Below are positions 1 to 64,000 of a stretch of DNA of 64,000 nucleotides, one piece after another. The stretch is taken from contig JAHLKF010000042.1 of assembly GCA_025558075.1 (NCBI GenBank), positions 17,653 to 81,652 of the forward strand. Direction: 5' to 3'. A program made the translations under genes and the position numbers. How positions within the stretch are numbered: the stretch's first letter is position 1; each line of letters starts with the position of its first letter. This stretch comes from Gaertneriomyces semiglobifer. Taxonomy: Eukaryota; Chytridiomycota; Chytridiomycetes; Spizellomycetales; Spizellomycetaceae. The notes under the pieces were generated by a model that saw nothing but the letters and a program-made list of their open reading frames with translations, had not been told where the DNA came from and did no database searches.

Positions 1-100
1 TTCATTGGATTTTTAAGATCACGGTTTGTTTGTACTTCCTTATACATCTTCCAGTTTCTTTATACAGGAGAAAAGAGAAGCTTTTCTTTTACCACCCGTT

Positions 101-2014
101 CTACTTCAAATGGCTCAGTATATAACTTATAACGTCAGCTTGGAAGCTATTTCCCAACAATCTACCGACATCTGTCTTTGTCAACTTTACATTCATCCAA
201 TCATCGGGCAATCCTTGTAAACGACACCTTTCGATCTTTGTCAGAAATCGATATACCCCATCACAACAAACCATCTGTTCGTAACTATCCGAATATAACA
301 AAGCCTTACATTTTCCATCCTTTAGCAATGCAATTTCTCGGGTGGCGAAATCACGTGAAAGTGAACAATATACCCCGGGCGGAGCTGCAATGGACAGATA
401 CGACCTTTGAGCTATTGGTGTCTTGACGTTTTTCTCTATGATGTCTTCAATACGAGGCGTCGATTTTGGGGAAGGTTTCGGAACAAACCAATTACACCAA
501 TACAGACGCGGTCGCTTCTGAGCTGAAAACTCCTTTGCATTGAGTTGAATTGGATTCATCCTCATGGCGCTAGAGATTGTTTCCTGCGAATCACTGTTCA
601 TTCGAACATTTTCAAAAAGTGAATATTTGGGTTTTGTCCCGTTCAGAATCCTGATGAATTCAAAGAATAATTGCCCTCGTTCATCGTGAAAGTTCTTGGG
701 AAGATGCTTTTTGTGCTGCCGCATCGGGGAGAATGATTGACAACAGCTTCCTCCTATCAGTAGATCGTATGGTGGAATGGTTGATACATCGATTTTTGAT
801 ATATCCCCAAAATTCACATGTGTCGGAAAGTGCGTTTGATACACTTTGATAGCACTCGGATCGATTTCCGAGAACCCAACACATATAGCGTCTGGGAATA
901 CTTTGGGAATAGCATATTCACCCGTTCCGATTCCAGAAAAGAGTGATAGGTATCGGATGGTCGGTGCCGAGTGCGGAACTTTGCATATCCTCGCAGTAGC
1001 ATTAGGTATGAAGCTGATATGTGAAAAGTTCTCCCGAAACTTGGTAGTCAGCGGGTATGTTTCATCAGAATCGAGATAACATATAAAGTAGCTCTGCCGT
1101 TTATCATTATTGATAGGTCGGTGTAGTATACCAATCATCCCAGTTGAGAAGAGTAGTTTACACCAATCTTCCGTCGGTTCCAGTGGCGAAAGTGCAACAA
1201 CGGCTTTGATATTGCCGTTTTGCATCTCCTGATATACTCTCTGCCACAGCTCCATACAACCATGCGAGATGGCAATATAGGCAATATCAGATTGTTCCCA
1301 ATGTTGCGTATTCAACGGATTCATGCTGTGTGGGTACGCGAAGCTCTCGATCTTGGTGTAAAGCCAATCAGGAGTTTGAAGTATCCGTAGTTGTGCTTGT
1401 ACGTTCTTGCTAGGTACGTTGCTAGGTGTGTTGGAATGGCAATATTCCTTGTCAGTGGAAAGGTCTTCTGTTTCATGGTACTCGACCCTTGCATGCTTAC
1501 GCAATGAACGAGGAGCCTCTGGCTCAGATTCAGGAGATGGGAGGTGATTGTCAGTCCTTGTTGATACCGTTTTTTCCAATTGTGTTACAAGCGGCGTAGG
1601 AATAGGCTTTTCAAATGCCAAATTGACCTGGCTAGCAACAACATTGCATCGGCCACCAAAAAACTGGACGGCTTTCGTCCAGGTTTCTGCGTATGTGCGA
1701 TCTTCTTGTTCCGAGACTTTCTTCACGGCAAGTAAAAGTGCGACGTTTGTGGGTAATGCATCGCTCCTGATCCCCGATTCTCGAAAAAGAATAAGGACTC
1801 TGCCAGCACGACCAAAATTTCGTCCTTGGGCTTCAGAAAGGTTCCAACGCTGCGCCAGATAATCCTGCAGAGTTGTGTAGTGGGATTTGTAGAGTTTCTT
1901 ATCTATGATGCGGTACATGGCAATCAAGGTGTTGAAAAAGCTTTCGGGAACATCGGGGTTTATAACAAACCATTGCTGATCTATGAGATTCTCTTGTACC
2001 AGCAGTGGGTCCAT
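101..2014 (-). CDS. EVE-1 C5-cytosine DNA methyltransferase
   Basis: A 637-residue protein whose C-terminal half is a C5-cytosine DNA methyltransferase, transferring methyl from AdoMet to cytosine. Motifs in order: I (FSGIGTGEYAI, about residue 355), IV (GGSCCQSFS, about 421, with the catalytic Cys), VI (ENV, about 466), VIII (QKRPRLYW, about 500), IX (RCRLQGLPDDW) and X (GNSF, near the end). Motif IV normally reads GG-x-PCQ; here Pro is Cys. The N-terminal 340 residues are not a standard part of the family. Residues 1-130 resemble helical domains of phage DNA-binding proteins, and residues 230-330 weakly recall phage Dam-like methyltransferase folds (inference). It lies on the strand opposite the penton and fibre genes, with 150 bp to the next gene. 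It may protect viral DNA or modify host DNA. The reading frame is intact. Confidence 0.88.
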   Translation of the reverse strand: MDPLLVQENLIDQQWFVINPDVPESFFNTLIAMYRIIDKKLYKSHYTTLQDYLAQRWNLSEAQGRNFGRAGRVLILFRESGIRSDALPTNVALLLAVKKVSEQEDRTYAETWTKAVQFFGGRCNVVASQVNLAFEKPIPTPLVTQLEKTVSTRTDNHLPSPESEPEAPRSLRKHARVEYHETEDLSTDKEYCHSNTPSNVPSKNVQAQLRILQTPDWLYTKIESFAYPHSMNPLNTQHWEQSDIAYIAISHGCMELWQRVYQEMQNGNIKAVVALSPLEPTEDWCKLLFSTGMIGILHRPINNDKRQSYFICYLDSDETYPLTTKFRENFSHISFIPNATARICKVPHSAPTIRYLSLFSGIGTGEYAIPKVFPDAICVGFSEIDPSAIKVYQTHFPTHVNFGDISKIDVSTIPPYDLLIGGSCCQSFSPMRQHKKHLPKNFHDERGQLFFEFIRILNGTKPKYSLFENVRMNSDSQETISSAMRMNPIQLNAKEFSAQKRPRLYWCNWFVPKPSPKSTPRIEDIIEKNVKTPIAQRSYLSIAAPPGVYCSLSRDFATREIALLKDGKCKALLYSDSYEQMVCCDGVYRFLTKIERCRLQGLPDDWMNVKLTKTDVGRLLGNSFQADVISYILSHLK

Positions 2015-2164
2015 GTTGATGGATGGAAAACTTGTTCTACCTAACCATCACCGCCGTCCTTTTATGTTCATAGGTGGGCAACAAGTCAATGAGCCTGCAT
2101 GATTAGTCGACCCCTGTACGTACTACGGGGATTGACGCGTTTTGTCAATGGCTGACTGTCTTTG
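2015..2164. other. spacer between methyltransferase and ATPase genes, with a short hairpin
   Basis: This 150-bp spacer separates two minus-strand genes. It contains CCCC TGTACGTACTA CGGGG (about 2110-2130), a short GC-clamped hairpin whose loop includes the palindrome GTACGTAC. It could be a transcript terminator or processing site; that is inference. Confidence 0.3.
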
Positions 2165-2899
2165 TTACCCTTTCGGTCCTCCCAACACGAAGACGTCCTC
2201 ATTACGGGCGGCTTTCAGGTTGACAAGGACAAAGGAAAACGGCTGCATTGTATGCGCGTCCATCAGATCAATGAATTCACGTTCACTGAGATGGCAACGC
2301 AACTCGGGCGCGATTTTCTCGTATTGCTTCCGGTTGAGACGGTAGAGGATCACAGCCGTGTTATTGACACGCTGCAACGGCGTAAGCTGCAGGGCATCGT
2401 GGAAGGACGTCATGATGCTGCATCCGAAATGCCTGCCACATGAATAAAGCATGTCCAGCATCTGTTTTATGCCTGAGGATGTCGCCTGTTGATGCTTCAA
2501 CGGTTTCGATACATCCTCACCCGATTGCCTAGCGAGGATCCCAAAATCGTCGATGCAGATGAGCATGTGGTTCTCCTCCTTCTTCTTGTTATATAAAACC
2601 TTTTGCTGTTCAAACAAGCTGTGGAGCACATGGTTGCTGATCAGATCGCCGATAAAGACATTGTCTTTTTTCTTCAACGATGCCCACTTGTTATCTTGAA
2701 TGGACGGAGTGAAAATTACCACGGAAGTGTAAGCGTTCGACAGATTCTGAATCAGATTGACCATGCATGTTGGTTTCCCTGACCGCGATGAACCACATAT
2801 GGAGAGGCAAAAAAATTTCTTCAGGGGGATATCAGGTGGGGTCTTGTCGACATATTTGATGCGATTCTCAATCGGGATTTTCACCGGCGAAATTTCCAT
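2165..2899 (-). CDS. EVE-1 packaging ATPase (A32/FtsK-HerA type), altered Walker A
   Basis: This 244-residue protein matches the DNA-packaging ATPase of Polinton/PLV/NCLDV-like viruses (A32-like, HerA-FtsK superfamily), which pumps the genome into the procapsid. Walker A is GSSRSGKPT (residues 34-42): the Ser/Thr that should follow Lys and coordinate magnesium is Pro. Walker B is intact (hydrophobic run then IDD, about residue 113). A conserved distal block containing LQCTPLQRVN/LQLTPLQRVN and YRLN is shared with the second copy at 24442-25146, which keeps the normal GKTT. The start is chosen because both copies begin MEI-x-x-VKIP. It is divergent from the penton gene, with 50 bp between them. 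The Pro substitution suggests an inactivated ATPase, though the frame is open. Confidence 0.85.
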   Translation of the reverse strand: MEISPVKIPIENRIKYVDKTPPDIPLKKFFCLSICGSSRSGKPTCMVNLIQNLSNAYTSVVIFTPSIQDNKWASLKKKDNVFIGDLISNHVLHSLFEQQKVLYNKKKEENHMLICIDDFGILARQSGEDVSKPLKHQQATSSGIKQMLDMLYSCGRHFGCSIMTSFHDALQLTPLQRVNNTAVILYRLNRKQYEKIAPELRCHLSEREFIDLMDAHTMQPFSFVLVNLKAARNEDVFVLGGPKG

Positions 2900-2949
2900 G
2901 TTGTATAAGGTATAGTATACCCTTTACGAGAGAATATTAAAGTCAAAAC
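2900..2949. promoter_or_regulatory. bidirectional promoter with palindromic TATA
   Basis: Only 50 bp separate the divergent ATPase and penton start codons. At 2909-2921 lies a perfect 13-nt palindrome, GGTATAGTATACC, which places a TATA-like box on both strands. The geometry implies a shared two-way promoter. Function is inferred from position and sequence only. Confidence 0.5.
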
Positions 2950-3696
2950 ATGTACCACGAGATCGTCCTCAACACGGCAACCCTTGCCAGCGAGAATTCG
3001 AGTTTTAACATCGCGCCTGCCGTTCAGTGTTATGCGATCAGATTGATCTCAGTGTCTCTCCTGCAGAGTTGGGATGGTGTGGATGCAAGGAACAATGCGA
3101 TCGCATTCTCTCTCAATGGGGAGACAACTGTCAGGACAGCCAAAATAACACCGGGAAACTATAATGCCATCAATATCACGGATGCCTTGGCATCTAGCAT
3201 GACCGCAGTGTCCGGAGGCGTAGCATTCACCGTTACATATGATGATATTACACGGCGCCTTACGATTACTTCTCCAAACGCTTTCAAGGTCCTACCAGGA
3301 AATAGAGGAACGACTGCTTACAACATACTTGGGATTTCAAAGACGGCAGACAGTGGGTTCGCTATATCGCATACGTTTACCAACCAAGTGAACCTGTCGA
3401 GTTCAGCACCGGTCTTGTTAACCAGCAGATCTGTTCAACTCAATCGAGGAATCGTATATCCTAACGGCTCCGAAGGGTCTGAGCAAAACATCCTTGCTTG
3501 CATCCCGTTGGATAATCATGGCGATGTGATCGTCTATAACAACCCTTCGGACAAGTTCTTCCAAGTTCAGATGACTTTGTCTTCCATCGACTTGCAACTT
3601 GTGGATTCACTAAGTATGCAAAAGATCAAGACTTCGACGCCGATGGTAGTAACGTTCGGTGTTTATGACAATCTTGCAGATTTATTGCAGGTCTAA
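2950..3696 (+). CDS. EVE-1 penton-like minor capsid protein
   Basis: A 248-residue beta-rich protein without Cys motifs or signal peptide. It is homologous along its length to the protein at 25183-25932: both start with an LNTA-L motif and share a central YDD--RRL/KRL-I block, an LLTSR block and a C-terminal SLSSIDLQL-DS motif. Position between packaging ATPase and fibre genes, size and duplication in both elements fit the single-jelly-roll penton (minor capsid) protein of Polinton-like viruses; the family is assigned by context and pattern, not a search. The last third (from 3502) is duplicated nearly identically at 21829-22023. The ORF is intact. Confidence 0.65.
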   Translation: MYHEIVLNTATLASENSSFNIAPAVQCYAIRLISVSLLQSWDGVDARNNAIAFSLNGETTVRTAKITPGNYNAINITDALASSMTAVSGGVAFTVTYDDITRRLTITSPNAFKVLPGNRGTTAYNILGISKTADSGFAISHTFTNQVNLSSSAPVLLTSRSVQLNRGIVYPNGSEGSEQNILACIPLDNHGDVIVYNNPSDKFFQVQMTLSSIDLQLVDSLSMQKIKTSTPMVVTFGVYDNLADLLQV

Positions 3697-3737
3697 ATAT
3701 TGAAGAAAGGTTTTTTGTTTGTTGTTTTTTCAAAAGC

Positions 3738-3744
3738 TTAAGTA
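3738..3744 (+). promoter_or_regulatory. TTAAGTA motif upstream of fibre gene
   Basis: TTAAGTA lies 19 nt before the fibre ATG. The same or a one-base variant heptamer precedes three EVE-2 genes (31420, 31721, 32138), always 5-20 nt before the start. Candidate element-specific (late) promoter or initiator. Confidence 0.4.
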
Positions 3745-3763
3745 AAAGGGAAATCGAACCATC

Positions 3764-6700
3764 ATGTCAGGTACAGGTTTGAACAGCCGCAGCAGTAGCA
3801 GGCTGCGTATTCTCGATAACACCAACCTCGTGTCGGCGTATGTTACTGAGAAAGGTTTGATTGGTAAAGGGGACAATGTGAATCTAGAAGGTTTCAAAGA
3901 GGCACGCATTAAAGAGATCTCTAATAAGAACGGTCCATTGGAAGTTAATAACATAGAAACCGTAGCACCTTTGTCTTCAACGACTGAAGATGGGACCGCA
4001 ACCATTCAGCTGATGTACAATGAGGAGGATTTCGAGGTGTCCGATGAATACGGTATCTCTCTGAAGGAGAAAAGAGGGGCTCGTTTCCCGCTGTGGATTG
4101 AGAAGGAGGATAACGTGGCGTATATCGAGCTGAAGCACGTTCAGCCATTGGGAACAAGTGACCAGGGACTTACTCTATTCACTGATGATTCTTTACAAAT
4201 AGATGAAGAAGGAAAATTGACCGTTGTCTGTGAAGAGAAGGAAACCTATGAAGTTCCTATCGTCAAAGATGATCATGTGGTTCGATTGCATATCGAGAAA
4301 CCATTAGTGATCAATGAAGATGGGAAGCTCACGACAGATAGCAAAAGCATTATGAAGGGAGCAGGAGCAGTCCGGGTCTATAGTAGTGATACTCTTGGTG
4401 AAATTGTCCCTACCATGCCTGATTGGTTGGATATTGATCTTCCTGGTGACTTAGAAGACTATTTGCAGAATGGTATGCTGGTGAAACTCCAAGTCAGTGA
4501 CGACTTTCAACAAACGTCCGGTCGCTTGGCGTTGAGGTCGCACGGCTTATACCGAATTCCCTTCTATAGTGGTCTATCGGGTTTCGACTCTGATGCAAAT
4601 TTCACATACAACAACACCCTCAACATATTGTCTGCTCCAACGATACATAGCAATGTTGACTACAACATTACCGAACCTACCCAAGTACCTACCGCAGCGT
4701 ACATACACCAATTGATGCAAAGCGAGGCTGGTTCAGCAGTGGATATCGGTGCCGTTGCAAATGGATCAAGGTGAATCATGATGATTCTTTGTCCATTGAT
4801 GAAACAAATCGTCTTGGTGTCAATGTCAGCAACCTTGTTGATGGCACCTCGGTTAAAGCGGTAAATAACAAGTTGACAGTGGATGCCTACACGGCAGGAG
4901 ATGGTATTGCAATCATTGACAATGTAGTATCTTCTTCACTCACATATGGAGGTTCCCTTTTTAGATCTGGAAATGCTATCACGGGAAGAGAAGTCCTTAG
5001 TGGGAGCAGCAATGTGACGGTTTCAACCAGTAATCCATTTGCTTACACTATAAGTGTCACAAGCAACCAATCACAGCTCGATAACTTGGAGGACACGGTG
5101 GAGCAGAACAAGATAGAAACAGATAACAAACTGAATGATTGGGAGAATGAAGATGTCCATTTGAATACAAAAATTGATGCGTTGGAGAGTCGAGTACAGC
5201 AGCAAGAAACCAAGAGCGACCTTCTCTCGAACGATATCACCACAAACAGAGGGAACATCAACGATTTGGACATTGCTAAGAATCAGATCCAAAGCGACTT
5301 GATTTCGCTCGGCGCTGAAGTAACTGGACTAACTGGTGTTGTTGATACGGTGAATACGGTTGCCACTGGTGTGCAAGTAGCGCAGGCTTTGATGAAGGGC
5401 GATGTAACAAGTTTGCAAGGAATCGCTACATCTCTGGCTGGTCAAGTCACTGGGCTCGACGCCGCTTTGACTGCCTATACGTCTCTCCCAGTGGTAAGAA
5501 ATATCATCGGCGTGGGTATCCTAGTGACAAGCGACCCCGTAACGGGCACAACAGTTATTACAAATTCAACCGGTCCGCTGATGACGAAAGAGCCACCTCT
5601 CAGTCCTACAAACAAAAATGGCGGTGCAACATTCAAGGATACGTACCAAGGAGAAAATGAAGGAGGAGGAGGTTCAACAGGAGAAATCACTCCAGGATTG
5701 CCCGATCCGCCAGACCCCCCCATTCCACCTCCACCTCCCCCTCCAGTCGATCCAACAAATCTGAAGAATACTGGACGAATTGGAGGAGGCGGTGGAGGAG
5801 GGGGAGGCGGAGGTGGTGGTGGAGGATGCCTTAATGGAGTCCCTCCGATTTTCAAAGGTAGAGATCAAAATGCTGAGCGTACTGTTCTCGTAGACTCGTG
5901 GGGGACCCGTTACACTGAACAAATCCAGTCAGAATTCACCGAAGAAGGAATTGAAAGATCAATTTTGGAATACGATGAGAATGGAATTCCTATCATACAG
6001 CCTGGACACCTGGACATTATCCTGAGACGGACTGATGATGATAGCATCTCAACGGCAATCTTGACACACGACCGCCATTTGCAGAAGGGTTTCGTTAACC
6101 AAGGGGGCATTCTCTTTGAGCATCCCTGCACCGTTCCAAATATTGCCATGGTCTATCAAGCATATGAGCAATACATTCTTCCATATATTGAGAGCATCAA
6201 CTACATCAATGTCGAACAAGGACTTGTCAAAACGGGTAACACATTGTCCCTAAGTTTTGATCATACAGCCTTTGCGAAAACAAGTGATCTTCAAAGTCTC
6301 ACAACAAAGTCCTATGTTGATGGGTTGTCGTATCTCACCGCGGGTACTGGTATCACGAAAACAGGGAGTACGTTATCAGTGAACAGCTCAGGAATCACCA
6401 GTGTAGGGACATTGACTGGTTTGACCTCTTCAGGTGTAGTCGCCATTTCCAATGCCACGGCGGCTATTAATACTACAACGGGCGCGTTGCGTATTACAGG
6501 TGGAGCGGGAATCGGTGGGAACATTTTCGTTGGAGGAACCGTCACCGCTGCTACTCCAACTGCTGCAGGACACCTGACAACAAAGGGATACGTTGATGCA
6601 TTGTCATATCTTGCCGTGGGAACAGGTCTGGTGAAGACAGGGAATACAATCTCTCTGGGATCTGACTTGTGCGCCTTTGCTCTGAAATCGTATGTAGACA

Positions 6701-9090
6701 GTTTATCGTATCTCACTGCGGGCACCGGTCTGGTAAAAACAGGAAACACTATCAGTTTAGGATCAGATCTCAAGGCTCTCGCTTATAAGGACAAGGTTGA
6801 TTATGCGACTGATGTAATTAATGCTCCAGCCCACGTTACGTTTGGAAGTGGTCTGTTGTTCAGTAATAACACGGTGTCGTTGAACCCAGCAGTCAGCGTT
6901 GATTCGGTTACGACCACTGGAAACATTTCGTTTGCGGGATCCTTCAATGGAACAATGAATGTTAACGGTTCGTATCTGCATTCTCTTGTCAATTCATCAA
7001 CAGGTTCCAATTCGAGAACAACTCTTCAAATTAGAGCCGGAGGTGGAACCGGTCTCTATATTAATGTCAACGCGCAGGCACGTACTGCCTTTGGTGGTGG
7101 AAATACAGCGACACTGATGAACTACAACGGTGCTATCAGGCTTCTCGGTCAAAGGGAAAAGGGTATCGTTGTAGATGAGCATGGTGCTGTTGATGTATCT
7201 GAAAGGCTTTCAGTTGGAACAACTTCTGATGTGGTTCCGTTCCCTCCGCTAAGCATGACGTCAAATTCCACTGTCATCTCAAACCAAGCATATGGGAATG
7301 GAACTTATGTTGCGAGTGCAAGTTCTATCTTCTCATCCACGTATCAACCATATGAGGTTTTTGCTTCCGGTGGAGGATGGTACTCAGAGGCGACATCAGA
7401 TTATGATGTCACCACAGGTCTGTATGCAGGCTCGCAAACAACCATTGTGAATTCGACAAACATTGCTGGAGAATGGGTTCAGATTCTTATGCCAGTTGGC
7501 ATTGCCTTGTCATCCTTTGATATAACTGGGAGTACTGCCTATATAAGAAATGTCAAGGATTTCACTCTAGTCGGTTCGAACGATGGATCCACCTTCACCC
7601 ACATTCTTTCATCGACTATTTCATCTTGGATTAATGGTCAATCACAAACAGTCAATGTACCAACACCAACAACAACAAAAACATTCAAGATATACAGGTT
7701 GATTATACGATCTGTTAGCGGACTTAATTCAGCGTATTGCTATGTCGGTCGTTTGTTTTTCAATGGCACACCTGTTTCGATGGACATCCGAGGCACCATT
7801 TCCGCAAATCAGGTAGTGACAGAGAACTTGGTATGTTCCGGTGGTGTCCAGAAAAATGGACTCACTTTGCAAGATGATGTTCTTTCAATTGCAACGTTTC
7901 CTGACATTCCTATGACAGGCGCTATAACAGGACAATATACTACTAGTTCATCAAGTGTATATTCGGGAACGTGGACGGCTTGGAAAATTTACAATCCATA
8001 TGTTTCGGACAACAACAACACTTGGTTTTCTGCTAACGATACATATTCAACGACTGCGCTGTACTCGTATATTGGGACAGCATCCACAACAGTGGATGGA
8101 TCGGCAGTCAGTGGCGAATGGGTTCAGTTGGGCATGCAAACTTCAATTGCTTTGACTTCCGTTTACATTGCTAGTCCTACTGCTGCAAGCAGTCAATACT
8201 TTGATATTAAAGATTTTGTTCTTGCAGCTAGTAATGATAATTCAACTTGGAAACAGGTGACTTCGGGAACATTCAATTGGAGTAGTTCTACTACGAATGG
8301 CTTGTTGCGTGAACTAAATATCGTGATAACTACTAACCCACCTGCTTACAAATCGTACCGATTGATTGCAAAATCCATTATTGGGGGTTCAACAAGTGCA
8401 AAGTACGCCCAGATATACGCCTTGAAATTTAAGGGTGGACCATTGAAGAAGGTTTTGAGTGTGGAGAACCAAAAAGTAAGGAACCTAGCGTTCAAAGATA
8501 CGATCGACTGGAATACAAACGATATTATTAACAAACCTTCTACATTCGGCGCTACTCCTATCGGTGTTTTTCAATACACTGGAGTCAATTGGTTGACAGC
8601 AAGCCGAACCGATGGATATTTAAGTTTTGACTACCTACCGAACATTTCGACCAACGGAATCACATGTACAACCACAGAAACCTCCTATGGTTATTGGATT
8701 TCATTTTTGACACTGCCATCCGTCGGTGTATACTCAGTAGAAGTTGTTCTCTCTTGGATGTATCCATTAAATACTCAAGTGAATGCATACGAATGGTTAT
8801 GTCAAGCCCGTAATGTGATTAGAGATTCTGAAGCAGAATACATGCCAGAAGGAACAGTGATGAGCAAAAGTAACATAATCACGTATCCAGAATCTGCCAC
8901 ACAGTATGCATCAGGAAGATTTCAAACCTTAAGATTCAATATGTGTGCCCACATCCAATCTTTAACCAATTGGATGAATACATTGTCCTTTATCATTTGG
9001 CATGTTCCCACGACGGTAGAACATAGAACGGATGCTTTCAAGATTAACGATATTGGTATGTCACGATTAATTGTAACAAGAGTTGGATAG
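3764..9090 (+). pseudogene. EVE-1 giant fibre protein, frameshifted by a 10-bp deletion
   Basis: About 1,775 codons in two frames: 3764-4774 and 4771-9090. The break lies after 4765, where the duplicate at 21829-23102 still has ten bases (CGGAAATTGA) missing here; the EVE-2 homologue also has an equivalent stretch. Architecture: N-terminal attachment-like region (3764-5040); coiled coil (5070-5300); poly-Pro (5700-5750) and poly-Gly (5782-5826) linkers; tail-fibre-like shaft repeats with a GLVKTGNT-SL core (about 6220, 6345, 6620, 6725); two discoidin (F5/8 type C)-like domains (about 7360-7770 and 7960-8440); and a C-terminal beta-rich, C1q-like tip (8560-9087). Such proteins form trimeric host-attachment fibres. 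The upstream fragment could still be translated; the downstream one has an ATG at 4771 with no obvious promoter. Confidence 0.8.
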
Positions 9091-9248
9091 GATGGACACT
9101 TCATTTTCCGATTCTTTTCTCGATCAAAAAAGGATTCTTCACTTTCTGGAAAGGGAAAAGGCTCCGAATGTGTATAAAAGGGCAAGAGTCTCATTTAAAG
9201 CCACTGGAAGAAGACACAACGACAAGAACATAAAAGAAGCTCCGAATC

Positions 9249-9557
9249 ATGGTCAACACAACAACTTTGCAAGAACCTGACGATAGGGAACATTTTCTCG
9301 CTTGCTGGCTGATGTCGAACCGGTTCTTTCACCGTTGCGGTTTACTACCAGTGGAACATCAGGACCACCTCAACAGACTCCCCATTTGCGACGGAAAGAC
9401 CGCTTTGTGTTTTACAGACGCGGATGAGAGACTCTGGAATAAAATGTGCGAACGATTTGGCAGTGAAGAAGCTGTTAAAAAAGGATTTCGAATGAGTATA
9501 GGTCAACATGGTGGGATCATGAAAGCTATTGATTCGCTCCATGAGAGTTTGTTATGA
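9249..9557 (+). CDS. EVE-1 small hypothetical protein
   Basis: A 102-residue protein, not recognised. It is hydrophilic and mildly acidic at the N terminus, with several Cys and His residues (HFLACW, HRCG, ALCF, KMCERFG) but no regular zinc-finger spacing. A TATA-like TATAAAAGGG sits about 70 bp upstream (9174-9183), and the start ATG follows closely spaced EVE-1 genes on the same strand. No homologue is visible in EVE-2. It is kept as a gene because of the promoter-like sequence and its position between clear viral genes. Confidence 0.5.
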   Translation: MVNTTTLQEPDDREHFLACWLMSNRFFHRCGLLPVEHQDHLNRLPICDGKTALCFTDADERLWNKMCERFGSEEAVKKGFRMSIGQHGGIMKAIDSLHESLL

Positions 9558-9581
9558 ATGCAATCGGTGTCCAATAAAGAT

Positions 9582-10055
9582 TCATTTTGTTTTACGAGGT
9601 GTTCTTTTGTGGTACATAGACAACAACCACTTCCAATCCTCATTTTTTTCTAAACATGTAACTGTGAGTAGATGCGGCTTTATTCTGTCCATATTTACAA
9701 TGTTCATTGTAACATTTCTAAATTGTTCTCTAATCGTGTTCAAACGTATGTCTTCTTCATACCAAATCGAAACACGCCTTTTTCGAAATATCTTTTGAGT
9801 AATAAATGAGTGATGTATGATGGTTCCATCAAATTCACTATGATGAAAGATGTCCCATTGGTGATGCCTTCCAACTCTGTTTTGCAGTTCGATATCCATC
9901 CCCGGTGGATTGGTACGGATACGTTGCGAGATAAAGTATCTCACTGGAAACTTGAGGTTTGCCTCTACAGCCTGTCGTCGTGTATGGAACCAGTCATGTT
10001 TCGAGAGACGAAGCTGCTCATTCAGGATCATCAGAAGTACTTCCGGCGGGAACAT
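9582..10055 (-). CDS. EVE-1 F-box-like small protein
   Basis: A 157-residue protein with an N-terminal FPPEVLLMIL motif resembling the first helix of an F-box (LP-x-E-x-x-x-x-IL), followed by a basic, aromatic-rich body. The 154-residue protein at 23945-24409 in EVE-2 has the same layout (LPREVQEQIL start, a block ending LKFPV/LRFPT, then an HQW motif), so the two may be distant relatives. If F-box-like, it could recruit a host SCF ubiquitin ligase, as several large DNA virus proteins do; this is inference from one short motif. Confidence 0.5.
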   Translation of the reverse strand: MFPPEVLLMILNEQLRLSKHDWFHTRRQAVEANLKFPVRYFISQRIRTNPPGMDIELQNRVGRHHQWDIFHHSEFDGTIIHHSFITQKIFRKRRVSIWYEEDIRLNTIREQFRNVTMNIVNMDRIKPHLLTVTCLEKNEDWKWLLSMYHKRTPRKTK

Positions 10056-10067
10056 TCTTTGTTATAA

Positions 10068-10355
10068 CTATTTCTTCTTTGTCACAACTTTCTTCTTTGC
10101 TGTTACAATCTTCTTTTTTGTTGAACGGGGTGTATCATCTAGACGCACGTATTCCTTGTATTTTTCTTCCAATGTGTCAAGGTCTACCATTGCTTTCAAT
10201 AATTGAACACTTTTGGACGGAAGGATACTCAGTGCTTCGAGATCATTGAGGAAAGCGTTCCTATGTTCTTTGGTTATTAGAGAGCATAAATCGAAGCATC
10301 ATTCGTGGACTATCTCATCATACTCACCAAAGAACCTGGTTCCTTCCCAGATCAT
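10068..10355 (-). pseudogene. EVE-1 Lys-tailed small protein gene with an internal TGA
   Basis: Read from an ATG at 10355, 96 codons in one frame are interrupted only by TGA at 10299-10301. The product matches the intact 88-residue EVE-2 protein at 38305-38571: an N-terminal M-x-x-x-G-x-x-FF/FW block, a middle KE---AF/AY--D-E block, an L-P-x-x--L--M block, a KYKEYV/QYQEYV motif and a Lys-rich tail ending in KKK repeats. At the TGA, EVE-2 has Arg, consistent with CGA to TGA. Both genes are the last gene of their element, on the minus strand, beside a repeat cluster. Function unknown; the basic tail suggests nucleic-acid binding. Confidence 0.6.
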
Positions 10356-10421
10356 TGTTCAGTTGTTATCAATGGACAGACATAAAAAAAGGAAACGTTA
10401 AATAAAAGCTTTGACGGAAAC

Positions 10422-10718
10422 GTGGGGGTGCAGGGGGTGCAAAAGGGGGTGCAGGTATATTTTGAAAAAAGTCCAAAAAAGTGCTTACGTGAGCAGGTGT
10501 GGTGCAAAGGGTGCAAAGGGTGCAATGTTTTTAACTTTTTATATATATTGGGAAAATATAAAAAAAAACATAGAAACAAAATAAACGTTAATAAAAAAGT
10601 ATAATATCCTATAGAAAAAAAAGGGGGAAAAAAGGTGCACCCCCTGCACCCTGGGTTCTCGCAAGAGCTTTTTACCGATAAACGGCTGCACCCTGGCTGC
10701 ACCCCAGCTGCACCCTGA
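10422..10718. repeat. EVE-1 terminal cluster of inverted GGTGCA repeats around an AT-rich core
   Basis: Left arm (10422-10526) holds six copies of G(2-5)TGCA in direct orientation. Right arm (10634-10718) holds five copies in inverse orientation (TGCACC...). Between them is about 105 bp of A+T-rich DNA (10527-10633). A different but analogously placed repeat cluster lies beyond the last gene of EVE-2. The iteron-plus-AT-core layout suggests an origin or terminal recognition region (inference). No coding potential beyond repeat-derived frames is visible. Confidence 0.7.
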
Positions 10719-10990
10719 CCGGTTTGTTCTAAGGGAGGCACAAGGATGTCATGTCATATGAAGTGGTAAGGATGGATGCATCCCGTCGCGTGTACGTGTA
10801 CAAGATCGCGAGTCAGGACAAGATCGCTATGACACACGTGAAGTAATATTGGACTTGAACAGATTCGGACTTGTGACCGTTTTGAAGCTGCGACGGTTTT
10901 GGTCGCATTTGCGGCTGCGACTTGGACGCAAGTTAAATTGATGCTAGTGGGAAACTGGTTGGTGGCAATGATTGTCAATGGCGATCATGA
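10719..10990. other. intergenic, nothing recognised
   Basis: Between the GGTGCA cluster and the ATAAGTC array. No open frame with recognisable content, no RNA gene and no repeat was seen. Confidence 0.5.
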
Positions 10991-10997
10991 CCGGCGC

Positions 10998-11140
10998 GAC
11001 TTATTTCTTTCAATAAGTCATTAAGTAATTCTTATCCTCATAAGTCCTTAATTAACTTGTATCCTCATAAGTCCTCCAAATAAGTCATATCGATAAGTCA
11101 ACCTTAATAAGTCGACAGTAATAAGTCCTATCAATAAGTC
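10998..11140. repeat. ATAAGTC dispersed heptamer array
   Basis: Eight copies of ATAAGTC between 11013 and 11140, spaced irregularly (about 11-27 bp), with one inverse copy (GACTTAT) at 10998-11004. The array runs directly into the hairpin at 11146, whose stem contains the related string ATAAATAAG. Confidence 0.75.
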
Positions 11141-11145
11141 CCATT

Positions 11146-11195
11146 GACACAGTGCGCATAAATAAGCTGTAGAGCTTATTTATGCGCACTGTGTC
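11146..11195. repeat. perfect 23-bp hairpin
   Basis: Arms 11146-11168 and 11173-11195 are perfect reverse complements (left arm begins GACACAGTGCGCAT, right arm ends ATGCGCACTGTGTC) around a 4-nt loop GTAG. It lies immediately before the gypsy open frame. It could be a terminal palindrome of an unrecognised element, a protein-binding site or a terminator. Confidence 0.85.
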
Positions 11196-11203
11196 ATCGG
11201 TCC

Positions 11204-13609
11204 TTGATCCTCATCTCACACGTGCCTGAGAGGGATCGAGAGGCTTTCCTGCAGTGGAGCCAGGACCACCCGCTGATCGTCCGCGACGATCAGCATGGGC
11301 CCGGACTGGTCGCATTTCTGCTAACTGGCCACCCAGCAGTGGCCGATTACTATGTCAGACGCCAATTCCCGCGTTACATCAAGCTGGAAGAACACCCACG
11401 AGTGCTCGCCATGCAAGATCATCCGCAGGTCACACACCTGTTGGCCCAGGACTCGGAGCCCTTGTCACGCCCAAGAATCCCAGTGCGTCCCTTCCTTGAC
11501 AGGGACGAAGCCTGTGCAGCCACTTGGAGAGAGGTGCTTAAAAAAGGGTCGAGCCCGGCTACCTCCTCAATGCGGCACAGCACTGCGTTTACCATCACCT
11601 CGACGGTGGGGAAGCGTGTAACACTTAGCGAGGTTCCGGTTAACCCAGCTAGTCGCGTCAAGAAACAGCCGTGCTGGACGCTCACAATTATCAACAGTTT
11701 GTGGTTCCCAACCGTGTTGGACACTGGAGCAAGCGTATCGCTCATCTCCGCCAACCTTAAAGGGCCTGCTTACTCAGACAAGGACTTGCAGGCGGCCCCG
11801 GCCATGGATTTTTCCGGCATTGGAGGCCAGCTTAACTCGTCCTCAGTGGTATCGCTTCAGATGTCACTTAGAGGCGAATCAAGCGAGTACCTTACCTTTC
11901 GTGGCTACTTTCGGGTGATTGACTATCCCAAGCCACTTATCATCTTGGCGAACGATATCCTAGGACCTCTGCGAGTACAGACCCAAGTCCAGGACCCGCC
12001 ATTCAAAACGTTTGCGGTCACCATGACCAACCCCGATATCATCGTTCCTTGCTCGGTCACGGCCGAACTGCCAACGACTCACATGTCCGGCGTTCGAGTA
12101 CAAACAGCGTGGGGAATGTTCACAAAGGACTCTTCGTTCAAGCAGAAGAAGAAAGCCGCATCAGTATCCGAGGTCTTCAAGGTCGAAGTAGTCGAGGCAT
12201 CCTCGGACACCTTGACTCAGTTGATTGACCCAGAGGAGACGCTTACTCGAGACGAAGCCTTAGAGCTTAAGGCCAAGTGGGACATACCGGATGACTTAGC
12301 AGTAGCGCCCGATGACTTCGAGCAACAACTACGCTCAGAGAAGTTCAAGGTGGAGTTGAGCCGAGACCGGATCGTCATCTGGTTCCTCATCCAGCTTCTG
12401 CGCAAGTTCCATAAAGCGTTCTCTTACGAAGGCAATTTAATTGGGCATCACGACGAAATTCCTTTTGCGCCCAAGTTTATCGGACCACCTCCGCCACACA
12501 CGAAACCACGACACTTCTCACCGAAGGACAAGGAAGTGTTGGACAAGGAAACGCAAACCATGGTTGGTATCAACCGCTGGGAGCGCACCGACGACACCAT
12601 AGCCGTCAGCGACCCCGTTATAGTTCATTATGTGGACAAACCCCCGCGCATTGCATTTGACTTCCGCGAGGTCAACAAGCACATGGAATGGGATCCATAC
12701 CGTTTCCCAAACATGGCGGACATTCTACAGTGGCTCGTAGCCATCCCGTTCCGTTTTATTTCAGGTGGAGACGCCAATAAAGGCTTCTACCAAGTTTTCA
12801 TCGCCGATCCGCACGTGCGCAATTGGCTTTCGCTTCGTCTCCCAGACGGTATCTACCGCTTGCGCTACATGCCGTTTGGCCCACAGAATGCCCCCGCGCA
12901 TTTCTGTCGGGTGATGGACCACGTACTGCGCGGCATCAAGTGGCAAGATGTTAATAACTTTGTCGACGATGTCCACGCCCGATCTACCACAGCCAAGGAT
13001 GCCCTAGATGCCATAGCGCAATGGTTTAGTCGGTTCGTTGCCGCCGGCCTCACCCTGCGTCTGGACAAATGCAACTGGTTGTTCCGAGAGCTTGCAGCCT
13101 TGGGCTTCATCGCGTCCCAGGACGGGCTTAGGCCGGATCCAGCCAAGGTCGCAGCCATTACCCAATGGGATCTGCCTCTCTACGTTGGCGATCTCTGGGG
13201 CTTTGTGGGTTTGTTGGGGTTCTTCTGTCGCTTCATTGACAAGCACGCCGAACTCACCAAACCCTTGCATGAGGCAATCCTGGAAGGTGTCCAAGCTTAT
13301 CGCGTACACAAGGCTGCTAGAGACGAGCGCAAGGGGTCACGCCCCCAAAAATCCGCCGGTAAACTCCAGCAAGAAACCTTTGACGAAGCCCCGGTGTCCG
13401 CTCTAAACTCTACCGCCGACAACCTGGCCAAAGGCACTCTGCAACTCCCGTCAGTGCCATCCAAGGCGGTCAACATGCCCGCGGGTGTCATTGACCCTCT
13501 TTGCCCAGGCCGCCTCAAACACAAGGCGCTTGACCGGGCCATGAAACGCTTCTTGGCCACCCACCCGGTCGTCTGGAACGACGACCGAAAAAAGGCCTTC
13601 GCAGCCTGA
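11204..13609 (+). pseudogene. gypsy protease and reverse transcriptase region
   Basis: An 801-codon open frame. An aspartic protease motif VLDTGASVSLIS lies at about residue 174. The RT domain follows from about residue 410, with an LDK/DKPPR entry region, a FDFREVNKH block and catalytic FVDD (about 12,958-12,969; YVDD in most relatives). The frame ends at TGA 13607-13609, where a base has been lost from a C run: the RNase H frame continues at once one register over. No gag zinc knuckle is visible upstream. Part of a dead element. Confidence 0.85.
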
Positions 13610-13611
13610 AG

Positions 13612-14111
13612 GTGGCGCTCACCTCTGCACCGGTGCTCGCAGCATCACGTTCGGGCTTCCCGATTACCGTACACACGGACGCATGTGTGGAAGCCTTCAA
13701 CATTACGGTTGACCAACTACAACCAGATACCACGCGTCGACCGCTAGCCTACTACTCTAGGCGAACTACAAAGACTGAGGCCAATGCGCCCCCGGTCGAA
13801 CTAGAAGCCGGTTGCTTGATTTGGGGCCTCGACAAAGCGCGCTGCTACCTCGAAGGCGCCCAGTTCACGGTAGTCATAGATCACCGTGCCCTCTTGTGGC
13901 TCAAGAACTACAAGGGAACCAACCGCAAACTACAACGTTGGGCAGTCGAACTTGCCTATTGGGATCAGTGGATGACGATCGTTCACAAACCCAGCCGCTT
14001 CCAAATAGTCGCGGATACGTTGTCACGGCTAGTAGCAGCCCCCACAGTCCCGCCAGACACCTCCACTCCCACTCAGAAGGTCGAGGAGGTCGAGGAGGCC
14101 GAGGACATCTA
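13612..14111 (+). pseudogene. gypsy RNase H region, truncated by copia-B insertion
   Basis: Continues the polyprotein after the frameshift: ALTSAPVL block, HTDA (first RNase H aspartate), a RRPLAYYSR block, an ELEAGCLIWGL block, VVIDHRALLWL and an ADTLSR terminus. All are hallmarks of Ty3/gypsy RNase H. The gene is cut at the ATCTA target site (14107-14111) by the copia-B LTR and resumes at 19477. Confidence 0.85.
14107..14111. repeat. target-site duplication ATCTA (left copy)
   Basis: ATCTA flanks copia-B copy 1 on both sides (14107-14111 and 19477-19481): the 5-bp duplication expected from Ty1/copia integration. Confidence 0.9.
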
Positions 14112-14389
14112 TGTTGTAAGGGGGTCCCGGTGACATACACGTCATAGGGATACCCTAACCAGGGCGCGCGCTATGACATGGGTTCTTATCCATATCAGCA
14201 CACCAACGTGCGTCATGTGCCCATGAGCACGTGACCCATGTGACTGGCTGCCCTAACACCTGACACGTGACCTTTTCCGTCGGGTGGTTCTCTTATGCCG
14301 GGTATTCAACTGTACTCTTAGAACCTTAGACGTGAATACACATAAGCTTATTAGAAGGATCAGAGCATCAGCAGGATCCCTCTGCAACA
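14112..14389 (+). repeat. copia-B copy 1 5' LTR
   Basis: 278 bp beginning TGTTGTAAGG and ending CTCTGCAACA (TG...CA). Near-identical to 19201-19476 and 59215-59492. Confidence 0.95.
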
Positions 14390-14401
14390 GGTTATGAGCC
14401 C
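14390..14401 (+). promoter_or_regulatory. primer binding site (initiator tRNA-Met half-molecule type)
   Basis: GGTTATGAGCCC directly abuts the LTR. It is complementary to GGGCTCATAACC in the anticodon stem-loop of initiator tRNA-Met, the priming mode known from Drosophila copia. The same 12-mer follows the LTRs at 58147 and 59493. Confidence 0.75.
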
Positions 14402-14679
14402 CTGGCATCGATAGCTGTTACCTGCTTATCCTCTGCCCTTCAGTCTCCGGGTGGAACGGCCCGTTACCGACGATTCCTGACTTGCCCGAGCGATCACGCT
14501 GTTTTCCCGACATACGACGCTCCCGACACCGTTAATCCCCCTGCCAGCGATTAACGACGCCTGACACTTATTGATCCCCCTGCCTGCGATCAACGACAAC
14601 TGCTTATTGAACACCCTGCCTGTGTTCAACGACAACTGACCCTTATTGCACCTTGCCTGTGTATAACACTTTTTTTTAG

Positions 14680-17600
14680 ACGGCCCGCTCGACCCGCAGT
14701 GCCAAAGAGGAATTCTCGGCCCTCGACAACCCTCCGTCACTGTTCGCTGAACGACTGTTAACCGACACGCTTAAGAAAATCACCCCGTTCGATGGCAATC
14801 CCCAGGATGCCGCCCCCCGGCTGTTGACCTTCATCCGCTCCATCAACATGATTTACACCTAATGCCCCGATCTAACTGAGGAGGACCTTTTCTTAGTCGC
14901 TGTCTGCAATCTCCGCGACCATGCCCTTACATGGCTGGAAGACTGGAACCGCTCTGCCGCAAAAGCCGACGTTATTACTCAGTGGAACCCCCTCCGTCGT
15001 GCGCTCCATCAACGCTTCATTCCTGCTGCATATCTGGACTCCCAACGCCTTGCCCTGCGAAACCTTTCTCAAACCGGTACCGTCGGCGAATACAACTCTG
15101 CTTTCGAGAAAATTCGCTTAACCCTGCCGAACATGGACTCTGACGATGTTTGCCTTACTTACATCTGCGGTCTCAAACCCTCGGTTCGTGATCGCATTCG
15201 AAATCGAGTTGCCGCTGACACCCAGACCCTCGACGCCTTACAAGTTGCCGCACTGGACCTGGATGCGTCAGTATACACAAAACCTCGGACTCCTGAAGCC
15301 TTTGCCGCTGCCGCCGCGGCCACGCACCCCCGTCGCCGTCCCAGGCCGGCGGCCCGTCCCTGTGACATCTGCACCCAAGGAACCCACTATGTTCGTGACT
15401 GTCCCCTTGTCATTGACGCCAAGAAACGCGCTCAGTCCCGCCTGGCCGCACATGCCGCTGAACTTGCACACGACGACGAGGACTCCGGCCCGCCCGACTC
15501 CGACACTGACACCGACTCCGATCCCGAGGCCTTCCTTGTCTTATCGACTGACCGTGACGCGCCGCACTCCATCGCTCTCGATTCGGGCGCCACACATAGC
15601 ATCATTCGCGATCGCTTCCATCTGACGGAATTTCAAGCTTTTCCCTCGGCTCGACAAATCTCCGGCATTGGCACGTGCGCTGCTTACGGCAAGGGAACCT
15701 GAATCATCAACACACGTCATGGTTTACTTAAGCTTACTGACGTGCTCTATGCTCCCGAATGTCCGCGGAACCTGCTCTCCTTCGCGTCATTGGCCCAGTC
15801 CCGTTATGCCTTAGACTTCTCGGCTGATCTTAGTGCCGGGTGGATTACTCATCGCAAGTCGGGTGCTCGTGTAGCTGATGTCATACGTCACAATAAACTT
15901 TATTTTATTGCTGGGTATACCACTGCCTCTCTGGCTGAATATGAGGCCTTTACCACCCATGTCCGCAAGTCCGCGCGCATTACGCATCGTACGTCGCGTG
16001 CCGCCCCCCGTGACCCCCCGTCCGTGACTGCGCCCCAGGTTACCGTCACTGCGCCTCCGACGGCACAGCAACTTCACGCGCCCAACACGGTGGCACAGCA
16101 CTTTCCGACAAATCGACCAGAATCGACCAATTCGACCGAGTCGACACCGCCGACACCTCCGACACCTGCGATTGCGGCTGCTGACACTGTTTATTCACAA
16201 GATATACCGCCTACTTCACATGTTATCGCTGATCCTGCCCCTAGTTCCGCTGACTCTGTTACTCTTAAGCTCTGGCACCTACGTCTCGGTCATCCGAGCG
16301 CTGCTAATCTCCAACTAGCGCTTCGCGCATACGGTATTTCCGTGCCCGGCACCCTTGCGACCTGCGTTGGGTGTCGTGTCGCTAAGTCCCGACGCTCTCC
16401 ATTCAATCATGACAACCCCCAACCTGCAACCCGTGTCCTTGGTCGCATCCACAGCGACGTGCAGTCAGTCGAGCATGACACACTCGATCACTGCCCGTAC
16501 CTTGTCACGTTCATCGACGAACTTACTCGATACGCACATGTTGCCATCATCAAACATAAACACGATGTCCCCGCCGAATTCCACGCTTTCCGCCAACATG
16601 CTGAAAACCTCCATGGATGCAAAATCCTTGAACTGCGATGCGACAACGGCGGCAAATACCTGAGTCATGCCCTTGTCGGCGATCTTCGGCAGCACGGCAC
16701 CCGGGTTCGTCCCACCCACGCATACTCTCCGGCACAAAAGGGCATCGCCGAGCGTTATAATCAGATGTTAATGACACAAACCCGGGCGGTTATGCTGTCG
16801 AGTCACATACCTCAGCACCTGTGGAGGGAAATCGTCGTTGCTGTCAACTACCTCCGTCAGCGCACGCCGTCCCGCGCCATCGGCAATGCAACTCCATACG
16901 AAAAATGGCACGGTTCTCCCGCGGACGTGGCGAACCTGCGGGTCTTGTGGTCCGACGCTTATGTTCATATCCCCGTCGAACGCCGTCCCCATAAAAAGCT
17001 CGAACCCCGGGCCCGTCGCATGAAACTGATCGGGTACACTGACTCCACGGGTTACCGTTTCTACGATTCCCTGACACAGCGCCTTCATCGGTCCCGCGAC
17101 GTCACGTTCGATGAAACCAACTATGTCGATCCCGCTCCCGACGCTCCCGATGATGAAGTTTTTGAAGTCGAGTACATTGTTGATGAACGGATCGCACCGA
17201 CGGGGGAGCATCAATATTTTGTTAAGTACGTCGGGTATTCTGAACCTGAATGGAACGATGCGTTCAACTTACACGGCTTGCCCGTTGTTGATGAATATTT
17301 TGCTCGTAAGCATCGCTCCCCGGCATCTTCCTCCACGTCCCCTCCTACAGTCGAGGCCCTAGTAGCGTCCGCTCTGGACGGCCCCCGTGCCCGGGAACCC
17401 GTCACTTATAAGCAAGCGCTGCGCTCACCTGACCGTCAGGCCTGGCAGCAGGCCATCGATAAAGAACTCCAATCCTTGCTCGCTAATCAGACCTGGATGC
17501 CCGTCGACGCCTTGCCGTCCGACGCTTATACCATCGACTCTAAATGGGTTTTCAAGATTAAGCATCACCCGGACGGTTCCATCAAGAAGTATAAGGCCCG

Positions 17601-19140
17601 CCTTGTTGCCCGTGGGTTTACCCAGCACCCGGGTCTCGATTTCAATGAAACCTATGCTCCGGTCGTCAAGTTCAGCACGCTCCGCCTGCTATCGGCTCTC
17701 TCTCAGCTCTTCGGCCTTGTCGTCCACCAAATGGATGTCCTCACGGCATTCCTGAACGCTGTAATCGACACCGACATTCATATGCAACGCCCCGACGGGT
17801 CGTACGTTAAACTCCTACATTCGATCTATGGGTTAAAGCAGTCACCGCGCTTATGGAACCAAACCCTTGACACTTATCTGAAGTCCGTTGGTTTCCAACC
17901 CACGGTTCTCGACACCGTGCTGTACATTCGCCCTGCTGCCGGCGGCACACCTGACATCATCGCCCTGTACGTTGATGACCTCACCATCTGCTCCACGACG
18001 GCCCGCATACAGTTCATTAAGGATGGTCTTGCCCGGCGTCTCGGGATGGAGGACATGGGGGAGATTTCGTACATTCTTGGCATTGAAGTCACACGCACTG
18101 CTGACACACTGACACTGAACCAAGGCAAATACATTGATGACATGGTCCTTCGCTATGGCCTTGCCGATGCCACATCTGTCACTGTTCCACTGTCGCCCAG
18201 CTTATCGCTTGTCGCTGCCACCGACGACGACGTCCTGGCTGATCAAAAAATTTATCAGTCAATAATCGGCAGTTTGATGTATCTTACCGTCGCTACACGG
18301 CCCGATCTCGCATTCGCAATCTCCAAACTGTCCCGCTTCTTGTCGAAACCAACTGAACAGCATCTGAGTGCTGCTCGCCGTGTCCTCCGCTATGTAAAAG
18401 GCACTCGCAACCTCAAGCTCTTGTATGGCCCTAGAGACGGGGGAGTATCCTCCCTACATGGTTACTCCGACGCTGATTTCGCGGCAAATGCTGAAAATCG
18501 ACGTTTGACGTCGGCGTATCTCTTCTTGCTGAACGGAGGCGCTATTTCGTGGGCATCTAAGCTCCAGAACTCCACAGCACAATCTACAGCAGAAGCGGAA
18601 TACATTGCATTAGCTGAGGCCGCCAAAGAGGCAGTATGGCTCCGTCGACTGATGATCGCGGTCCTTGAGCACTTTCCACGAAATAACACCCACAAGTCCA
18701 TTCTCCCGGGCACTGAACATGGCCCCAACACGCACGGCGCTCTAACAGTGTACAAGGACAACCAGGCAGCCATCAAACTTGTCAACAACCCAGTTAATCA
18801 CAATCGCACCAAGCACATTGATCTCCGCCATCATTTCATCCGCGAAAAAGTTCATCAGACCCAGGAAATCGCTCTCCGCTATGTGTCCACTAACGACCAG
18901 CTTGCTGACGGACTTACCAAGGCCCTAGCAGCACCTGCTCTGAACAGCATGCTTCCCCGCATGGGTTTCCGCACGTTCGACGCTTCTGACAAGTTATTGA
19001 CAGCGTCCGACACTGCTGACAAGCTGATGACAGTGTCTGACAAGGTGCTGAAGGTGTCTGACACTGCTGACAGGTTGCTGACAATGCCTGACACTGCGGA
19101 CAAGCTGCTGAAGGTGTCGAACACTGACAATAAGCACTGA
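14680..19140 (+). pseudogene. copia-B copy 1 gag-pol polyprotein (start lost, two in-frame stops)
   Basis: 1,487 codons in one frame. The start codon used in copy 2 is ACG here (14680). TAA at 14860 is shared with copy 2; TGA at 15700 is private (copy 2 has TTA). Domains: gag with a CCHC knuckle CDICTQGTHYVRDC (15361-15402); protease DSGATHS (about 15581); GAG-pre-integrase HHCC (16264-16380); integrase core (16441-16760; DNGGK here, DNGGE in copy 2); a chromodomain (17155-17320) with EYIVDERI and EPEWNDAFNL blocks; RT with YVDD (17968-17979); RNase H (18460-18900). The C terminus (18980-19137) is a tail of imperfect ten-residue SDTADKLLTV-type repeats. A chromodomain is unusual in Ty1/copia. 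Confidence 0.92.
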
Positions 19141-19190
19141 ACAGTTGCTGAAGGTGTCGGGCAGTTTGCAGGAAATGTCGTGCATGCACC

Positions 19191-19200
19191 GAGGGGGGAG
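19191..19200 (+). other. copia-B polypurine tract
   Basis: GAGGGGGGAG abuts the 3' LTR, where plus-strand DNA synthesis is primed. Confidence 0.85.
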
Positions 19201-19476
19201 TGTTGTAAGGGGGTCCCGGTGACATACACGTCATAGAGATACCCTAACCAGGGCGCGCGCTATGACATGGGTTCTTATCCATATCAGCACACACGTGCGT
19301 CATGTGCCCATGAGCACGTGACCCATGTGACTGGCTGCCCTAACACCTGATACGTGACCTTTTCCGTCGGGTGGTTCTCTTATGCCGGGCATTCAACTGT
19401 ACTCTTAGAACCTTAGACTTGAATACACATAAGCTTATTAGAAGGATCAGAGCATCAGCAGGATCCCTCTGCAACA
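19201..19476 (+). repeat. copia-B copy 1 3' LTR
   Basis: 276 bp, TG...CA, paired with 14112-14389 and followed by target duplication ATCTA (19477-19481). Confidence 0.95.
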
Positions 19477-21054
19477 ATCTACACCTTTTACACGTTTGAA
19501 ACGTATTACCAGCACATAGACTTAGAGCCCACGCTGGCGGCGCGCATTCACGACGCTCAAAGGGCCGAGACGGACAGTCCTGCGACTGCCGCTCTCACCA
19601 TATTAAGGGGCTCCAAACCACTTGCCGACTTGTCACGCGCCGAGCTCGCTCTTATTCGCAATTGGCGTCTTAACAACGAGATATTGGAACACCATTACGC
19701 TCACGCCGACAACTCTCCTTGGCGCACTTACGTGCCCGCCGACCTGCGCACCGAGGTGCTTGGCCTTATTCACGAGGGGGGAGGGCACTTTGGCTTCACA
19801 AGGACGTTTGCGAAAGTGGCAGCCCAATTTTGGTGGCCGCACATGTCTCGGGAAGTACGCAACTTCTGTCGGGCGTGCGAAAAATGCCAGCAAACAAAGC
19901 CCGGACCCCGTCACACACCTGGGCTCCTAAACCCAATTGAAACACCTCTGGGACGGTGGGAATGTATCACGACGGACTTTCTCACCAAATTACCGTTAAC
20001 TGCACGAGGCCACGACGGTTTCCACATCATATGCTGTAAGAAAACGCACCGTGTGCACATCTACGCGCATAACAATACGTGGAAAGCTGATCGCACGGCG
20101 CGTGTGCTCGTGGAGCGCTACTACCCGTTGCACGGCCTACCTCGCAAGATTATTTCGGACAGAGACACACGTTTCACCAGCCTGCTATGGAAAGAAGTCA
20201 AACGGCAACTGAACATAGATCATCACCTAACCACGTCTTACCACCCGCAAGGCGACGGCCAATCAGAGCGTGAGAACCGCTTGGTTCTCCAAGTGCTCCG
20301 GACGGTCGTCAATGCGCGACTGGATGACTGGGACCTGTGTCTACCGATGGTAGAGTTTGCCATCAATGACACATTACACGAGGGAATGCAGATGACTCGG
20401 TTTGAAGCCGATCTCGGATATTCCCCCTCGACTCCTTTGGGCGCGCTGTCTAAGGATCTAGAAAGCATGCGCAACGCTACAGCAGCCGAGCTGCTCCAAC
20501 GCCTGCAGGACATTGACGTCCTCACAAGAGAACTCATGTTCGAAGCGCAGGCGTTACAGAAAAAGTACTACGACAAATCGCACAGAGAAGTCACGTACAA
20601 GAAAGGGGACAAGGTGTACCTTAGCACCAAACACCTCAAAGGTTACGAAGGGAAACTGACCTCACGATGGGCCGGGCCCTTTGATGTAACTGCAGTGGAA
20701 AAATATGACGTCTACAAGCTCAAATTGCCAGACACCATGAGGCAATTGTACCCCTACTTCCATGTCTCGAAACTAAAAGAGTACATCGAGCCTCAGCCGG
20801 GCCAGAAACGGTACGATAACCCGGGCCCCGAGATCGTCGATGACGAGGAAGAATGGGAAGTAGAAGCGGTTGTCGGACACAGAGACTTTGGACGGCGGAA
20901 ACAGCGGCAATACAAAGTCCGCTGGAAAGGATGAGCCGACTCGGAGGACACATGGGAGCCCGAGTCACAACTCAGCAACTCCAAGGATGCCATCGAGGAG
21001 TACTGGAAGGGGTTACCCCAAGTTCCAGACACCGCCTTTCTATTTCACTTATAG
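19477..21054 (+). pseudogene. gypsy integrase and chromodomain region
   Basis: Pol resumes in frame from the right-hand ATCTA. An H2C2 zinc-binding domain (H--H, then C-x2-C in CRACEKC, about 19790-19890) is followed by the integrase core with aspartates in TTDF and SDRDTRF and glutamate in DGQSERENR, a GPF linker and a C-terminal chromodomain (WEVEAVVGHRD ... YKVRWKG). TGA at 20932-20934 interrupts the chromodomain after WKG; the expected continuation (SEDTWEPESQL) follows in the same frame to TAG at 21052. A single substitution could account for the stop. Confidence 0.88.
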
Positions 21055-21759
21055 ACACAGTCGATCATCATCGATTGTGCCGCTCCGCAATAGCCTCAAT
21101 TGGCATCAGGAGTGTTCTAGGGGTAATCAAGCCACCCTACAAATGAAGCGAAAACATGGGAGTCCTTCGTCGCAATCACACTGACACGACAATCCCAGGA
21201 GTCGTCTCCGAGAAGAGGACTCGTCCAGGCCGACCAGGACCCATCCAGATCGGTCTTTTCCGAGACTCGTGCCCGGAATCAGCAAGCGGCAGCCGCCACC
21301 AACGAGGAACGGCTTGTCAGCTAGAAAAAAGTGCAGTGCTTGTTCAACAGCTGTCAAAATTACCCGTTCGCGTATGCTGCGGAGATTTGCTTACGTACAA
21401 GCTATTTATAGACGTGAACTGGCCCTACGCACTTCACCTGTCAAGATCTGAACGACTTCCCAATAAACGGCAAACACACGATGGTCGGAGGGAAGGAGGT
21501 TGAAGACAGAGTATCAATAGGGGAAGTACTTTCCCAAAACGAAGAAGAAGAAAGAAGCACACGGATGCTGGCTCTTCAGGCTTCCGGCTTATAAAAGAGG
21601 GTTCACTGACGCTGTCTGGGGAAGGTTGGTATCGTCGTACAACTTCGCCAGCACTAGCAAACCGCCAAGCAGCCCAAGACCGTCTTGACCTCCTTGACCT
21701 CTCTGTCGCTCCGTCAAACCTTCTAGTACCCTTCAACACCCCAGTCAAAGGCACCCACC
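21055..21759 (+). promoter_or_regulatory. non-coding stretch with TATA box and leader-like sequence
   Basis: No recognisable gene. A purine-rich tract (GGAGGGAAGGAGG, about 21488-21500) is followed by a segment with TTATAAAAGAGG (about 21588-21600), then a CT/CA-rich leader-like stretch ending in CCCACC before an ATG at 21760. This could be an LTR (of the gypsy element or another) followed by the start of a gag gene; no second copy is present in the window to test that. Confidence 0.35.
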
Positions 21760-22023
21760 ATGGCTGCTCAACCAGCTCCCGTTCAGATGGTCTGGGATTC
21801 CTTCAGTCCCTCCTTTATTGACGATTATATCCCGTTGGATAATCATGGCGATGTGATCGTCTATAACAACCCTTCGGACAAGTTCTTCCAAGTTCAGATG
21901 ACTTTGTCTTCCATCGACTTGCAACTTGTGGATTCACTAAGTATGCAAAAGATCAAGACTTCGACGCCGATGGTAGTAACGTTCGGTGTTTATGACAATC
22001 TTGCAGATTTATTGCAGGTCTAA
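21760..22023 (+). pseudogene. chimeric ORF: foreign 23-residue start fused to penton C terminus
   Basis: 87 codons. The first 23 residues (starting MAAQPAPVQMVWDSF) are not viral and begin at a strong CCACCATGG context. From 21829 the sequence is identical to the last 65 codons of the EVE-1 penton gene (3502-3696), in frame. A TATA-like box lies 160-170 bp upstream. It could be an expressed fusion or a chance in-frame junction made by duplication into a retroelement. Confidence 0.6.
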
Positions 22024-23102
22024 ATATTGAAGAAAGGTTTTTTGTTTGTTGTTTTTTCAAAAGCTTAAGTAAAAGGGAAATCGAACCATCATGTCAGGTA
22101 CAGGTTTGAACAGCCGCAGCAGTAGCAGGCTGCGTATTCTCGATAACACCAACCTCGTGTCGGCGTATGTTACTGGGAAAGGTTTGATTGGTAAAGGGGA
22201 CAATGTGAATCTAGAAGGTTTCAAAGAGGCACGCATTAAAGAGATCTCTAATAAGAACGGTCCATTGGAAGTTAATAACATAGAAACCGTAGCACCTTTG
22301 TCTTCAACGACTGAAGATGGGACCGCAACCATTCAGCTGATGTACAATGAGGAGGATTTCGAGGTGTCCGATGAATACGGTATCTCTCTGAAGGAGAAAA
22401 GAGGGGCTCGTTTCCCGCTGTGGATTGAGAAGGAGGATAACGTGGCGTATATCGAGCTGAAGCACGTTCAGCCATTGGGAACAAGTGACCAGGGACTTAC
22501 TCTATTCACTGATGATTCTTTACAAATAGATGAAGAAGGAAAATTGACCGTTGTCTGTGAAGAGAAGGAAACCTATGAAGTTCCTATCGTCAAAGATGAT
22601 CATGTGGTTCGATTGCATATCGAGAAACCATTAGTGATCAATGAAGATGGGAAGCTCACGACAGATAGCAAAAGCATTATGAAGGGAGCAGGAGCAGTCC
22701 GGGTCTATAGTAGTGATACTCTTGGTGAAATTGTCCCTACCATGCCTGATTGGTTGGATATTGATCTTCCTGGTGACTTAGAAGACTATTTGCAGAATGG
22801 TATGCTGGTGAAACTCCAAGTCAGTGACGACTTTCAACAAACGTCCGGTCGCTTGGCGTTGAGGTCGCACGGCTTATACCGAATTCCCTTCTATAGTGGT
22901 CTATCGGGTTTCGACTCTGATGCAAATTTCACATACAACAACACCCTCAACATATTGTCTGCTCCAACGATACATAGCAATGTTGACTACAACATTACCG
23001 AACCTACCCAAGTACCTACCGCAGCGTACATACACCAATTGATGCAAAGCGAGGCTGGTTCAGCAGTGGATATCGGTGCCGTTGCAAATGGACGGAAATT
23101 GA
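21829..23102 (+). repeat. 1.27-kb segmental duplicate of EVE-1 (3502-4765)
   Basis: Colinear with 3502-4765 at a constant offset of 18,327, with one mismatch noticed (A to G at the base corresponding to about 3849, Glu to Gly). At its right end this copy keeps ten bases (23093-23102) deleted from EVE-1, so it preserves the older state. It includes the penton 3' end, the intergenic region with TTAAGTA (22065-22071) and the fibre N terminus. Confidence 0.92.
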
Positions 23103-23284
23103 GCAATTTGACCCCCATAGCACTGGACTCGCCGCCGACGACGCTATTTACTTCGTCGGTTCTATCGGCGAACGATGGGTCGTCCTCTTCATCGTCAACT
23201 GGGATACCGTTATCCCGCCCACTAAGCAGCAAGGCTTACACCTGCTCTAGGAGCTCTAGCAGCCCCTGCCTTCGGCTTCTTTAG
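22091..23284 (+). pseudogene. truncated duplicate of fibre N terminus with foreign C terminus
   Basis: 397 codons. The first 337 are the fibre N-terminal domain, nearly identical to 3764-4765; the last 60 are low-complexity Ser-rich residues read from retroelement DNA in a non-native frame. It therefore encodes a fibre head without coiled coil, shaft or tip. Promoter and TTAAGTA motif were copied with it, so it could be transcribed. Confidence 0.75.
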
Positions 23285-23640
23285 AAGGGGGGATGTAGCG
23301 GGTTTAAGCTTCAGCTAGTAATAAGTAGAAGTATATAGACGCGCTAGTACCAGGGTTAGAGTCATCTTAGTCAGCTAAGTCATGTGATGTAATTTCTGTT
23401 GACGCTTAGGTCAGCGGGGCCTATAAGAGGGCCGCGCGGACTTAAGCGACGAAGAGAAGGCAGACATAGATCTAAGAGGAATACAAGAAGTTCTACTCAG
23501 ATTTATAAGTCCCGTCGCATCTGAACGAGTAAGACATCCGGCAGTTCTAAGACCAGAGACTGATCATCCTGCTCCCTTAGATTCAGCGGTCTTATAAGTT
23601 CTCCGACGCCTCTCATCTCTAGCCCTGCAGGCAATAACAC
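23103..23640 (+). mobile_element. 3' end of an LTR retroelement (PPT and LTR)
   Basis: A short open stretch ending in TAG (with an aromatic block read in another frame than the fibre fusion) leads to a polypurine tract AGAAGGGGGGA (23283-23293) and then TGTAGCGGG, a plausible LTR start at 23294. Within it are a CTATAAGAGG TATA-like box (about 23421) and a leader-like stretch. The LTR end is uncertain (a CA near 23640). It does not match copia-A or copia-B; probably gypsy-type. Confidence 0.45.
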
Positions 23641-23944
23641 ATCTATTATACCGCCGGCGGACTCGTGGACTTCCGGCTCTTAACAAAGGAGATCAATAGG
23701 AGCGGAGTAATCCTCTTGGAAACCCTACCGTCCGATCATAATCCTTCTACACTTGCGGCGCGGCTTCGCTGAAATTAGCGCTATGAACCATTCAAAGTAA
23801 TAGCGGCTTTGCGGCGCCAAGCGCTATCTCGGGAGTTGAAGGAGGTCATTCAAATCCTTGTTTCCTTCTGTCTTCAAAGGGTCATGTGACCTGTTCAGTT
23901 ACTGTCAGTTTGGTCACGTGCCTTGCTGAATGAAAATCACAAAA
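23641..23944. other. intergenic region left of EVE-2
   Basis: Contains TAGCGCTA/GGCGCC palindromic segments (about 23755-23830) related in style to hairpins inside EVE-2, and a GGTCATGTGACC palindrome near 23880. No gene seen. It may hold the left boundary of EVE-2; no terminal inverted repeat was found by eye. Confidence 0.4.
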
Positions 23945-24409
23945 TCAGACAACCATGATAGTTGACTGAACTCTGCAATCTTCAAATGTCCATCGGGTGT
24001 ACACTTTTGTGTAAAGCGAAATTCCTCGCCAACAACAATCCATTATAACATCACATATATGTGGAGAAGTTATCTCTGTACCACGTTGTGGTGTATTAAA
24101 AAGGAATATTTCGAAATCCTCATTATGACCGAGCCGGTAGTATCGTTCAATCGTATTCGCATATGCTTCACCGTCGCCCTCAATAGTTATCCACTGATGG
24201 ACATGTTGATTGTTTGTCGCGCGTAGAAGAGACACATGCACTCCGTCATGAGAAGCCTCTGTTAACAATGTGGGGAACCTAAGTTGCCATTCAACATTGT
24301 CGCGCATTTCTTTAAAGTGCTTCCTTCTTAAGAATGGCGTCAAAAGATAGGCACCATCAATATGACCCAAGATCTGTTCCTGTACTTCTCGTGGTAATTG
24401 TGAAGCCAT
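23945..24409 (-). CDS. EVE-2 F-box-like small protein
   Basis: 154 residues. The N terminus has LPREVQEQILGHI, matching the first helix pattern of F-box domains, followed by a basic segment and an aromatic-rich C-terminal half. Possible distant relative of the EVE-1 protein at 9582-10055. It lies 32 bp downstream of the ATPase gene on the same strand, so the two may be co-transcribed. A role in host ubiquitin-ligase recruitment is only a possibility. Confidence 0.5.
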   Translation of the reverse strand: MASQLPREVQEQILGHIDGAYLLTPFLRRKHFKEMRDNVEWQLRFPTLLTEASHDGVHVSLLRATNNQHVHQWITIEGDGEAYANTIERYYRLGHNEDFEIFLFNTPQRGTEITSPHICDVIMDCCWRGISLYTKVYTRWTFEDCRVQSTIMVV

Positions 24410-24441
24410 TACCTTTTCTTTGTACTACGCATTTTTTCTCT

Positions 24442-25146
24442 TCAGGCAATCTTGAACACATCCTCATTATTATGGGCACGTAGATCCACGTACAGAAACT
24501 TGCATGGTTGCGATGTCGCCTCTTCAGCCATGGAGACAAACTCTTTCTCCGTGAGATGACACCGTAACTCTGGTGCAATCTTCTCATAATGTTTGCTGTT
24601 AAGTCTATACAATATGTAGTGTGTTGCATTTACTCGTTGTAAAGGTGTGCACTGCAAGGTATCATGAAATGAGCACATTAGCGAGATACCGAAATGCCGC
24701 CCCCGTGAATACAACAGATCCAACATCTCCTTGATACAACTCGAGATCTCCTCAATTGAACTCTTTTTCACGTCTTTACCACTTTGCTTGGCTAGGAGGC
24801 CGTTCACGATCAAGAGATGATTGGTTTTCTTGTCCGCGATATAAAGACCTTTTTGTCTCTCGAATAGATCGTAGAGGACTTTGTTGGAAATGGTTGGACT
24901 GATGTAGATGTTGTCCTTGCGTTTGAGGGATGTCCAGATAGGATCAGATATGCTTGGGGTGAAAATGGCCACTCCACTGTATGAAGAGGCTAACTTTTCA
25001 ATGAGATTCACTTGACATGTTGTCTTGCCGCTTCTAGACGAACCGATAATCGACATGACAAAGAATTTCTTTGGATATCCATCTGGAGTATTATCCTTGA
25101 TCTTGATGTCGTGCTCCTTGGGTATTTTGACTTTCTTGATCTCCAT
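24442..25146 (-). CDS. EVE-2 packaging ATPase (A32/FtsK-HerA type), Walker B deleted
   Basis: 234 residues, homologous throughout to the EVE-1 ATPase at 2165-2899. Walker A is canonical, GSSRSGKTT (about residues 34-42). Where EVE-1 has ICIDDFGILA (Walker B with the catalytic acidic pair), this copy reads IVNGLLA: a nine-base in-frame loss has removed the Asp-Asp. Downstream motifs (FHDTLQCTPLQRVN, YRLN) are retained. Without Walker B acids ATP hydrolysis should fail, so the gene is probably dead despite its open frame. Confidence 0.85.
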   Translation of the reverse strand: MEIKKVKIPKEHDIKIKDNTPDGYPKKFFVMSIIGSSRSGKTTCQVNLIEKLASSYSGVAIFTPSISDPIWTSLKRKDNIYISPTISNKVLYDLFERQKGLYIADKKTNHLLIVNGLLAKQSGKDVKKSSIEEISSCIKEMLDLLYSRGRHFGISLMCSFHDTLQCTPLQRVNATHYILYRLNSKHYEKIAPELRCHLTEKEFVSMAEEATSQPCKFLYVDLRAHNNEDVFKIA

Positions 25147-25182
25147 GAAATATTTTCCTTTAACATGTAAAGCATAGGAAAA
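25147..25182. promoter_or_regulatory. 36-bp divergent promoter, ATPase/penton
   Basis: Start codons of ATPase and penton are 36 bp apart. The spacer is AT-rich with inverted TTTTCC/GGAAAA and CTTTA/TAAAG arms, mirroring the compact two-way promoter of EVE-1. Confidence 0.45.
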
Positions 25183-25932
25183 ATGTTAAGAGAGTACATC
25201 CTTAATACGGCGGTTCTAGGCACGGATAATGCCGTTTTCCAGATCTTGCCACCACAAATGATGTATAGATTTCGTATCGTAAGTGTGTTGTTCCTTCAAA
25301 ACTGGGATAGTACAAATGACACGAACAATCAGATTGCATTTGCGGAACAAGGTGATGTAGCGCCGAGGATTGCAAAGATCGTTCCTGGCTCCTACACTGT
25401 TGTCTCCATCACGGACGCGATTAAGACGGCAATGGAGAAGGTAGGAACGCAATCGTATGCCGCCTCGTATGATGATGTGTCCAAACGGTTGAGGATCTAC
25501 ACAACCGGCACCAAAGACTTTAAGATACTCGAGTCGACCAGAGGAACAACGTTATACCTTCAGATAGGCTCTAGTAAAGAAGCAGAGACTGGTTACGGCA
25601 AGTCATTCACTATGCCACTCCCGATCAATTTCAGCGCTAGCCAACCGTTGTTGTTGACGAGCAGAACACTCTACGCTGGAGGAAGGCTGCAGTACATTGC
25701 TGGCATCAACTCGGGGATCAACGTTCTTGCCTGTATAACACCTGACAATTTTTCTGATGTCGTGACATGGACAAACCCAAGTGACCAGTTCTTCGAGACC
25801 GGCGAGCAAAGTTTGTCATCCATTGATCTACAATTGCTCGACAGCGCAACTTTGAATCGAATCGCCACAAACGCACCAATTGTTGTTGTACTTGATGCTC
25901 TGGATGATCCGGCGGATATTCTAAACTTGTAA
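25183..25932 (+). CDS. EVE-2 penton-like minor capsid protein
   Basis: 249 residues, homologous to 2950-3696: shared N-terminal LNTAVL, YDDVSKRLRI, a RGTT-Y block, PLLLTSRTL, LACI-PDN, NPSDQFFE and SLSSIDLQLLDS motifs. Beta-rich, without signal or membrane segments. Together with the adjacent MCP this fits the penton role in Polinton-type capsids. The frame is intact. Confidence 0.65.
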   Translation: MLREYILNTAVLGTDNAVFQILPPQMMYRFRIVSVLFLQNWDSTNDTNNQIAFAEQGDVAPRIAKIVPGSYTVVSITDAIKTAMEKVGTQSYAASYDDVSKRLRIYTTGTKDFKILESTRGTTLYLQIGSSKEAETGYGKSFTMPLPINFSASQPLLLTSRTLYAGGRLQYIAGINSGINVLACITPDNFSDVVTWTNPSDQFFETGEQSLSSIDLQLLDSATLNRIATNAPIVVVLDALDDPADILNL

Positions 25933-25997
25933 TGCGACGTAGAGACAATTTTTTCAAGCTTCACAAATTTTCCACTCGACAGCCACCTTGCGGCGCC

Positions 25998-26059
25998 TAG
26001 CGCGCTTTGCTCGCTACGCGAGCGGTTTGGCAAAGCCGAACTTAGCGCTACATAATGTA
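25998..26059. repeat. nested GC-rich hairpins between convergent penton and MCP genes
   Basis: Three nested stems: TAGCGC (25998-26003) with GCGCTA (26045-26050); GCTTTGC (26004-26010) with GCAAAGC (26030-26036); GCTCGC (26009-26014) with GCGAGC (26018-26023). CTACATAATGTAG at 26048-26060 is a further palindrome. Placed exactly between two converging genes, so a two-way terminator is plausible. Confidence 0.6.
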
Positions 26060-26065
26060 GAGGAA

Positions 26066-27307
26066 CTACACAATATCCACGGTCACGCCGAACAGGAGTG
26101 TCCTGTGTGTAAATACACTGGTAATCAAGGCAGTATTAGTTGGCAGTGGAGCAGAGAACTCACAGACGAATCTAAGGTTTCCATCTGTACCGATGAGGTT
26201 CAGTGCAGATGCTACATCTTCGTCACTCGATTGGAATGAGTATCTCAAGGTGAACTTCTTTGTCATGTAATTGTCAAGGTCTACATCTTCGGCTGCATAA
26301 GAGGCGTTGTTGTTGACAGACAAAGCACCAGAGATCATTGCATCCTCGATCTTAAAGTCTTCAGTAAGCGGAAGTCTCCAACCTCCCAACTGATACCTCC
26401 ATGATTTGAGGTTTGCAGTGTCGTAAATGAGAGATTTGTCTCCAGGGTTTGCCTGATACTTACTGTCGTCTCTAAAGCGATGAGTTAAGCCGACCACGCG
26501 AGAATTGGCTAGAGGAATGATAAACTGGTTAATAGTTGCACCGTTTCCATTGCTGAACGTCTGTGTTGTAGCGACGTAGTCGTACTCAAGGTAATGACCC
26601 TTGCGTATACTTTCCCAAGCAGACGCGAGGAAATCAGCATGGGGCGTGACAAGTTGTGCTACATACCGAAGATCGGAGATGGTGAAGTATGTTCCTGCTC
26701 CAGCATTGGTTGCGGCCATATGGGGAGAGTTCAATGGAAATGACAACTCGAGCGACTCACTGGGAAGTCAACAGAGAGGCATCGGATTCCCGTTTGTTGG
26801 CTGCATGACACCAAATTCTAAGTGATGCCTGAATGTGAACGAACCATTGGAATGGAAGATGTCATCCCTTCCTACTCCTTCTAGATGAGAAAGATACTTC
26901 CGTCTTGCGGCAGATTCAAAAGCATATTGCTGGGAAACATGCTCGGCGTAATTCTCGACCGACTCGGCGATCTTCCCTGAGACTCTCACCGTAGCACGTA
27001 GAAAGTGCATCATGGCACCGGCATCAGCATTATTTACTGTTGAGTTGACGGTATTGTCTGTATTATACCAAGTTATTTTTCCGGACAGGTAGGATCTCTG
27101 AGGTCTGAGAAATGACGAGGGCGAGTCGACAACAATCTTGATAACATCGCCCGTAGTCTTGGAGGAAAAGGTTTCCTTCATGGGTCGGTAGACGACAATG
27201 TTTTCATTCATTGCATCGGAATGAGTGCTAAACTGCTTCGATGCATAGATCCAATTGCTTGGAACGGTGGGATGGGCACTTCCACTTACTTGATGGGCAA
27301 TACTCAT
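26066..27307 (-). pseudogene. EVE-2 major capsid protein (double-jelly-roll type), one nonsense codon
   Basis: Read from ATG 27307, a 414-codon frame is broken only by TGA at 26768-26770; the downstream part to 26066 is in the same frame without indels. The predicted product is beta-rich: an N-terminal region with YRPM and LRPQRSYL-GKI blocks, a central helix-containing segment around AFESAARRKYL, and a C-terminal half. Length, gene position beside the penton and composition fit the hexon-like MCP of Polinton-like viruses or adintoviruses; no search was possible. A TATA-like GTATAAAA lies just upstream (27310-27317), preceded by CTTAAG (27325-27330). The stop could be a recent lesion. Confidence 0.6.
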
Positions 27308-27360
27308 TTTTATACTTTCAAGTTCTTAAGCTTCTACATAGAAAAAAGATTTCATTGTCC

Positions 27361-27885
27361 CTACCGGGAATGTCGTCTTCCGAAAATGATACTATACGGG
27401 TTATCGTCGTCGAATACGGCAAAGACATGTCCAGGTCTTGGCTCCTCTTCTTCAATCCGTCCTACAAGTTTGCTAGGCTGTGGTACTTCAACTTGAACGG
27501 CTGGGGTCACAGATTTCTTCGGCTTCTTAGGCTCCTTCTTCTCTTTATCCTTATTGGATTCCTTTGCAAGTTTCTTTGCCTCACGTTCTTTTTTTAAGTA
27601 ATCTTTGTGTTTTTGAAGTAATTCCTTGGCTTCTTGAATCCGTTTTTGCTCATCTTGTTCTTTTTGTGTCTTAGCAAGATCTCTTAAGCGCTGACCACGA
27701 GCAGCCTGTGCTTTCTGTAGAGCAGCCTTCTGTTTTTCTGTCATAGGACGTTTCTTCTTTTCTTCTTTAGGGGCACCGATTGAACTCGACGCGTCTGGCG
27801 CACTAGTGGGCGCTTCTGCAGAAACCTCTTGTACTGGAGCAGTTACTGTATCATCCTCTGGCTTGTTTTCAATCACTTCAGTCAT
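27361..27885 (-). CDS. EVE-2 charged coiled-coil protein
   Basis: 174 residues, not recognised. The acidic Ala/Pro/Thr-rich N terminus (1-40) is followed by a long Lys/Glu/Gln-rich helix with coiled-coil character (about 42-125; EKQKAALQKAQAARGQRL) and a short C-terminal acidic-aromatic segment ending GRRHSR. It lies between MCP and two further minus-strand genes with short spacers, so it belongs to the structural cluster. A scaffold or core role is conceivable but not shown. Confidence 0.6.
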   Translation of the reverse strand: MTEVIENKPEDDTVTAPVQEVSAEAPTSAPDASSSIGAPKEEKKKRPMTEKQKAALQKAQAARGQRLRDLAKTQKEQDEQKRIQEAKELLQKHKDYLKKEREAKKLAKESNKDKEKKEPKKPKKSVTPAVQVEVPQPSKLVGRIEEEEPRPGHVFAVFDDDNPYSIIFGRRHSR

Positions 27886-27921
27886 CTTTTAGCTTTATTG
27901 AAAATAAAAAAATCTCATAGC

Positions 27922-28104
27922 CTACCGTCTAATTCGCAATGTACGAAGCAACTCTTCTAATGATCCATTTATTCGAGGAGCAAATGGCTTAACCTTTTGT
28001 GCTTTTCTGGTAGGATGAGCAATAACTCTTTTCCATGGACCATTTCTTATTTCTGTAGCCGTCAAGCCAACTTTGTTCGCTTTCTTTCTCCTTGCCATCT
28101 TCAT
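27922..28104 (-). CDS. EVE-2 small basic protein
   Basis: 60 residues, very basic (begins MKMARRKKANKVG, ends RTLRIRR), no recognised domain. Size and charge recall DNA-condensing core peptides of adenovirus-like particles; that is analogy only. Tightly packed between two genes on the same strand (16 bp and 36 bp spacers), which supports it being real. Confidence 0.5.
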   Translation of the reverse strand: MKMARRKKANKVGLTATEIRNGPWKRVIAHPTRKAQKVKPFAPRINGSLEELLRTLRIRR

Positions 28105-28119
28105 ATCCTTTAAGTACGA

Positions 28120-29739
28120 TTATTTTTTCTTACCTTTAGAATCCCCAGGTGAGTACCTGTCCGGTGCCTTTTTTGCCCTTGTTGAACGTCTAGGTTGAAC
28201 TGGAGATGCTGGCGGTGCTACTGATGACCCTGCAACTGAAAGGTCATATCTGTCAGGTGCCTTACCTTTGTTAGCCCGATTTGACCGCCGTAGAGGAACT
28301 GAAGTGGTCGGCGCAGGGCTATGTGTAATTGGTGCTGCGACGGTTACTGTAGGTACACTCGGGCTGTACCTTTCAGGTGGTCTGGTTGAACGGGTAGAAC
28401 ATCTTACTTCACGCTCCGCTACAATAGGCGTTGTGATGACACCATTGCCTACCATTGCAGGGACAACTGGTGTACCACCGGATGTCTCAACTGACGCCGA
28501 TTGAACTGGCTGAGTTAGAGATATCGGGGTGCTTGTATAGGGGCGTGTCCTTGTTCTTTCTAACTCGGTCGAGGCTCTACGCTTTCTTTCATTAGTAGCC
28601 GGTGCAATTGGCGTTCGCTCGTTGAACATGCTTTGCGTAGTTGTCACCGTCCCACTTGAACGAGATGAAGCAACAGATGTCATGGGTGCTATATAAGAAG
28701 GTGGTGGAGTGGCCGTATGACTGTAGCCAGGCAACGTGCTTGAAGGAACCTGTGAGGGGCTTCCTAATGCGGTTGTAATGATCGGTGCAGGTCTGTTATG
28801 TCTCCAATCTACAGTCGTTTCTGTAGGGGCTTGTGGGAGATATGCAGTCGGGCTCGGGTACATACCTGAGCGTTGTCTAGGCGGGGGTGAAACTTGCATT
28901 GGTTCAGGTGGTGTACTCGGGACATGAGGCCTCGGTGCCGTGACAAAGCGATTTTCCGCTGGAGAGGTCGAGCGTTCCACTGAGGATCGGGGGTTCGTAT
29001 CCCTGCCGGGATTGGTCGCTCCGCGCCCGGCATGAGTGGTAAAGTCTCGAACAATAGTGTCTCGTCTCATTTCAACAGGAGGCTCGGTTTGTGTAGAGAA
29101 GTTGATGCGCTGCATTTCGCCAACCACTCCATGGGATTCGCCTACCTGAGTACCAACGCTTGTTAGGTTCAAACTGGGTGTCTGGGTATTAATAGTGAGT
29201 CCACGACGCGGATTTGCCTGAGATGTAGTAGGCAGATGAGTGTCGTCTGCACGGTGGGCAACCCGTTGTGTAGTGTCTCCGATCAATTGATTTTGCTGTT
29301 GCCTGATGTAGCCGGGCTGATGAAAAACTGTATAGGATCCATCATCATTCTCTCGGTAAGAGATTGATTTGGGCATGGCGACCTCACGACCTCTTCTAAG
29401 AAAGAGGTTGTCTGCATCAAGTTCATCAAAGTAGGCTTGATTTGCCTTTTCCTTTTCAATCGCCAGGAAGCCTTCTACAGCCTCCTTTGCAACTTTGGTT
29501 TGTCGTTCCTGCTCTTTAACCTTTGGATTAGCATTGTAGGTGAGATCGAATGTAATGGGACGAAGTTTGTTATGAGGAGGAATGTAAAACGGGGTTCGAA
29601 ACTCTCTGTTTACGGCGAATCCAGGTAGGTCTCTAATGAATCCGTATTGTCGCGCTTGGATGTTAGGTACACCAGCCCTTCGGTCTCCGAAGGCAGAGAC
29701 TGTTGGCAGACTGAGGTTCTCATCATATATTGCTGCCAT
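28120..29739 (-). CDS. EVE-2 539-residue protein with low-complexity body and C-terminal PDRY repeats
   Basis: Residues 1-150 form an ordered, mixed-composition domain of unknown family (starts MAAIYDENLSLPTVSAFG; includes a charged helix around AKEAVEGFLAIEKEKA). Residues 150-410 are Pro/Thr/Ser-rich and probably disordered. The C terminus has three repeats of the pattern RRS-x-R-x-x-K-x-PDRY-S (about residues 445, 490, 520), ending in a Lys tail. Similar RRSTR--PP-RY strings occur as linkers in copia polyproteins. First gene of a minus-strand run reading toward MCP; divergent from the gene at 29793. The initiating ATG codons are at 29739. Confidence 0.65.
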   Translation of the reverse strand: MAAIYDENLSLPTVSAFGDRRAGVPNIQARQYGFIRDLPGFAVNREFRTPFYIPPHNKLRPITFDLTYNANPKVKEQERQTKVAKEAVEGFLAIEKEKANQAYFDELDADNLFLRRGREVAMPKSISYRENDDGSYTVFHQPGYIRQQQNQLIGDTTQRVAHRADDTHLPTTSQANPRRGLTINTQTPSLNLTSVGTQVGESHGVVGEMQRINFSTQTEPPVEMRRDTIVRDFTTHAGRGATNPGRDTNPRSSVERSTSPAENRFVTAPRPHVPSTPPEPMQVSPPPRQRSGMYPSPTAYLPQAPTETTVDWRHNRPAPIITTALGSPSQVPSSTLPGYSHTATPPPSYIAPMTSVASSRSSGTVTTTQSMFNERTPIAPATNERKRRASTELERTRTRPYTSTPISLTQPVQSASVETSGGTPVVPAMVGNGVITTPIVAEREVRCSTRSTRPPERYSPSVPTVTVAAPITHSPAPTTSVPLRRSNRANKGKAPDRYDLSVAGSSVAPPASPVQPRRSTRAKKAPDRYSPGDSKGKKK

Positions 29740-29792
29740 GATGATGATGATGATTAAATATTCTTGCTTTAGATCAAGATATTATTATTGCA

Positions 29793-30101
29793 ATGGCAGG
29801 ATTCTTTGGAAAGGCGAAAGCGCGTGTCAGCAATTTCTTTCAAAAGATGCCCTCGAACATCACAAAGGTCAGGAGTATGTTTAATACTGCTCGAGGTGTT
29901 GCTGGAAAGGCGAATCGCTTCATACAGTATACGAATGAAGGAGTCCAGCAGAATGATCTATTTGGTAGAAAGATCAAGGATGTAGGGAAGAAAGCAGCAG
30001 ACCTTTCAGGCCTAGGCTTGAAGAAGATAGATGATGTGCATAAAGGCGGAGATCACTTTTTAGAACATATGGCTCGATACGGTGCTGACGCCGGCAATTA
30101 A
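29793..30101 (+). CDS. EVE-2 small amphipathic basic protein
   Basis: 102 residues. The N-terminal 45 residues form an amphipathic basic helix (MAGFFGKAKARVSNFFQKM...), followed by Gly/Lys-rich segments. No Cys, no membrane span. Such proteins in adenovirus- and Polinton-like particles (pVI/pX-like) disrupt membranes or bind DNA inside the capsid; the assignment is by resemblance of size and composition only. It is 31 bp upstream of the integrase on the same strand. Confidence 0.5.
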   Translation: MAGFFGKAKARVSNFFQKMPSNITKVRSMFNTARGVAGKANRFIQYTNEGVQQNDLFGRKIKDVGKKAADLSGLGLKKIDDVHKGGDHFLEHMARYGADAGN

Positions 30102-30132
30102 AAAAGTCGGTAGTATCTAATAGAGGTGTAGA

Positions 30133-31380
30133 ATGGAGTCAATGGACACCAAAGAACGTGCACCTAAAGAATACTTCACACCACTCACTGACAAAGACGA
30201 GTCGCGTTTGAAAAGCCTCTACTATAATGACAAGGCATTTGTTGGCCGCGATAGATTGTACCATTTGTTCAAAACTCGTTATCCACAAAGTGATGCCAGC
30301 CGAAGGGCTGTGATGCATTTTTTAACTTGTCAGGAAGTCTGGCAGAAAATGAGCCGTCCAATAACGAGTCGAGGTGGAATTCGTCCTATTTTGAGTTCAC
30401 GGCCGGGTTCCTTACAACTCGATAGTATTAACATGAGTGCTGTGTCATTCGGCGGCTATCGATACATTACGAACTGCATTGATATCCTGACAAAAAGAGT
30501 ATATTCAAAAGCACTTCGAAGCCTCACTGCAAGTAATGTACGGGACTTCTTAGGGGAGATAAGGCAGAGTGGTGCTCCGATCACAAGCGTGCAAGCAGAC
30601 CGTGGCAGTGAAAACCTCGGTGAGGTTCTTGAATGGAGTCGGATTCATAATATTCCAGTGCGCTATAGTAAACCAAATAGACCAGAAACAAACGGCCAGG
30701 TGGAGAGAGTCAATGGCACTATTAAACGCATGCTCTACGGAAGCATGAAGACAGGAGACCGTGATTGGCCAGCAGCACTTCCGAAAATCATCGATGTGAT
30801 CAATTCTTCCGTGTCATTTGGGGCAAGTAAAAAACTCCTTACCCCATCAGAAATAGAACAGAACGTGGAGACAGCGTTCCAGGCACAAAAAGCCCACAAG
30901 ATGAAAGGTCGAGGTTCAAAACTGTTACCAAGATTCAAGGTCGGTGACTCTGTTCGTCTTTTGTACAAGGAAAACACAGATATTCGTAGGAGAGCCCGGG
31001 GCTACTTTGGTGATCAAGTGTACACAATCGAGGAAATAGTACCTAGTACCCACCCCAGGTACATGGATAGTTACAGGTTAGTAGGAGAAGAAGGTCTTTT
31101 CACGGCCTATCGCCTGCGACAGGTTCCTGAGGGGACAATGAGTGGAACCACTGCTACTAATGAAGCGGAGACAGAAAGCGAAGATGATCTTTCAGAAGAT
31201 GAGTTCGTTGTTGAGTCTATTTTGGATAAACGTGTACGGCGACTTCGTCGTGGTCAACCGTCAGTCACAGAATATCTCGTCTTATGGCGTGGGTTTCCTA
31301 GATCTGAAGCGACATGGGAACCTGTCTCTAATCTTGAGAGCGCACGTGAGGCGATCTACAACTATGAAAACACACATTAA
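30133..31380 (+). CDS. EVE-2 retroviral-type integrase with chromodomain
   Basis: 415 residues, intact. An N-terminal helical region (1-95) precedes the DDE core: Asp in LQLDSINMSAV, Asp in VQADRGSENL and Glu in NGQVERVNG, with 34 residues between the last two. The core is followed by a basic linker, an acidic stretch (EAETESEDDLSEDE) and a C-terminal chromodomain (VVESILDKRVRR ... YLVLWRGF ... ATWEPVSNL). This is the layout of Polinton/Maverick integrases, which insert viral DNA into the genome; the chromodomain likely steers insertion to methylated-histone chromatin. Of the hallmark virus genes it is the one that shows no lesion. Confidence 0.93.
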   Translation: MESMDTKERAPKEYFTPLTDKDESRLKSLYYNDKAFVGRDRLYHLFKTRYPQSDASRRAVMHFLTCQEVWQKMSRPITSRGGIRPILSSRPGSLQLDSINMSAVSFGGYRYITNCIDILTKRVYSKALRSLTASNVRDFLGEIRQSGAPITSVQADRGSENLGEVLEWSRIHNIPVRYSKPNRPETNGQVERVNGTIKRMLYGSMKTGDRDWPAALPKIIDVINSSVSFGASKKLLTPSEIEQNVETAFQAQKAHKMKGRGSKLLPRFKVGDSVRLLYKENTDIRRRARGYFGDQVYTIEEIVPSTHPRYMDSYRLVGEEGLFTAYRLRQVPEGTMSGTTATNEAETESEDDLSEDEFVVESILDKRVRRLRRGQPSVTEYLVLWRGFPRSEATWEPVSNLESAREAIYNYENTH

Positions 31381-31419
31381 TTTGGCCGCATTTAAACGTA
31401 CAGTTTTGTACAGCTAATA

Positions 31420-31426
31420 TTAAGTA
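31420..31426 (+). promoter_or_regulatory. TTAAGTA motif
   Basis: TTAAGTA 5 nt before the ATG at 31432; one of the four recurrent pre-start motifs in the virus-like elements. Confidence 0.35.
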
Positions 31427-31431
31427 GTACC

Positions 31432-31674
31432 ATGACTGATACGGATCTTGTAGAAACCTCGCCAGGCCATTTTTATGTTCCTCCAACTAGAATCAAGTTG
31501 TGCAAAGGTAGAAAGACAGCAGACGGCATTCGTTCTCCTTGCCCGGATGGAGCGTACATAACTGTTCGTCGGGGATACCATAGGTGCTTGAATTGCTACT
31601 TGAAAAATCAGCACCCAGTCGAACAAGAGAAGTTCGACATCCTTAAGGACGATGTTGACAGTGACAGCGACTAG
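31432..31674 (+). CDS. EVE-2 small Cys protein, possible zinc ribbon
   Basis: 80 residues. Cysteines at KLCKGRK, SPCPDG and HRCLNC are spaced like a small zinc-binding ribbon (C-x12-C, then C-x2-C). The C terminus is acidic (DDVDSDSD). Unknown family. It follows the integrase by about 50 bp, with a TTAAGTA motif ahead of the start codon. Confidence 0.55.
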   Translation: MTDTDLVETSPGHFYVPPTRIKLCKGRKTADGIRSPCPDGAYITVRRGYHRCLNCYLKNQHPVEQEKFDILKDDVDSDSD

Positions 31675-31720
31675 TTTTGCAAACGCACTTCTTGAATTAT
31701 CAAGGTTATTTTTCCAAATC

Positions 31721-31727
31721 TTAAGTA
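31721..31727 (+). promoter_or_regulatory. TTAAGTA motif
   Basis: TTAAGTA 13 nt before the ATG at 31741. Confidence 0.35.
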
Positions 31728-31740
31728 AGAAACCTCCTTC

Positions 31741-32019
31741 ATGTATTTTACAGACATTATTGTAGTGTTGCTGATTGCGATCGTTACTGTTGGATTCGGT
31801 GCTGTCCAACTCATCGAGTGGTCAAGTGCTAGAGAACAAAGTTTGTATCGCAGAGCACATTACTGTGCTACTCGCGATATGCTATATGATGTTGAACATG
31901 TGATTAATGACACACTTGAAGATCTAGTTGATGATGTGAGGTATGAACTTAACAAGAAGAGAGATGATGTAGAGACAGATGCAGAGGACGCAGAGAATGA
32001 ATGGAATGAAACTAAATAG
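31741..32019 (+). CDS. EVE-2 small single-span membrane protein
   Basis: 92 residues. Residues 5-24 (IIVVLLIAIVTVGFG core) form one transmembrane helix; the remainder is a strongly acidic helix with coiled-coil character. Unknown family. Small membrane proteins of this type occur in many DNA viruses; the exact role cannot be given. Confidence 0.55.
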   Translation: MYFTDIIVVLLIAIVTVGFGAVQLIEWSSAREQSLYRRAHYCATRDMLYDVEHVINDTLEDLVDDVRYELNKKRDDVETDAEDAENEWNETK

Positions 32020-32021
32020 AT

Positions 32022-32072
32022 GTAGCGAACAAGCCGAACTTCCTTGAGTGAGACCCACAACTTGTTCGCTAC
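32022..32072. repeat. GTAGCGAACAAG hairpin
   Basis: GTAGCGAACAAG (32022-32033) and CTTGTTCGCTAC (32061-32072) are perfect 12-bp inverted repeats around 27 nt. A second small stem (GTTCGG/CCGAAC) follows. It lies between the membrane-protein stop and the fibre promoter. Confidence 0.7.
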
Positions 32073-32137
32073 ACGAACCGTTCGGCAGAACCGAACAATC
32101 GAGCGCAAAATGCTGTTATATAAAATTCTCTCCATAC

Positions 32138-32144
32138 CTAAGTA
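32138..32144 (+). promoter_or_regulatory. CTAAGTA motif with upstream TATA at fibre start
   Basis: CTAAGTA is 10 nt before the fibre ATG (32155); TTATATAAAATT lies at about 32117. One-base variant of the TTAAGTA motif. Confidence 0.35.
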
Positions 32145-32154
32145 AACGCATGTC

Positions 32155-35100
32155 ATGTCAGGCCTGAACTCTAGAACATTCAACGGTCTACGGGTTCTTG
32201 ATAATACAAAGTTGCTCTCGCCACTCGTGAGTGGTGAGTTGAAAGGCAGTGGAGAGGCTAACATTGAAGGATTCGATTCAGCCACTTTTAACCATGTCTC
32301 TAATCAACATGGTGAACTATTAGTTAATAGTATTAGCGCGCAGGCGCCCCTTGAAAACAGGCTCGAAGACGGCGAAGCAAATGTTTCACTCTTGATCGAC
32401 GAGGAGACGATGGAACTGAAGAATGGTGCGCTTGCCTCCAAACAGCGTCATCTCTTGGCAGAATACCCCTTGAGCATCCAAGAGGGAAGTCAACAGGGGG
32501 AGGACGTGGTCGAACTAAAAATTGATTCTCCACCACTTGCGGTAAATGAGCACGGCCTAACTCTTCTCTTGGATGAATCATCTTTACACATAGACAGAGA
32601 AGGTAATTTATCAGTCATTCATGATTCGTTTGAAGAGCCTCTTGCTAAAGACACTGACAATGTCGTTAGACTTAACATTGACTCTCCTCTTGTTGTCAAG
32701 GATGGCAAATTGGGAATTGATCAGAAGGAGATGTCGAAAGGCATCGGCGCCATATCGGTCTACAGTGCTGTTGATGAAATCTTGCCTGGCGTCGGTGATT
32801 GGATCGACATTCCGGATCTGCCTGGAGACATGGAGACATATATCGGGAATGGAACCTTAGTTAAGTTGAACGTTAGTGATGACTTCCAGCAGTCGGGTTC
32901 AAGACTGGCGATAAGAAGTAAAGGTATGCATGAGATACCTTATTATGGAGGACTCAGCGGCTTCAATAGTTCCAATCGGTTTACTTATAACGAAACACTG
33001 CAGACTTTAACGGTACCGACATTCCATGCTGAAGCGGTCGACTACAATATCACCGAGCTGCGGCAGTTACCCACTGCTGGGTATGTACACCAGTTATATC
33101 AATCCCAAGCCGGTTCAGCGATAGATATTTCCGAAGTCACGAGTGGGAGGAAACTGATCAAGGTGAATCACGATGAGACGCTCTCCATTAATGAGTCGAA
33201 CCAACTCGAAGTCAATGTTACCACCATCGCGGACGGCACTTCGGTGAAGGCTATGAATGGCATGTTGAGTGTGGATCCATATGTGGCAGGAGACGGTATT
33301 ACAATCACCGACAATGTGGTGTCCTCTACTTTGACATATGGAGGCTCTCTTAGACGAGAAGGCGACCAAGTCATTGGCAAGAATGTTGTTTCAGCAAGTA
33401 GCAACGTCACTGTTGTTCAGACGAATCCTTTCAGTTATGAAGTGTCCGTGTTGAATCCACAGAGTCAAATTGACAATCTGGATGACAAAGTGACGGATCT
33501 TAACGAAAAGACTGACCAGAACAAACTGGAAACTGATAATGAGATCAACGCTTTGAAGAATGAGGATATACGACTCGATAACAAAATCGATGTAGTGGAA
33601 TCTCGAGTCCAGCAGCAAGAATTGAAGAGCGACCTTCTCTCGAGCGATATCACCACAAACAAAGGGAGCATCAACAATTTGGACATTGCTAAGAATCAGA
33701 TCCAAAGCAACCTGATTTGGCTCGGCGCTGAAGTAACTGGGTTACCTGGTGTTGTTGATACGGTGAATACGGTCGCCACTGGTGTGCAAGTGGCGCAGGC
33801 TTTGATGAAGGGCGATGTTACAAGTCTCCAAGGTATTGTCACTGGAATAGCAGGAGAGGTGACGGGATTATCGTCAACAGTCGCGGCTATCCAAGCAATG
33901 CCGGTGGTGAGAGGAGTTATTGGTATCAGTGTAATCGCGGCTCAAGATCCCGTTACTGGAATTGTGACAATTACCAACACCAATGCTCCATTGATGGCGG
34001 AAAAACCAACTGCTCCTGTGAACCCAACCGACAAGGGAGGTGGCGGCGGTACTTTAAAAGACACATATAAAAATGAGGACGGTGGAGGCGGTGGGGGCAG
34101 CGGGGGCGGCGGCGGCGGCGGCGGCGGCGGTTTGAACGGCGGTGGAAGTGTTGGAGAATCCTCATCAGGATTGGCTGAAGCACCCAACAATCCTATTTTA
34201 CCACCTATCGATCCTGTAGATCTTCAAAATACGGGTCGGATTGGAGGCACAGATGGGAATGACTTGCTTCCATGTCTGAATGGACTGCCTCCAATTTTCA
34301 AAGGACGTGATGATATGGGAGAAAACACTTGGTTTGTTGATTCATGGGGGCGAAGATGGAGTGAGGAACTGCAATTGGAAGTTATTGAAGATGGAATAGA
34401 AAGATCCGTGATTGAATTGGATGAACGTGGTGTTCCTATTACTGAAAAAGGACATGTCGATATCATCTTGCGTGGTTCAGATGATGCTCGTATCTCAACA
34501 GCGATACTGACTCACGACAGACACCTTCAGAGCGGATACATTCAACAAGGGGGAATTCTCTTTGAACATCCCACCACCGTCCCCAACATTGCCATGGTCT
34601 ATCAGGCTTATGAGCAATACATTCTTCCCTACGTGGAGTCGTGTAATTTCATCAATGTTGGACAAGGACTTGTCAAGACTGGTAATACACTATCCCTGAG
34701 CGATGATCTCTCAACGTTTGCCAAGACGAGCAGCATCAAAGCCTTAGGATTCAAAGATACCTTGGCCTATTCAGAGTTAACAGGACGCCCTACACTTGGG
34801 TCATTGGCAGCAAAGAGCAGCATTGCCTGGACAGAAGTGACCTCTAGACCGACTCTTGGATCCTTATCGAGCAAGAATACACTGGATTGGAATGGAACAG
34901 ACATCATTAACAAACCCACGGATTTGACCACCAAGGCTTATGTTGATTCTTTATCGTATCTCACGATCGGAGCAGGGTTGGTCAAAACGGGAAACACAAT
35001 ATCTCTGGGGTCAGATCTCGGTGCCTTTGAAGTCAAAACCAACTTAAAGGCTTTAGCATACAAGGATGCTGTAAGTTGGAATGACATTCTATCAAAACCA

Positions 35101-38040
35101 ACCTTGGGCACCCTTGCTTCAAAATCGAGTGTGTCTTGGATTAATGAAGTCTCAGGAAAACCGGATCTGACCATATATGAAACCAAAACAGCACTTAAAG
35201 GATTGGCTTACAAGGACAAGGTCGATTTTGCCAGTGATCTACTGAATGCTCCAGTACTTGTAACTTATGGAAGCGGTCTGCTCTTCAGTGAAAACACGGT
35301 ATCATTGAACCCAGCAGTCAGTGTAGATTCTTTGGCGACTGTAGGAGGAATTTCATTTGGAGGAAACATGTCCGGAACAGGGAATATTTCGATAGGAGGC
35401 ACGTTTACAGCAACGAAGAACGCCAACACTGCTTTCGCCCATGTGTTGAACAACCAATCCGCGGCATCAAATTCATGTACATCTTTGCACTTGCATGCTG
35501 GTGGTACGCAGGGCTTATACCTGCATATTAACAGCGCTGGTCGAGGAGTGTATGGTGGGATTAATACTGGAACGATTCAGTGTTATGCAAGCGAATTGAG
35601 GTTGCTAACCAAGACCGAAACTGGCGGTATTGTGATTGATGATACAGGTAGCGTAGACATTTCTCAACGTCTCTCTGTTGGAACCAACAGTGATATTGTT
35701 GCATTTCCTCCTGTCAATTTGACAAGCAATGCGACTACAGTTTCCGCCTGACCATATGGGAATGGTACCTATGTTGGAACGAGTAGTAGTAAATTCAACA
35801 ACTCCACCTAATATGATGCATGGCATGCTTTTACGCATAATAGTGCATTGTATCCTTGGTATCCACTGACAGGAACTTATAGGGCTACTGCCCCCTTTGA
35901 CTATGTGGGATCAATATCGACAACAATTAATAGCGTCGAAGTTCTAGGGGAATATATTCAATTACAATTTCCTTTACCGATCTTACTAGAATCCTTCGAC
36001 ATTGCAGTACTGAGTGTTGGAAGTGATTTTTACATCAACGAATTTGTTCTAGTGGGATTGAATGATGGTTCCACTTTTACTCAGTTGATGACTTCTACAT
36101 TCTCTTGGGGGGCGGCTGGAGCGCAAACATTGAACGTGCCGGTTCCAAATGTGTCAAAGGGTTTCAAGACATATTGCCTTATTATAAAGTCGCTGTTAGG
36201 AAACCGGACGTATTGTCAAGTAGCAAGATTGATATTCAATGGGGTGCCTGTTTCGGTGGACATTAGGGGTGCCATTTCTGCAAAACAGGTGATTGCTGAT
36301 GAACTTGTATGTTCCGGTGATGTGAAGATGGATGGCCTCGGTTTGCAAGATGACATCCCTACAACCTCTGTTTATCCTGACATTGCCATGACTGCCGCTA
36401 CAACAGGACAATACACTGCTACTTCATCAAGTGTGTATTCGGGAACTTGGACGGGCTGGAAGGTTTACAATCCTTACGCTCCGGACAATAACAATACTTG
36501 GTTTTCTGCTGCAAGTGTTTGTTCAAGCACAGCACCGTACTCGTATATTGGGAGTGTTTCCACAACAGTGGATGGAACAGCCGTTCTAGGGGAGTATCTA
36601 CAATTGGACATGCAAACTGCTATTGCTCTGACGTCCTTCTATATCGCAAAACCAACATCAGGCGATTCCTATAATGTCAAAGACTTTATCATTGCAGGGA
36701 GTAGTGACGGTTTTTCATGGAAACAAGTAGTCTCTGGAACACTCGACTGGAGCACCGCACCAAGCAATGGTTCCGTTCGTGAATTGAATGTCCCAGTAAC
36801 TACTCGAGTCAGTCATAAGTCATACAGATTTATTACTAGATCCATTCAAAGCGAATCAAGTGGAAAGTATGTCCAGATATATGCCTTGAAATATACGGGT
36901 GGTATTCCAAAGAAGGTTTTGAATGTTGAAAATCTGAAAGTTAACAAAATTTTTGGTGATCTCTCAATTGACAACAGTGTCGAATTCAAAGATGACATTG
37001 TTGACTCTATCAGATATCCGAAGATACAATTGACGGGTGCAACTACCGCAGGATATATTGCGAATGCCAGCAGTAACTTGAATGCAACTTCCGCAGGCTG
37101 GAAAGCATTCACTAGTTCCTTGGAGATCAATGACTCTTATTGGTCTGCATCAACATATTCAGGAGGCGAGCAGAACATGTATCAGGGCACTGTTCAAACT
37201 TCTGTAGATGGTGCAAACATCAAAGGAGAGTATGTGGAACTGGAGATGGAAGTTCCAATCGCTCTTACGGCATTTTCATTTGCTGGCAGGACACCAGAGA
37301 TGCCAATGTTCCCAAAGGACTACACTATTTGCGCTTCCGATGACCGCAGCAATTGGATAGAGATCTCCTCTGGAACAATGACATATACAATCTATTAAAA
37401 CTCAAATTCAGTAGATAGGTTTGCACCCATCAAAAACTACACTACGAAGACATTCAAAATATTTAGATTCATTGTCCGTAACCTTATTTCTTCAACATAT
37501 GCCCATATTGGGAAACTGACGTTCTACGGATCCAATACCGCACAGAAGATCATAGAAGCGCCTGCGGCTAACGTGAATGGTCTGAGTTTGTCCGCCCCAG
37601 CGTTTGGAATGTTTCAACTCCATTCCAGTCAATCGTTCTCTGTGAATGGTACTGCCTACCAGTTAATAACCAAATGGACTCCATCGTTTGGTATGGAGAG
37701 TGAGACCATTTACTGTACACCGAATAGTCAAGATATCGTCATTAAGCAACCCGGTATTTACAAAGTAGAATTCGATCTAGATTGTTTCCAAACCGGTTCC
37801 GGATCTGTCAATAGTTACTTTGGATTCATGGTGCCTGGTAGCACCATGTATTACGAAGATAGTTACCATGTAGGGAAGCATAGTCTTGTAGCGGGATCAA
37901 AAATATCAGGTTCATTGATATGTCGTGTCATAGAAGCAAATACCAAGATGATCCTTCGCTTCATATCCGCAAGTGCCTCGGGCGGCCTAACGGGATCGCA
38001 AGCATCTCGGTTAATTATCTACCGTATTGCGCCATTGTAA
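32155..38040 (+). pseudogene. EVE-2 giant fibre protein with three in-frame stops
   Basis: 1,962 codons in a single frame with stops at 35749 (TGA), 35809 (TAA) and 37396 (TAA) and no frameshift. N-terminal region (32155-33400) homologous to the EVE-1 fibre; coiled coil (33460-33700); poly-Gly (34080-34150); shaft repeats with GLVKTGNT-SL cores (34668-35000); three discoidin (F5/8 C)-like domains (about 35840-36250, 36400-36900, 37090-37540), one more than in EVE-1; and a C1q-like tip (37600-38037) unlike the EVE-1 tip. As genomic sequence it would end before the discoidin domains. It is either a decayed fibre or, less likely, one needing stop-codon readthrough. Confidence 0.82.
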
Positions 38041-38304
38041 GAATTGTGTAGTGATTGGTTTTTTTTAAGCTCGAGCCTGTTATTTGTACATATGCTCAGA
38101 CGTGTTAGTTTCATGTTTTTATGTTTCTGAATAGGTACATCAACTAACTAAGGAAACCGTCAGCCCAAACCCAATCGCATTCAAAACATACTAACCAATG
38201 TCTTGTGTACGGTCGTCATCATCGGCCAGGAAAAGTAGGCGTCCTCATACCTACTTCCCCAACATAAGCTTGCAATTTAAACTTTGTGGAACGAACTCTG
38301 CGTC

Positions 38305-38571
38305 TCAGGTTTTCTTCTTCGTCGCTCTTGTTCGCTTCATCGGCGCCACCGGTTTCGAAACATACTCTTGGTATTGACCTTCAATACAATCCAATTCATA
38401 CATTCCCCTCAATATAGCAACATGTGCATCAGGTAACACATGTTTAGATTCAACGTCCTTGATGTAAGCGTCCGTCTTCTCTTTTGGCAACTCAGATGCA
38501 AATAACATACATCGCTCGAGTAACATTTCATCTCTCTCCGACCAAAACGTCTCGCCTTTCCATTTCATCAT
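38305..38571 (-). CDS. EVE-2 Lys-tailed small protein
   Basis: 88 residues, intact. Helical and charged, with a central KEKTDAYIKDVESKHVLP block, a QYQEYV motif and a basic tail (KRTRATKKKT). Homologous to the interrupted EVE-1 gene at 10068-10355. In both elements it is the last gene, facing the fibre and next to the terminal repeat cluster. Unknown function. Confidence 0.65.
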   Translation of the reverse strand: MMKWKGETFWSERDEMLLERCMLFASELPKEKTDAYIKDVESKHVLPDAHVAILRGMYELDCIEGQYQEYVSKPVAPMKRTRATKKKT

Positions 38572-38582
38572 TGGATTTACAT

Positions 38583-39000
38583 GTAGCGGAGCTTAGAAAA
38601 TCCCGGATGCAAGTGCGTTTGAACATGAGTATTCCAACCTAAGCTGGGAACACCAATTGAGTTGAGGCTAGCGCGGGCGGTTGTGGGCTAAGTGAAAATA
38701 CACAGATACACAGATACACAGTTGAGAAATTCCAGAAAAACCTAACTGTGTATCTACACAATTTCGTGAAAGATAGAAGCTAAAAGAGGATCTCGATAAC
38801 TGTCTAGTAAGGGTCTAGAATATACTAATGAGCTTCTCTACAATACACAGATACACAGATACACAGTTAAAATAGAAGTTCTTAATACTCAGTTTCCAAA
38901 AAAAGATGAGTTGACAGTCAACTCATGTTTTTTGTGTTTTTTCAGAATAAAGTAACTAAAAACCACCTGTGTAACTGTGTATCTGTGTAAACCTCTACCT
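38583..39000. repeat. EVE-2 terminal iteron-like cluster
   Basis: GTAGCGGAGCTTAG ... CTAAGCT (38583-38645) resembles the internal hairpins. Then ACACAGAT repeats: three direct units at 38698-38722, an inverse unit at 38743-38759, three direct at 38843-38870 and inverse units at 38969-38990, i.e. arms facing each other across AT-rich DNA. A perfect 21-nt palindrome (38906-38926, ATGAGTTGAC-A-GTCAACTCAT) lies in the middle. Analogous in place and design, not in sequence, to 10422-10718. Confidence 0.65.
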
Positions 39001-39236
39001 ACCCTTACGGTAGTGTTTGGAAAGTGTTACCCACAACCTTCAAAGTTCAAGTTCAAGGTCCTGATGGAAACCCATACACGATTCAACACGGACATAGTAT
39101 ATGTGTGTGACTCACTCTTATAATTAGTACATAAGGTTTTGGTTTGACTACCCCTTAAATTTTTTGCGGCCTTGCAAAGCTCTTTATGCCATCAAAGTTG
39201 CCCTGTTTCCTGTTCTCTACGACACATCTCTCAAGC

Positions 39237-39668
39237 ATGGCTCAGCACACTACCATTCACGCTGTTCCCTCCTCTCCTCCTCCTCCTCCACCTTACGTCG
39301 CCACCCCAGAAGGCTTCAGGTTGAAGACCGACTGTTCTGTCTGTCTCGAAGCCATTTTCCCCAACACTCTTTGGGTGTACACCAATTGTTACCACTATTA
39401 CCACCCTGGTTGCTTTGCCACGCTCTCTGATATGATATGTAGAAGCCCATTTTGTTCAAATGTTCTAAGCCGCCCTATCAAAACGGTCTGTTGCTGCCTT
39501 TGCAACAATTTGGCTGCTGGTCTCTTGAAACTTCCGAAATGCTCCCATCTCTACTGCAATGATTGTTTCCTTCAAAACATTAGTGAGAACTACATGTCCT
39601 GTGTTCAATGCAAGCTCGACGGTGGACTCAATATTCTCAGCACACATATCCATCTTGATATTGCCTAG
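39237..39668 (+). CDS. RING-type zinc finger protein
   Basis: About 143 residues from the ATG at 39237 (an in-frame ATG at 39186 would add 17). A Pro-rich N terminus is followed by two Cys-rich modules. The first (CSVCLEAIF ... CYHYYHPGC) is RING-H2-like but incomplete. The second, CCLC-N11-CSHLYCNDC-N10-CVQC, has the full C3HC4 RING-HC spacing. Probably an E3 ubiquitin ligase-type protein. It could be host or captured; it lies 600 bp beyond EVE-2 on the opposite strand to its last gene. No intron is needed. Confidence 0.6.
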   Translation: MAQHTTIHAVPSSPPPPPPYVATPEGFRLKTDCSVCLEAIFPNTLWVYTNCYHYYHPGCFATLSDMICRSPFCSNVLSRPIKTVCCCLCNNLAAGLLKLPKCSHLYCNDCFLQNISENYMSCVQCKLDGGLNILSTHIHLDIA

Positions 39669-40027
39669 TCATTATGTTTCTGTTTGACTTTTATATTTAA
39701 TACATATTCCAGTTCCTTGGCGCAAAAACCTTTTACACTTTCATTGGTGTCAGCCACTGTGTGGCGTCCGCATGCGTCACTCAGCTCACTTGATGTTACC
39801 CCGCACCCGACCCTCGGGTCACATACACAATGCTACGCCGTTTCTTTCACGAAACTTTCATACATTTCCTTTCCTTTCCTTTCTTTTCACAAAAACGCGC
39901 GTTCTCCGAAATCTATGAAATTTATCCAAAACCTATTGCAATTTATCGCATTTTACTCCACTTCCACACCCACTTTTTCGTGATCGATATCAAAAAAGGT
40001 GTTACAAACTCGGCTGCCCCCTTTTTT

Positions 40028-40084
40028 CGCGCCCTGGTTAGGGTATCCCTATGACGTGTATGTCGCCGGGACCCCCTTACAACA
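40028..40084 (-). repeat. truncated copia-B LTR fragment
   Basis: 57 bp matching, in reverse, the first 57 bp of the copia-B LTR (TGTTGTAAGG end at 40084; one or two differences). Confidence 0.85.
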
Positions 40085-40212
40085 AACAAGAAGGAGGCGC
40101 TCGATCTAATATGGTGCGGGGGGGAAGATGTTGACCATATGAAAGCGGCGGCACTCGATGAAATATGGAGAGTTTACAAGGTCAACAGGAAAGGTGCGCT
40201 TGATAATAGATG
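40085..40212 (+). pseudogene. exon-like fragment with donor site
   Basis: About 42 codons read openly into GTAAGT at 40213, containing the repeated motif ALDLIW/ALDEIW. It abuts the LTR scrap, so it may be a broken exon. Unknown family; low confidence. Confidence 0.25.
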
Positions 40213-40276
40213 GTAAGTGTTTTTGTGGTTTAAGATTGACATAAGTAAAAAATACTAATTTAGCCGTATTTTAACC

Positions 40277-40400
40277 CAGGTTGTAACAATGTCCGGAATG
40301 GAGTCAGCAATGTCCGGATTTCAACAATGTCCAGATTCAGCCAGCAATGTCCAGATTCAGTCAACAATGTCCATATATCGCAACAATGTCCATTGTCACA
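40277..40400. repeat. CAACAATGTCC minisatellite
   Basis: Six to seven imperfect tandem units of about 19 bp built on CAACAATGTCCAGATTCAG. No coding role seen. Confidence 0.7.
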
Positions 40401-42042
40401 GTGATACCGAGGGGTTGGAATCAGTTAGGTCATGTCAATCGGGTCGCAGAATTGGTCGCGATCATGTACCTCAAACTCCTTACGCAGGAACGGATGTGAC
40501 AGAAAGCAAATGAAGAGATTGCAGGGTTATCTTCAATGTAACGTTAGAAGATACAGTCAGAAGTTGCTTGAATTGGATGTTTCAAAGGGTTGAGTGTTTA
40601 TGTAGTAAATTTTTATTATAATTACAGAGCATGTAGAATCGCAAGAGTCCTTAGGGAGTGAGTGCACCGCTCCTGACAGAATTTGATGGACAAAAAGGCC
40701 AACTTTTTAATGATACATTCGTGACATAGCCGGTTGTGCCTGCAGCCATCACAACCCTAATCCGCAAGGTCAGATCTGAGATTGGTCTGAGGGAGCATAG
40801 GAAGGAAATCTAGGTTAGGTATCAGCTTTTTTTTCCCCCCATATCTGACGTTCCCTTCCATTAAATGGAATACCCAATGACCAGCAGCAAAGCAGTAAAC
40901 TGGACAGAGAGTGTCACAACTTCATTGTTTGTCTTGCAGATGCAGCTTAAAAATATATTCTATGGTTTTCTGTCTCCTTTTCTTTGACCTCGGCTTTGTT
41001 TTGCTGTGGGCCGGGCGTCCCACTCGCCCTTATGCTCCCATCCGTCAGTGCTGCTCACCGTGCGTCTCCACTACTGAGATACGTTGGCCCCTGCGTTTTG
41101 ATCAAGGTTTGCTCAATGTGATGGACGAGCTGAAAAGCCGCTCCTGCTACTTCTAACTTGCTAACAGCACAGTGTCCTACTCTCAGCTTGTCCTTCCCGG
41201 GAGCCTGCCCTCTTGTATTTATAGTCCTGGGCAAAGGTGGCAAACTGTGTCTCGGTCGGTTGCCCGGTTACGATCCATCTACTCACTTATCGGTGACTGC
41301 GAATCATCGCTCACTGAGATGAGAAACTGAATTCTGAATTTAATTGAACGGCAGGTGCCCTTTGCTTATGCACCTGGGCGACCGTGCGTTTGCATCATGT
41401 ATGTTCATGTTCATTCCAAGTCAAACTTACATGATGAGAGCGTCTGTGTCCATACAAGTGGGTCGGTCAACACCCAGTCAACTTGTCGTGGCACGGACCA
41501 ACAGGCAATCCATCGCAGGAGAGAAGAAAGCGGCTCAGATCTCAGCAGACGCAGACGCAGACCGTTGTTTGCGGAGATGGGGTAAAAAATGGAATGGCTT
41601 CGGAATCGGAGTTGTGCTATTTTTTTCTGTTTGGCGTGTCGCACTTTCCACAGATCCACTCTGGATTCCTCATAACAATCATCATCATGATGAGAGAGAA
41701 GACCAACAAGGCTTCCTCCCCAACCCAACTTTCGGGGCAGCACATGCAATTTGCTTGGGAAAAAAATTCTCCAAAAACAAAAACCTTGTCGCCCGCATTG
41801 AACCGTTAAGCTGTTCGACCGCCATCTCTATTTGAAGGTGCACAGCTGTCCTACTCCCACAGCACCAGCACAGATCGGATCTGCAGCCTACTAATAATAA
41901 AAGGCTCCTACTTCTTTACTTGCCAGTGTGGTGATTGAGAACCTGATCTGGGAAGGACTTGCTGCAGGACGGCATTCTGTACCTCCCTCATACACACATA
42001 TACAAGCCCACTCCCATACATCCACCACCACCTCATATCACA

Positions 42043-43698
42043 ATGACCGTCGCAACGGACAAACAGGCCGGCATGTCAGAGGACGAGATCCGTCTGGCTT
42101 CGGTACGTACGGCTTTTCAGATGCAAAGTATGGAAAAAGTATGAAAACTAATGAAACGTATTCACAAACAGCTCGGTTACCAGCAGAACCTCAAGCGGCA
42201 GTTCTCCGCATTCCAGAACTTCGGTTTCGTTTTGACCAATGCATCCGTACTGATCGGAATCGTACCACTTCTGGGCGATGCGATGCGGATGGGTGGGCCC
42301 GTCGCCCTCACCTGGGGTTGGCTCATAGTCGCTAGTTTCGTATTTTGCATCGCTCTTGGTATGGCTGAAATTTGTTCAACCTACCCCACCGCCGGTGGTC
42401 TCTACTACTGGACTGCGAAGCTCGGCGGCAAAAAGTACGGCCCCGTCTTTTCCTGGTTCGAGGCTTGGTTCAACAGTCTGGGTCAAATAGCCGGTGCCAG
42501 TGGGTCCGTCCTGGCCGCCGCTCGTCTCTTAGCAAACGCCATCGCCATCGGCTCCGGAAAGGTCTTGGACAAGTACGAGATCTTTGCCATCTTCGTGGCC
42601 ATGATTATAACAGGTGCCATCATGAACTGCGTCGGCGGAGTGGGCCTGAAAGTGACCAGCATCTTTTCCGTCTGGGTGCACATCCTTGGCACCATCGTGA
42701 TCGTCATTGTCCTCCTCGTAACCGCCGACGTTAAGAACGATGCCTCATTTGTGTTCAGTCGCTTCAACGACGCTTCAGGGTACACCGAACACGGTTTCCC
42801 CAAGGGCGTCGTCTTTATGTTGGGTCTCCTCACCTCTCAATGGTCCATGTTAGGTTACGACTCCTCCGCCCACATGTCCGAGGAAACCAAAGATTCCTAC
42901 GTCAATGGTCCCCGCGGTATTGTCTACACCGTTATTGCTGCTGTCACCATGGGTTGGGCCCTCATCCTCGGGTTCATGTTCTGCATGGACGACATTGAGG
43001 CCGCGGTCAGCTCCGACTTTGGAGCTGCCGGTTACGTCTTTTACCAAACCGCCGGCCAAAAGGGTGCCATCTTTTTGCTCGCTATCGTCATTTCTGCCGG
43101 CTGGTGTTGCGGTGTCGGTACCATGGCTGCCAACTCTCGCATGTTTTACGCTTTCGCCCGTGACAACGGTCTTCCCGCGTCCAAATTCTGGACCACCTTG
43201 AACACACGTACCGGTATGCCCATCCGCCTCGTCTGGCTCTCAGCCACGCTTGTCATTATCCTCGCCATCCCATCCATGTTCTCTGGCGAAGCAATGAGTG
43301 CTATCGCAGGAATATGTATTATTGGATTCACCGTCTCCTACGCCATTCCCGTTTTCCTCCGCATCACCGTCGGCCGTCACACTTTTGTCCAATCCGAGTT
43401 CAACCTGGGAAGATGGTCTACCATTTTGGGTGCCGTCGGATGCGCGTGGACGGCTTTGGCATTCGTCATGTTCCAAATGCCGTTGGCTCTGCCAGCTACC
43501 GCGAACACCATGAACTACACGCCTGTGGCTGTCGGTTTCATGTTGGTGTTTGCTGGTGGGTGGTACGCTCTGGACGCACACAAATGGTTCAAGGGACCCA
43601 TCCCTGACATTGTGGACATGGATGTCAAAAACGACATGGAGTCTTCAGTGGCGACGCTGATCGTTGAAGAAGACTCGTCGCGTCCAATCAAGAAGTGA
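42043..43698 (+). CDS. APC-family amino-acid/GABA permease (2 exons)
   Basis: Exons 42043-42102 and 42172-43698, with a 69-nt intron (GTACGT ... branch-like CTAAT ... CAG). Product 528 residues. It opens with the cytosolic LGYQQNLKRQFSAFQNFGF motif, followed by about twelve hydrophobic helices, including the conserved PTAGGLYYW segment after helix 2 and an EETK motif in the loop after helix 6, typical of fungal GABA/choline-type APC permeases. It imports amino acids or related amines across the plasma or vacuolar membrane; substrate cannot be fixed from sequence. The start is chosen for its in-frame exon 1 and CACAATG context. Intact host gene. Confidence 0.9.
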
Positions 43699-44052
43699 AC
43701 ATGATCGGACCATGAGATGACGGATACGATGTTGCACAGTCACCTCATCCGGCAACTCCTTACTGCTGCATATGCATGTGTTCTATTTATTGTTGTTAGA
43801 TGTGTTTAGAATATTGAACAGTGGACGGACGCCCCACGAGTGCAATCAAAAGGACAGATTCTAGTACCTTGTATTTAATGGGTTTAATGAACGAGAGCAA
43901 ATGCTTTCCTATTGCATTTCATCGTATTTACACTAACTTACAAAGATAAACTCAAAACTAGAACTACCTAACTATATACTGATGCCGAGTCCCTCTAAGA
44001 GGAGTCCTACATCTTCCAACATCCCATGGCACGTCATCGCCAGCTACTCTCA
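43699..44052. other. intergenic between convergent permease and TBC genes
   Basis: AT-rich 3' flanks of two converging genes; presumably both polyadenylation regions. Nothing else seen. Confidence 0.5.
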
Positions 44053-45886
44053 TCAACGGTCTGCGTCAGAATCGTTGCCAGAGGATGCCTTGATCTTCAG
44101 TTCATCCAGTGCCTCCTTCAGTTTGTCCCTTTCGCCCGTCACGTCGGCTAAATTCTCCATCAACCGCTCGTTCTCTCTCCTCAAGCCTCGAATCAATGAA
44201 TGCAACGCAGAGAGCTCTGCAGGCGTGACCGGCTGCAACCGCTGTTTGACTTCATAATCATGTCGAAGGGTCGTGATGGACTGCACCGTTATAATGTCCG
44301 AAATGAACGGGGACAACGCGTCCGTTACCAAATCGCCAGTGAGGGAATCGGCGTACGGGGCAAGCAGACGTTCGCCTTTAAGTGCCTCGAGAAGGTCTTC
44401 AAATTCTGTAAGAGAGAGGAGATAGGATTCGTTTCGCAGCAAGAGGGCGATGGAGAAGCGGAGTAATGTGAGGATAGCGCCTTCGCTGAATATCAGGTCC
44501 CAGATGCGGTCGATGATTTTGAGAGGGATGGTGTAGACGAACAGGGTGAGAAACCATTGCGAGGCGTACATCTGGGAGGTTATTCCGAGCGTCGCAAAGT
44601 GCTGGTGCAGGTTGGGAAAAAGAATGTGGAGGAAGTGCGTGTGGAGATGTAGGAGCGTGTGCAGGAGAGGCATGGTGGGAGTAAACAGTGTACGGAGGCC
44701 GTGTGGGGGTGATTGCGGACCGTTGGACTGATCGGAGAGGAGATGGATGAGAAGGGAGAATGTTTGTTCCTCTGCGAGCTGGAAGTTTGCGACTTTAGAA
44801 TGGACCTGAAGAATTCAACATACGAACGTTCGAGTGGGTACTCACCCCTTGCATAATCAAAACTCCAACTACAAAACTCAATCCCTGACAGTAGCCTACT
44901 TCTGGGTCGTAAACACTGTACGCTTTCAAAATCCTAAACAGCTTGTCCTGCGCCTCCCCGCCTTCTCGGAACTGCTCCAAATCAGGAAACGTACGGGAGA
45001 TATCCCGCCTGATGATTCGCTCGTACGGCGAATCCTGCTTTAATAATAATGGGTATTGTTGGGAAAACCGGGACGGAGAGATGGCCGATAAGAATAGCCA
45101 AATCTGCGGTCGCCGAGAAGAAGGGATACCATTTCGAACCTTGGAACGAATGAGATGTGGAATTCTGTTGACTGCTGCAACCGGGTTCGCGTCGTTGATC
45201 AGTTCTTCCCAAAATTGCACATCCTCATCTTTGCCATCGTCGCATCGTCGCTTCAATGTCAAATTTCGTAGTGTGGGTTGATACCCTCTGATACTCCCAT
45301 CTTCAACGTAGACGGTCTTGGGATTCAGCGTAAGCGCTTGATTCTGACACTCCAGTCGCTTCAGCAGAAATTTAACAGATTCATCATCCAAATCGGCCAT
45401 AACACTTGAATTCGCCTTTGGTTCTTTTTCAACGAGCGATGAAGCGGATGCCCTGTGCAACGATGCGGATGGCGGCGAGCTTTCCCGTGATGGCTTCTTG
45501 TCAGATACAACGCCCAGATACGAGGCGCCAGTTAACAGAATTTCTGTCCAGACGTACGGTTGATCTTCAGGTCGTTCTTCTTGTTCGGTCGGAGGAGTAG
45601 GTGGGGCTTCTGGGGCAAGACTGCTTGTTCGGGGAGTGATGAGCGGGCGGGCTGGGCCTTTGCCTTTGTCCCTTGCTGAAGTGATTCCTTTTGCACTACT
45701 TTTTTCCTGCACCTCTGATACAGGTTGCTCAGTTGCGAGGTCGGGCAAAGCCTCTGCTGACGCCGCGCGAGACGTCAGGGCAGTGGTATCCGACATCTCT
45801 TCCTCCTCAGCGGTCGCTGTTATGGTTTTAGAATCCACCTTTGCTTCGGCTTGCTCCAGCTCGGCCATGACGGGTTCGGGGGACAT
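44053..45886 (-). CDS. TBC-domain RabGAP (Gyp5/Evi5-like)
   Basis: Exon 1 45886-44846, intron 44845-44779 (67 nt, GTGAGT...CAG), exon 2 44778-44053; 588 residues. The long acidic, Ser/Pro-rich N terminus (1-165) is followed by a TBC domain with both catalytic fingers: Arg in IRRDISRTFPD and Gln in YCQGLSF. The C terminus ends in a coiled coil (ENERLMENLADVTGERDKLKEAL), a combination typical of Gyp5/Evi5-type GAPs that switch off Rab GTPases in Golgi-to-membrane traffic. I chose the acceptor giving VLIMQG-LAEEQTF because it fits the TBC consensus; a nearer acceptor would insert eight residues. An upstream 5' exon is possible (acceptor-like CAG just before the ATG). Confidence 0.9.
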
Positions 45887-46213
45887 GTCTTTCCTGGACA
45901 AGTTGTTAGTCCTCCTTCTAACTGCGGAAGCGTAGGACGCAGTAACGGCCTCCGGCTTTCAAAAGGTAGAAGCCTGTTCAATGGTTCAACCTTTTTATAG
46001 GAATGGTTCCTCCCTCCAGCCTCGAAATGTTGGACCTGAAACTGGAAGTGTGAATTTTAAAGGGCTGAGTGCGATGCCACCGCGAACAGAAAGTTGATCG
46101 CAAAAAGGACTGTTAATGTTATTATCAACAGCTACTTCCACTCCTTGATAGTGTGAACCAGCTATATAAAGCATTGCCGTACGTTCGGCTACAGTCTGCG
46201 GGTGCTTCTTTCA
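45887..46213. promoter_or_regulatory. divergent intergenic region with TATA box
   Basis: Upstream of the TBC gene (minus) and of the frame at 46214 (plus). CTATATAAAG at about 46161 precedes the latter by about 45 bp. Confidence 0.4.
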
Positions 46214-46465
46214 ATGTTGGAAGCAGACGAAAGCACTGGATTGGGTGTACTTGAGCTTTGCGTTAACAGATACAATACCGTCCCCGCCGACAGAGCACTC
46301 TCGCTTGTTAACAAGGAGACGACCTTACTTGCTCAATTCATCCATATCCTTATGGAAACAACGACGGTGGCTGCATTCATGATGGCCTTGCGCGAGTGGA
46401 TTCAAGACATGGAGTGCTGTTCGAGCTTGGCTACCTACTTACAGGGAATGCCTGGGGCTGGCTAG
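46214..46465 (+). CDS. hypothetical exon or short protein
   Basis: 83 codons from ATG 46214 (MLEADESTGLGVLELC...), helical, ending WIQDMECCSSLATYLQGMPGAG. A TATA-like box about 45 bp upstream supports a real start. No recognised family. It may be the first exon of a longer plus-strand gene whose later parts are decayed or hard to splice. Confidence 0.4.
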   Translation: MLEADESTGLGVLELCVNRYNTVPADRALSLVNKETTLLAQFIHILMETTTVAAFMMALREWIQDMECCSSLATYLQGMPGAG

Positions 46466-48130
46466 CAAGATGCAAGGTAACATAATAGCCAGAGCACATC
46501 CGTTTCTCATAACGAGGATGACATGAACAGTCTCCGTTTGCTCCACCTGTGGCATGAAGGACGAAACATCTGGCGTGATTACAGGTGCTTGTGCATAGGG
46601 CGCACATGCAAGTTACCCTTTTCACAGTTCTTTGACAGCCCGTAATTGAACCGTCACTCATCGACATTGTCTACGGTTTCATTAGCACCATCGGACTCTG
46701 GTTAGCGTAGCTGAAATGATGGGTTCACTGTTCGTCTCGGTTAAGTTGGACATCGACGCGGCCATTCAAGATCAACACCAAAACGGATGGCAGCTTCCAT
46801 AACCTTTGGACGTCTCATCATTGTTAAAAGAGAATCCGCTAGCACCGTCGTCATCATGGGCACATGAGGTCCGTAGCCAGGGGTTACGCTTGCCAACAAC
46901 GAACAACAAGCCTGAAGAGGACGTGCACCGGATTCAAGGACACTAGGTTTTAAAGGAACATTCCGATGAAGGAACCGCGAATGAAGTCGGGCACTACCAG
47001 ACTCAGATGCCGCCACAGGACGAGGAGATTGCCGGCACCATCGGAGGCCAGAGGCCAAGTGACCGCTACGGAGTAACGAGGTTCGGTCACCGGCAGAGAC
47101 CACCAACAAGGGCAACGGAGACAACGTTTCGGTATTAGACGAGGCAGTTCTTGAGTCTGCAAGGTTTCGACGGTAGTCGCTACTTTCCAAAAGAGCGAAC
47201 GTTTCCGAAGGCATGATCGTGCTTTCATTTGCCGGATCGACCTGTATTCACTTTTTGACGCCGTGTTTCTATATATTCGAGTTCACCGTATCACGGTGTG
47301 CCTGTCTGTCGCGGATGTCCCGACAAAGGTCTCACCCACTGGGATTCAAAAACCAATAAAGGATGTAAAGCTCACAGAGAGTAATGGAGCAGGGTTTTTG
47401 CACGAAAATTACGGTCCTCAGCTCGAATTGCTCTGGACCAGGCCCTGCTTGCTGATTCATCAGGGACCACGCTTAGTATGATGGAGTGGATGCGTCTGTC
47501 GAGCTTGCACAGGAGTCTCTCCCGATCAATTTGGAAACCATTATGGAAGAATTCGCGACACTTGTGAACGATAGCTACAGAGTGCTTCAACATCGCCGTT
47601 TCTTTTGAGATATTGCTCACCCAGAGCAGGGAACATAGTCCTGGTTGAACCGTTGAGGATTTGCAAATGGAGATGGACGACTTGTTAGTGGAACTGCCGT
47701 TTACCGCCGCTGAAGCCAGAGAAAACATGTGCAAATCGGCCAGAAGTGCCCGTGACCTGGTTAAAGTGCTGCGAACGGCGGGCATGCCTTCTTCTCGCAG
47801 CACTTCGAACCTTTTTGCCTGATATCGCAATACCGCGGCTGAGGTCGATCTCCTACCGCTGAGGCCGTCGACTTCTGGGGACAATTCGCTGGTTTGACCG
47901 GTTGGGCAAAGGCCTTCACATGAAATACCTCCAGATACTGATGGCAACAAGAATTACCCTGTCAAAAGAGGATGGCGCATTTACGCACTGCGATGCATAG
48001 GGGTGGGTCTTTGGCTCATAAACCGGCCATCATTGACCCTTTCAACGGACAGAGAACGAAATGATGATACGGTGCATGCGCATAATATAAAATGCATCAT
48101 CCCTACTCAGTCTCTCCCAATACGATGAAC
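46466..48130. other. unresolved region, possibly a decayed gene
   Basis: On the plus strand, protein-like fragments occur in different registers: a short aromatic run near 46660-46700, a helical run with LDIDAAIQDQHQNGWQLP near 46745-46800, another near 47390-47590 and one ending DLVKVLRTAGMPSSRSTSNLFA near 47660-47820. Stops and frame changes separate them and I cannot join them with good splice sites. On the minus strand, open frames 46741-47214 (157 codons) and 47372-47950 (192 codons) exist but look low-complexity. Either a plus-strand pseudogene or an unrecognised multi-exon gene. Confidence 0.3.
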
Positions 48131-49301
48131 CTATTTGCCCGGCTTCTCCTTCGTCTCTTCCTTTGCATCCTTTCCGTCCTTTACCTCTTGCTTCTTTTCA
48201 CTTTGCTCCTCCTCCTTTTGTTGTTCGGCAATCTCTGCATCCCGGAGCATTATTTTATTTTCTATCAATCCGTGTAACGCTATCGTCGCACGGATCAACG
48301 AAGACAAGTAGATCACCAGTAGCTCGTCATTGGTTGTAACGGCCATTGCCTTGACTTTCTCCGGCACCCGCAGATTTGGTAGCAAATTGAAAATGTCCTG
48401 GAGGTTGCACAGAATCTGGTGGTTCACCGGAAGCTTGCCAGCAATAACCTTATCGAGATAGTCGCGCATGTCGTCGAGGCGGCCCTGTAGACCTTTCAGC
48501 GAATTCAGTTGCTCGCCTATCTGAGTGGACAGCCCGCCTAGTGAGAGGTCTTTCACATCGCGGAGCAAGTGCTCGACACCGATTTCTTCCGCTTCCTCAG
48601 CGTCAATAACGGATGGTATGTGGTTGAAGGTTTTGGTGGCGGCAGTGCCATCCTAAAAAATACGAGATTAGATTTTGCAGCGGGCGGCCGTGCACCGAAC
48701 CTGTCTGCGTCTCTGCTCACATCATGTATTTCCTCAACGGAAAAGTAAGCATCAGTTGGAATGCCAAGTTCTTTCGGTTTGACGTCGATGATGACCAGCA
48801 CAGGGTTGGGAATGTAACGCTTAAACAGCTCATTGATCTGCAAGTCGGAAGCACGCAACTTTGGTCCTGTATGGTACCATCCGACGACACGCTCTTTGGC
48901 TAGATAGAGTGTATAAGGATAACTCTAGTTGCATGAACCGATTCGGTGACGACCGTAACTCACCATTCACTTTCTTAAACATCTCGTACATGCCCTCGTG
49001 AAAATTGTGATCTAAGAACCAAATAGATGGATCTCTTTCGTCTTCCTCAAACGGGACTGAAACGAAACGAAATCAGCAACTGCTTCGTTTAAGGAAATTA
49101 CATCTTGAGAGCAAATTGAGACCCACCAGCATAACTGTTTGCTACATTCACTCTGCTTCCGACATTCTGACCAAGAAGGACTCCAACCACTCGTTTGTTG
49201 CCACTGGTACCCTGGATCGTTCTATTGTAGTGGTCGACGACCGACAGGAGGACCAACGGGTGAACGATCACGTTCTGAGGAGTAAGTGACGATATCGGCA
49301 T
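48131..49301 (-). CDS. RPN8: 26S proteasome regulatory subunit Rpn8 (PSMD7)
   Basis: Four exons: 49301-49127, 49056-48964, 48899-48721, 48652-48131 (introns 70, 64, 68 nt); 322 residues. The MPN domain begins [15 protein letters not shown] and includes VVGVLLG, VPFEEDE-DP-IWFLDHN and [11 protein letters not shown]. It lacks the second His and distal Ser/Asp of the JAMM metal site, as expected for Rpn8, the inactive partner of the deubiquitinase Rpn11 in the proteasome lid. The C-terminal helix bundle and a charged Lys/Glu tail ([15 protein letters not shown]) are usual. The ATG is immediately preceded by an acceptor-like TTTCTTTCAG, so a 5' untranslated exon (ending near 49372) or one extra start Met is likely. 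Confidence 0.95.
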
Positions 49302-49555
49302 CTGAAAGAAATCCTACACCTTTAGCGCTTCCGTTTTAACTTGCAGGCTCAGCCAAAAGAAACAAGCTCACCATTCGGTATATCCGCCGTTCTGAAATTA
49401 AAAGATTCGAATGAAATGGTAATGCTGTTGGTTGCGTGAGGTGCGCCGAGGAACGGTGAGAGGTTGAGCAGACCTTTGACACGCGTTCGCAGACAGAAAC
49501 CCACAAATCGTCAACGAACCGGTAGTAGCAGCCAGCACTTGGTGGTTATCTCGCT

Positions 49556-51164
49556 ATGACAGAACCTCTGAAGCAACACAAGTCAGATGCTAGAGCAGAC
49601 TCTCCAGATGTGCGTCTACCGCAAGAAGACATTGAATTACAAGTTCGATCAAGTCCGAGGGAAGATATGGAACCGCAGTCCTCCGAAGAATCAGACTATG
49701 AAGACGACCAACCTTCAATCCCAATAAAAAAAGGTGGGAGATCCAGTATACCGGCTGTTATTACATTCACTTATAGGATGTGGAATAGAAAGACCGTGGA
49801 AGCAGCAGAAATTGCCCCACTGGATTCCGATTTGGACACCGACCAACGTTGCTATCCCGCTGATAATCGTCGCAATAGTAACGACTTCCATAGGTGCATG
49901 GGCATATCAACGAAACACGAAGGTGAGTGTGTTTTTAAGATGTGCCTTTTTCACCGTGGATCCAGTGTCATTAGTCTCTCCACCAGCTACAAGAGATCAT
50001 CCTTGATTACACTCGGTGCTCTACTGCGGCCCCAGCGGACTTTGCCGCACCCTCGTCAGCCGCTAGTGACCTTATCACACAATGGAAATTTGATACGGCA
50101 ACTAGGACATGTGTGCTCCAGTTCAGAAACCCCTCTACCATCGAGTCAACTGTGCATATGCACATTCGTCTCACAGAGTTTTACCAGAACCACAGGCTCA
50201 TGGTGAAGTCGTTCAGCGCCGACCAATTGAAAGGCAAAGCATTTAGATCCGCCGCTGATATCGTGGACGATTGCGGCTGGCTTAAGTATGCCAACTGTGA
50301 TGCCGCGAAAGCCAACACATGGGCAGGCGAAGGAATGCAAGGTGATATGAACCCCGACTGCTACGTGCCAGAAGACAGACGTCAACCAGTGATTATCAAC
50401 GCTGCCCCAACCGCGCAGTATTATCCGTGCGGCTTGCTAGCCAATTCAATGTTCTCCGGTCTGTGATCCGCTCGTGTAACATAGGTTTCGAAATTATGTC
50501 TCATGTGTGGTTTCTCCAGACGACATTTCGCCGTTGCGATGCATTTCTTCGGACGACGCGGCCATTGCTTGTGATCCAGCGATACCATACACTTTTTCCA
50601 CTGCCGGCATAGCCTTCCCGGAAGACCAAAAACTGTACGGCATATCAGAATGGTTTACCGACCCGACTTTGGCTGCGCAAGCTCCAACATCACTTATCCC
50701 TCCGCCCGCTTGGAGAAAAGCATTCCCACAGTGGAAAGACGGTTACTCTGTGGACCGGCCGGATGGCGTCCCCGATCTAGCAAATTGGGAAAGATTTCAT
50801 GTCTGGATGCGACAAGCTGGATGGCCTACCTTCAGAAAGCTCTGGGGCAGAAATACGCAGGAATCATTAGCTGCGGGAATGTGGGAAGTTAGCATTGTAG
50901 ATTGTAAGTGGTGCTGTATTTCTCACAAAGTGCACGCTTGCTAACATTGTGCGGCATCCAGCATTCGAGGTAGAGCGCTTCAACGGCACGAAGTCTTTAG
51001 TTTTTGGCAAGGTTGGGACCTTGGGAAGCGCAGAGGGCAACAATTTTGTGGGGATTGCCTATCTCACATTGGGCGGCGTCAGCTTTCTGCTTGCTGCAAT
51101 ATGTTTTCTTTTTCCTTGGAGGTATGTTCCCTTGGACAGAATGGTGGCCGTATCACCACGCTGA
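49556..51164 (+). CDS. CDC50/LEM3-family flippase subunit
   Basis: Five exons: 49556-49733, 49777-49922, 49987-50458, 50520-50903, 50962-51164 (introns 43, 64, 61, 58 nt); 460 residues. An acidic cytosolic N terminus leads to ERPWKQQKLPHWIPIWTP and the first membrane helix (NVAIPLIIVAIVTTSIGAW), a large lumenal domain with conserved Cys (YTRC, DDCGW, NPDCYV, PCGLLANSMFS) and a second helix (GIAYLTLGGVSFLLAAICFLF). CDC50 proteins are the obligate beta subunits of P4-ATPase lipid flippases at Golgi/endosome/plasma membrane. The final 12 residues depend on whether a further tiny intron exists near 51122; otherwise intact. Confidence 0.92.
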
Positions 51165-51410
51165 TCAGCGACATCTAGGGCCGTTGGGGAATCGCCATCG
51201 TTTTCTCATAAAAAACAAGCGTAAGCGATTTCCGGTGTCTGGACTGCCATGAACTGGAATTATATAGAGATTGCCCACGCGCTGGGCGGCGAGACTTACT
51301 GCATAGCATTTTCAAAGTCTGCAACTACATTCTTGAGGCACGGCTGTGTTTATATTATCCGCCGCTGCCCGCAGTTGCGTGGCGATCTCCAGGCATTAAA
51401 ACGTCGTCTC

Positions 51411-54400
51411 TTACACGACACTTATGCTCATACGCCCAAAACCCACCCATTCACCCTTGTCCGTTTTTGCCCCCAAAAAGACCGTGCTAACCCCCCGTCC
51501 AACCCCAACGACGCTGAATTTCAGGTGCCGCGCTTCATTAGGAGCCATCGGCGGTAACGGACACGACGGACGGCCAGAAAACAGTATGGTGTCCCCTGGC
51601 GTGGAAAGAATGTCCAATGTTGCTTGTAGCGTTGTGGGAAGGTGGTTCACAATTTGAACGTGCAACGTTTGGGGTGCATATAGACGAACGTTTGGTTTTT
51701 GCGAGCTGGGTTCAACAGGCTTTCCATCAACTGGGATGTCAGCACTTACTTGGGTCTCGAATTCTTCCAACCATGCGGTAATGATTGTCTTGGCACCCCG
51801 CCCGACAACGCCTCGAATGCCGCGCACATTTCTCACCCCGCCTCCTCGCAAGCTGACGTCTCCTTGTCGGCCTCCACCACGCCATGAGCATTTCACATGT
51901 TCACTACAAACGCGCTCCCAAAACCAGAACATCAGCCGGCGAACTGTTTCCTCTTCTTTCGGAATGCGACGAACGGATCCAACGACGTACTGCCGCCACG
52001 AAGGTTCAGGAATTGGCGGAGCCGGTGATGGCAGCGCCAAGAACGGTATTGATAGGTTAACACTGCAAGATCGGGTAAGTCTAGGGCAACGAGGTACACC
52101 ATCACAAAACCTACCGCTTTGTTTCACCATGATGCATTATCGCCTTATCTTTCTTAATGGATGATTCCCCACTTTCACTAACCTCAAATTCAACTTCGAA
52201 AACCCGGTTGCCATAATTTATTAAATCGAACGTCAGCAAACACCAGTCCGTATCGCCACCGGTCAATGCATAATTTCCTTCTTCATCACCAGTGACAGTA
52301 TCATGCCCAATTCTCATCTCCTCGACTGACACACCCCTGTCCAGCAGCTGTTCCTCGCGAAAACAAGACGGATCGGGTTGAATCTTGGTTCGTCCCAGCC
52401 ATACGATGCCCACATTTTCTGCACGAAGCCCCTGCCAAACCGTGAGGTGAACAGGAAATGAGACTGACCGCGCATAAACAGTTTCATGCTGAGGCCCCGA
52501 CCCCACTGAAGGAGCTTCAGCTGCATACGTGATGATCACATGGCCGCCGACACTAGCAATTGAAATCTGTCATTTTATGCGACTATGCAGGCTCGTCCTA
52601 AAACTGCAACTTACCATCCCCACTTGCCATAAAGACCGATTTCGATTTCCTTTCGTTCACCGCTCTTGATGACCACTGCCCCGTCAGCGACGTCTGCCAC
52701 CCAATGAAACGCCTTGAGGCTTTTTGCCCATACGTCACGCTCATATATAACTTCAGGATCCTCTTCCCCATCGATTTCCGATTCGTGGTCTTCATAACTT
52801 TCCGCAAACTCCACCCTTAAATATCGAACATCATGCTTGCTGACGTTGCGCAAAGCAAGCTTATGAGCTGCTTTTTCACCTTCCCACATTCCAATTTCGA
52901 TGGGAGATCCGGATGACGAAGCTGACAGGAGCAGTGGGAGCGATGGCAATATCCTGAGTGACCTAGTAACACGTGCCGGTGCTACACCGTGGCGATAAGG
53001 ACAGCGTAACGTAATCCCATTCCAATGACCTTCGCACCCCAAAATGCGGAGGCTACCTGGTTCCAACGGTGTAAGTGACAGACGGACGAGGGTTTGTGAT
53101 TGAGGAGGAAAGTATATCTCTTGGGGGTACGTCTTTGCGTTCACGCCATCGACTCTATTCGTCACACCGATGAAGCAGAGTTTAGAGCACGCGTATGGGA
53201 ATCCATCGCAGAATACTCACCTCAGAACCACGTCCTTGGCCCAAATTGGAATTGCTAACTGATTCGTGACTAAGCATTCTATCCAGGATTCTTCATCAGC
53301 AATGAAAAGGATGTCCCCGTCCCCGAGGTCACCCCTGCCACGGCCTTTGGCATTCGTCGCTCTCTGCTTCAACGCTTGTTTTGCGGCATAGGGGTTATAC
53401 ACAAAAGGATCTTTCGTGGCATCAGAGGCCTTATTTAAAGGCCGTGGCTTTAGAGATTCCTGTTGTGGCAAGGCTGTCCACTGCGTCATTTCTAGGGCGC
53501 CACACGCTGCAATATCTGTACCTGCTCTCAGGTCTTCGGTACTGCTTTCGATGACGCCACACAAAATCGCTTGCTCAGGCGCTGGCAAGTATGGGAACAT
53601 CCGGTTCAGTAGTCGAAGGGCGTAGATAATGGCGTGTTTGCGCATTCCGCATACAGTCGATATCTCAATGCATTCCCGTAACACGTCCGTCTGAAGATCT
53701 GGCCATCCGCAACCAGCCTGGTGACCCTTGTGCTTCGCGAGTGAACGCTTCCAACCGCTATCGTCAGTTGTCAATCCAGTATCGCAGTCAATGTCAATTT
53801 CACCGCTGTTCCGATCGCAAGCATTGCCAACCCCGTAACCTTCGCAAACGATTCTCAAGCAGTCCATAATGCCAGTCGTCTCCGGAGCTCCTCTACCATC
53901 GCCGGCTAACACTTTACGAGATTTCAAGAGATCGAACAGTAGCAGTACAGTTTGTCGCAGGAAGAAGGCATGCTTTCGTGTCATCCCGATATGCGAGTAA
54001 AGGCGTGCAATACCAGCTACGCAATGCACTTGATCGACGAAGGACACAAACTCAATGCCAGACGCCCAAGCCTTCATCAACCACGCTGAGATTTCAGTGC
54101 GGCTCACCGGCGAGCCAGGTAGCGGTTTGTCCGCTGGGGAGACGCTTGCAGTCGAAGGCAAAGGGAGAGACGACGTAGTGCCTTGCCGCTGTGTTTGCAG
54201 TGATAATGAAGACGCAAGTTCAGACAAACCCTTACTCTCAACTGATGAACTTGGTATACCTGCGCCTCCCGGTATAACGTATAAGAAGGAGTTGGCGAGC
54301 ATCGCGCTCAAATACGACGCAATATCGATACAAGATTGAATCAAAAGGAATGGGTAGTAGCCTGGCTGATTGGCTTGGAAGTGGCGTTCGTATAACGAGA

Positions 54401-55817
54401 CGATTTCGCGGAAATGCGTAGGAATATCCAATAATAGTGCTCGCAAGGACACGTTCTGCTGAGCTTCATTGAACAAGGCTTGATATGTCAGTTGCTGTTG
54501 ACGTGAATGTGTGACTCGGTCGCGGGTTGGCTCAACGGCAGAGCCAGCCGCTTCAAGGATCGTGTCAAGTTTGGGCCATATTCCAGCTTTCATCAATATC
54601 GATAATAAACTAGCACAAAGGTACGACTCCAATGCTGCTGCTTGCCATAAGTGATCGGTGCTAGTCTTCATACTGTCAATTGCGGCAGAGTAATTTGTTA
54701 TGGCCAAATCTATTCGACCTGCCATCAAGAATAAGTCTCCAATGAGCTTCTGGGCACGAGCAGGTGTGCGTTTCTTCGTCTTGTCTGGGGCAAATAAGTT
54801 CCCCAATCCAAGCATTGAAGCGTTTGACTCCTGCGATGTCAACATCGGGGAAAGAGATGAACCGCGGTCTAAGCTTGGAGTCGGAGGTAACCGCATACTT
54901 GGCGACATGGTCGCGGACACGGCCATGTTTGAGACGCTCGACATAGATCCACTAGAGAGAATCGGCTGCAGTGTTCCAGGACTCGAAGACAATACGGGAC
55001 CCTGAGCCAAAGGAGAATTCAAAGATACAGTTGAACCAGGTTGCGCAAAACCGCCTCCCAGTAGGGATGGATGATGCAGCGCGATATAGGGACTGTTTAT
55101 CATCGGTCGCTTTTCAAGGTGGGCGGCTGTATTCGAGAAGGCAACAAGAAGTTCGTTGGCCAAATCGTTCAGTTGTGTCATAAGATAAAAATCCAGCTTT
55201 TTGGGATCGTTTGGAATCATTATACAACCTCGGGTATCATCGGCTTGTTGCTCGCTGGGCTCAAAGGCGAAACACCGCGATGCGAGCACAGATGGATACT
55301 ACTCTTGAAGTGTCAGAAACAACCACGGGGGCCTCATGGAATAGCGGAACATACACACCCTTTGAAGTGCGACTTGGAATTTTCTGAATCCCTCTCCTAT
55401 GCTTTGAACTTGCTGACAATGCATGATTCCAATCACTGCAACCACCTGCTTCGACAAGTCCAGTTCCTCCAGAGGGGCATGCTCCTTATTGTATGCGGTT
55501 GTGAAGTTCAAATGCATGACTCCATCGTGGTGGTACATTTGTTCTGTGAACCGGGCTATTTCATGAGCGTCAGATCAGCCAAAATGCTCGGCAATGCGTT
55601 CACAGGAATGCGTACATTGCGCACGAGACGGATCCGGCGGAGTGAGATCAGAGGTTTGCACTAGTGCGAAGTCTTGCAGCCTTGTAGAGTACGCCCGAAA
55701 CGTCTCCGTCTGCAGCGGCCACACCGGAATGACCAATACGTTAATTCTAGCATGGTCGAGAAGCTCCACTCTCGTTTGCGGCGGCATCAAAACCGCTTCC
55801 TTCGGTTGATCACCCAT
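51411..55817 (-). CDS. TRS120: TRAPPII complex subunit Trs120 (TRAPPC9)
   Basis: Six exons: 55817-55616, 55555-55359, 55298-53221, 53154-52615, 52552-52115, 52062-51411; introns 60-66 nt, all GT-AG and frame-consistent; 1,368 residues. Near the N terminus PSVLASRCFAFEPSEQQADD followed by IMIPN is diagnostic of Trs120. The middle is alpha-solenoid/TPR-like with a Ser/Pro-rich insert; the C-terminal third is beta-rich (repeated Ig-like domains, e.g. LRILGCEGHWNGI). TRAPPII activates Rab11/Ypt31-type GTPases at the late Golgi. An apparent TAG at 55299-55301 lies within the second intron and is spliced out. Diverges from nothing recognisable upstream. Confidence 0.93.
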
Positions 55818-55929
55818 GCCGTGATGGCAAAGTTCTTTCTAAAATGTCGTAGACGACATGCAACCCACATCTCAATTCTCAATCGTGCTAATGTTGCAAC
55901 GCGTAAGGCCTAACCTTCCTTTTGTCCCT

Positions 55930-57060
55930 CAGACACGACTGTGCCACAGCCAATCAGAGCAACCCAAACCATTCGAAGTCTAATGGTGAACAAGACCAGC
56001 AGAACTGGATGTGTTAATCACCGCAAAAGGCGCAGATGTGATGATGATGATCTACATTTGTCAATGATGCACCAACTGAAACTAGTTGATTCAAAATTCC
56101 TTACTGGAATTGACTTTTCAAGATGCATGCTTGCACAATGTCCCTGTGCTAAAATGCTCCTAACAAACAGTACTTTGCCCATGGTAAGTACACAGACAAC
56201 AAACCAGATGCTTGCAACTTTAGAGAACCATTGAAACGAAGGCAACACTTTGGATGTTTACAGATTGAAAATACCATTGTCTGATTTCATCCTCAACATA
56301 ATATATTTTGAAAACCCCTCATGGACTTCTGTAGTTTCAGGACCTGCATCTTACAACCAGATGATGGTCTTTGGGGGTGTTGAGCCACATACCAAAGAAC
56401 CCTTGATTGTAGCACAGTTGTCAATGACATGAGCTGCCAATGTGAGTGCAGCATAGTTGGGAATAATATTAGCGGTGTTAGTACTGATTTGCATTCTTTT
56501 CATCTGCACCACCAAATTCATACAGAATGAGTTGTAACTCACATATTTTATGCATTGTGCGGCTGCAGAACGCAACAATGAGCGTCCTCAAAGTAAATAG
56601 GAACTTTCTGTAATGCAAGATACAGCTGGTGGAAGGAAGCTCATGAGTGAGATTCTGTTGGAATGTTTTGGAAGATGCCATTCCAATGGATGGGTTGCGA
56701 ATTCGTACGGAATTTGAGATTCCACAACGATTTCACATGGGTCTGTATGTCTGTTATTATTGGCCAATGTAATGGATTTGATTTGTGTTTAAAGGACATG
56801 TGAACACTTATTCTATGGTATGCTTACATTGATATGCAACAAGTTATGAGGCCTGAGTAGTTACACTCTCAACTATCTCAAAAACAGTCTACTCTCTACT
56901 TTAGCCTGTTGACAATCCAGCACATCTGACTCAGACAACAAGCTTACCATCTGTGAGCAAATTTCCATTGTTGGAGGTTCAAGGTCAGAGGTTTGGTGAA
57001 GGAACAAGAACTCTAGAGATCTGTCACTGGAGAGGAAGAAGTATATGATTATGACTCCAA
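55930..57060 (+). mobile_element. degraded copia-A-like remnants
   Basis: 56848-57055 resembles, with many changes, the start of copia-A (58146-58380): TTATGAGGCC-GAGTAGTTA leader and a SDSDNKL-like gag start. Around 56060-56200 the plus frame reads LKLVDSKFLTGIDFS-C--C--AK, like a GAG-pre-integrase zinc region, and near 56340 NQMMVFGG resembles post-integrase copia sequence. Too decayed to give domains firmly. Confidence 0.4.
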
Positions 57061-57161
57061 TAACTTGTTTTTAATTGCATCATGTGAACGTTGGTAGATG
57101 CTTCGGCTGCCCTTTGAAAGCAGAATGCATGCAATGAGCACTTTTGCTAAGTGCTCATAGT

Positions 57162-57472
57162 TCAATGTGCCCTTTTGGTGATACCTGCTCTGTCCAACAA
57201 TTGTAAAGCACTGAGCATGCGCAGATGTCCATCTGTGATAATACTCCAGCACCTACAACACTTCAGAATCTGTCCTTGTTCAAAAGCATATGGCAGGAAG
57301 TTTGAAGGACAGTGTCCACAGCATACGCCTACGGCAACCATCCTGAACACCACTTTTGCCACTTTGACCCATTGTGCATCACCCTTTCTTGTTTTGATTT
57401 TTTTGTGTGATACTTGAAGATTGGAATGAGCTCTTAATAATTGCAAGAACAGCATCCAGTGGGTGGACATTT
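57162..57472 (-). other. unrecognised Cys-containing frame
   Basis: A minus-strand open frame reads through VCCGHCPSNFLPYAFEQGQ and a CCRCWS motif; it continues in another register to about 57070, suggesting a frameshifted pseudogene or a piece of an unknown element. It abuts the copia-A LTR. Confidence 0.25.
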
Positions 57473-57686
57473 TGAAGATAGGTTTGAATACCAATCTATT
57501 GTAGGTGTCTACCTTAATCTTAGCCAGGAGAAATCCTGAGAGAACCCCTCCTTTTATAACAGAGAATTACAAATCCTTATCACACACTGATAACATATCT
57601 GTGATGGCACCTTCCTACAGAAACTTCTATCTAGATGGCACCTTCCAGAATGTTCTAGCACAGTCCATGCTCATTGTCTTCCAACA
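57473..57686 (-). repeat. copia-A LTR, minus orientation
   Basis: 214 bp, reverse complement of 57930-58143 with few differences; in element orientation it begins TGTTGGAAGAC and ends CTATCTTCA. It is followed inward by a polypurine tract (AGGGGGAG in element sense), so it is a 3' LTR. Confidence 0.9.
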
Positions 57687-57693
57687 CTCCCCC

Positions 57694-57929
57694 TCAATGA
57701 GCATTCCCTCCAACGAATCCCATTCCAGCTCTAAGTTTGATGAACTGGTCTCTTGGTAAAGGTTTGGTAAGTGTGTCAGCAATCAGGTCCTGAGAGGGTA
57801 GGTGCTGAACCTTGATAGTACCACTTTCCACAACCTCTCTAATGAAGTGAAAGCGGATATCTATGTGTTTTGAGCGATCATGATGAGCTGGATTGGTACT
57901 CATGGCTATAGAACCTTGGTTGTCACCAT
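57694..57929 (-). pseudogene. copia-A RNase H end, truncated
   Basis: 79 codons: DNQGSIAMS, HHDRSKHIDIRFHFIREVV, HLPSQDLIADTLTKPLP and GMGF, the classic C-terminal copia RNase H string. It is cut at 57929 by the plus-strand copia-A LTR. Confidence 0.88.
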
Positions 57930-58143
57930 TGTTGGAAGACAATGAGCATGGACTGTGCTAGAACATTCTGGAAGGTGCCACCTAGATAGAAGTTTCTGTA
58001 GGAAGGTGCCATCACAGATATGTTATCTGTGTGTGATAAGGATTTGTAATTCTCTGTTATAAAAGGAGGGGTCCTCTCAGGATTTCTCCTGGCTAAGATT
58101 AAGGTAGACACCTACAATACATTGGTATTCAAACCTATCTTCA
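57930..58143 (+). repeat. copia-A 5' LTR, plus orientation
   Basis: 214 bp TG...CA, with a TTATAAAAGG TATA-like box (about 58058). It is followed after three bases by the primer site GGTTATGAGCCC (58147-58158), the same half initiator-tRNA-Met site used by copia-B. Confidence 0.9.
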
Positions 58144-58228
58144 ATAGGTTATGAGCCCCGAGTAGTTAGACTCTGTGCTATATCAAGGACAGCCTACTTG
58201 CCTTTATATTTGCCACCTGACTGCCAGC

Positions 58229-59214
58229 ATGTCTGACTCAGACACCAAGTTCACCATGGAGAAGTTCAATGGAACAAACTTCCACCTATGGAAGTTCAAG
58301 ATGGAGATGGTGCTGAAGGAGAAAGGACTCTGGGGATTTGTCAGTGGAGAGGAGGAAGTGGATGAGTATGAATCCAGCAGGGATTACAAGAGAAAAGCAG
58401 AGAGAGCCCTTGCAGTGATTGTTTTGGCTTTGAATGACACCCAACTTGGTCACATTCAAACTGCTACAACTGCCAAGGAAGCCTGGGACAAGCTCAGGAA
58501 GGTACATGAAGGAGAAGGTCTTGCCAACAGACTTTACCTCAGGAGAAAGTTTCTCACATTCAAGATGGAGGGAGGATCCATGCTTGATCACATCAACAAG
58601 ATGAAAGCCCTTGCTCAACAACTGGAGTCTATCAGTGCCCCTATATCTGAGGAGGATCAAGTTATCACCTTGCTCTACAGTCTGCCTGAAAGCTATGAGG
58701 GTTTGATTGTGGCTTTGGAGGCTAGAGAGGTGGAAGATCTGACATGGGAGTATGTAACAGGAAGACTGTTGCATGAAGAGTTGAGAAGGAAGGACTCTGG
58801 TAAAGAAGAAGCTGGAGCTCAGAAAGCATTCAAAGCTGCCCACAACCCCAATAACAAGAGGAAGGGCAAATGTCATTATTGCCAGAAGCCTGGACACTAC
58901 CAGCATGAATGCAGGAAGAAGCAGCATGATGATAAAAACAGCAGTGGGAGCGCAAATGCTGCATCTCAAAGCAAGAAAAAGGTGGATTTTCTCTTTATGG
59001 CAAGGGAAAATGATGGATACAAACCAACTGGATGGATTGTGGACTCTGGAGCATCCCAACACATGAGTGCCAATAAGAATTTGTTCCAAAGTTATCAGGA
59101 TATGGAACCAAAGGACATTATACTTGCTGATAACCGCTCTGTTAAGGCTATTGGACAGGGAACTGTGTCTTTGAAAGACGGTATCAAGCTCAGGGATGTG
59201 TGGTATGTCCCCAA
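58229..59214 (+). pseudogene. copia-A gag and protease start, cut by copia-B
   Basis: Open from ATG 58229: a Ty1/copia UBN2-type gag (EKFNGTNFHLWKFKMEMVL, KEAWDKL, YLRRKFLTFKM, LLYSLPESYEGL), a CCHC knuckle (CHYCQKPGHYQHEC) and the start of protease (WIVDSGASQHMS). It is interrupted at 59214 by the copia-B LTR; the rest lies beyond the window. No stop before the insertion, so copia-A was probably intact when hit. Confidence 0.92.
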
Positions 59215-59492
59215 TGTTGTAAGGGGGTCCCGGTGACATACACGTCATAGGGATACCCTAACCAGGGCGCGCGCTATGACATGGGTTCTTATCCATATCA
59301 GCACTTACATGTGCGTCATGTGCCCATGAGCACGTGACCCATGTGACTGGGTGCCCTAACACCTGACACGTGACCTTTTCCGTCGGGTGGTTCTCTTATG
59401 CCGGGCATTCAACTGTACTCTTAGAACCTTAGACTTGAATACACATAAGCTTATTAAAAGGATCAGAGCATCAGCAGGATCCCTCTGCAACA
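59215..59492 (+). repeat. copia-B copy 2 5' LTR
   Basis: 278 bp, near-identical to 14112-14389. Confidence 0.95.
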
Positions 59493-59782
59493 GGTTATGA
59501 GCCCCTGGCATCGATAGCTGTTACCTGCTTATCCTCTGCCCTTCAGTCTCCGGGTGGAATGGCCCGTTACCGACGATTCCCCACTTGCCCGAGCGATCAC
59601 GCTGTTTTCCCGACATACGACGCTCCCGACACCGTTAATCCCCCTGCCAGCGATTAACGACGCCTGACACTTATTGATCTCCCTGCCTGCGATCAACGAC
59701 AACTGCTTATTGAACACCCTGCCTGTGTTCAACGACAACTGACCCTTATTGCACCTTGCCTGTGTATAACACTTTTTTTTAG

Positions 59783-62700
59783 ATGGCCCGCTCGACCCGC
59801 AGTGCCAAGGAGGAATTCTCGGCCCTCGACAACCCTCCGTCACTGTTCGCTGAACGACTGTTAACCGACACGCTTAAGAAAATCACCCCGTTCGACGGCA
59901 ATCCCCAGGATGCCGCCCCCCGGCTGTTGACCTTCATCCGCTCCATCAACATGATTTACACCTAACGCCCCGATCTAACTGAGGAGGACCTTTTCTTAGT
60001 CGCTGTCTGCAATCTCCGCGACCATGCCCTTACATGGCTGGAAGACTGGAACCGCTCTGCCGCAAAAGCCGACGTTATTACTCAGTGGAACCCCCTCCGT
60101 CGTGCGCTCCATCAACGCTTCATTCCTGCTGCATATCTGGACTCCCAACGCCTTGCCCTGCGAAACCTTTCTCAAACCGGTACCGTCGGCGAATACAACT
60201 CTGCTTTCGAGAAAATTCGCTTAACCCTGCCGAACATGGACTCTGACGATGTTTGCCTTACTTACATCTGCGGTCTCAAACCCTCGGTTCGTGATCGCAT
60301 TCGAAATCGAGTTGCCGCTGACACCCAGACCCTCGACGCCTTACAAGTTGCCGCACTGGACTTGGATGCGTCAGTATACACAAAACCTCGGACTCCTGAA
60401 GCCTTTGCCGCTGCCGCCGCGGCCACGCACCCCCGTCGCCGTCCCAGGCCGGCGGCCCGTCCCTGTGACATCTGCACCCAAGGAACCCACTATGTTCGTG
60501 ACTGTCCCCTTGTCATTGACGCCAAGAAACGCGCTCAGTCCCGCCCGGCCGCACATGCCGCTGAACTTGCACACGACGACGAGGACTCCGGCCCGCCCGA
60601 CTCCGACACTGACACCGACTCCGATCCCGAGGCCTTCCTTGTCTTATCGACTGACCGTGACGCGCCGCACTCCATCGCTCTCGATTCGGGCGCCACACAT
60701 AGCATCATTCGCGATCGCTTCCTTCTGACGGAATTTCAAGCTTTTCCCTCGGCTCGACAAATCTCCGGCATTGGCACGTGCGCTGCTTACGGCAAGGGAA
60801 CCTTAATCATCAACACATGTCATGGTTTACTTAAGCTTACTGACGTGCTCTATGCTCCCGAATGTCCGCGGAACCTGCTCTCCTTCGCGTCATTGGCCCA
60901 GTCCCGTTATGCCTTAGACTTCTCGGCTGATCTTAGTGCCGGGTGGATTACTCATCGCAAGTCGGGTGCTCGTGTAGCTGATGTCATACGTCACAATAAA
61001 CTTTATTTTATTGCTGGGTATACCACTGCCTCTCCGGCTGAATATGAGGCCTTTACCACCCATGTCCGCAAGTCCGCGCGCATTGCGCATCGTACGTCGC
61101 GTGCCGCCCCCCGTGACCCCCCGTCCGTGACTGCGCCCCCGGTTACCGTCACTGCGCCTCCGACGGCACAGCAACTTCACGCGCCGGACACGGTGGCACA
61201 GCACTTTCCGACAAATCGACCAGAATCGACCAATTCGACCGAGTCGACACCGCCGACACCTCCGACACCTGCGATTGCGGCTGCTGACACTGTTTATTCA
61301 CAAGATATACCGCCTACTTCACATGTTATCGCTGATCCTGCCCCTAGTTCCGCTGACTCTGTTACTCTTAAGCTCTGGCACCTACGTCTCGGTCATCCGA
61401 GCGCTGCTAATCTCCAACTAGCGCTTCGCGCATACGGTATTTCCGCGCCCGGCACCCTTGCGACCTGCGTTGGGTGTCGTGTCGCTAAGTCCCGACGCTC
61501 TCCATTCAATCATGACAACCCCCAACCTGCAACCCGTGTCCTTGGTCGCATCCATAGCGACGTGCAGTCAGTCGAGCATGACACACTCGATCACTGCCCG
61601 TACCTTGTCAGGTTCATCGACGAACTTACTCGATACGCACATGTCGCCATCATCAAACATAAACACGATGTCCCCGCCGAATTCCACGCTTTCCGCCAAC
61701 ATGCTGAAAACCTCCATGGATGCAAAATCCTTGAACTGCGATGCGACAACGGCGGCGAATACCTGAGTCATGCCCTTGTCGGCGATCTTTGGCAGCACGG
61801 CACCCGGGTTCGTCCCACCCACGCATACTCTCCGGCACAAAACAGCATCGCCGAGCGTTATAATCAGACGTTAATGACACAAACCCGGGCGGTCATGCTG
61901 TCGAGTCACATACCTCAGCACCTGTGGGGGGAAATCGTCGTTGCTGTCAACTACCTCCGTCAGCGCACGCCGTCCCGCGCCATCGGCAATGCAACTCCAT
62001 ACGAAAAATGGCACGGTTCTCCCGCGGACGTGGCGAACCTGCGGGTCTTGTGGTCCGACGCTTATGTTCATATCCCCGTCGAACGCCGTCCCCATAAAAA
62101 GCTCGAACCCCGGGCCCGTCGCATGAAACTGATCGGGTACACTGACTCCACGGGTTACCGTTTCTACGATTCCCTGACACAGCGCCTTCATCGGTCCCGC
62201 GACGTCACGTTCGATGAAACCAACTATGTCGATCCCGCTCCCGACGCTCCCGATGATGAAGTTTTTGAAGTCGAGTACATTGTTGATGAACGAATTGCAC
62301 CGACGGGGGAGCATCAATATTTTGTTAAGTACGTCGGGTATTCTGAACCTGAATGGAACGATGCGTTCAACTTACACGGCTTGCCCGTTGTTGATGAATA
62401 TTTTGCTCGTAAGCATCGCTTCCCGGCATCTTCCTCCACGTCCCCTCCTACAGTCGAGGCCCTAGTAGCGTCCGCTCTGGACGGCCCCTGTGCCCGGGAA
62501 CCCGTCACTTATAAGCAAGCGCTGCGCTCACCTGACCGTCATGCCTGGCAGCAGGCCATCGATAAAGAACTCCAATCCTTGCTCGCTAATCAGACCTGGA
62601 TGCCCGTCGACGCCTTGCCGTCCGACGCTTATGCCATCGACTCTAAATGGGTTTTCAAGATTAAGCATCACCCGGACGGTTCCATCAAGAAGTATAAGGC

Positions 62701-64000
62701 CCGCCTTGTTGCCCGTGGGTTTACCCAGCGCCCGGGTCTCGATTTCAATGAAACCTATGCTCCGGTCGTCAAGTTCAGCACGCTCCGCCTGCTATTGGCT
62801 CTCTCTCAGCTCTTCGGCCTTGTCGTCCACCAAATGGATGTCCTCACGGCATTCCTGAACGCTGTAATCGACACCGACATTCATATGCAACGCCCCGACG
62901 GGTCGTACGTTAAACTCCTACATTCGATCTATGGGTTAAAGCAGTCACCGCGCTTATGGAACCAAACCCTTGACACTTATCTGAAGTCCGTTGGTTTCCA
63001 ACCCACGGTTCTCGACACCGCGCTGTACATTCGCCCTGCTGCCGGCGGCACACCTGACATCATCGCCCTGTACGTTGATGACCTCACCATCTGCTCCACG
63101 ACGGCCCGCATACAGTTCATTAAGGATGGTCTTGCCCGGCGTTTCGCGATGGAGGACATGGGGGAGATTTCGTACATTCTTGGCATTGAAGTCACACGCA
63201 CTGCTGACACACTGACACTGAACCAAGGCAAATACATTGATGACATGGTCCTTCGCTATGGCCTTGCCGATGCCACATCTGTCACTGTTCCGCTGTCGCC
63301 CAGCTTATCGCTTGTCGCTGCCACTGACGACGACGTCCTGGCTGATCAAAAAATTTATCAGTCAATAATCGGCAGTTTGATGTATCTTACCATCGCTACA
63401 CGGCCCGATCTCGCATTCGCAATCTCCAAACTGTCCCGCTTCTTGTCGAAACCAACTGAACAGCATCTGAGTGCTGCTCGCCGTGTCCTCCGCTATGTAA
63501 AAGGCACTCGCAACCTCAAGCTCTTGTATGGCCCTAGAGACGGGGGAGTATCCTCCCTACATGGTTACTCCGACGCTGATTTCGCGGCAAATGCTGAAAA
63601 TCGACGTTCGACGTCGGCGTACCTCTTCTTGCTGAACGGAGGCGCTATTTCGTGGGCATCTATGCTCCAGAACTGCACAGCACAATCTACAGCAGAAGCG
63701 GAATACATTGCATTAGCTGAGGCCGCCAAAGAGGCAGTATGGCTCCGTCGACTGATGATCGCGCTCCTTGAGCACTTTCCACGAAATAACACTCACAAGT
63801 CCATTCTCCCGGGCACTGAACATGGCCCCGACACGCACGGCGCTCTAACAGTGTACGAGGACAACCAGGCAGCCATCAAACTTGTCAACAACCCAGTCAA
63901 TCACAACCGTACTAAGCACATCGATCTCCGTCATCACTTCATCCGCGAAAAGGTCCATCAGACCCAGGAAATCGCTCTCCGCTATGTATCCACCAATGAT
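59783..64000 (+). CDS. copia-B copy 2 gag-pol polyprotein, partial
   Basis: ATG 59783 starts gag; TAA at 59963-59965 interrupts after 60 codons, exactly as in copy 1. The same frame is then open from 59966 to the window end. It keeps the knuckle CDICTQGTHYVRDC, protease DSGATHS, HHCC, integrase (DNGGE intact), chromodomain (about 62258-62420), RT YVDD and most of RNase H. This copy lacks the TGA seen in copy 1 and has a normal start codon, so apart from the shared TAA it looks functional as far as visible. Confidence 0.88.

Follow-up and report, generated by a model that had tools for sequence, protein, structure and literature searches.

The window analysed here, a stretch of 64,000 nucleotides from the chytrid Gaertneriomyces semiglobifer, holds a viral block (element B) that is a decayed, cut-off endogenous copy of a polinton-like virus (PLV) with a Preplasmiviricota-type capsid module (Table 1). 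The host of element B is probably fungal, and the flanking genes, an amino-acid permease and TRAPPC9/Trs120, are consistent with this. Also in the window is part of a second related block, element A, whose integrase, major capsid protein (MCP) and D5-type genes sit left of the window, with a D5_N protein of 916 aa.

Table 1. Viral features of the window, in order of position
Feature	Position	Strand	Evidence or remark
Element A (part)	101..10055	.	second related block; continues left of window
Element A C5 DNA methyltransferase	101-2014	-	
Element A ATPase	2165-2899	-	
Element A penton	2950-3696	+	
Element A fibre, two frames	3764-4774 and 4771-9090	+	
Element A 157-aa ORF	9582-10055	-	
Copy of element A 3502-4765 (99.9%)	21829..23092	+	flanked by retrotransposon-like sequence
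Element B	23823..40403	.	left: blastn match to relative in contig C6 stops; right: resembles the terminal repeats found in other elements
154-aa conserved viral ORF	23945..24409	-	98% to C6:83654-84115
A32-type packaging ATPase	24442..25146	-	Pfam Pox_A32 3.6e-6, above cut-off
Penton (minor capsid) protein	25183..25932	+	Foldseek on predicted model
MCP candidate, pseudogene	26066..27307	-	in-frame stop at codon 180
174-aa lysine-rich core-type protein	27361..27885	-	96.6% to C49 copy
539-aa conserved viral protein	28120..29739	-	92-94% to C49, C21
102-aa conserved small protein	29793..30101	+	94-95% to C21, C49, C6
DDE (rve) integrase with C-terminal chromodomain, open frame	30133..31380	+	Pfam Chromo 1.3e-13, above cut-off; rve 7.6e-5, under cut-off (23.3 of 32.6 bits)
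Fibre gene frame, 1962 codons	32155..38040	+	in-frame stops at codons 1199, 1219, 1748 before end; relatives in C6, C21, C49
Probable right terminal inverted repeat of B	38640..40403	.	truncated tip TGTCACAGTG at end; left partner absent
RING-finger ORF	39186..39668	+	Pfam zf-C3HC4 1.5e-5; inside probable right terminal repeat of B

Gene content and decay of element B

The original prediction of a Polinton/PLV-like endogenous virus with a chromodomain integrase was borne out by the gene set of Table 1, which is found again, as a set, at other places in the assembly. The integrase is intact as one open frame with its chromodomain, as foreseen, and the packaging ATPase is recognisable, though an alignment shows it to be short of three residues, which by our reading would fall at Walker B. 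For the penton, Foldseek comparison with solved structures gave Sputnik (chain 3j26_N, 2e-7) and the mavirus penton (6g41, 1.7e-6) from a weak model (pLDDT 53.5) and at TM-scores of about 0.3, and TvV-S1, mavirus and adomavirus were also matched; these matches of a predicted fold support the assignment as a single jelly-roll penton. The MCP-like gene stands as a candidate through its gene context and weak Capsid_N matches, under the cut-off, in distant relatives (0.046 and 0.094), but its frame is interrupted, whereas intact relatives have 413-415 aa. Sequence searches of this candidate and its close copies in Pfam, PDB and PHROG gave no significant match, and a separate model of the C-terminal half of the MCP in the window was too poor for use (pLDDT 29.6). 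A fibre gene of about 1,960 codons does exist as a frame but is broken by three in-frame stops. Thus element B is not near-complete, as had been thought: it is truncated on the left, and its MCP, fibre and ATPase genes are damaged.

Neither PolB nor an adenain-like protease was recognised among the scanned ORFs of the block, in agreement with the prediction, and no Ulp1/adenain-type protease was found among the ORFs scanned in B, A and relatives (a subset of ORFs per copy). A Pfam search with the 154-aa ORF gave no match. The dN/dS values of the MCP, penton and ATPase genes of B against close copies (0.07-0.08) indicate purifying selection.

The blastn homology between B and its relative in C6 ends at window position 23823, beyond the equivalent of which C6 carries about 7 kb more, with a recombinase-like gene, a primase-helicase gene and an inverted repeat. 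The right limit, at about 40403, is a degraded tip. Homology of the C6, C21 and C49 copies to B halts beside their own repeats, in the region that forms the probable right terminal repeat of B, and 40144-40410 is similar to the terminal repeat of the C30/C35 family. Element B keeps neither its left end nor an intact tip, and the replication gene and ends that it would have lost are deduced from these relatives.

Relatives and bounded units in the assembly

Across the assembly there were 38 matches to the MCP candidate, fragments included, and 35 to the integrase (E <= 1e-38 in 21 of them); the MCPs of the C6 and C21 relatives are 92-94% identical to that of B. Seven better-preserved units of 23.0-24.3 kb have inverted tips at both ends. 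Six of the seven have a DDE integrase match, which includes the chromodomain part in five, and six have an MCP match, one unit (C31:95887-120214) having neither. PLV units, of 14-40 kb, carry terminal inverted repeats, and so do the relatives: full repeats were measured in C6 (1952 bp, 99.59%) and C21 (942 bp, 98.83%), the other relatives being judged from their tips alone and B itself being truncated. Exact 5-bp target duplications (TSDs) were present in three of the seven units (CCGTG, CTCGT and AACGG, the last of which could be read as 6 bp by shifting one end by one base). Outer flanks at the C35 and C31 tips are mirror images and not TSDs, the unit at C6:678337 has a duplication of only 4 bp, and the unit at C6:68014 has no TSD and a right tip without the outer arm.

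Among diverged copies with the common gene set, capsid-gene dS is 0.29-0.65, and within one pair of copies an MCP dS of 0.65 stands against an integrase dS of 0.07. As judged from their sequences, copies with closely related capsid modules have exchanged integrases, terminal repeats and replication genes. The palindromes and copies could themselves be assembly artefacts, or the block could consist of several unrelated insertions, the outcome that the original prediction had set against itself. Identical contig ends in C19, C30 and C47 and the mirrored flanks in C35 and C31 suggest assembly trouble at repeats, and contig C65 duplicates the right end of the window at 99.9%. We nevertheless consider such an explanation extremely improbable, since the gene set is common to copies with diverged capsid genes and the exact TSDs at unrelated sites argue against an assembly artefact.

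Replication genes of the relatives

The virus had been suggested to rely on host replication or on a replication gene that escaped recognition. This is not supported for the family, as a primase or helicase match was present in six of the seven bounded units, with searches for replication genes finding none in C6:678337-702586. The C6 relative carries a 975-aa AEP/D5_N/SF3 protein (D5_N 4.1e-8, above cut-off; PPL4 and DUF5906, both under cut-off). Other relatives have a CyRepA1-like helicase (2.9e-18; 66 bits against a curated cut-off of 200), an 841-aa protein with Prim-Pol (3.6e-26) and DUF5906 (4e-11), or an 807-aa DUF5906 protein (6.6e-19). Element B is cut off on the side where C6 and C21 carry theirs, AEP-SF3 or CyRepA1-like helicase. 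These sequence matches support a primase-polymerase or helicase gene instead of PolB in the relatives of B, that side having been lost from B.

Alternatively, the lineage may use a protein-primed PolB like classical Polintons. A PolB gene (PF03175, open frame of up to 1215 aa) lies at a near-constant distance of about 13.5 kb from the ATPase in C47, C30, C19, C39, C34, C59 and C2, as if both belonged to the same element; these seven copies are near-identical there and therefore probably represent one event. A tip palindrome (C30:158145 and equivalents) separates this PolB from the capsid block, and the latter encodes an 841-aa Prim-Pol/SF3 protein of its own. Moreover, PolB searches gave 14 matches in the assembly, none of them in the bounded sister C35:91630-115205 or anywhere inside the seven bounded units. 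With a tip palindrome in between and no PolB in bounded units, we rejected PolB as a component of the element and regard its use by the lineage as very unlikely.

Palindromic tips

The units end in palindromes of 30-66 bp, TGTCACAGTSCA...TGSACTGTGACA, which occur at 39 places in the assembly and at none in the reversed control. Outer arms are common to the tips; the centres differ between about 12 families yet stay self-complementary. Among 28 scored palindromes, arms were free of mismatches in 17 of 19 repeat-attached tips versus two of nine solo palindromes, one of which (C28) seems, by eye, to be joined to a C6-type repeat remnant. Twelve odd-length tips from two families have A or T as the centre base; both states occur within each family, one unit has a different state at each end, and a few of these flips could be point mutations. 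No (TTAGGG)4 array was present in the loci examined. An origin of the palindromes as fused head-to-head ends was rejected because the TG starts are on the outside of the palindrome.

Three of the nine solo palindromes, at C7:379753, C31:85672 and C33:112420, have their own exact 5-bp TSD (chance of about 8e-8 at equal base frequencies), two of these being imperfect (C7 and C33, with five and eight arm mismatches). Such solo copies would be expected if the palindromes were independent short foldback elements sitting by chance at virus ends. This seems very unlikely to us: one tip sequence is found at both unit ends in register with the inverted repeats, and the solo tips carry the viral outer arm. 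In three units, exact TSDs lie directly outside both tips, and the palindrome therefore belongs to the integrating DNA.

Recombinase-like protein matches were detected in four of the seven bounded units. Four such proteins (26-73% identity to the first) have invariant R257, K289, R356, H384 and Y393, an order that we take to be the one expected of tyrosine recombinases, and from this motif the protein is probably a tyrosine recombinase. Next to the C30 integrase, a 300-aa ORF looked recombinase-like by eye, but its resemblance is spread over two frames, and it is excluded from all these counts. The tips could thus be hairpin telomeres formed by a virus-encoded recombinase acting as telomere resolvase, as proposed for phaeoviruses (PMC13236599), and the palindromic site expected for such an enzyme is present at the tips as a putative resolution site. 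However, searches of Pfam, PHROG and PDB gave no match of the protein to a recombinase or telomere resolvase, and three of the seven bounded units have tip palindromes but no recombinase match. Searches of the families with tips of 52 and 57 bp found no recombinase, and the protein is therefore not needed in all. We view telomere resolution as a rather unlikely origin of the tips.

Comparison with known systems

Like Polintons/Mavericks and adintoviruses, the lineage combines a DDE (rve) integrase, terminal inverted repeats and TSDs with capsid and ATPase genes; unlike them, it has no PolB match in the seven bounded units and no protease recognised among the ORFs scanned. With the virophages mavirus and Sputnik it shares the penton fold match and a mavirus-type rve integrase strategy, but it has its own large fibre and, again, no protease recognised among those ORFs. 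Parvoviruses and poxviruses also have terminal palindromes or hairpins with flip/flop states, but their genes are unrelated, and integration by a DDE enzyme is a feature of the lineage described here. The exact TSDs here measure 5 bp, against 6 bp for typical rve integrases and 5-6 bp for PLVs according to PMC12220804, and 5-7 bp in PMC7805220.

The lineage also resembles PLVs, including the Spizellomyces punctatus group (PMC7805220, likened by description) and cryptophyte PLVs (PMC12220804). Features in common are a penton, inverted repeats, an ATPase of A32 type, replication proteins of the AEP-SF3 or primase-SF2 kind, a very large fibre and numerous copies within one host; no protease was recognised, here among the ORFs scanned. 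PLVs have already been reported in a chytrid fungus, S. punctatus; an undescribed lineage, as originally predicted, is still plausible in that IMG/VR scans with penton, integrase, ATPase, MCP and distant MCP, using a few short exact peptide patterns each, found no relative. So large a fibre is not atypical, as had been supposed, with fibre-type proteins of more than 1000 aa in most PLVs and of up to 3.9k aa (PMC12220804). The differences are the palindromic tips and the joint presence of a DDE integrase and a probable tyrosine recombinase, a combination that PMC12220804 reports only through retrotransposon-type integrases. The strings 'palindrom' and 'hairpin' are absent from the accessible text of PMC12220804, PMC4642659 and PMC12721341, and a literature search, mostly outside subscription papers, found no palindromic PLV ends.

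Phaeovirus and N15 hairpin telomeres, with a 56-bp palindromic site in N15 that resembles one in an Ectocarpus virus (PMC13236599), are similar in pairing a palindromic site with a tyrosine-recombinase-type enzyme. Here, the palindromes are instead at the tips of an integrated unit with the TSD outside, and the recombinase-like protein has no detectable similarity to telomere resolvases.

A model for copying and integration

We consider it likely that B is a degenerate copy from a PLV family with palindromic ends that combines fold-back copying with DDE integration. The palindromic ends would fold back and be copied, by hairpin-primed or hairpin-telomere replication; this would keep both arms complementary and flip odd-length centres. 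The linear product would then be inserted by the DDE integrase, which could also insert a released tip alone. More speculatively, the probable tyrosine recombinase may, where present, resolve the replicated palindromes.

A broader reading, which we offer tentatively and hold somewhat less probable than its negation, is of a fungal capsid-forming Preplasmiviricota-type lineage whose linear genomes have hairpin-forming palindromic ends. Fold-back copying would be independent of the replicase, with AEP-SF3, Prim-Pol-SF3, an SF2-type helicase and another SF3 protein swapped between closely related capsid modules. The palindrome would be a complete two-ended substrate of the DDE integrase, so that a tip by itself would insert, as a mini-element of about 45-57 bp flanked by a 5-bp duplication, and a tyrosine recombinase would resolve replicated tips in some members.

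Conclusions

To our knowledge, little has been learned about large DNA viruses in fungi; it is also, as far as we know, an open question how ends are copied in PLVs that lack a protein-primed polymerase. Palindromes at unit tips are a new observation that suggests an unusual way of copying ends, and with their flip/flop centres they provide a directly testable answer. Many PLV-type insertions are present in the assembly, and strong purifying selection acted on their capsid genes as these diverged. Finally, where a solo tip has a target duplication, it would be a very small piece of virus mobilised by an integrase.

Truncation and replication genes of element B

Element B, the decayed polinton-like virus (PLV) copy at window 23823..40403, was originally predicted to be near-complete. 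This is not borne out, as the element is truncated on the left: a better-preserved relative on contig C6 (C-numbers denote contigs of the same assembly) aligns, with gaps, over window 23823 to 38634, and beyond the point where the alignment breaks off on the left C6 carries two more genes, one recombinase-like (569 aa) and the other coding for a 975-aa protein, as well as an inverted repeat. On the right, a degraded copy of the palindromic tip that ends better-preserved relatives is visible at ~40403. Alignment with a 97% relative in C21 shows three residues missing from the element B ATPase. The small contig C65, matching window 38186-40687 at 99.9%, probably represents either the alternative allele or a duplication introduced by assembly.

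The 975-aa protein matches D5_N over the Pfam cut-off (4.1e-8), PPL4 (7.5e-5) and DUF5906 (2e-4) below it, and a P4-type primase C-terminal model (1.4e-20) below its curated cut-off; from these similarities we read it as a putative AEP primase with SF3 helicase. Element B indeed has no visible polymerase, and this apparent puzzle is accounted for by truncation and by membership of a primase-helicase lineage. R257, K289, R356, H384 and Y393 are invariant in four recombinase-like proteins (26-73% identity to the first), with a residue order and 9-residue H-Y spacing that we take to be those of tyrosine recombinases; none of the profile and structure libraries tried (Pfam, PHROG, PDB) matched these proteins to a recombinase.

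Genes of element B (in order, window 23945-38040), bounded units with their target site duplications (TSDs), and PolB-bearing blocks
Feature	Location	Size or match	Remarks
ORF	element B	154 aa	
A32-type ATPase	element B	Pfam Pox_A32 3.6e-6	
Penton candidate	element B	249 aa	
MCP frame	element B	413 codons	single in-frame stop at codon 180
Lysine-rich ORF	element B	174 aa	
ORF	element B	539 aa	
ORF	element B	102 aa	
DDE integrase with chromodomain	element B	Chromo 1.3e-13; rve 7.6e-5	rve below Pfam's cut-off
Fibre frame	element B		in-frame stops at codons 1199, 1219, 1748, all before frame end
Bounded unit	C6:68014-91484		no TSD; outer arm missing from right tip
Bounded unit	C6:678337-702586		TSD 4 bp; sole unit without primase or helicase match
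Bounded unit	C21:208585-232812		TSD CCGTG, exact 5 bp
Bounded unit	C21:232949-255938		TSD AACGG, exact 5 bp, or 6 bp with one end moved one base
Bounded unit	C35:91630-115205		
Bounded unit	C38:38781-62205		TSD CTCGT, exact 5 bp; integrase match without chromodomain part
Bounded unit	C31:95887-120214		sole unit without integrase or MCP match
PolB-bearing blocks	C47:26300-39200; also C30, C19, C39, C34, C59, C2		adjoin same capsid unit

The family across the assembly

Searching the assembly (20.9 Mb, 66 contigs), in which the window corresponds to C42:17653-81652, gave at least 35 integrase, 34 ATPase and 38 major capsid protein (MCP) candidate matches, all lower bounds that take in fragments; MCP identities cluster at 92-100%, 57-61%, 50-51% and 25-32%, with B's relatives in C6 and C21 at 92-94%. 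Among the seven bounded units, which are delimited by inverted tips, integrase, MCP and primase or helicase matches each occur in six, recombinase matches in four (4/7 also hold integrase and recombinase matches together) and PolB matches in none. Terminal inverted repeats measured in full span 1952 bp (99.59%) in C6 and 942 bp (98.83%) in C21; the remaining units are identical at 38-40 of 40 positions, comparing just the 40 bases inside the tips.

The MCP assignment is that of a candidate, drawn from the gene's syntenic position, its size and its conservation, together with weak Capsid_N matches, below threshold, of its distant relatives. For a penton model built from two window sequences (pLDDT 53.5), all five PDB matches at E <= 0.001 were Sputnik (chain N), mavirus penton and PBCV-1 capsid chains, and those named among 29 BFVD matches at this threshold include TvV-S1, mavirus, adomavirus and MELD virus proteins; TM-scores were ~0.3. 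The capsid genes have diverged with purifying selection acting (dN/dS 0.074 for MCP and 0.081 for penton, element B vs C49; ATPase 0.084, element B vs C21), synonymous sites being saturated in more distant pairs. Between B and C49, integrase dS is 0.07 vs 0.65 for MCP, and therefore module ages differ.

A second MCP paralogue (26-27%-type), mostly disrupted, adjoins the main MCP in units of the 52-bp tip group (C30:163571-164677 and copies). Contigs C19, C30 and C47 stop at one identical base of the viral unit, and telomeric repeats are absent from their last 500 bases; this shared end is probably an assembly break within a repeat.

Probable assignment of PolB to a neighbouring element

Seven near-identical copies have a PolB gene (open frame <=1215 aa) at a distance of ~13.5 kb from the ATPase. 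We rejected PolB as part of the viral element and conclude that it is a gene of a neighbouring one, because a tip palindrome (C30:158145 and equivalents) separates it from the capsid unit, which has its own 841-aa Prim-Pol (3.6e-26) with DUF5906 (4e-11); the sister C35 instead has an 807-aa protein with DUF5906 (6.6e-19). The PolB-bearing blocks, of which that on C30 has an HNH gene, are possibly remains of another element family.

Element A and other window features

Element A, a PLV-like block more diverged than B, fills window 101-10055 and runs on leftward (C42:1-17652), with its integrase at C42:11337-12536. Its genes include a D5-type gene and one for a C5 DNA methyltransferase (Pfam 4e-36); its fibre is split over two frames, and by our reading of the alignment the Walker A motif of its ATPase deviates. 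Retrotransposon sequence separates it from B; window 15742-19140 holds an RVT_2-type retrotransposon polyprotein that includes an integrase and has a chromodomain match marginally below Pfam's cut-off. Window 21829-23092 is a 1264-bp duplicate (99.9%) of element A 3502-4765 (penton end and fibre start), flanked by retrotransposon-like sequences as if retroelement-carried. A foldback-element-like inverted repeat (arms 220 nt, 97% complementary, spacing 243 nt) occupies window 57467-58149.

Terminal palindromes

The tip pattern TGTCACAGTSCA-N(4-34)-TGSACTGTGACA, which constrains the outer arms and leaves the centre free, occurred at 39 places and, in a backwards-read control, at 0. We count ~12 centre families among these matches; the 66-bp tips of C21:232949-255938, too wide for the pattern's gap, form one further family. 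Tips were retrieved with flanks in 29 cases and scored in 28 of the 39 (C32 was retrieved, unscored). Arms were perfectly complementary in 17 of 19 repeat-attached tips and in two of nine called solo, that is, apart from repeat sequence; by eye, one of these nine (C28) apparently bears a C6-type repeat remnant. Read outside-in, the odd centre base is T,A,T,T,T,A in the 49-bp family and A,A,T,T,T,T in the 57-bp family, and it differs between the two ends of C6:678337-702586. The simplest reading of the tips is that one arm may be copied from the other via a hairpin, with flipping.

Exact 5-bp TSDs flank three of the seven bounded units and three of the nine solo tips (C7:379753, C31:85672 and C33:112420, with five, no and eight arm mismatches, respectively), the latter having a chance probability of ~8e-8 assuming equal base frequencies. 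The flanks outside the two tips of the C35 and C31 units are reverse complements, reflecting either inverted duplication of the flank or assembly fold-back.

Taken together, this is probably a new lineage of a known kind, the PLVs, with an unexpected terminal architecture, and its tips hold greater interest than the question of the missing polymerase.
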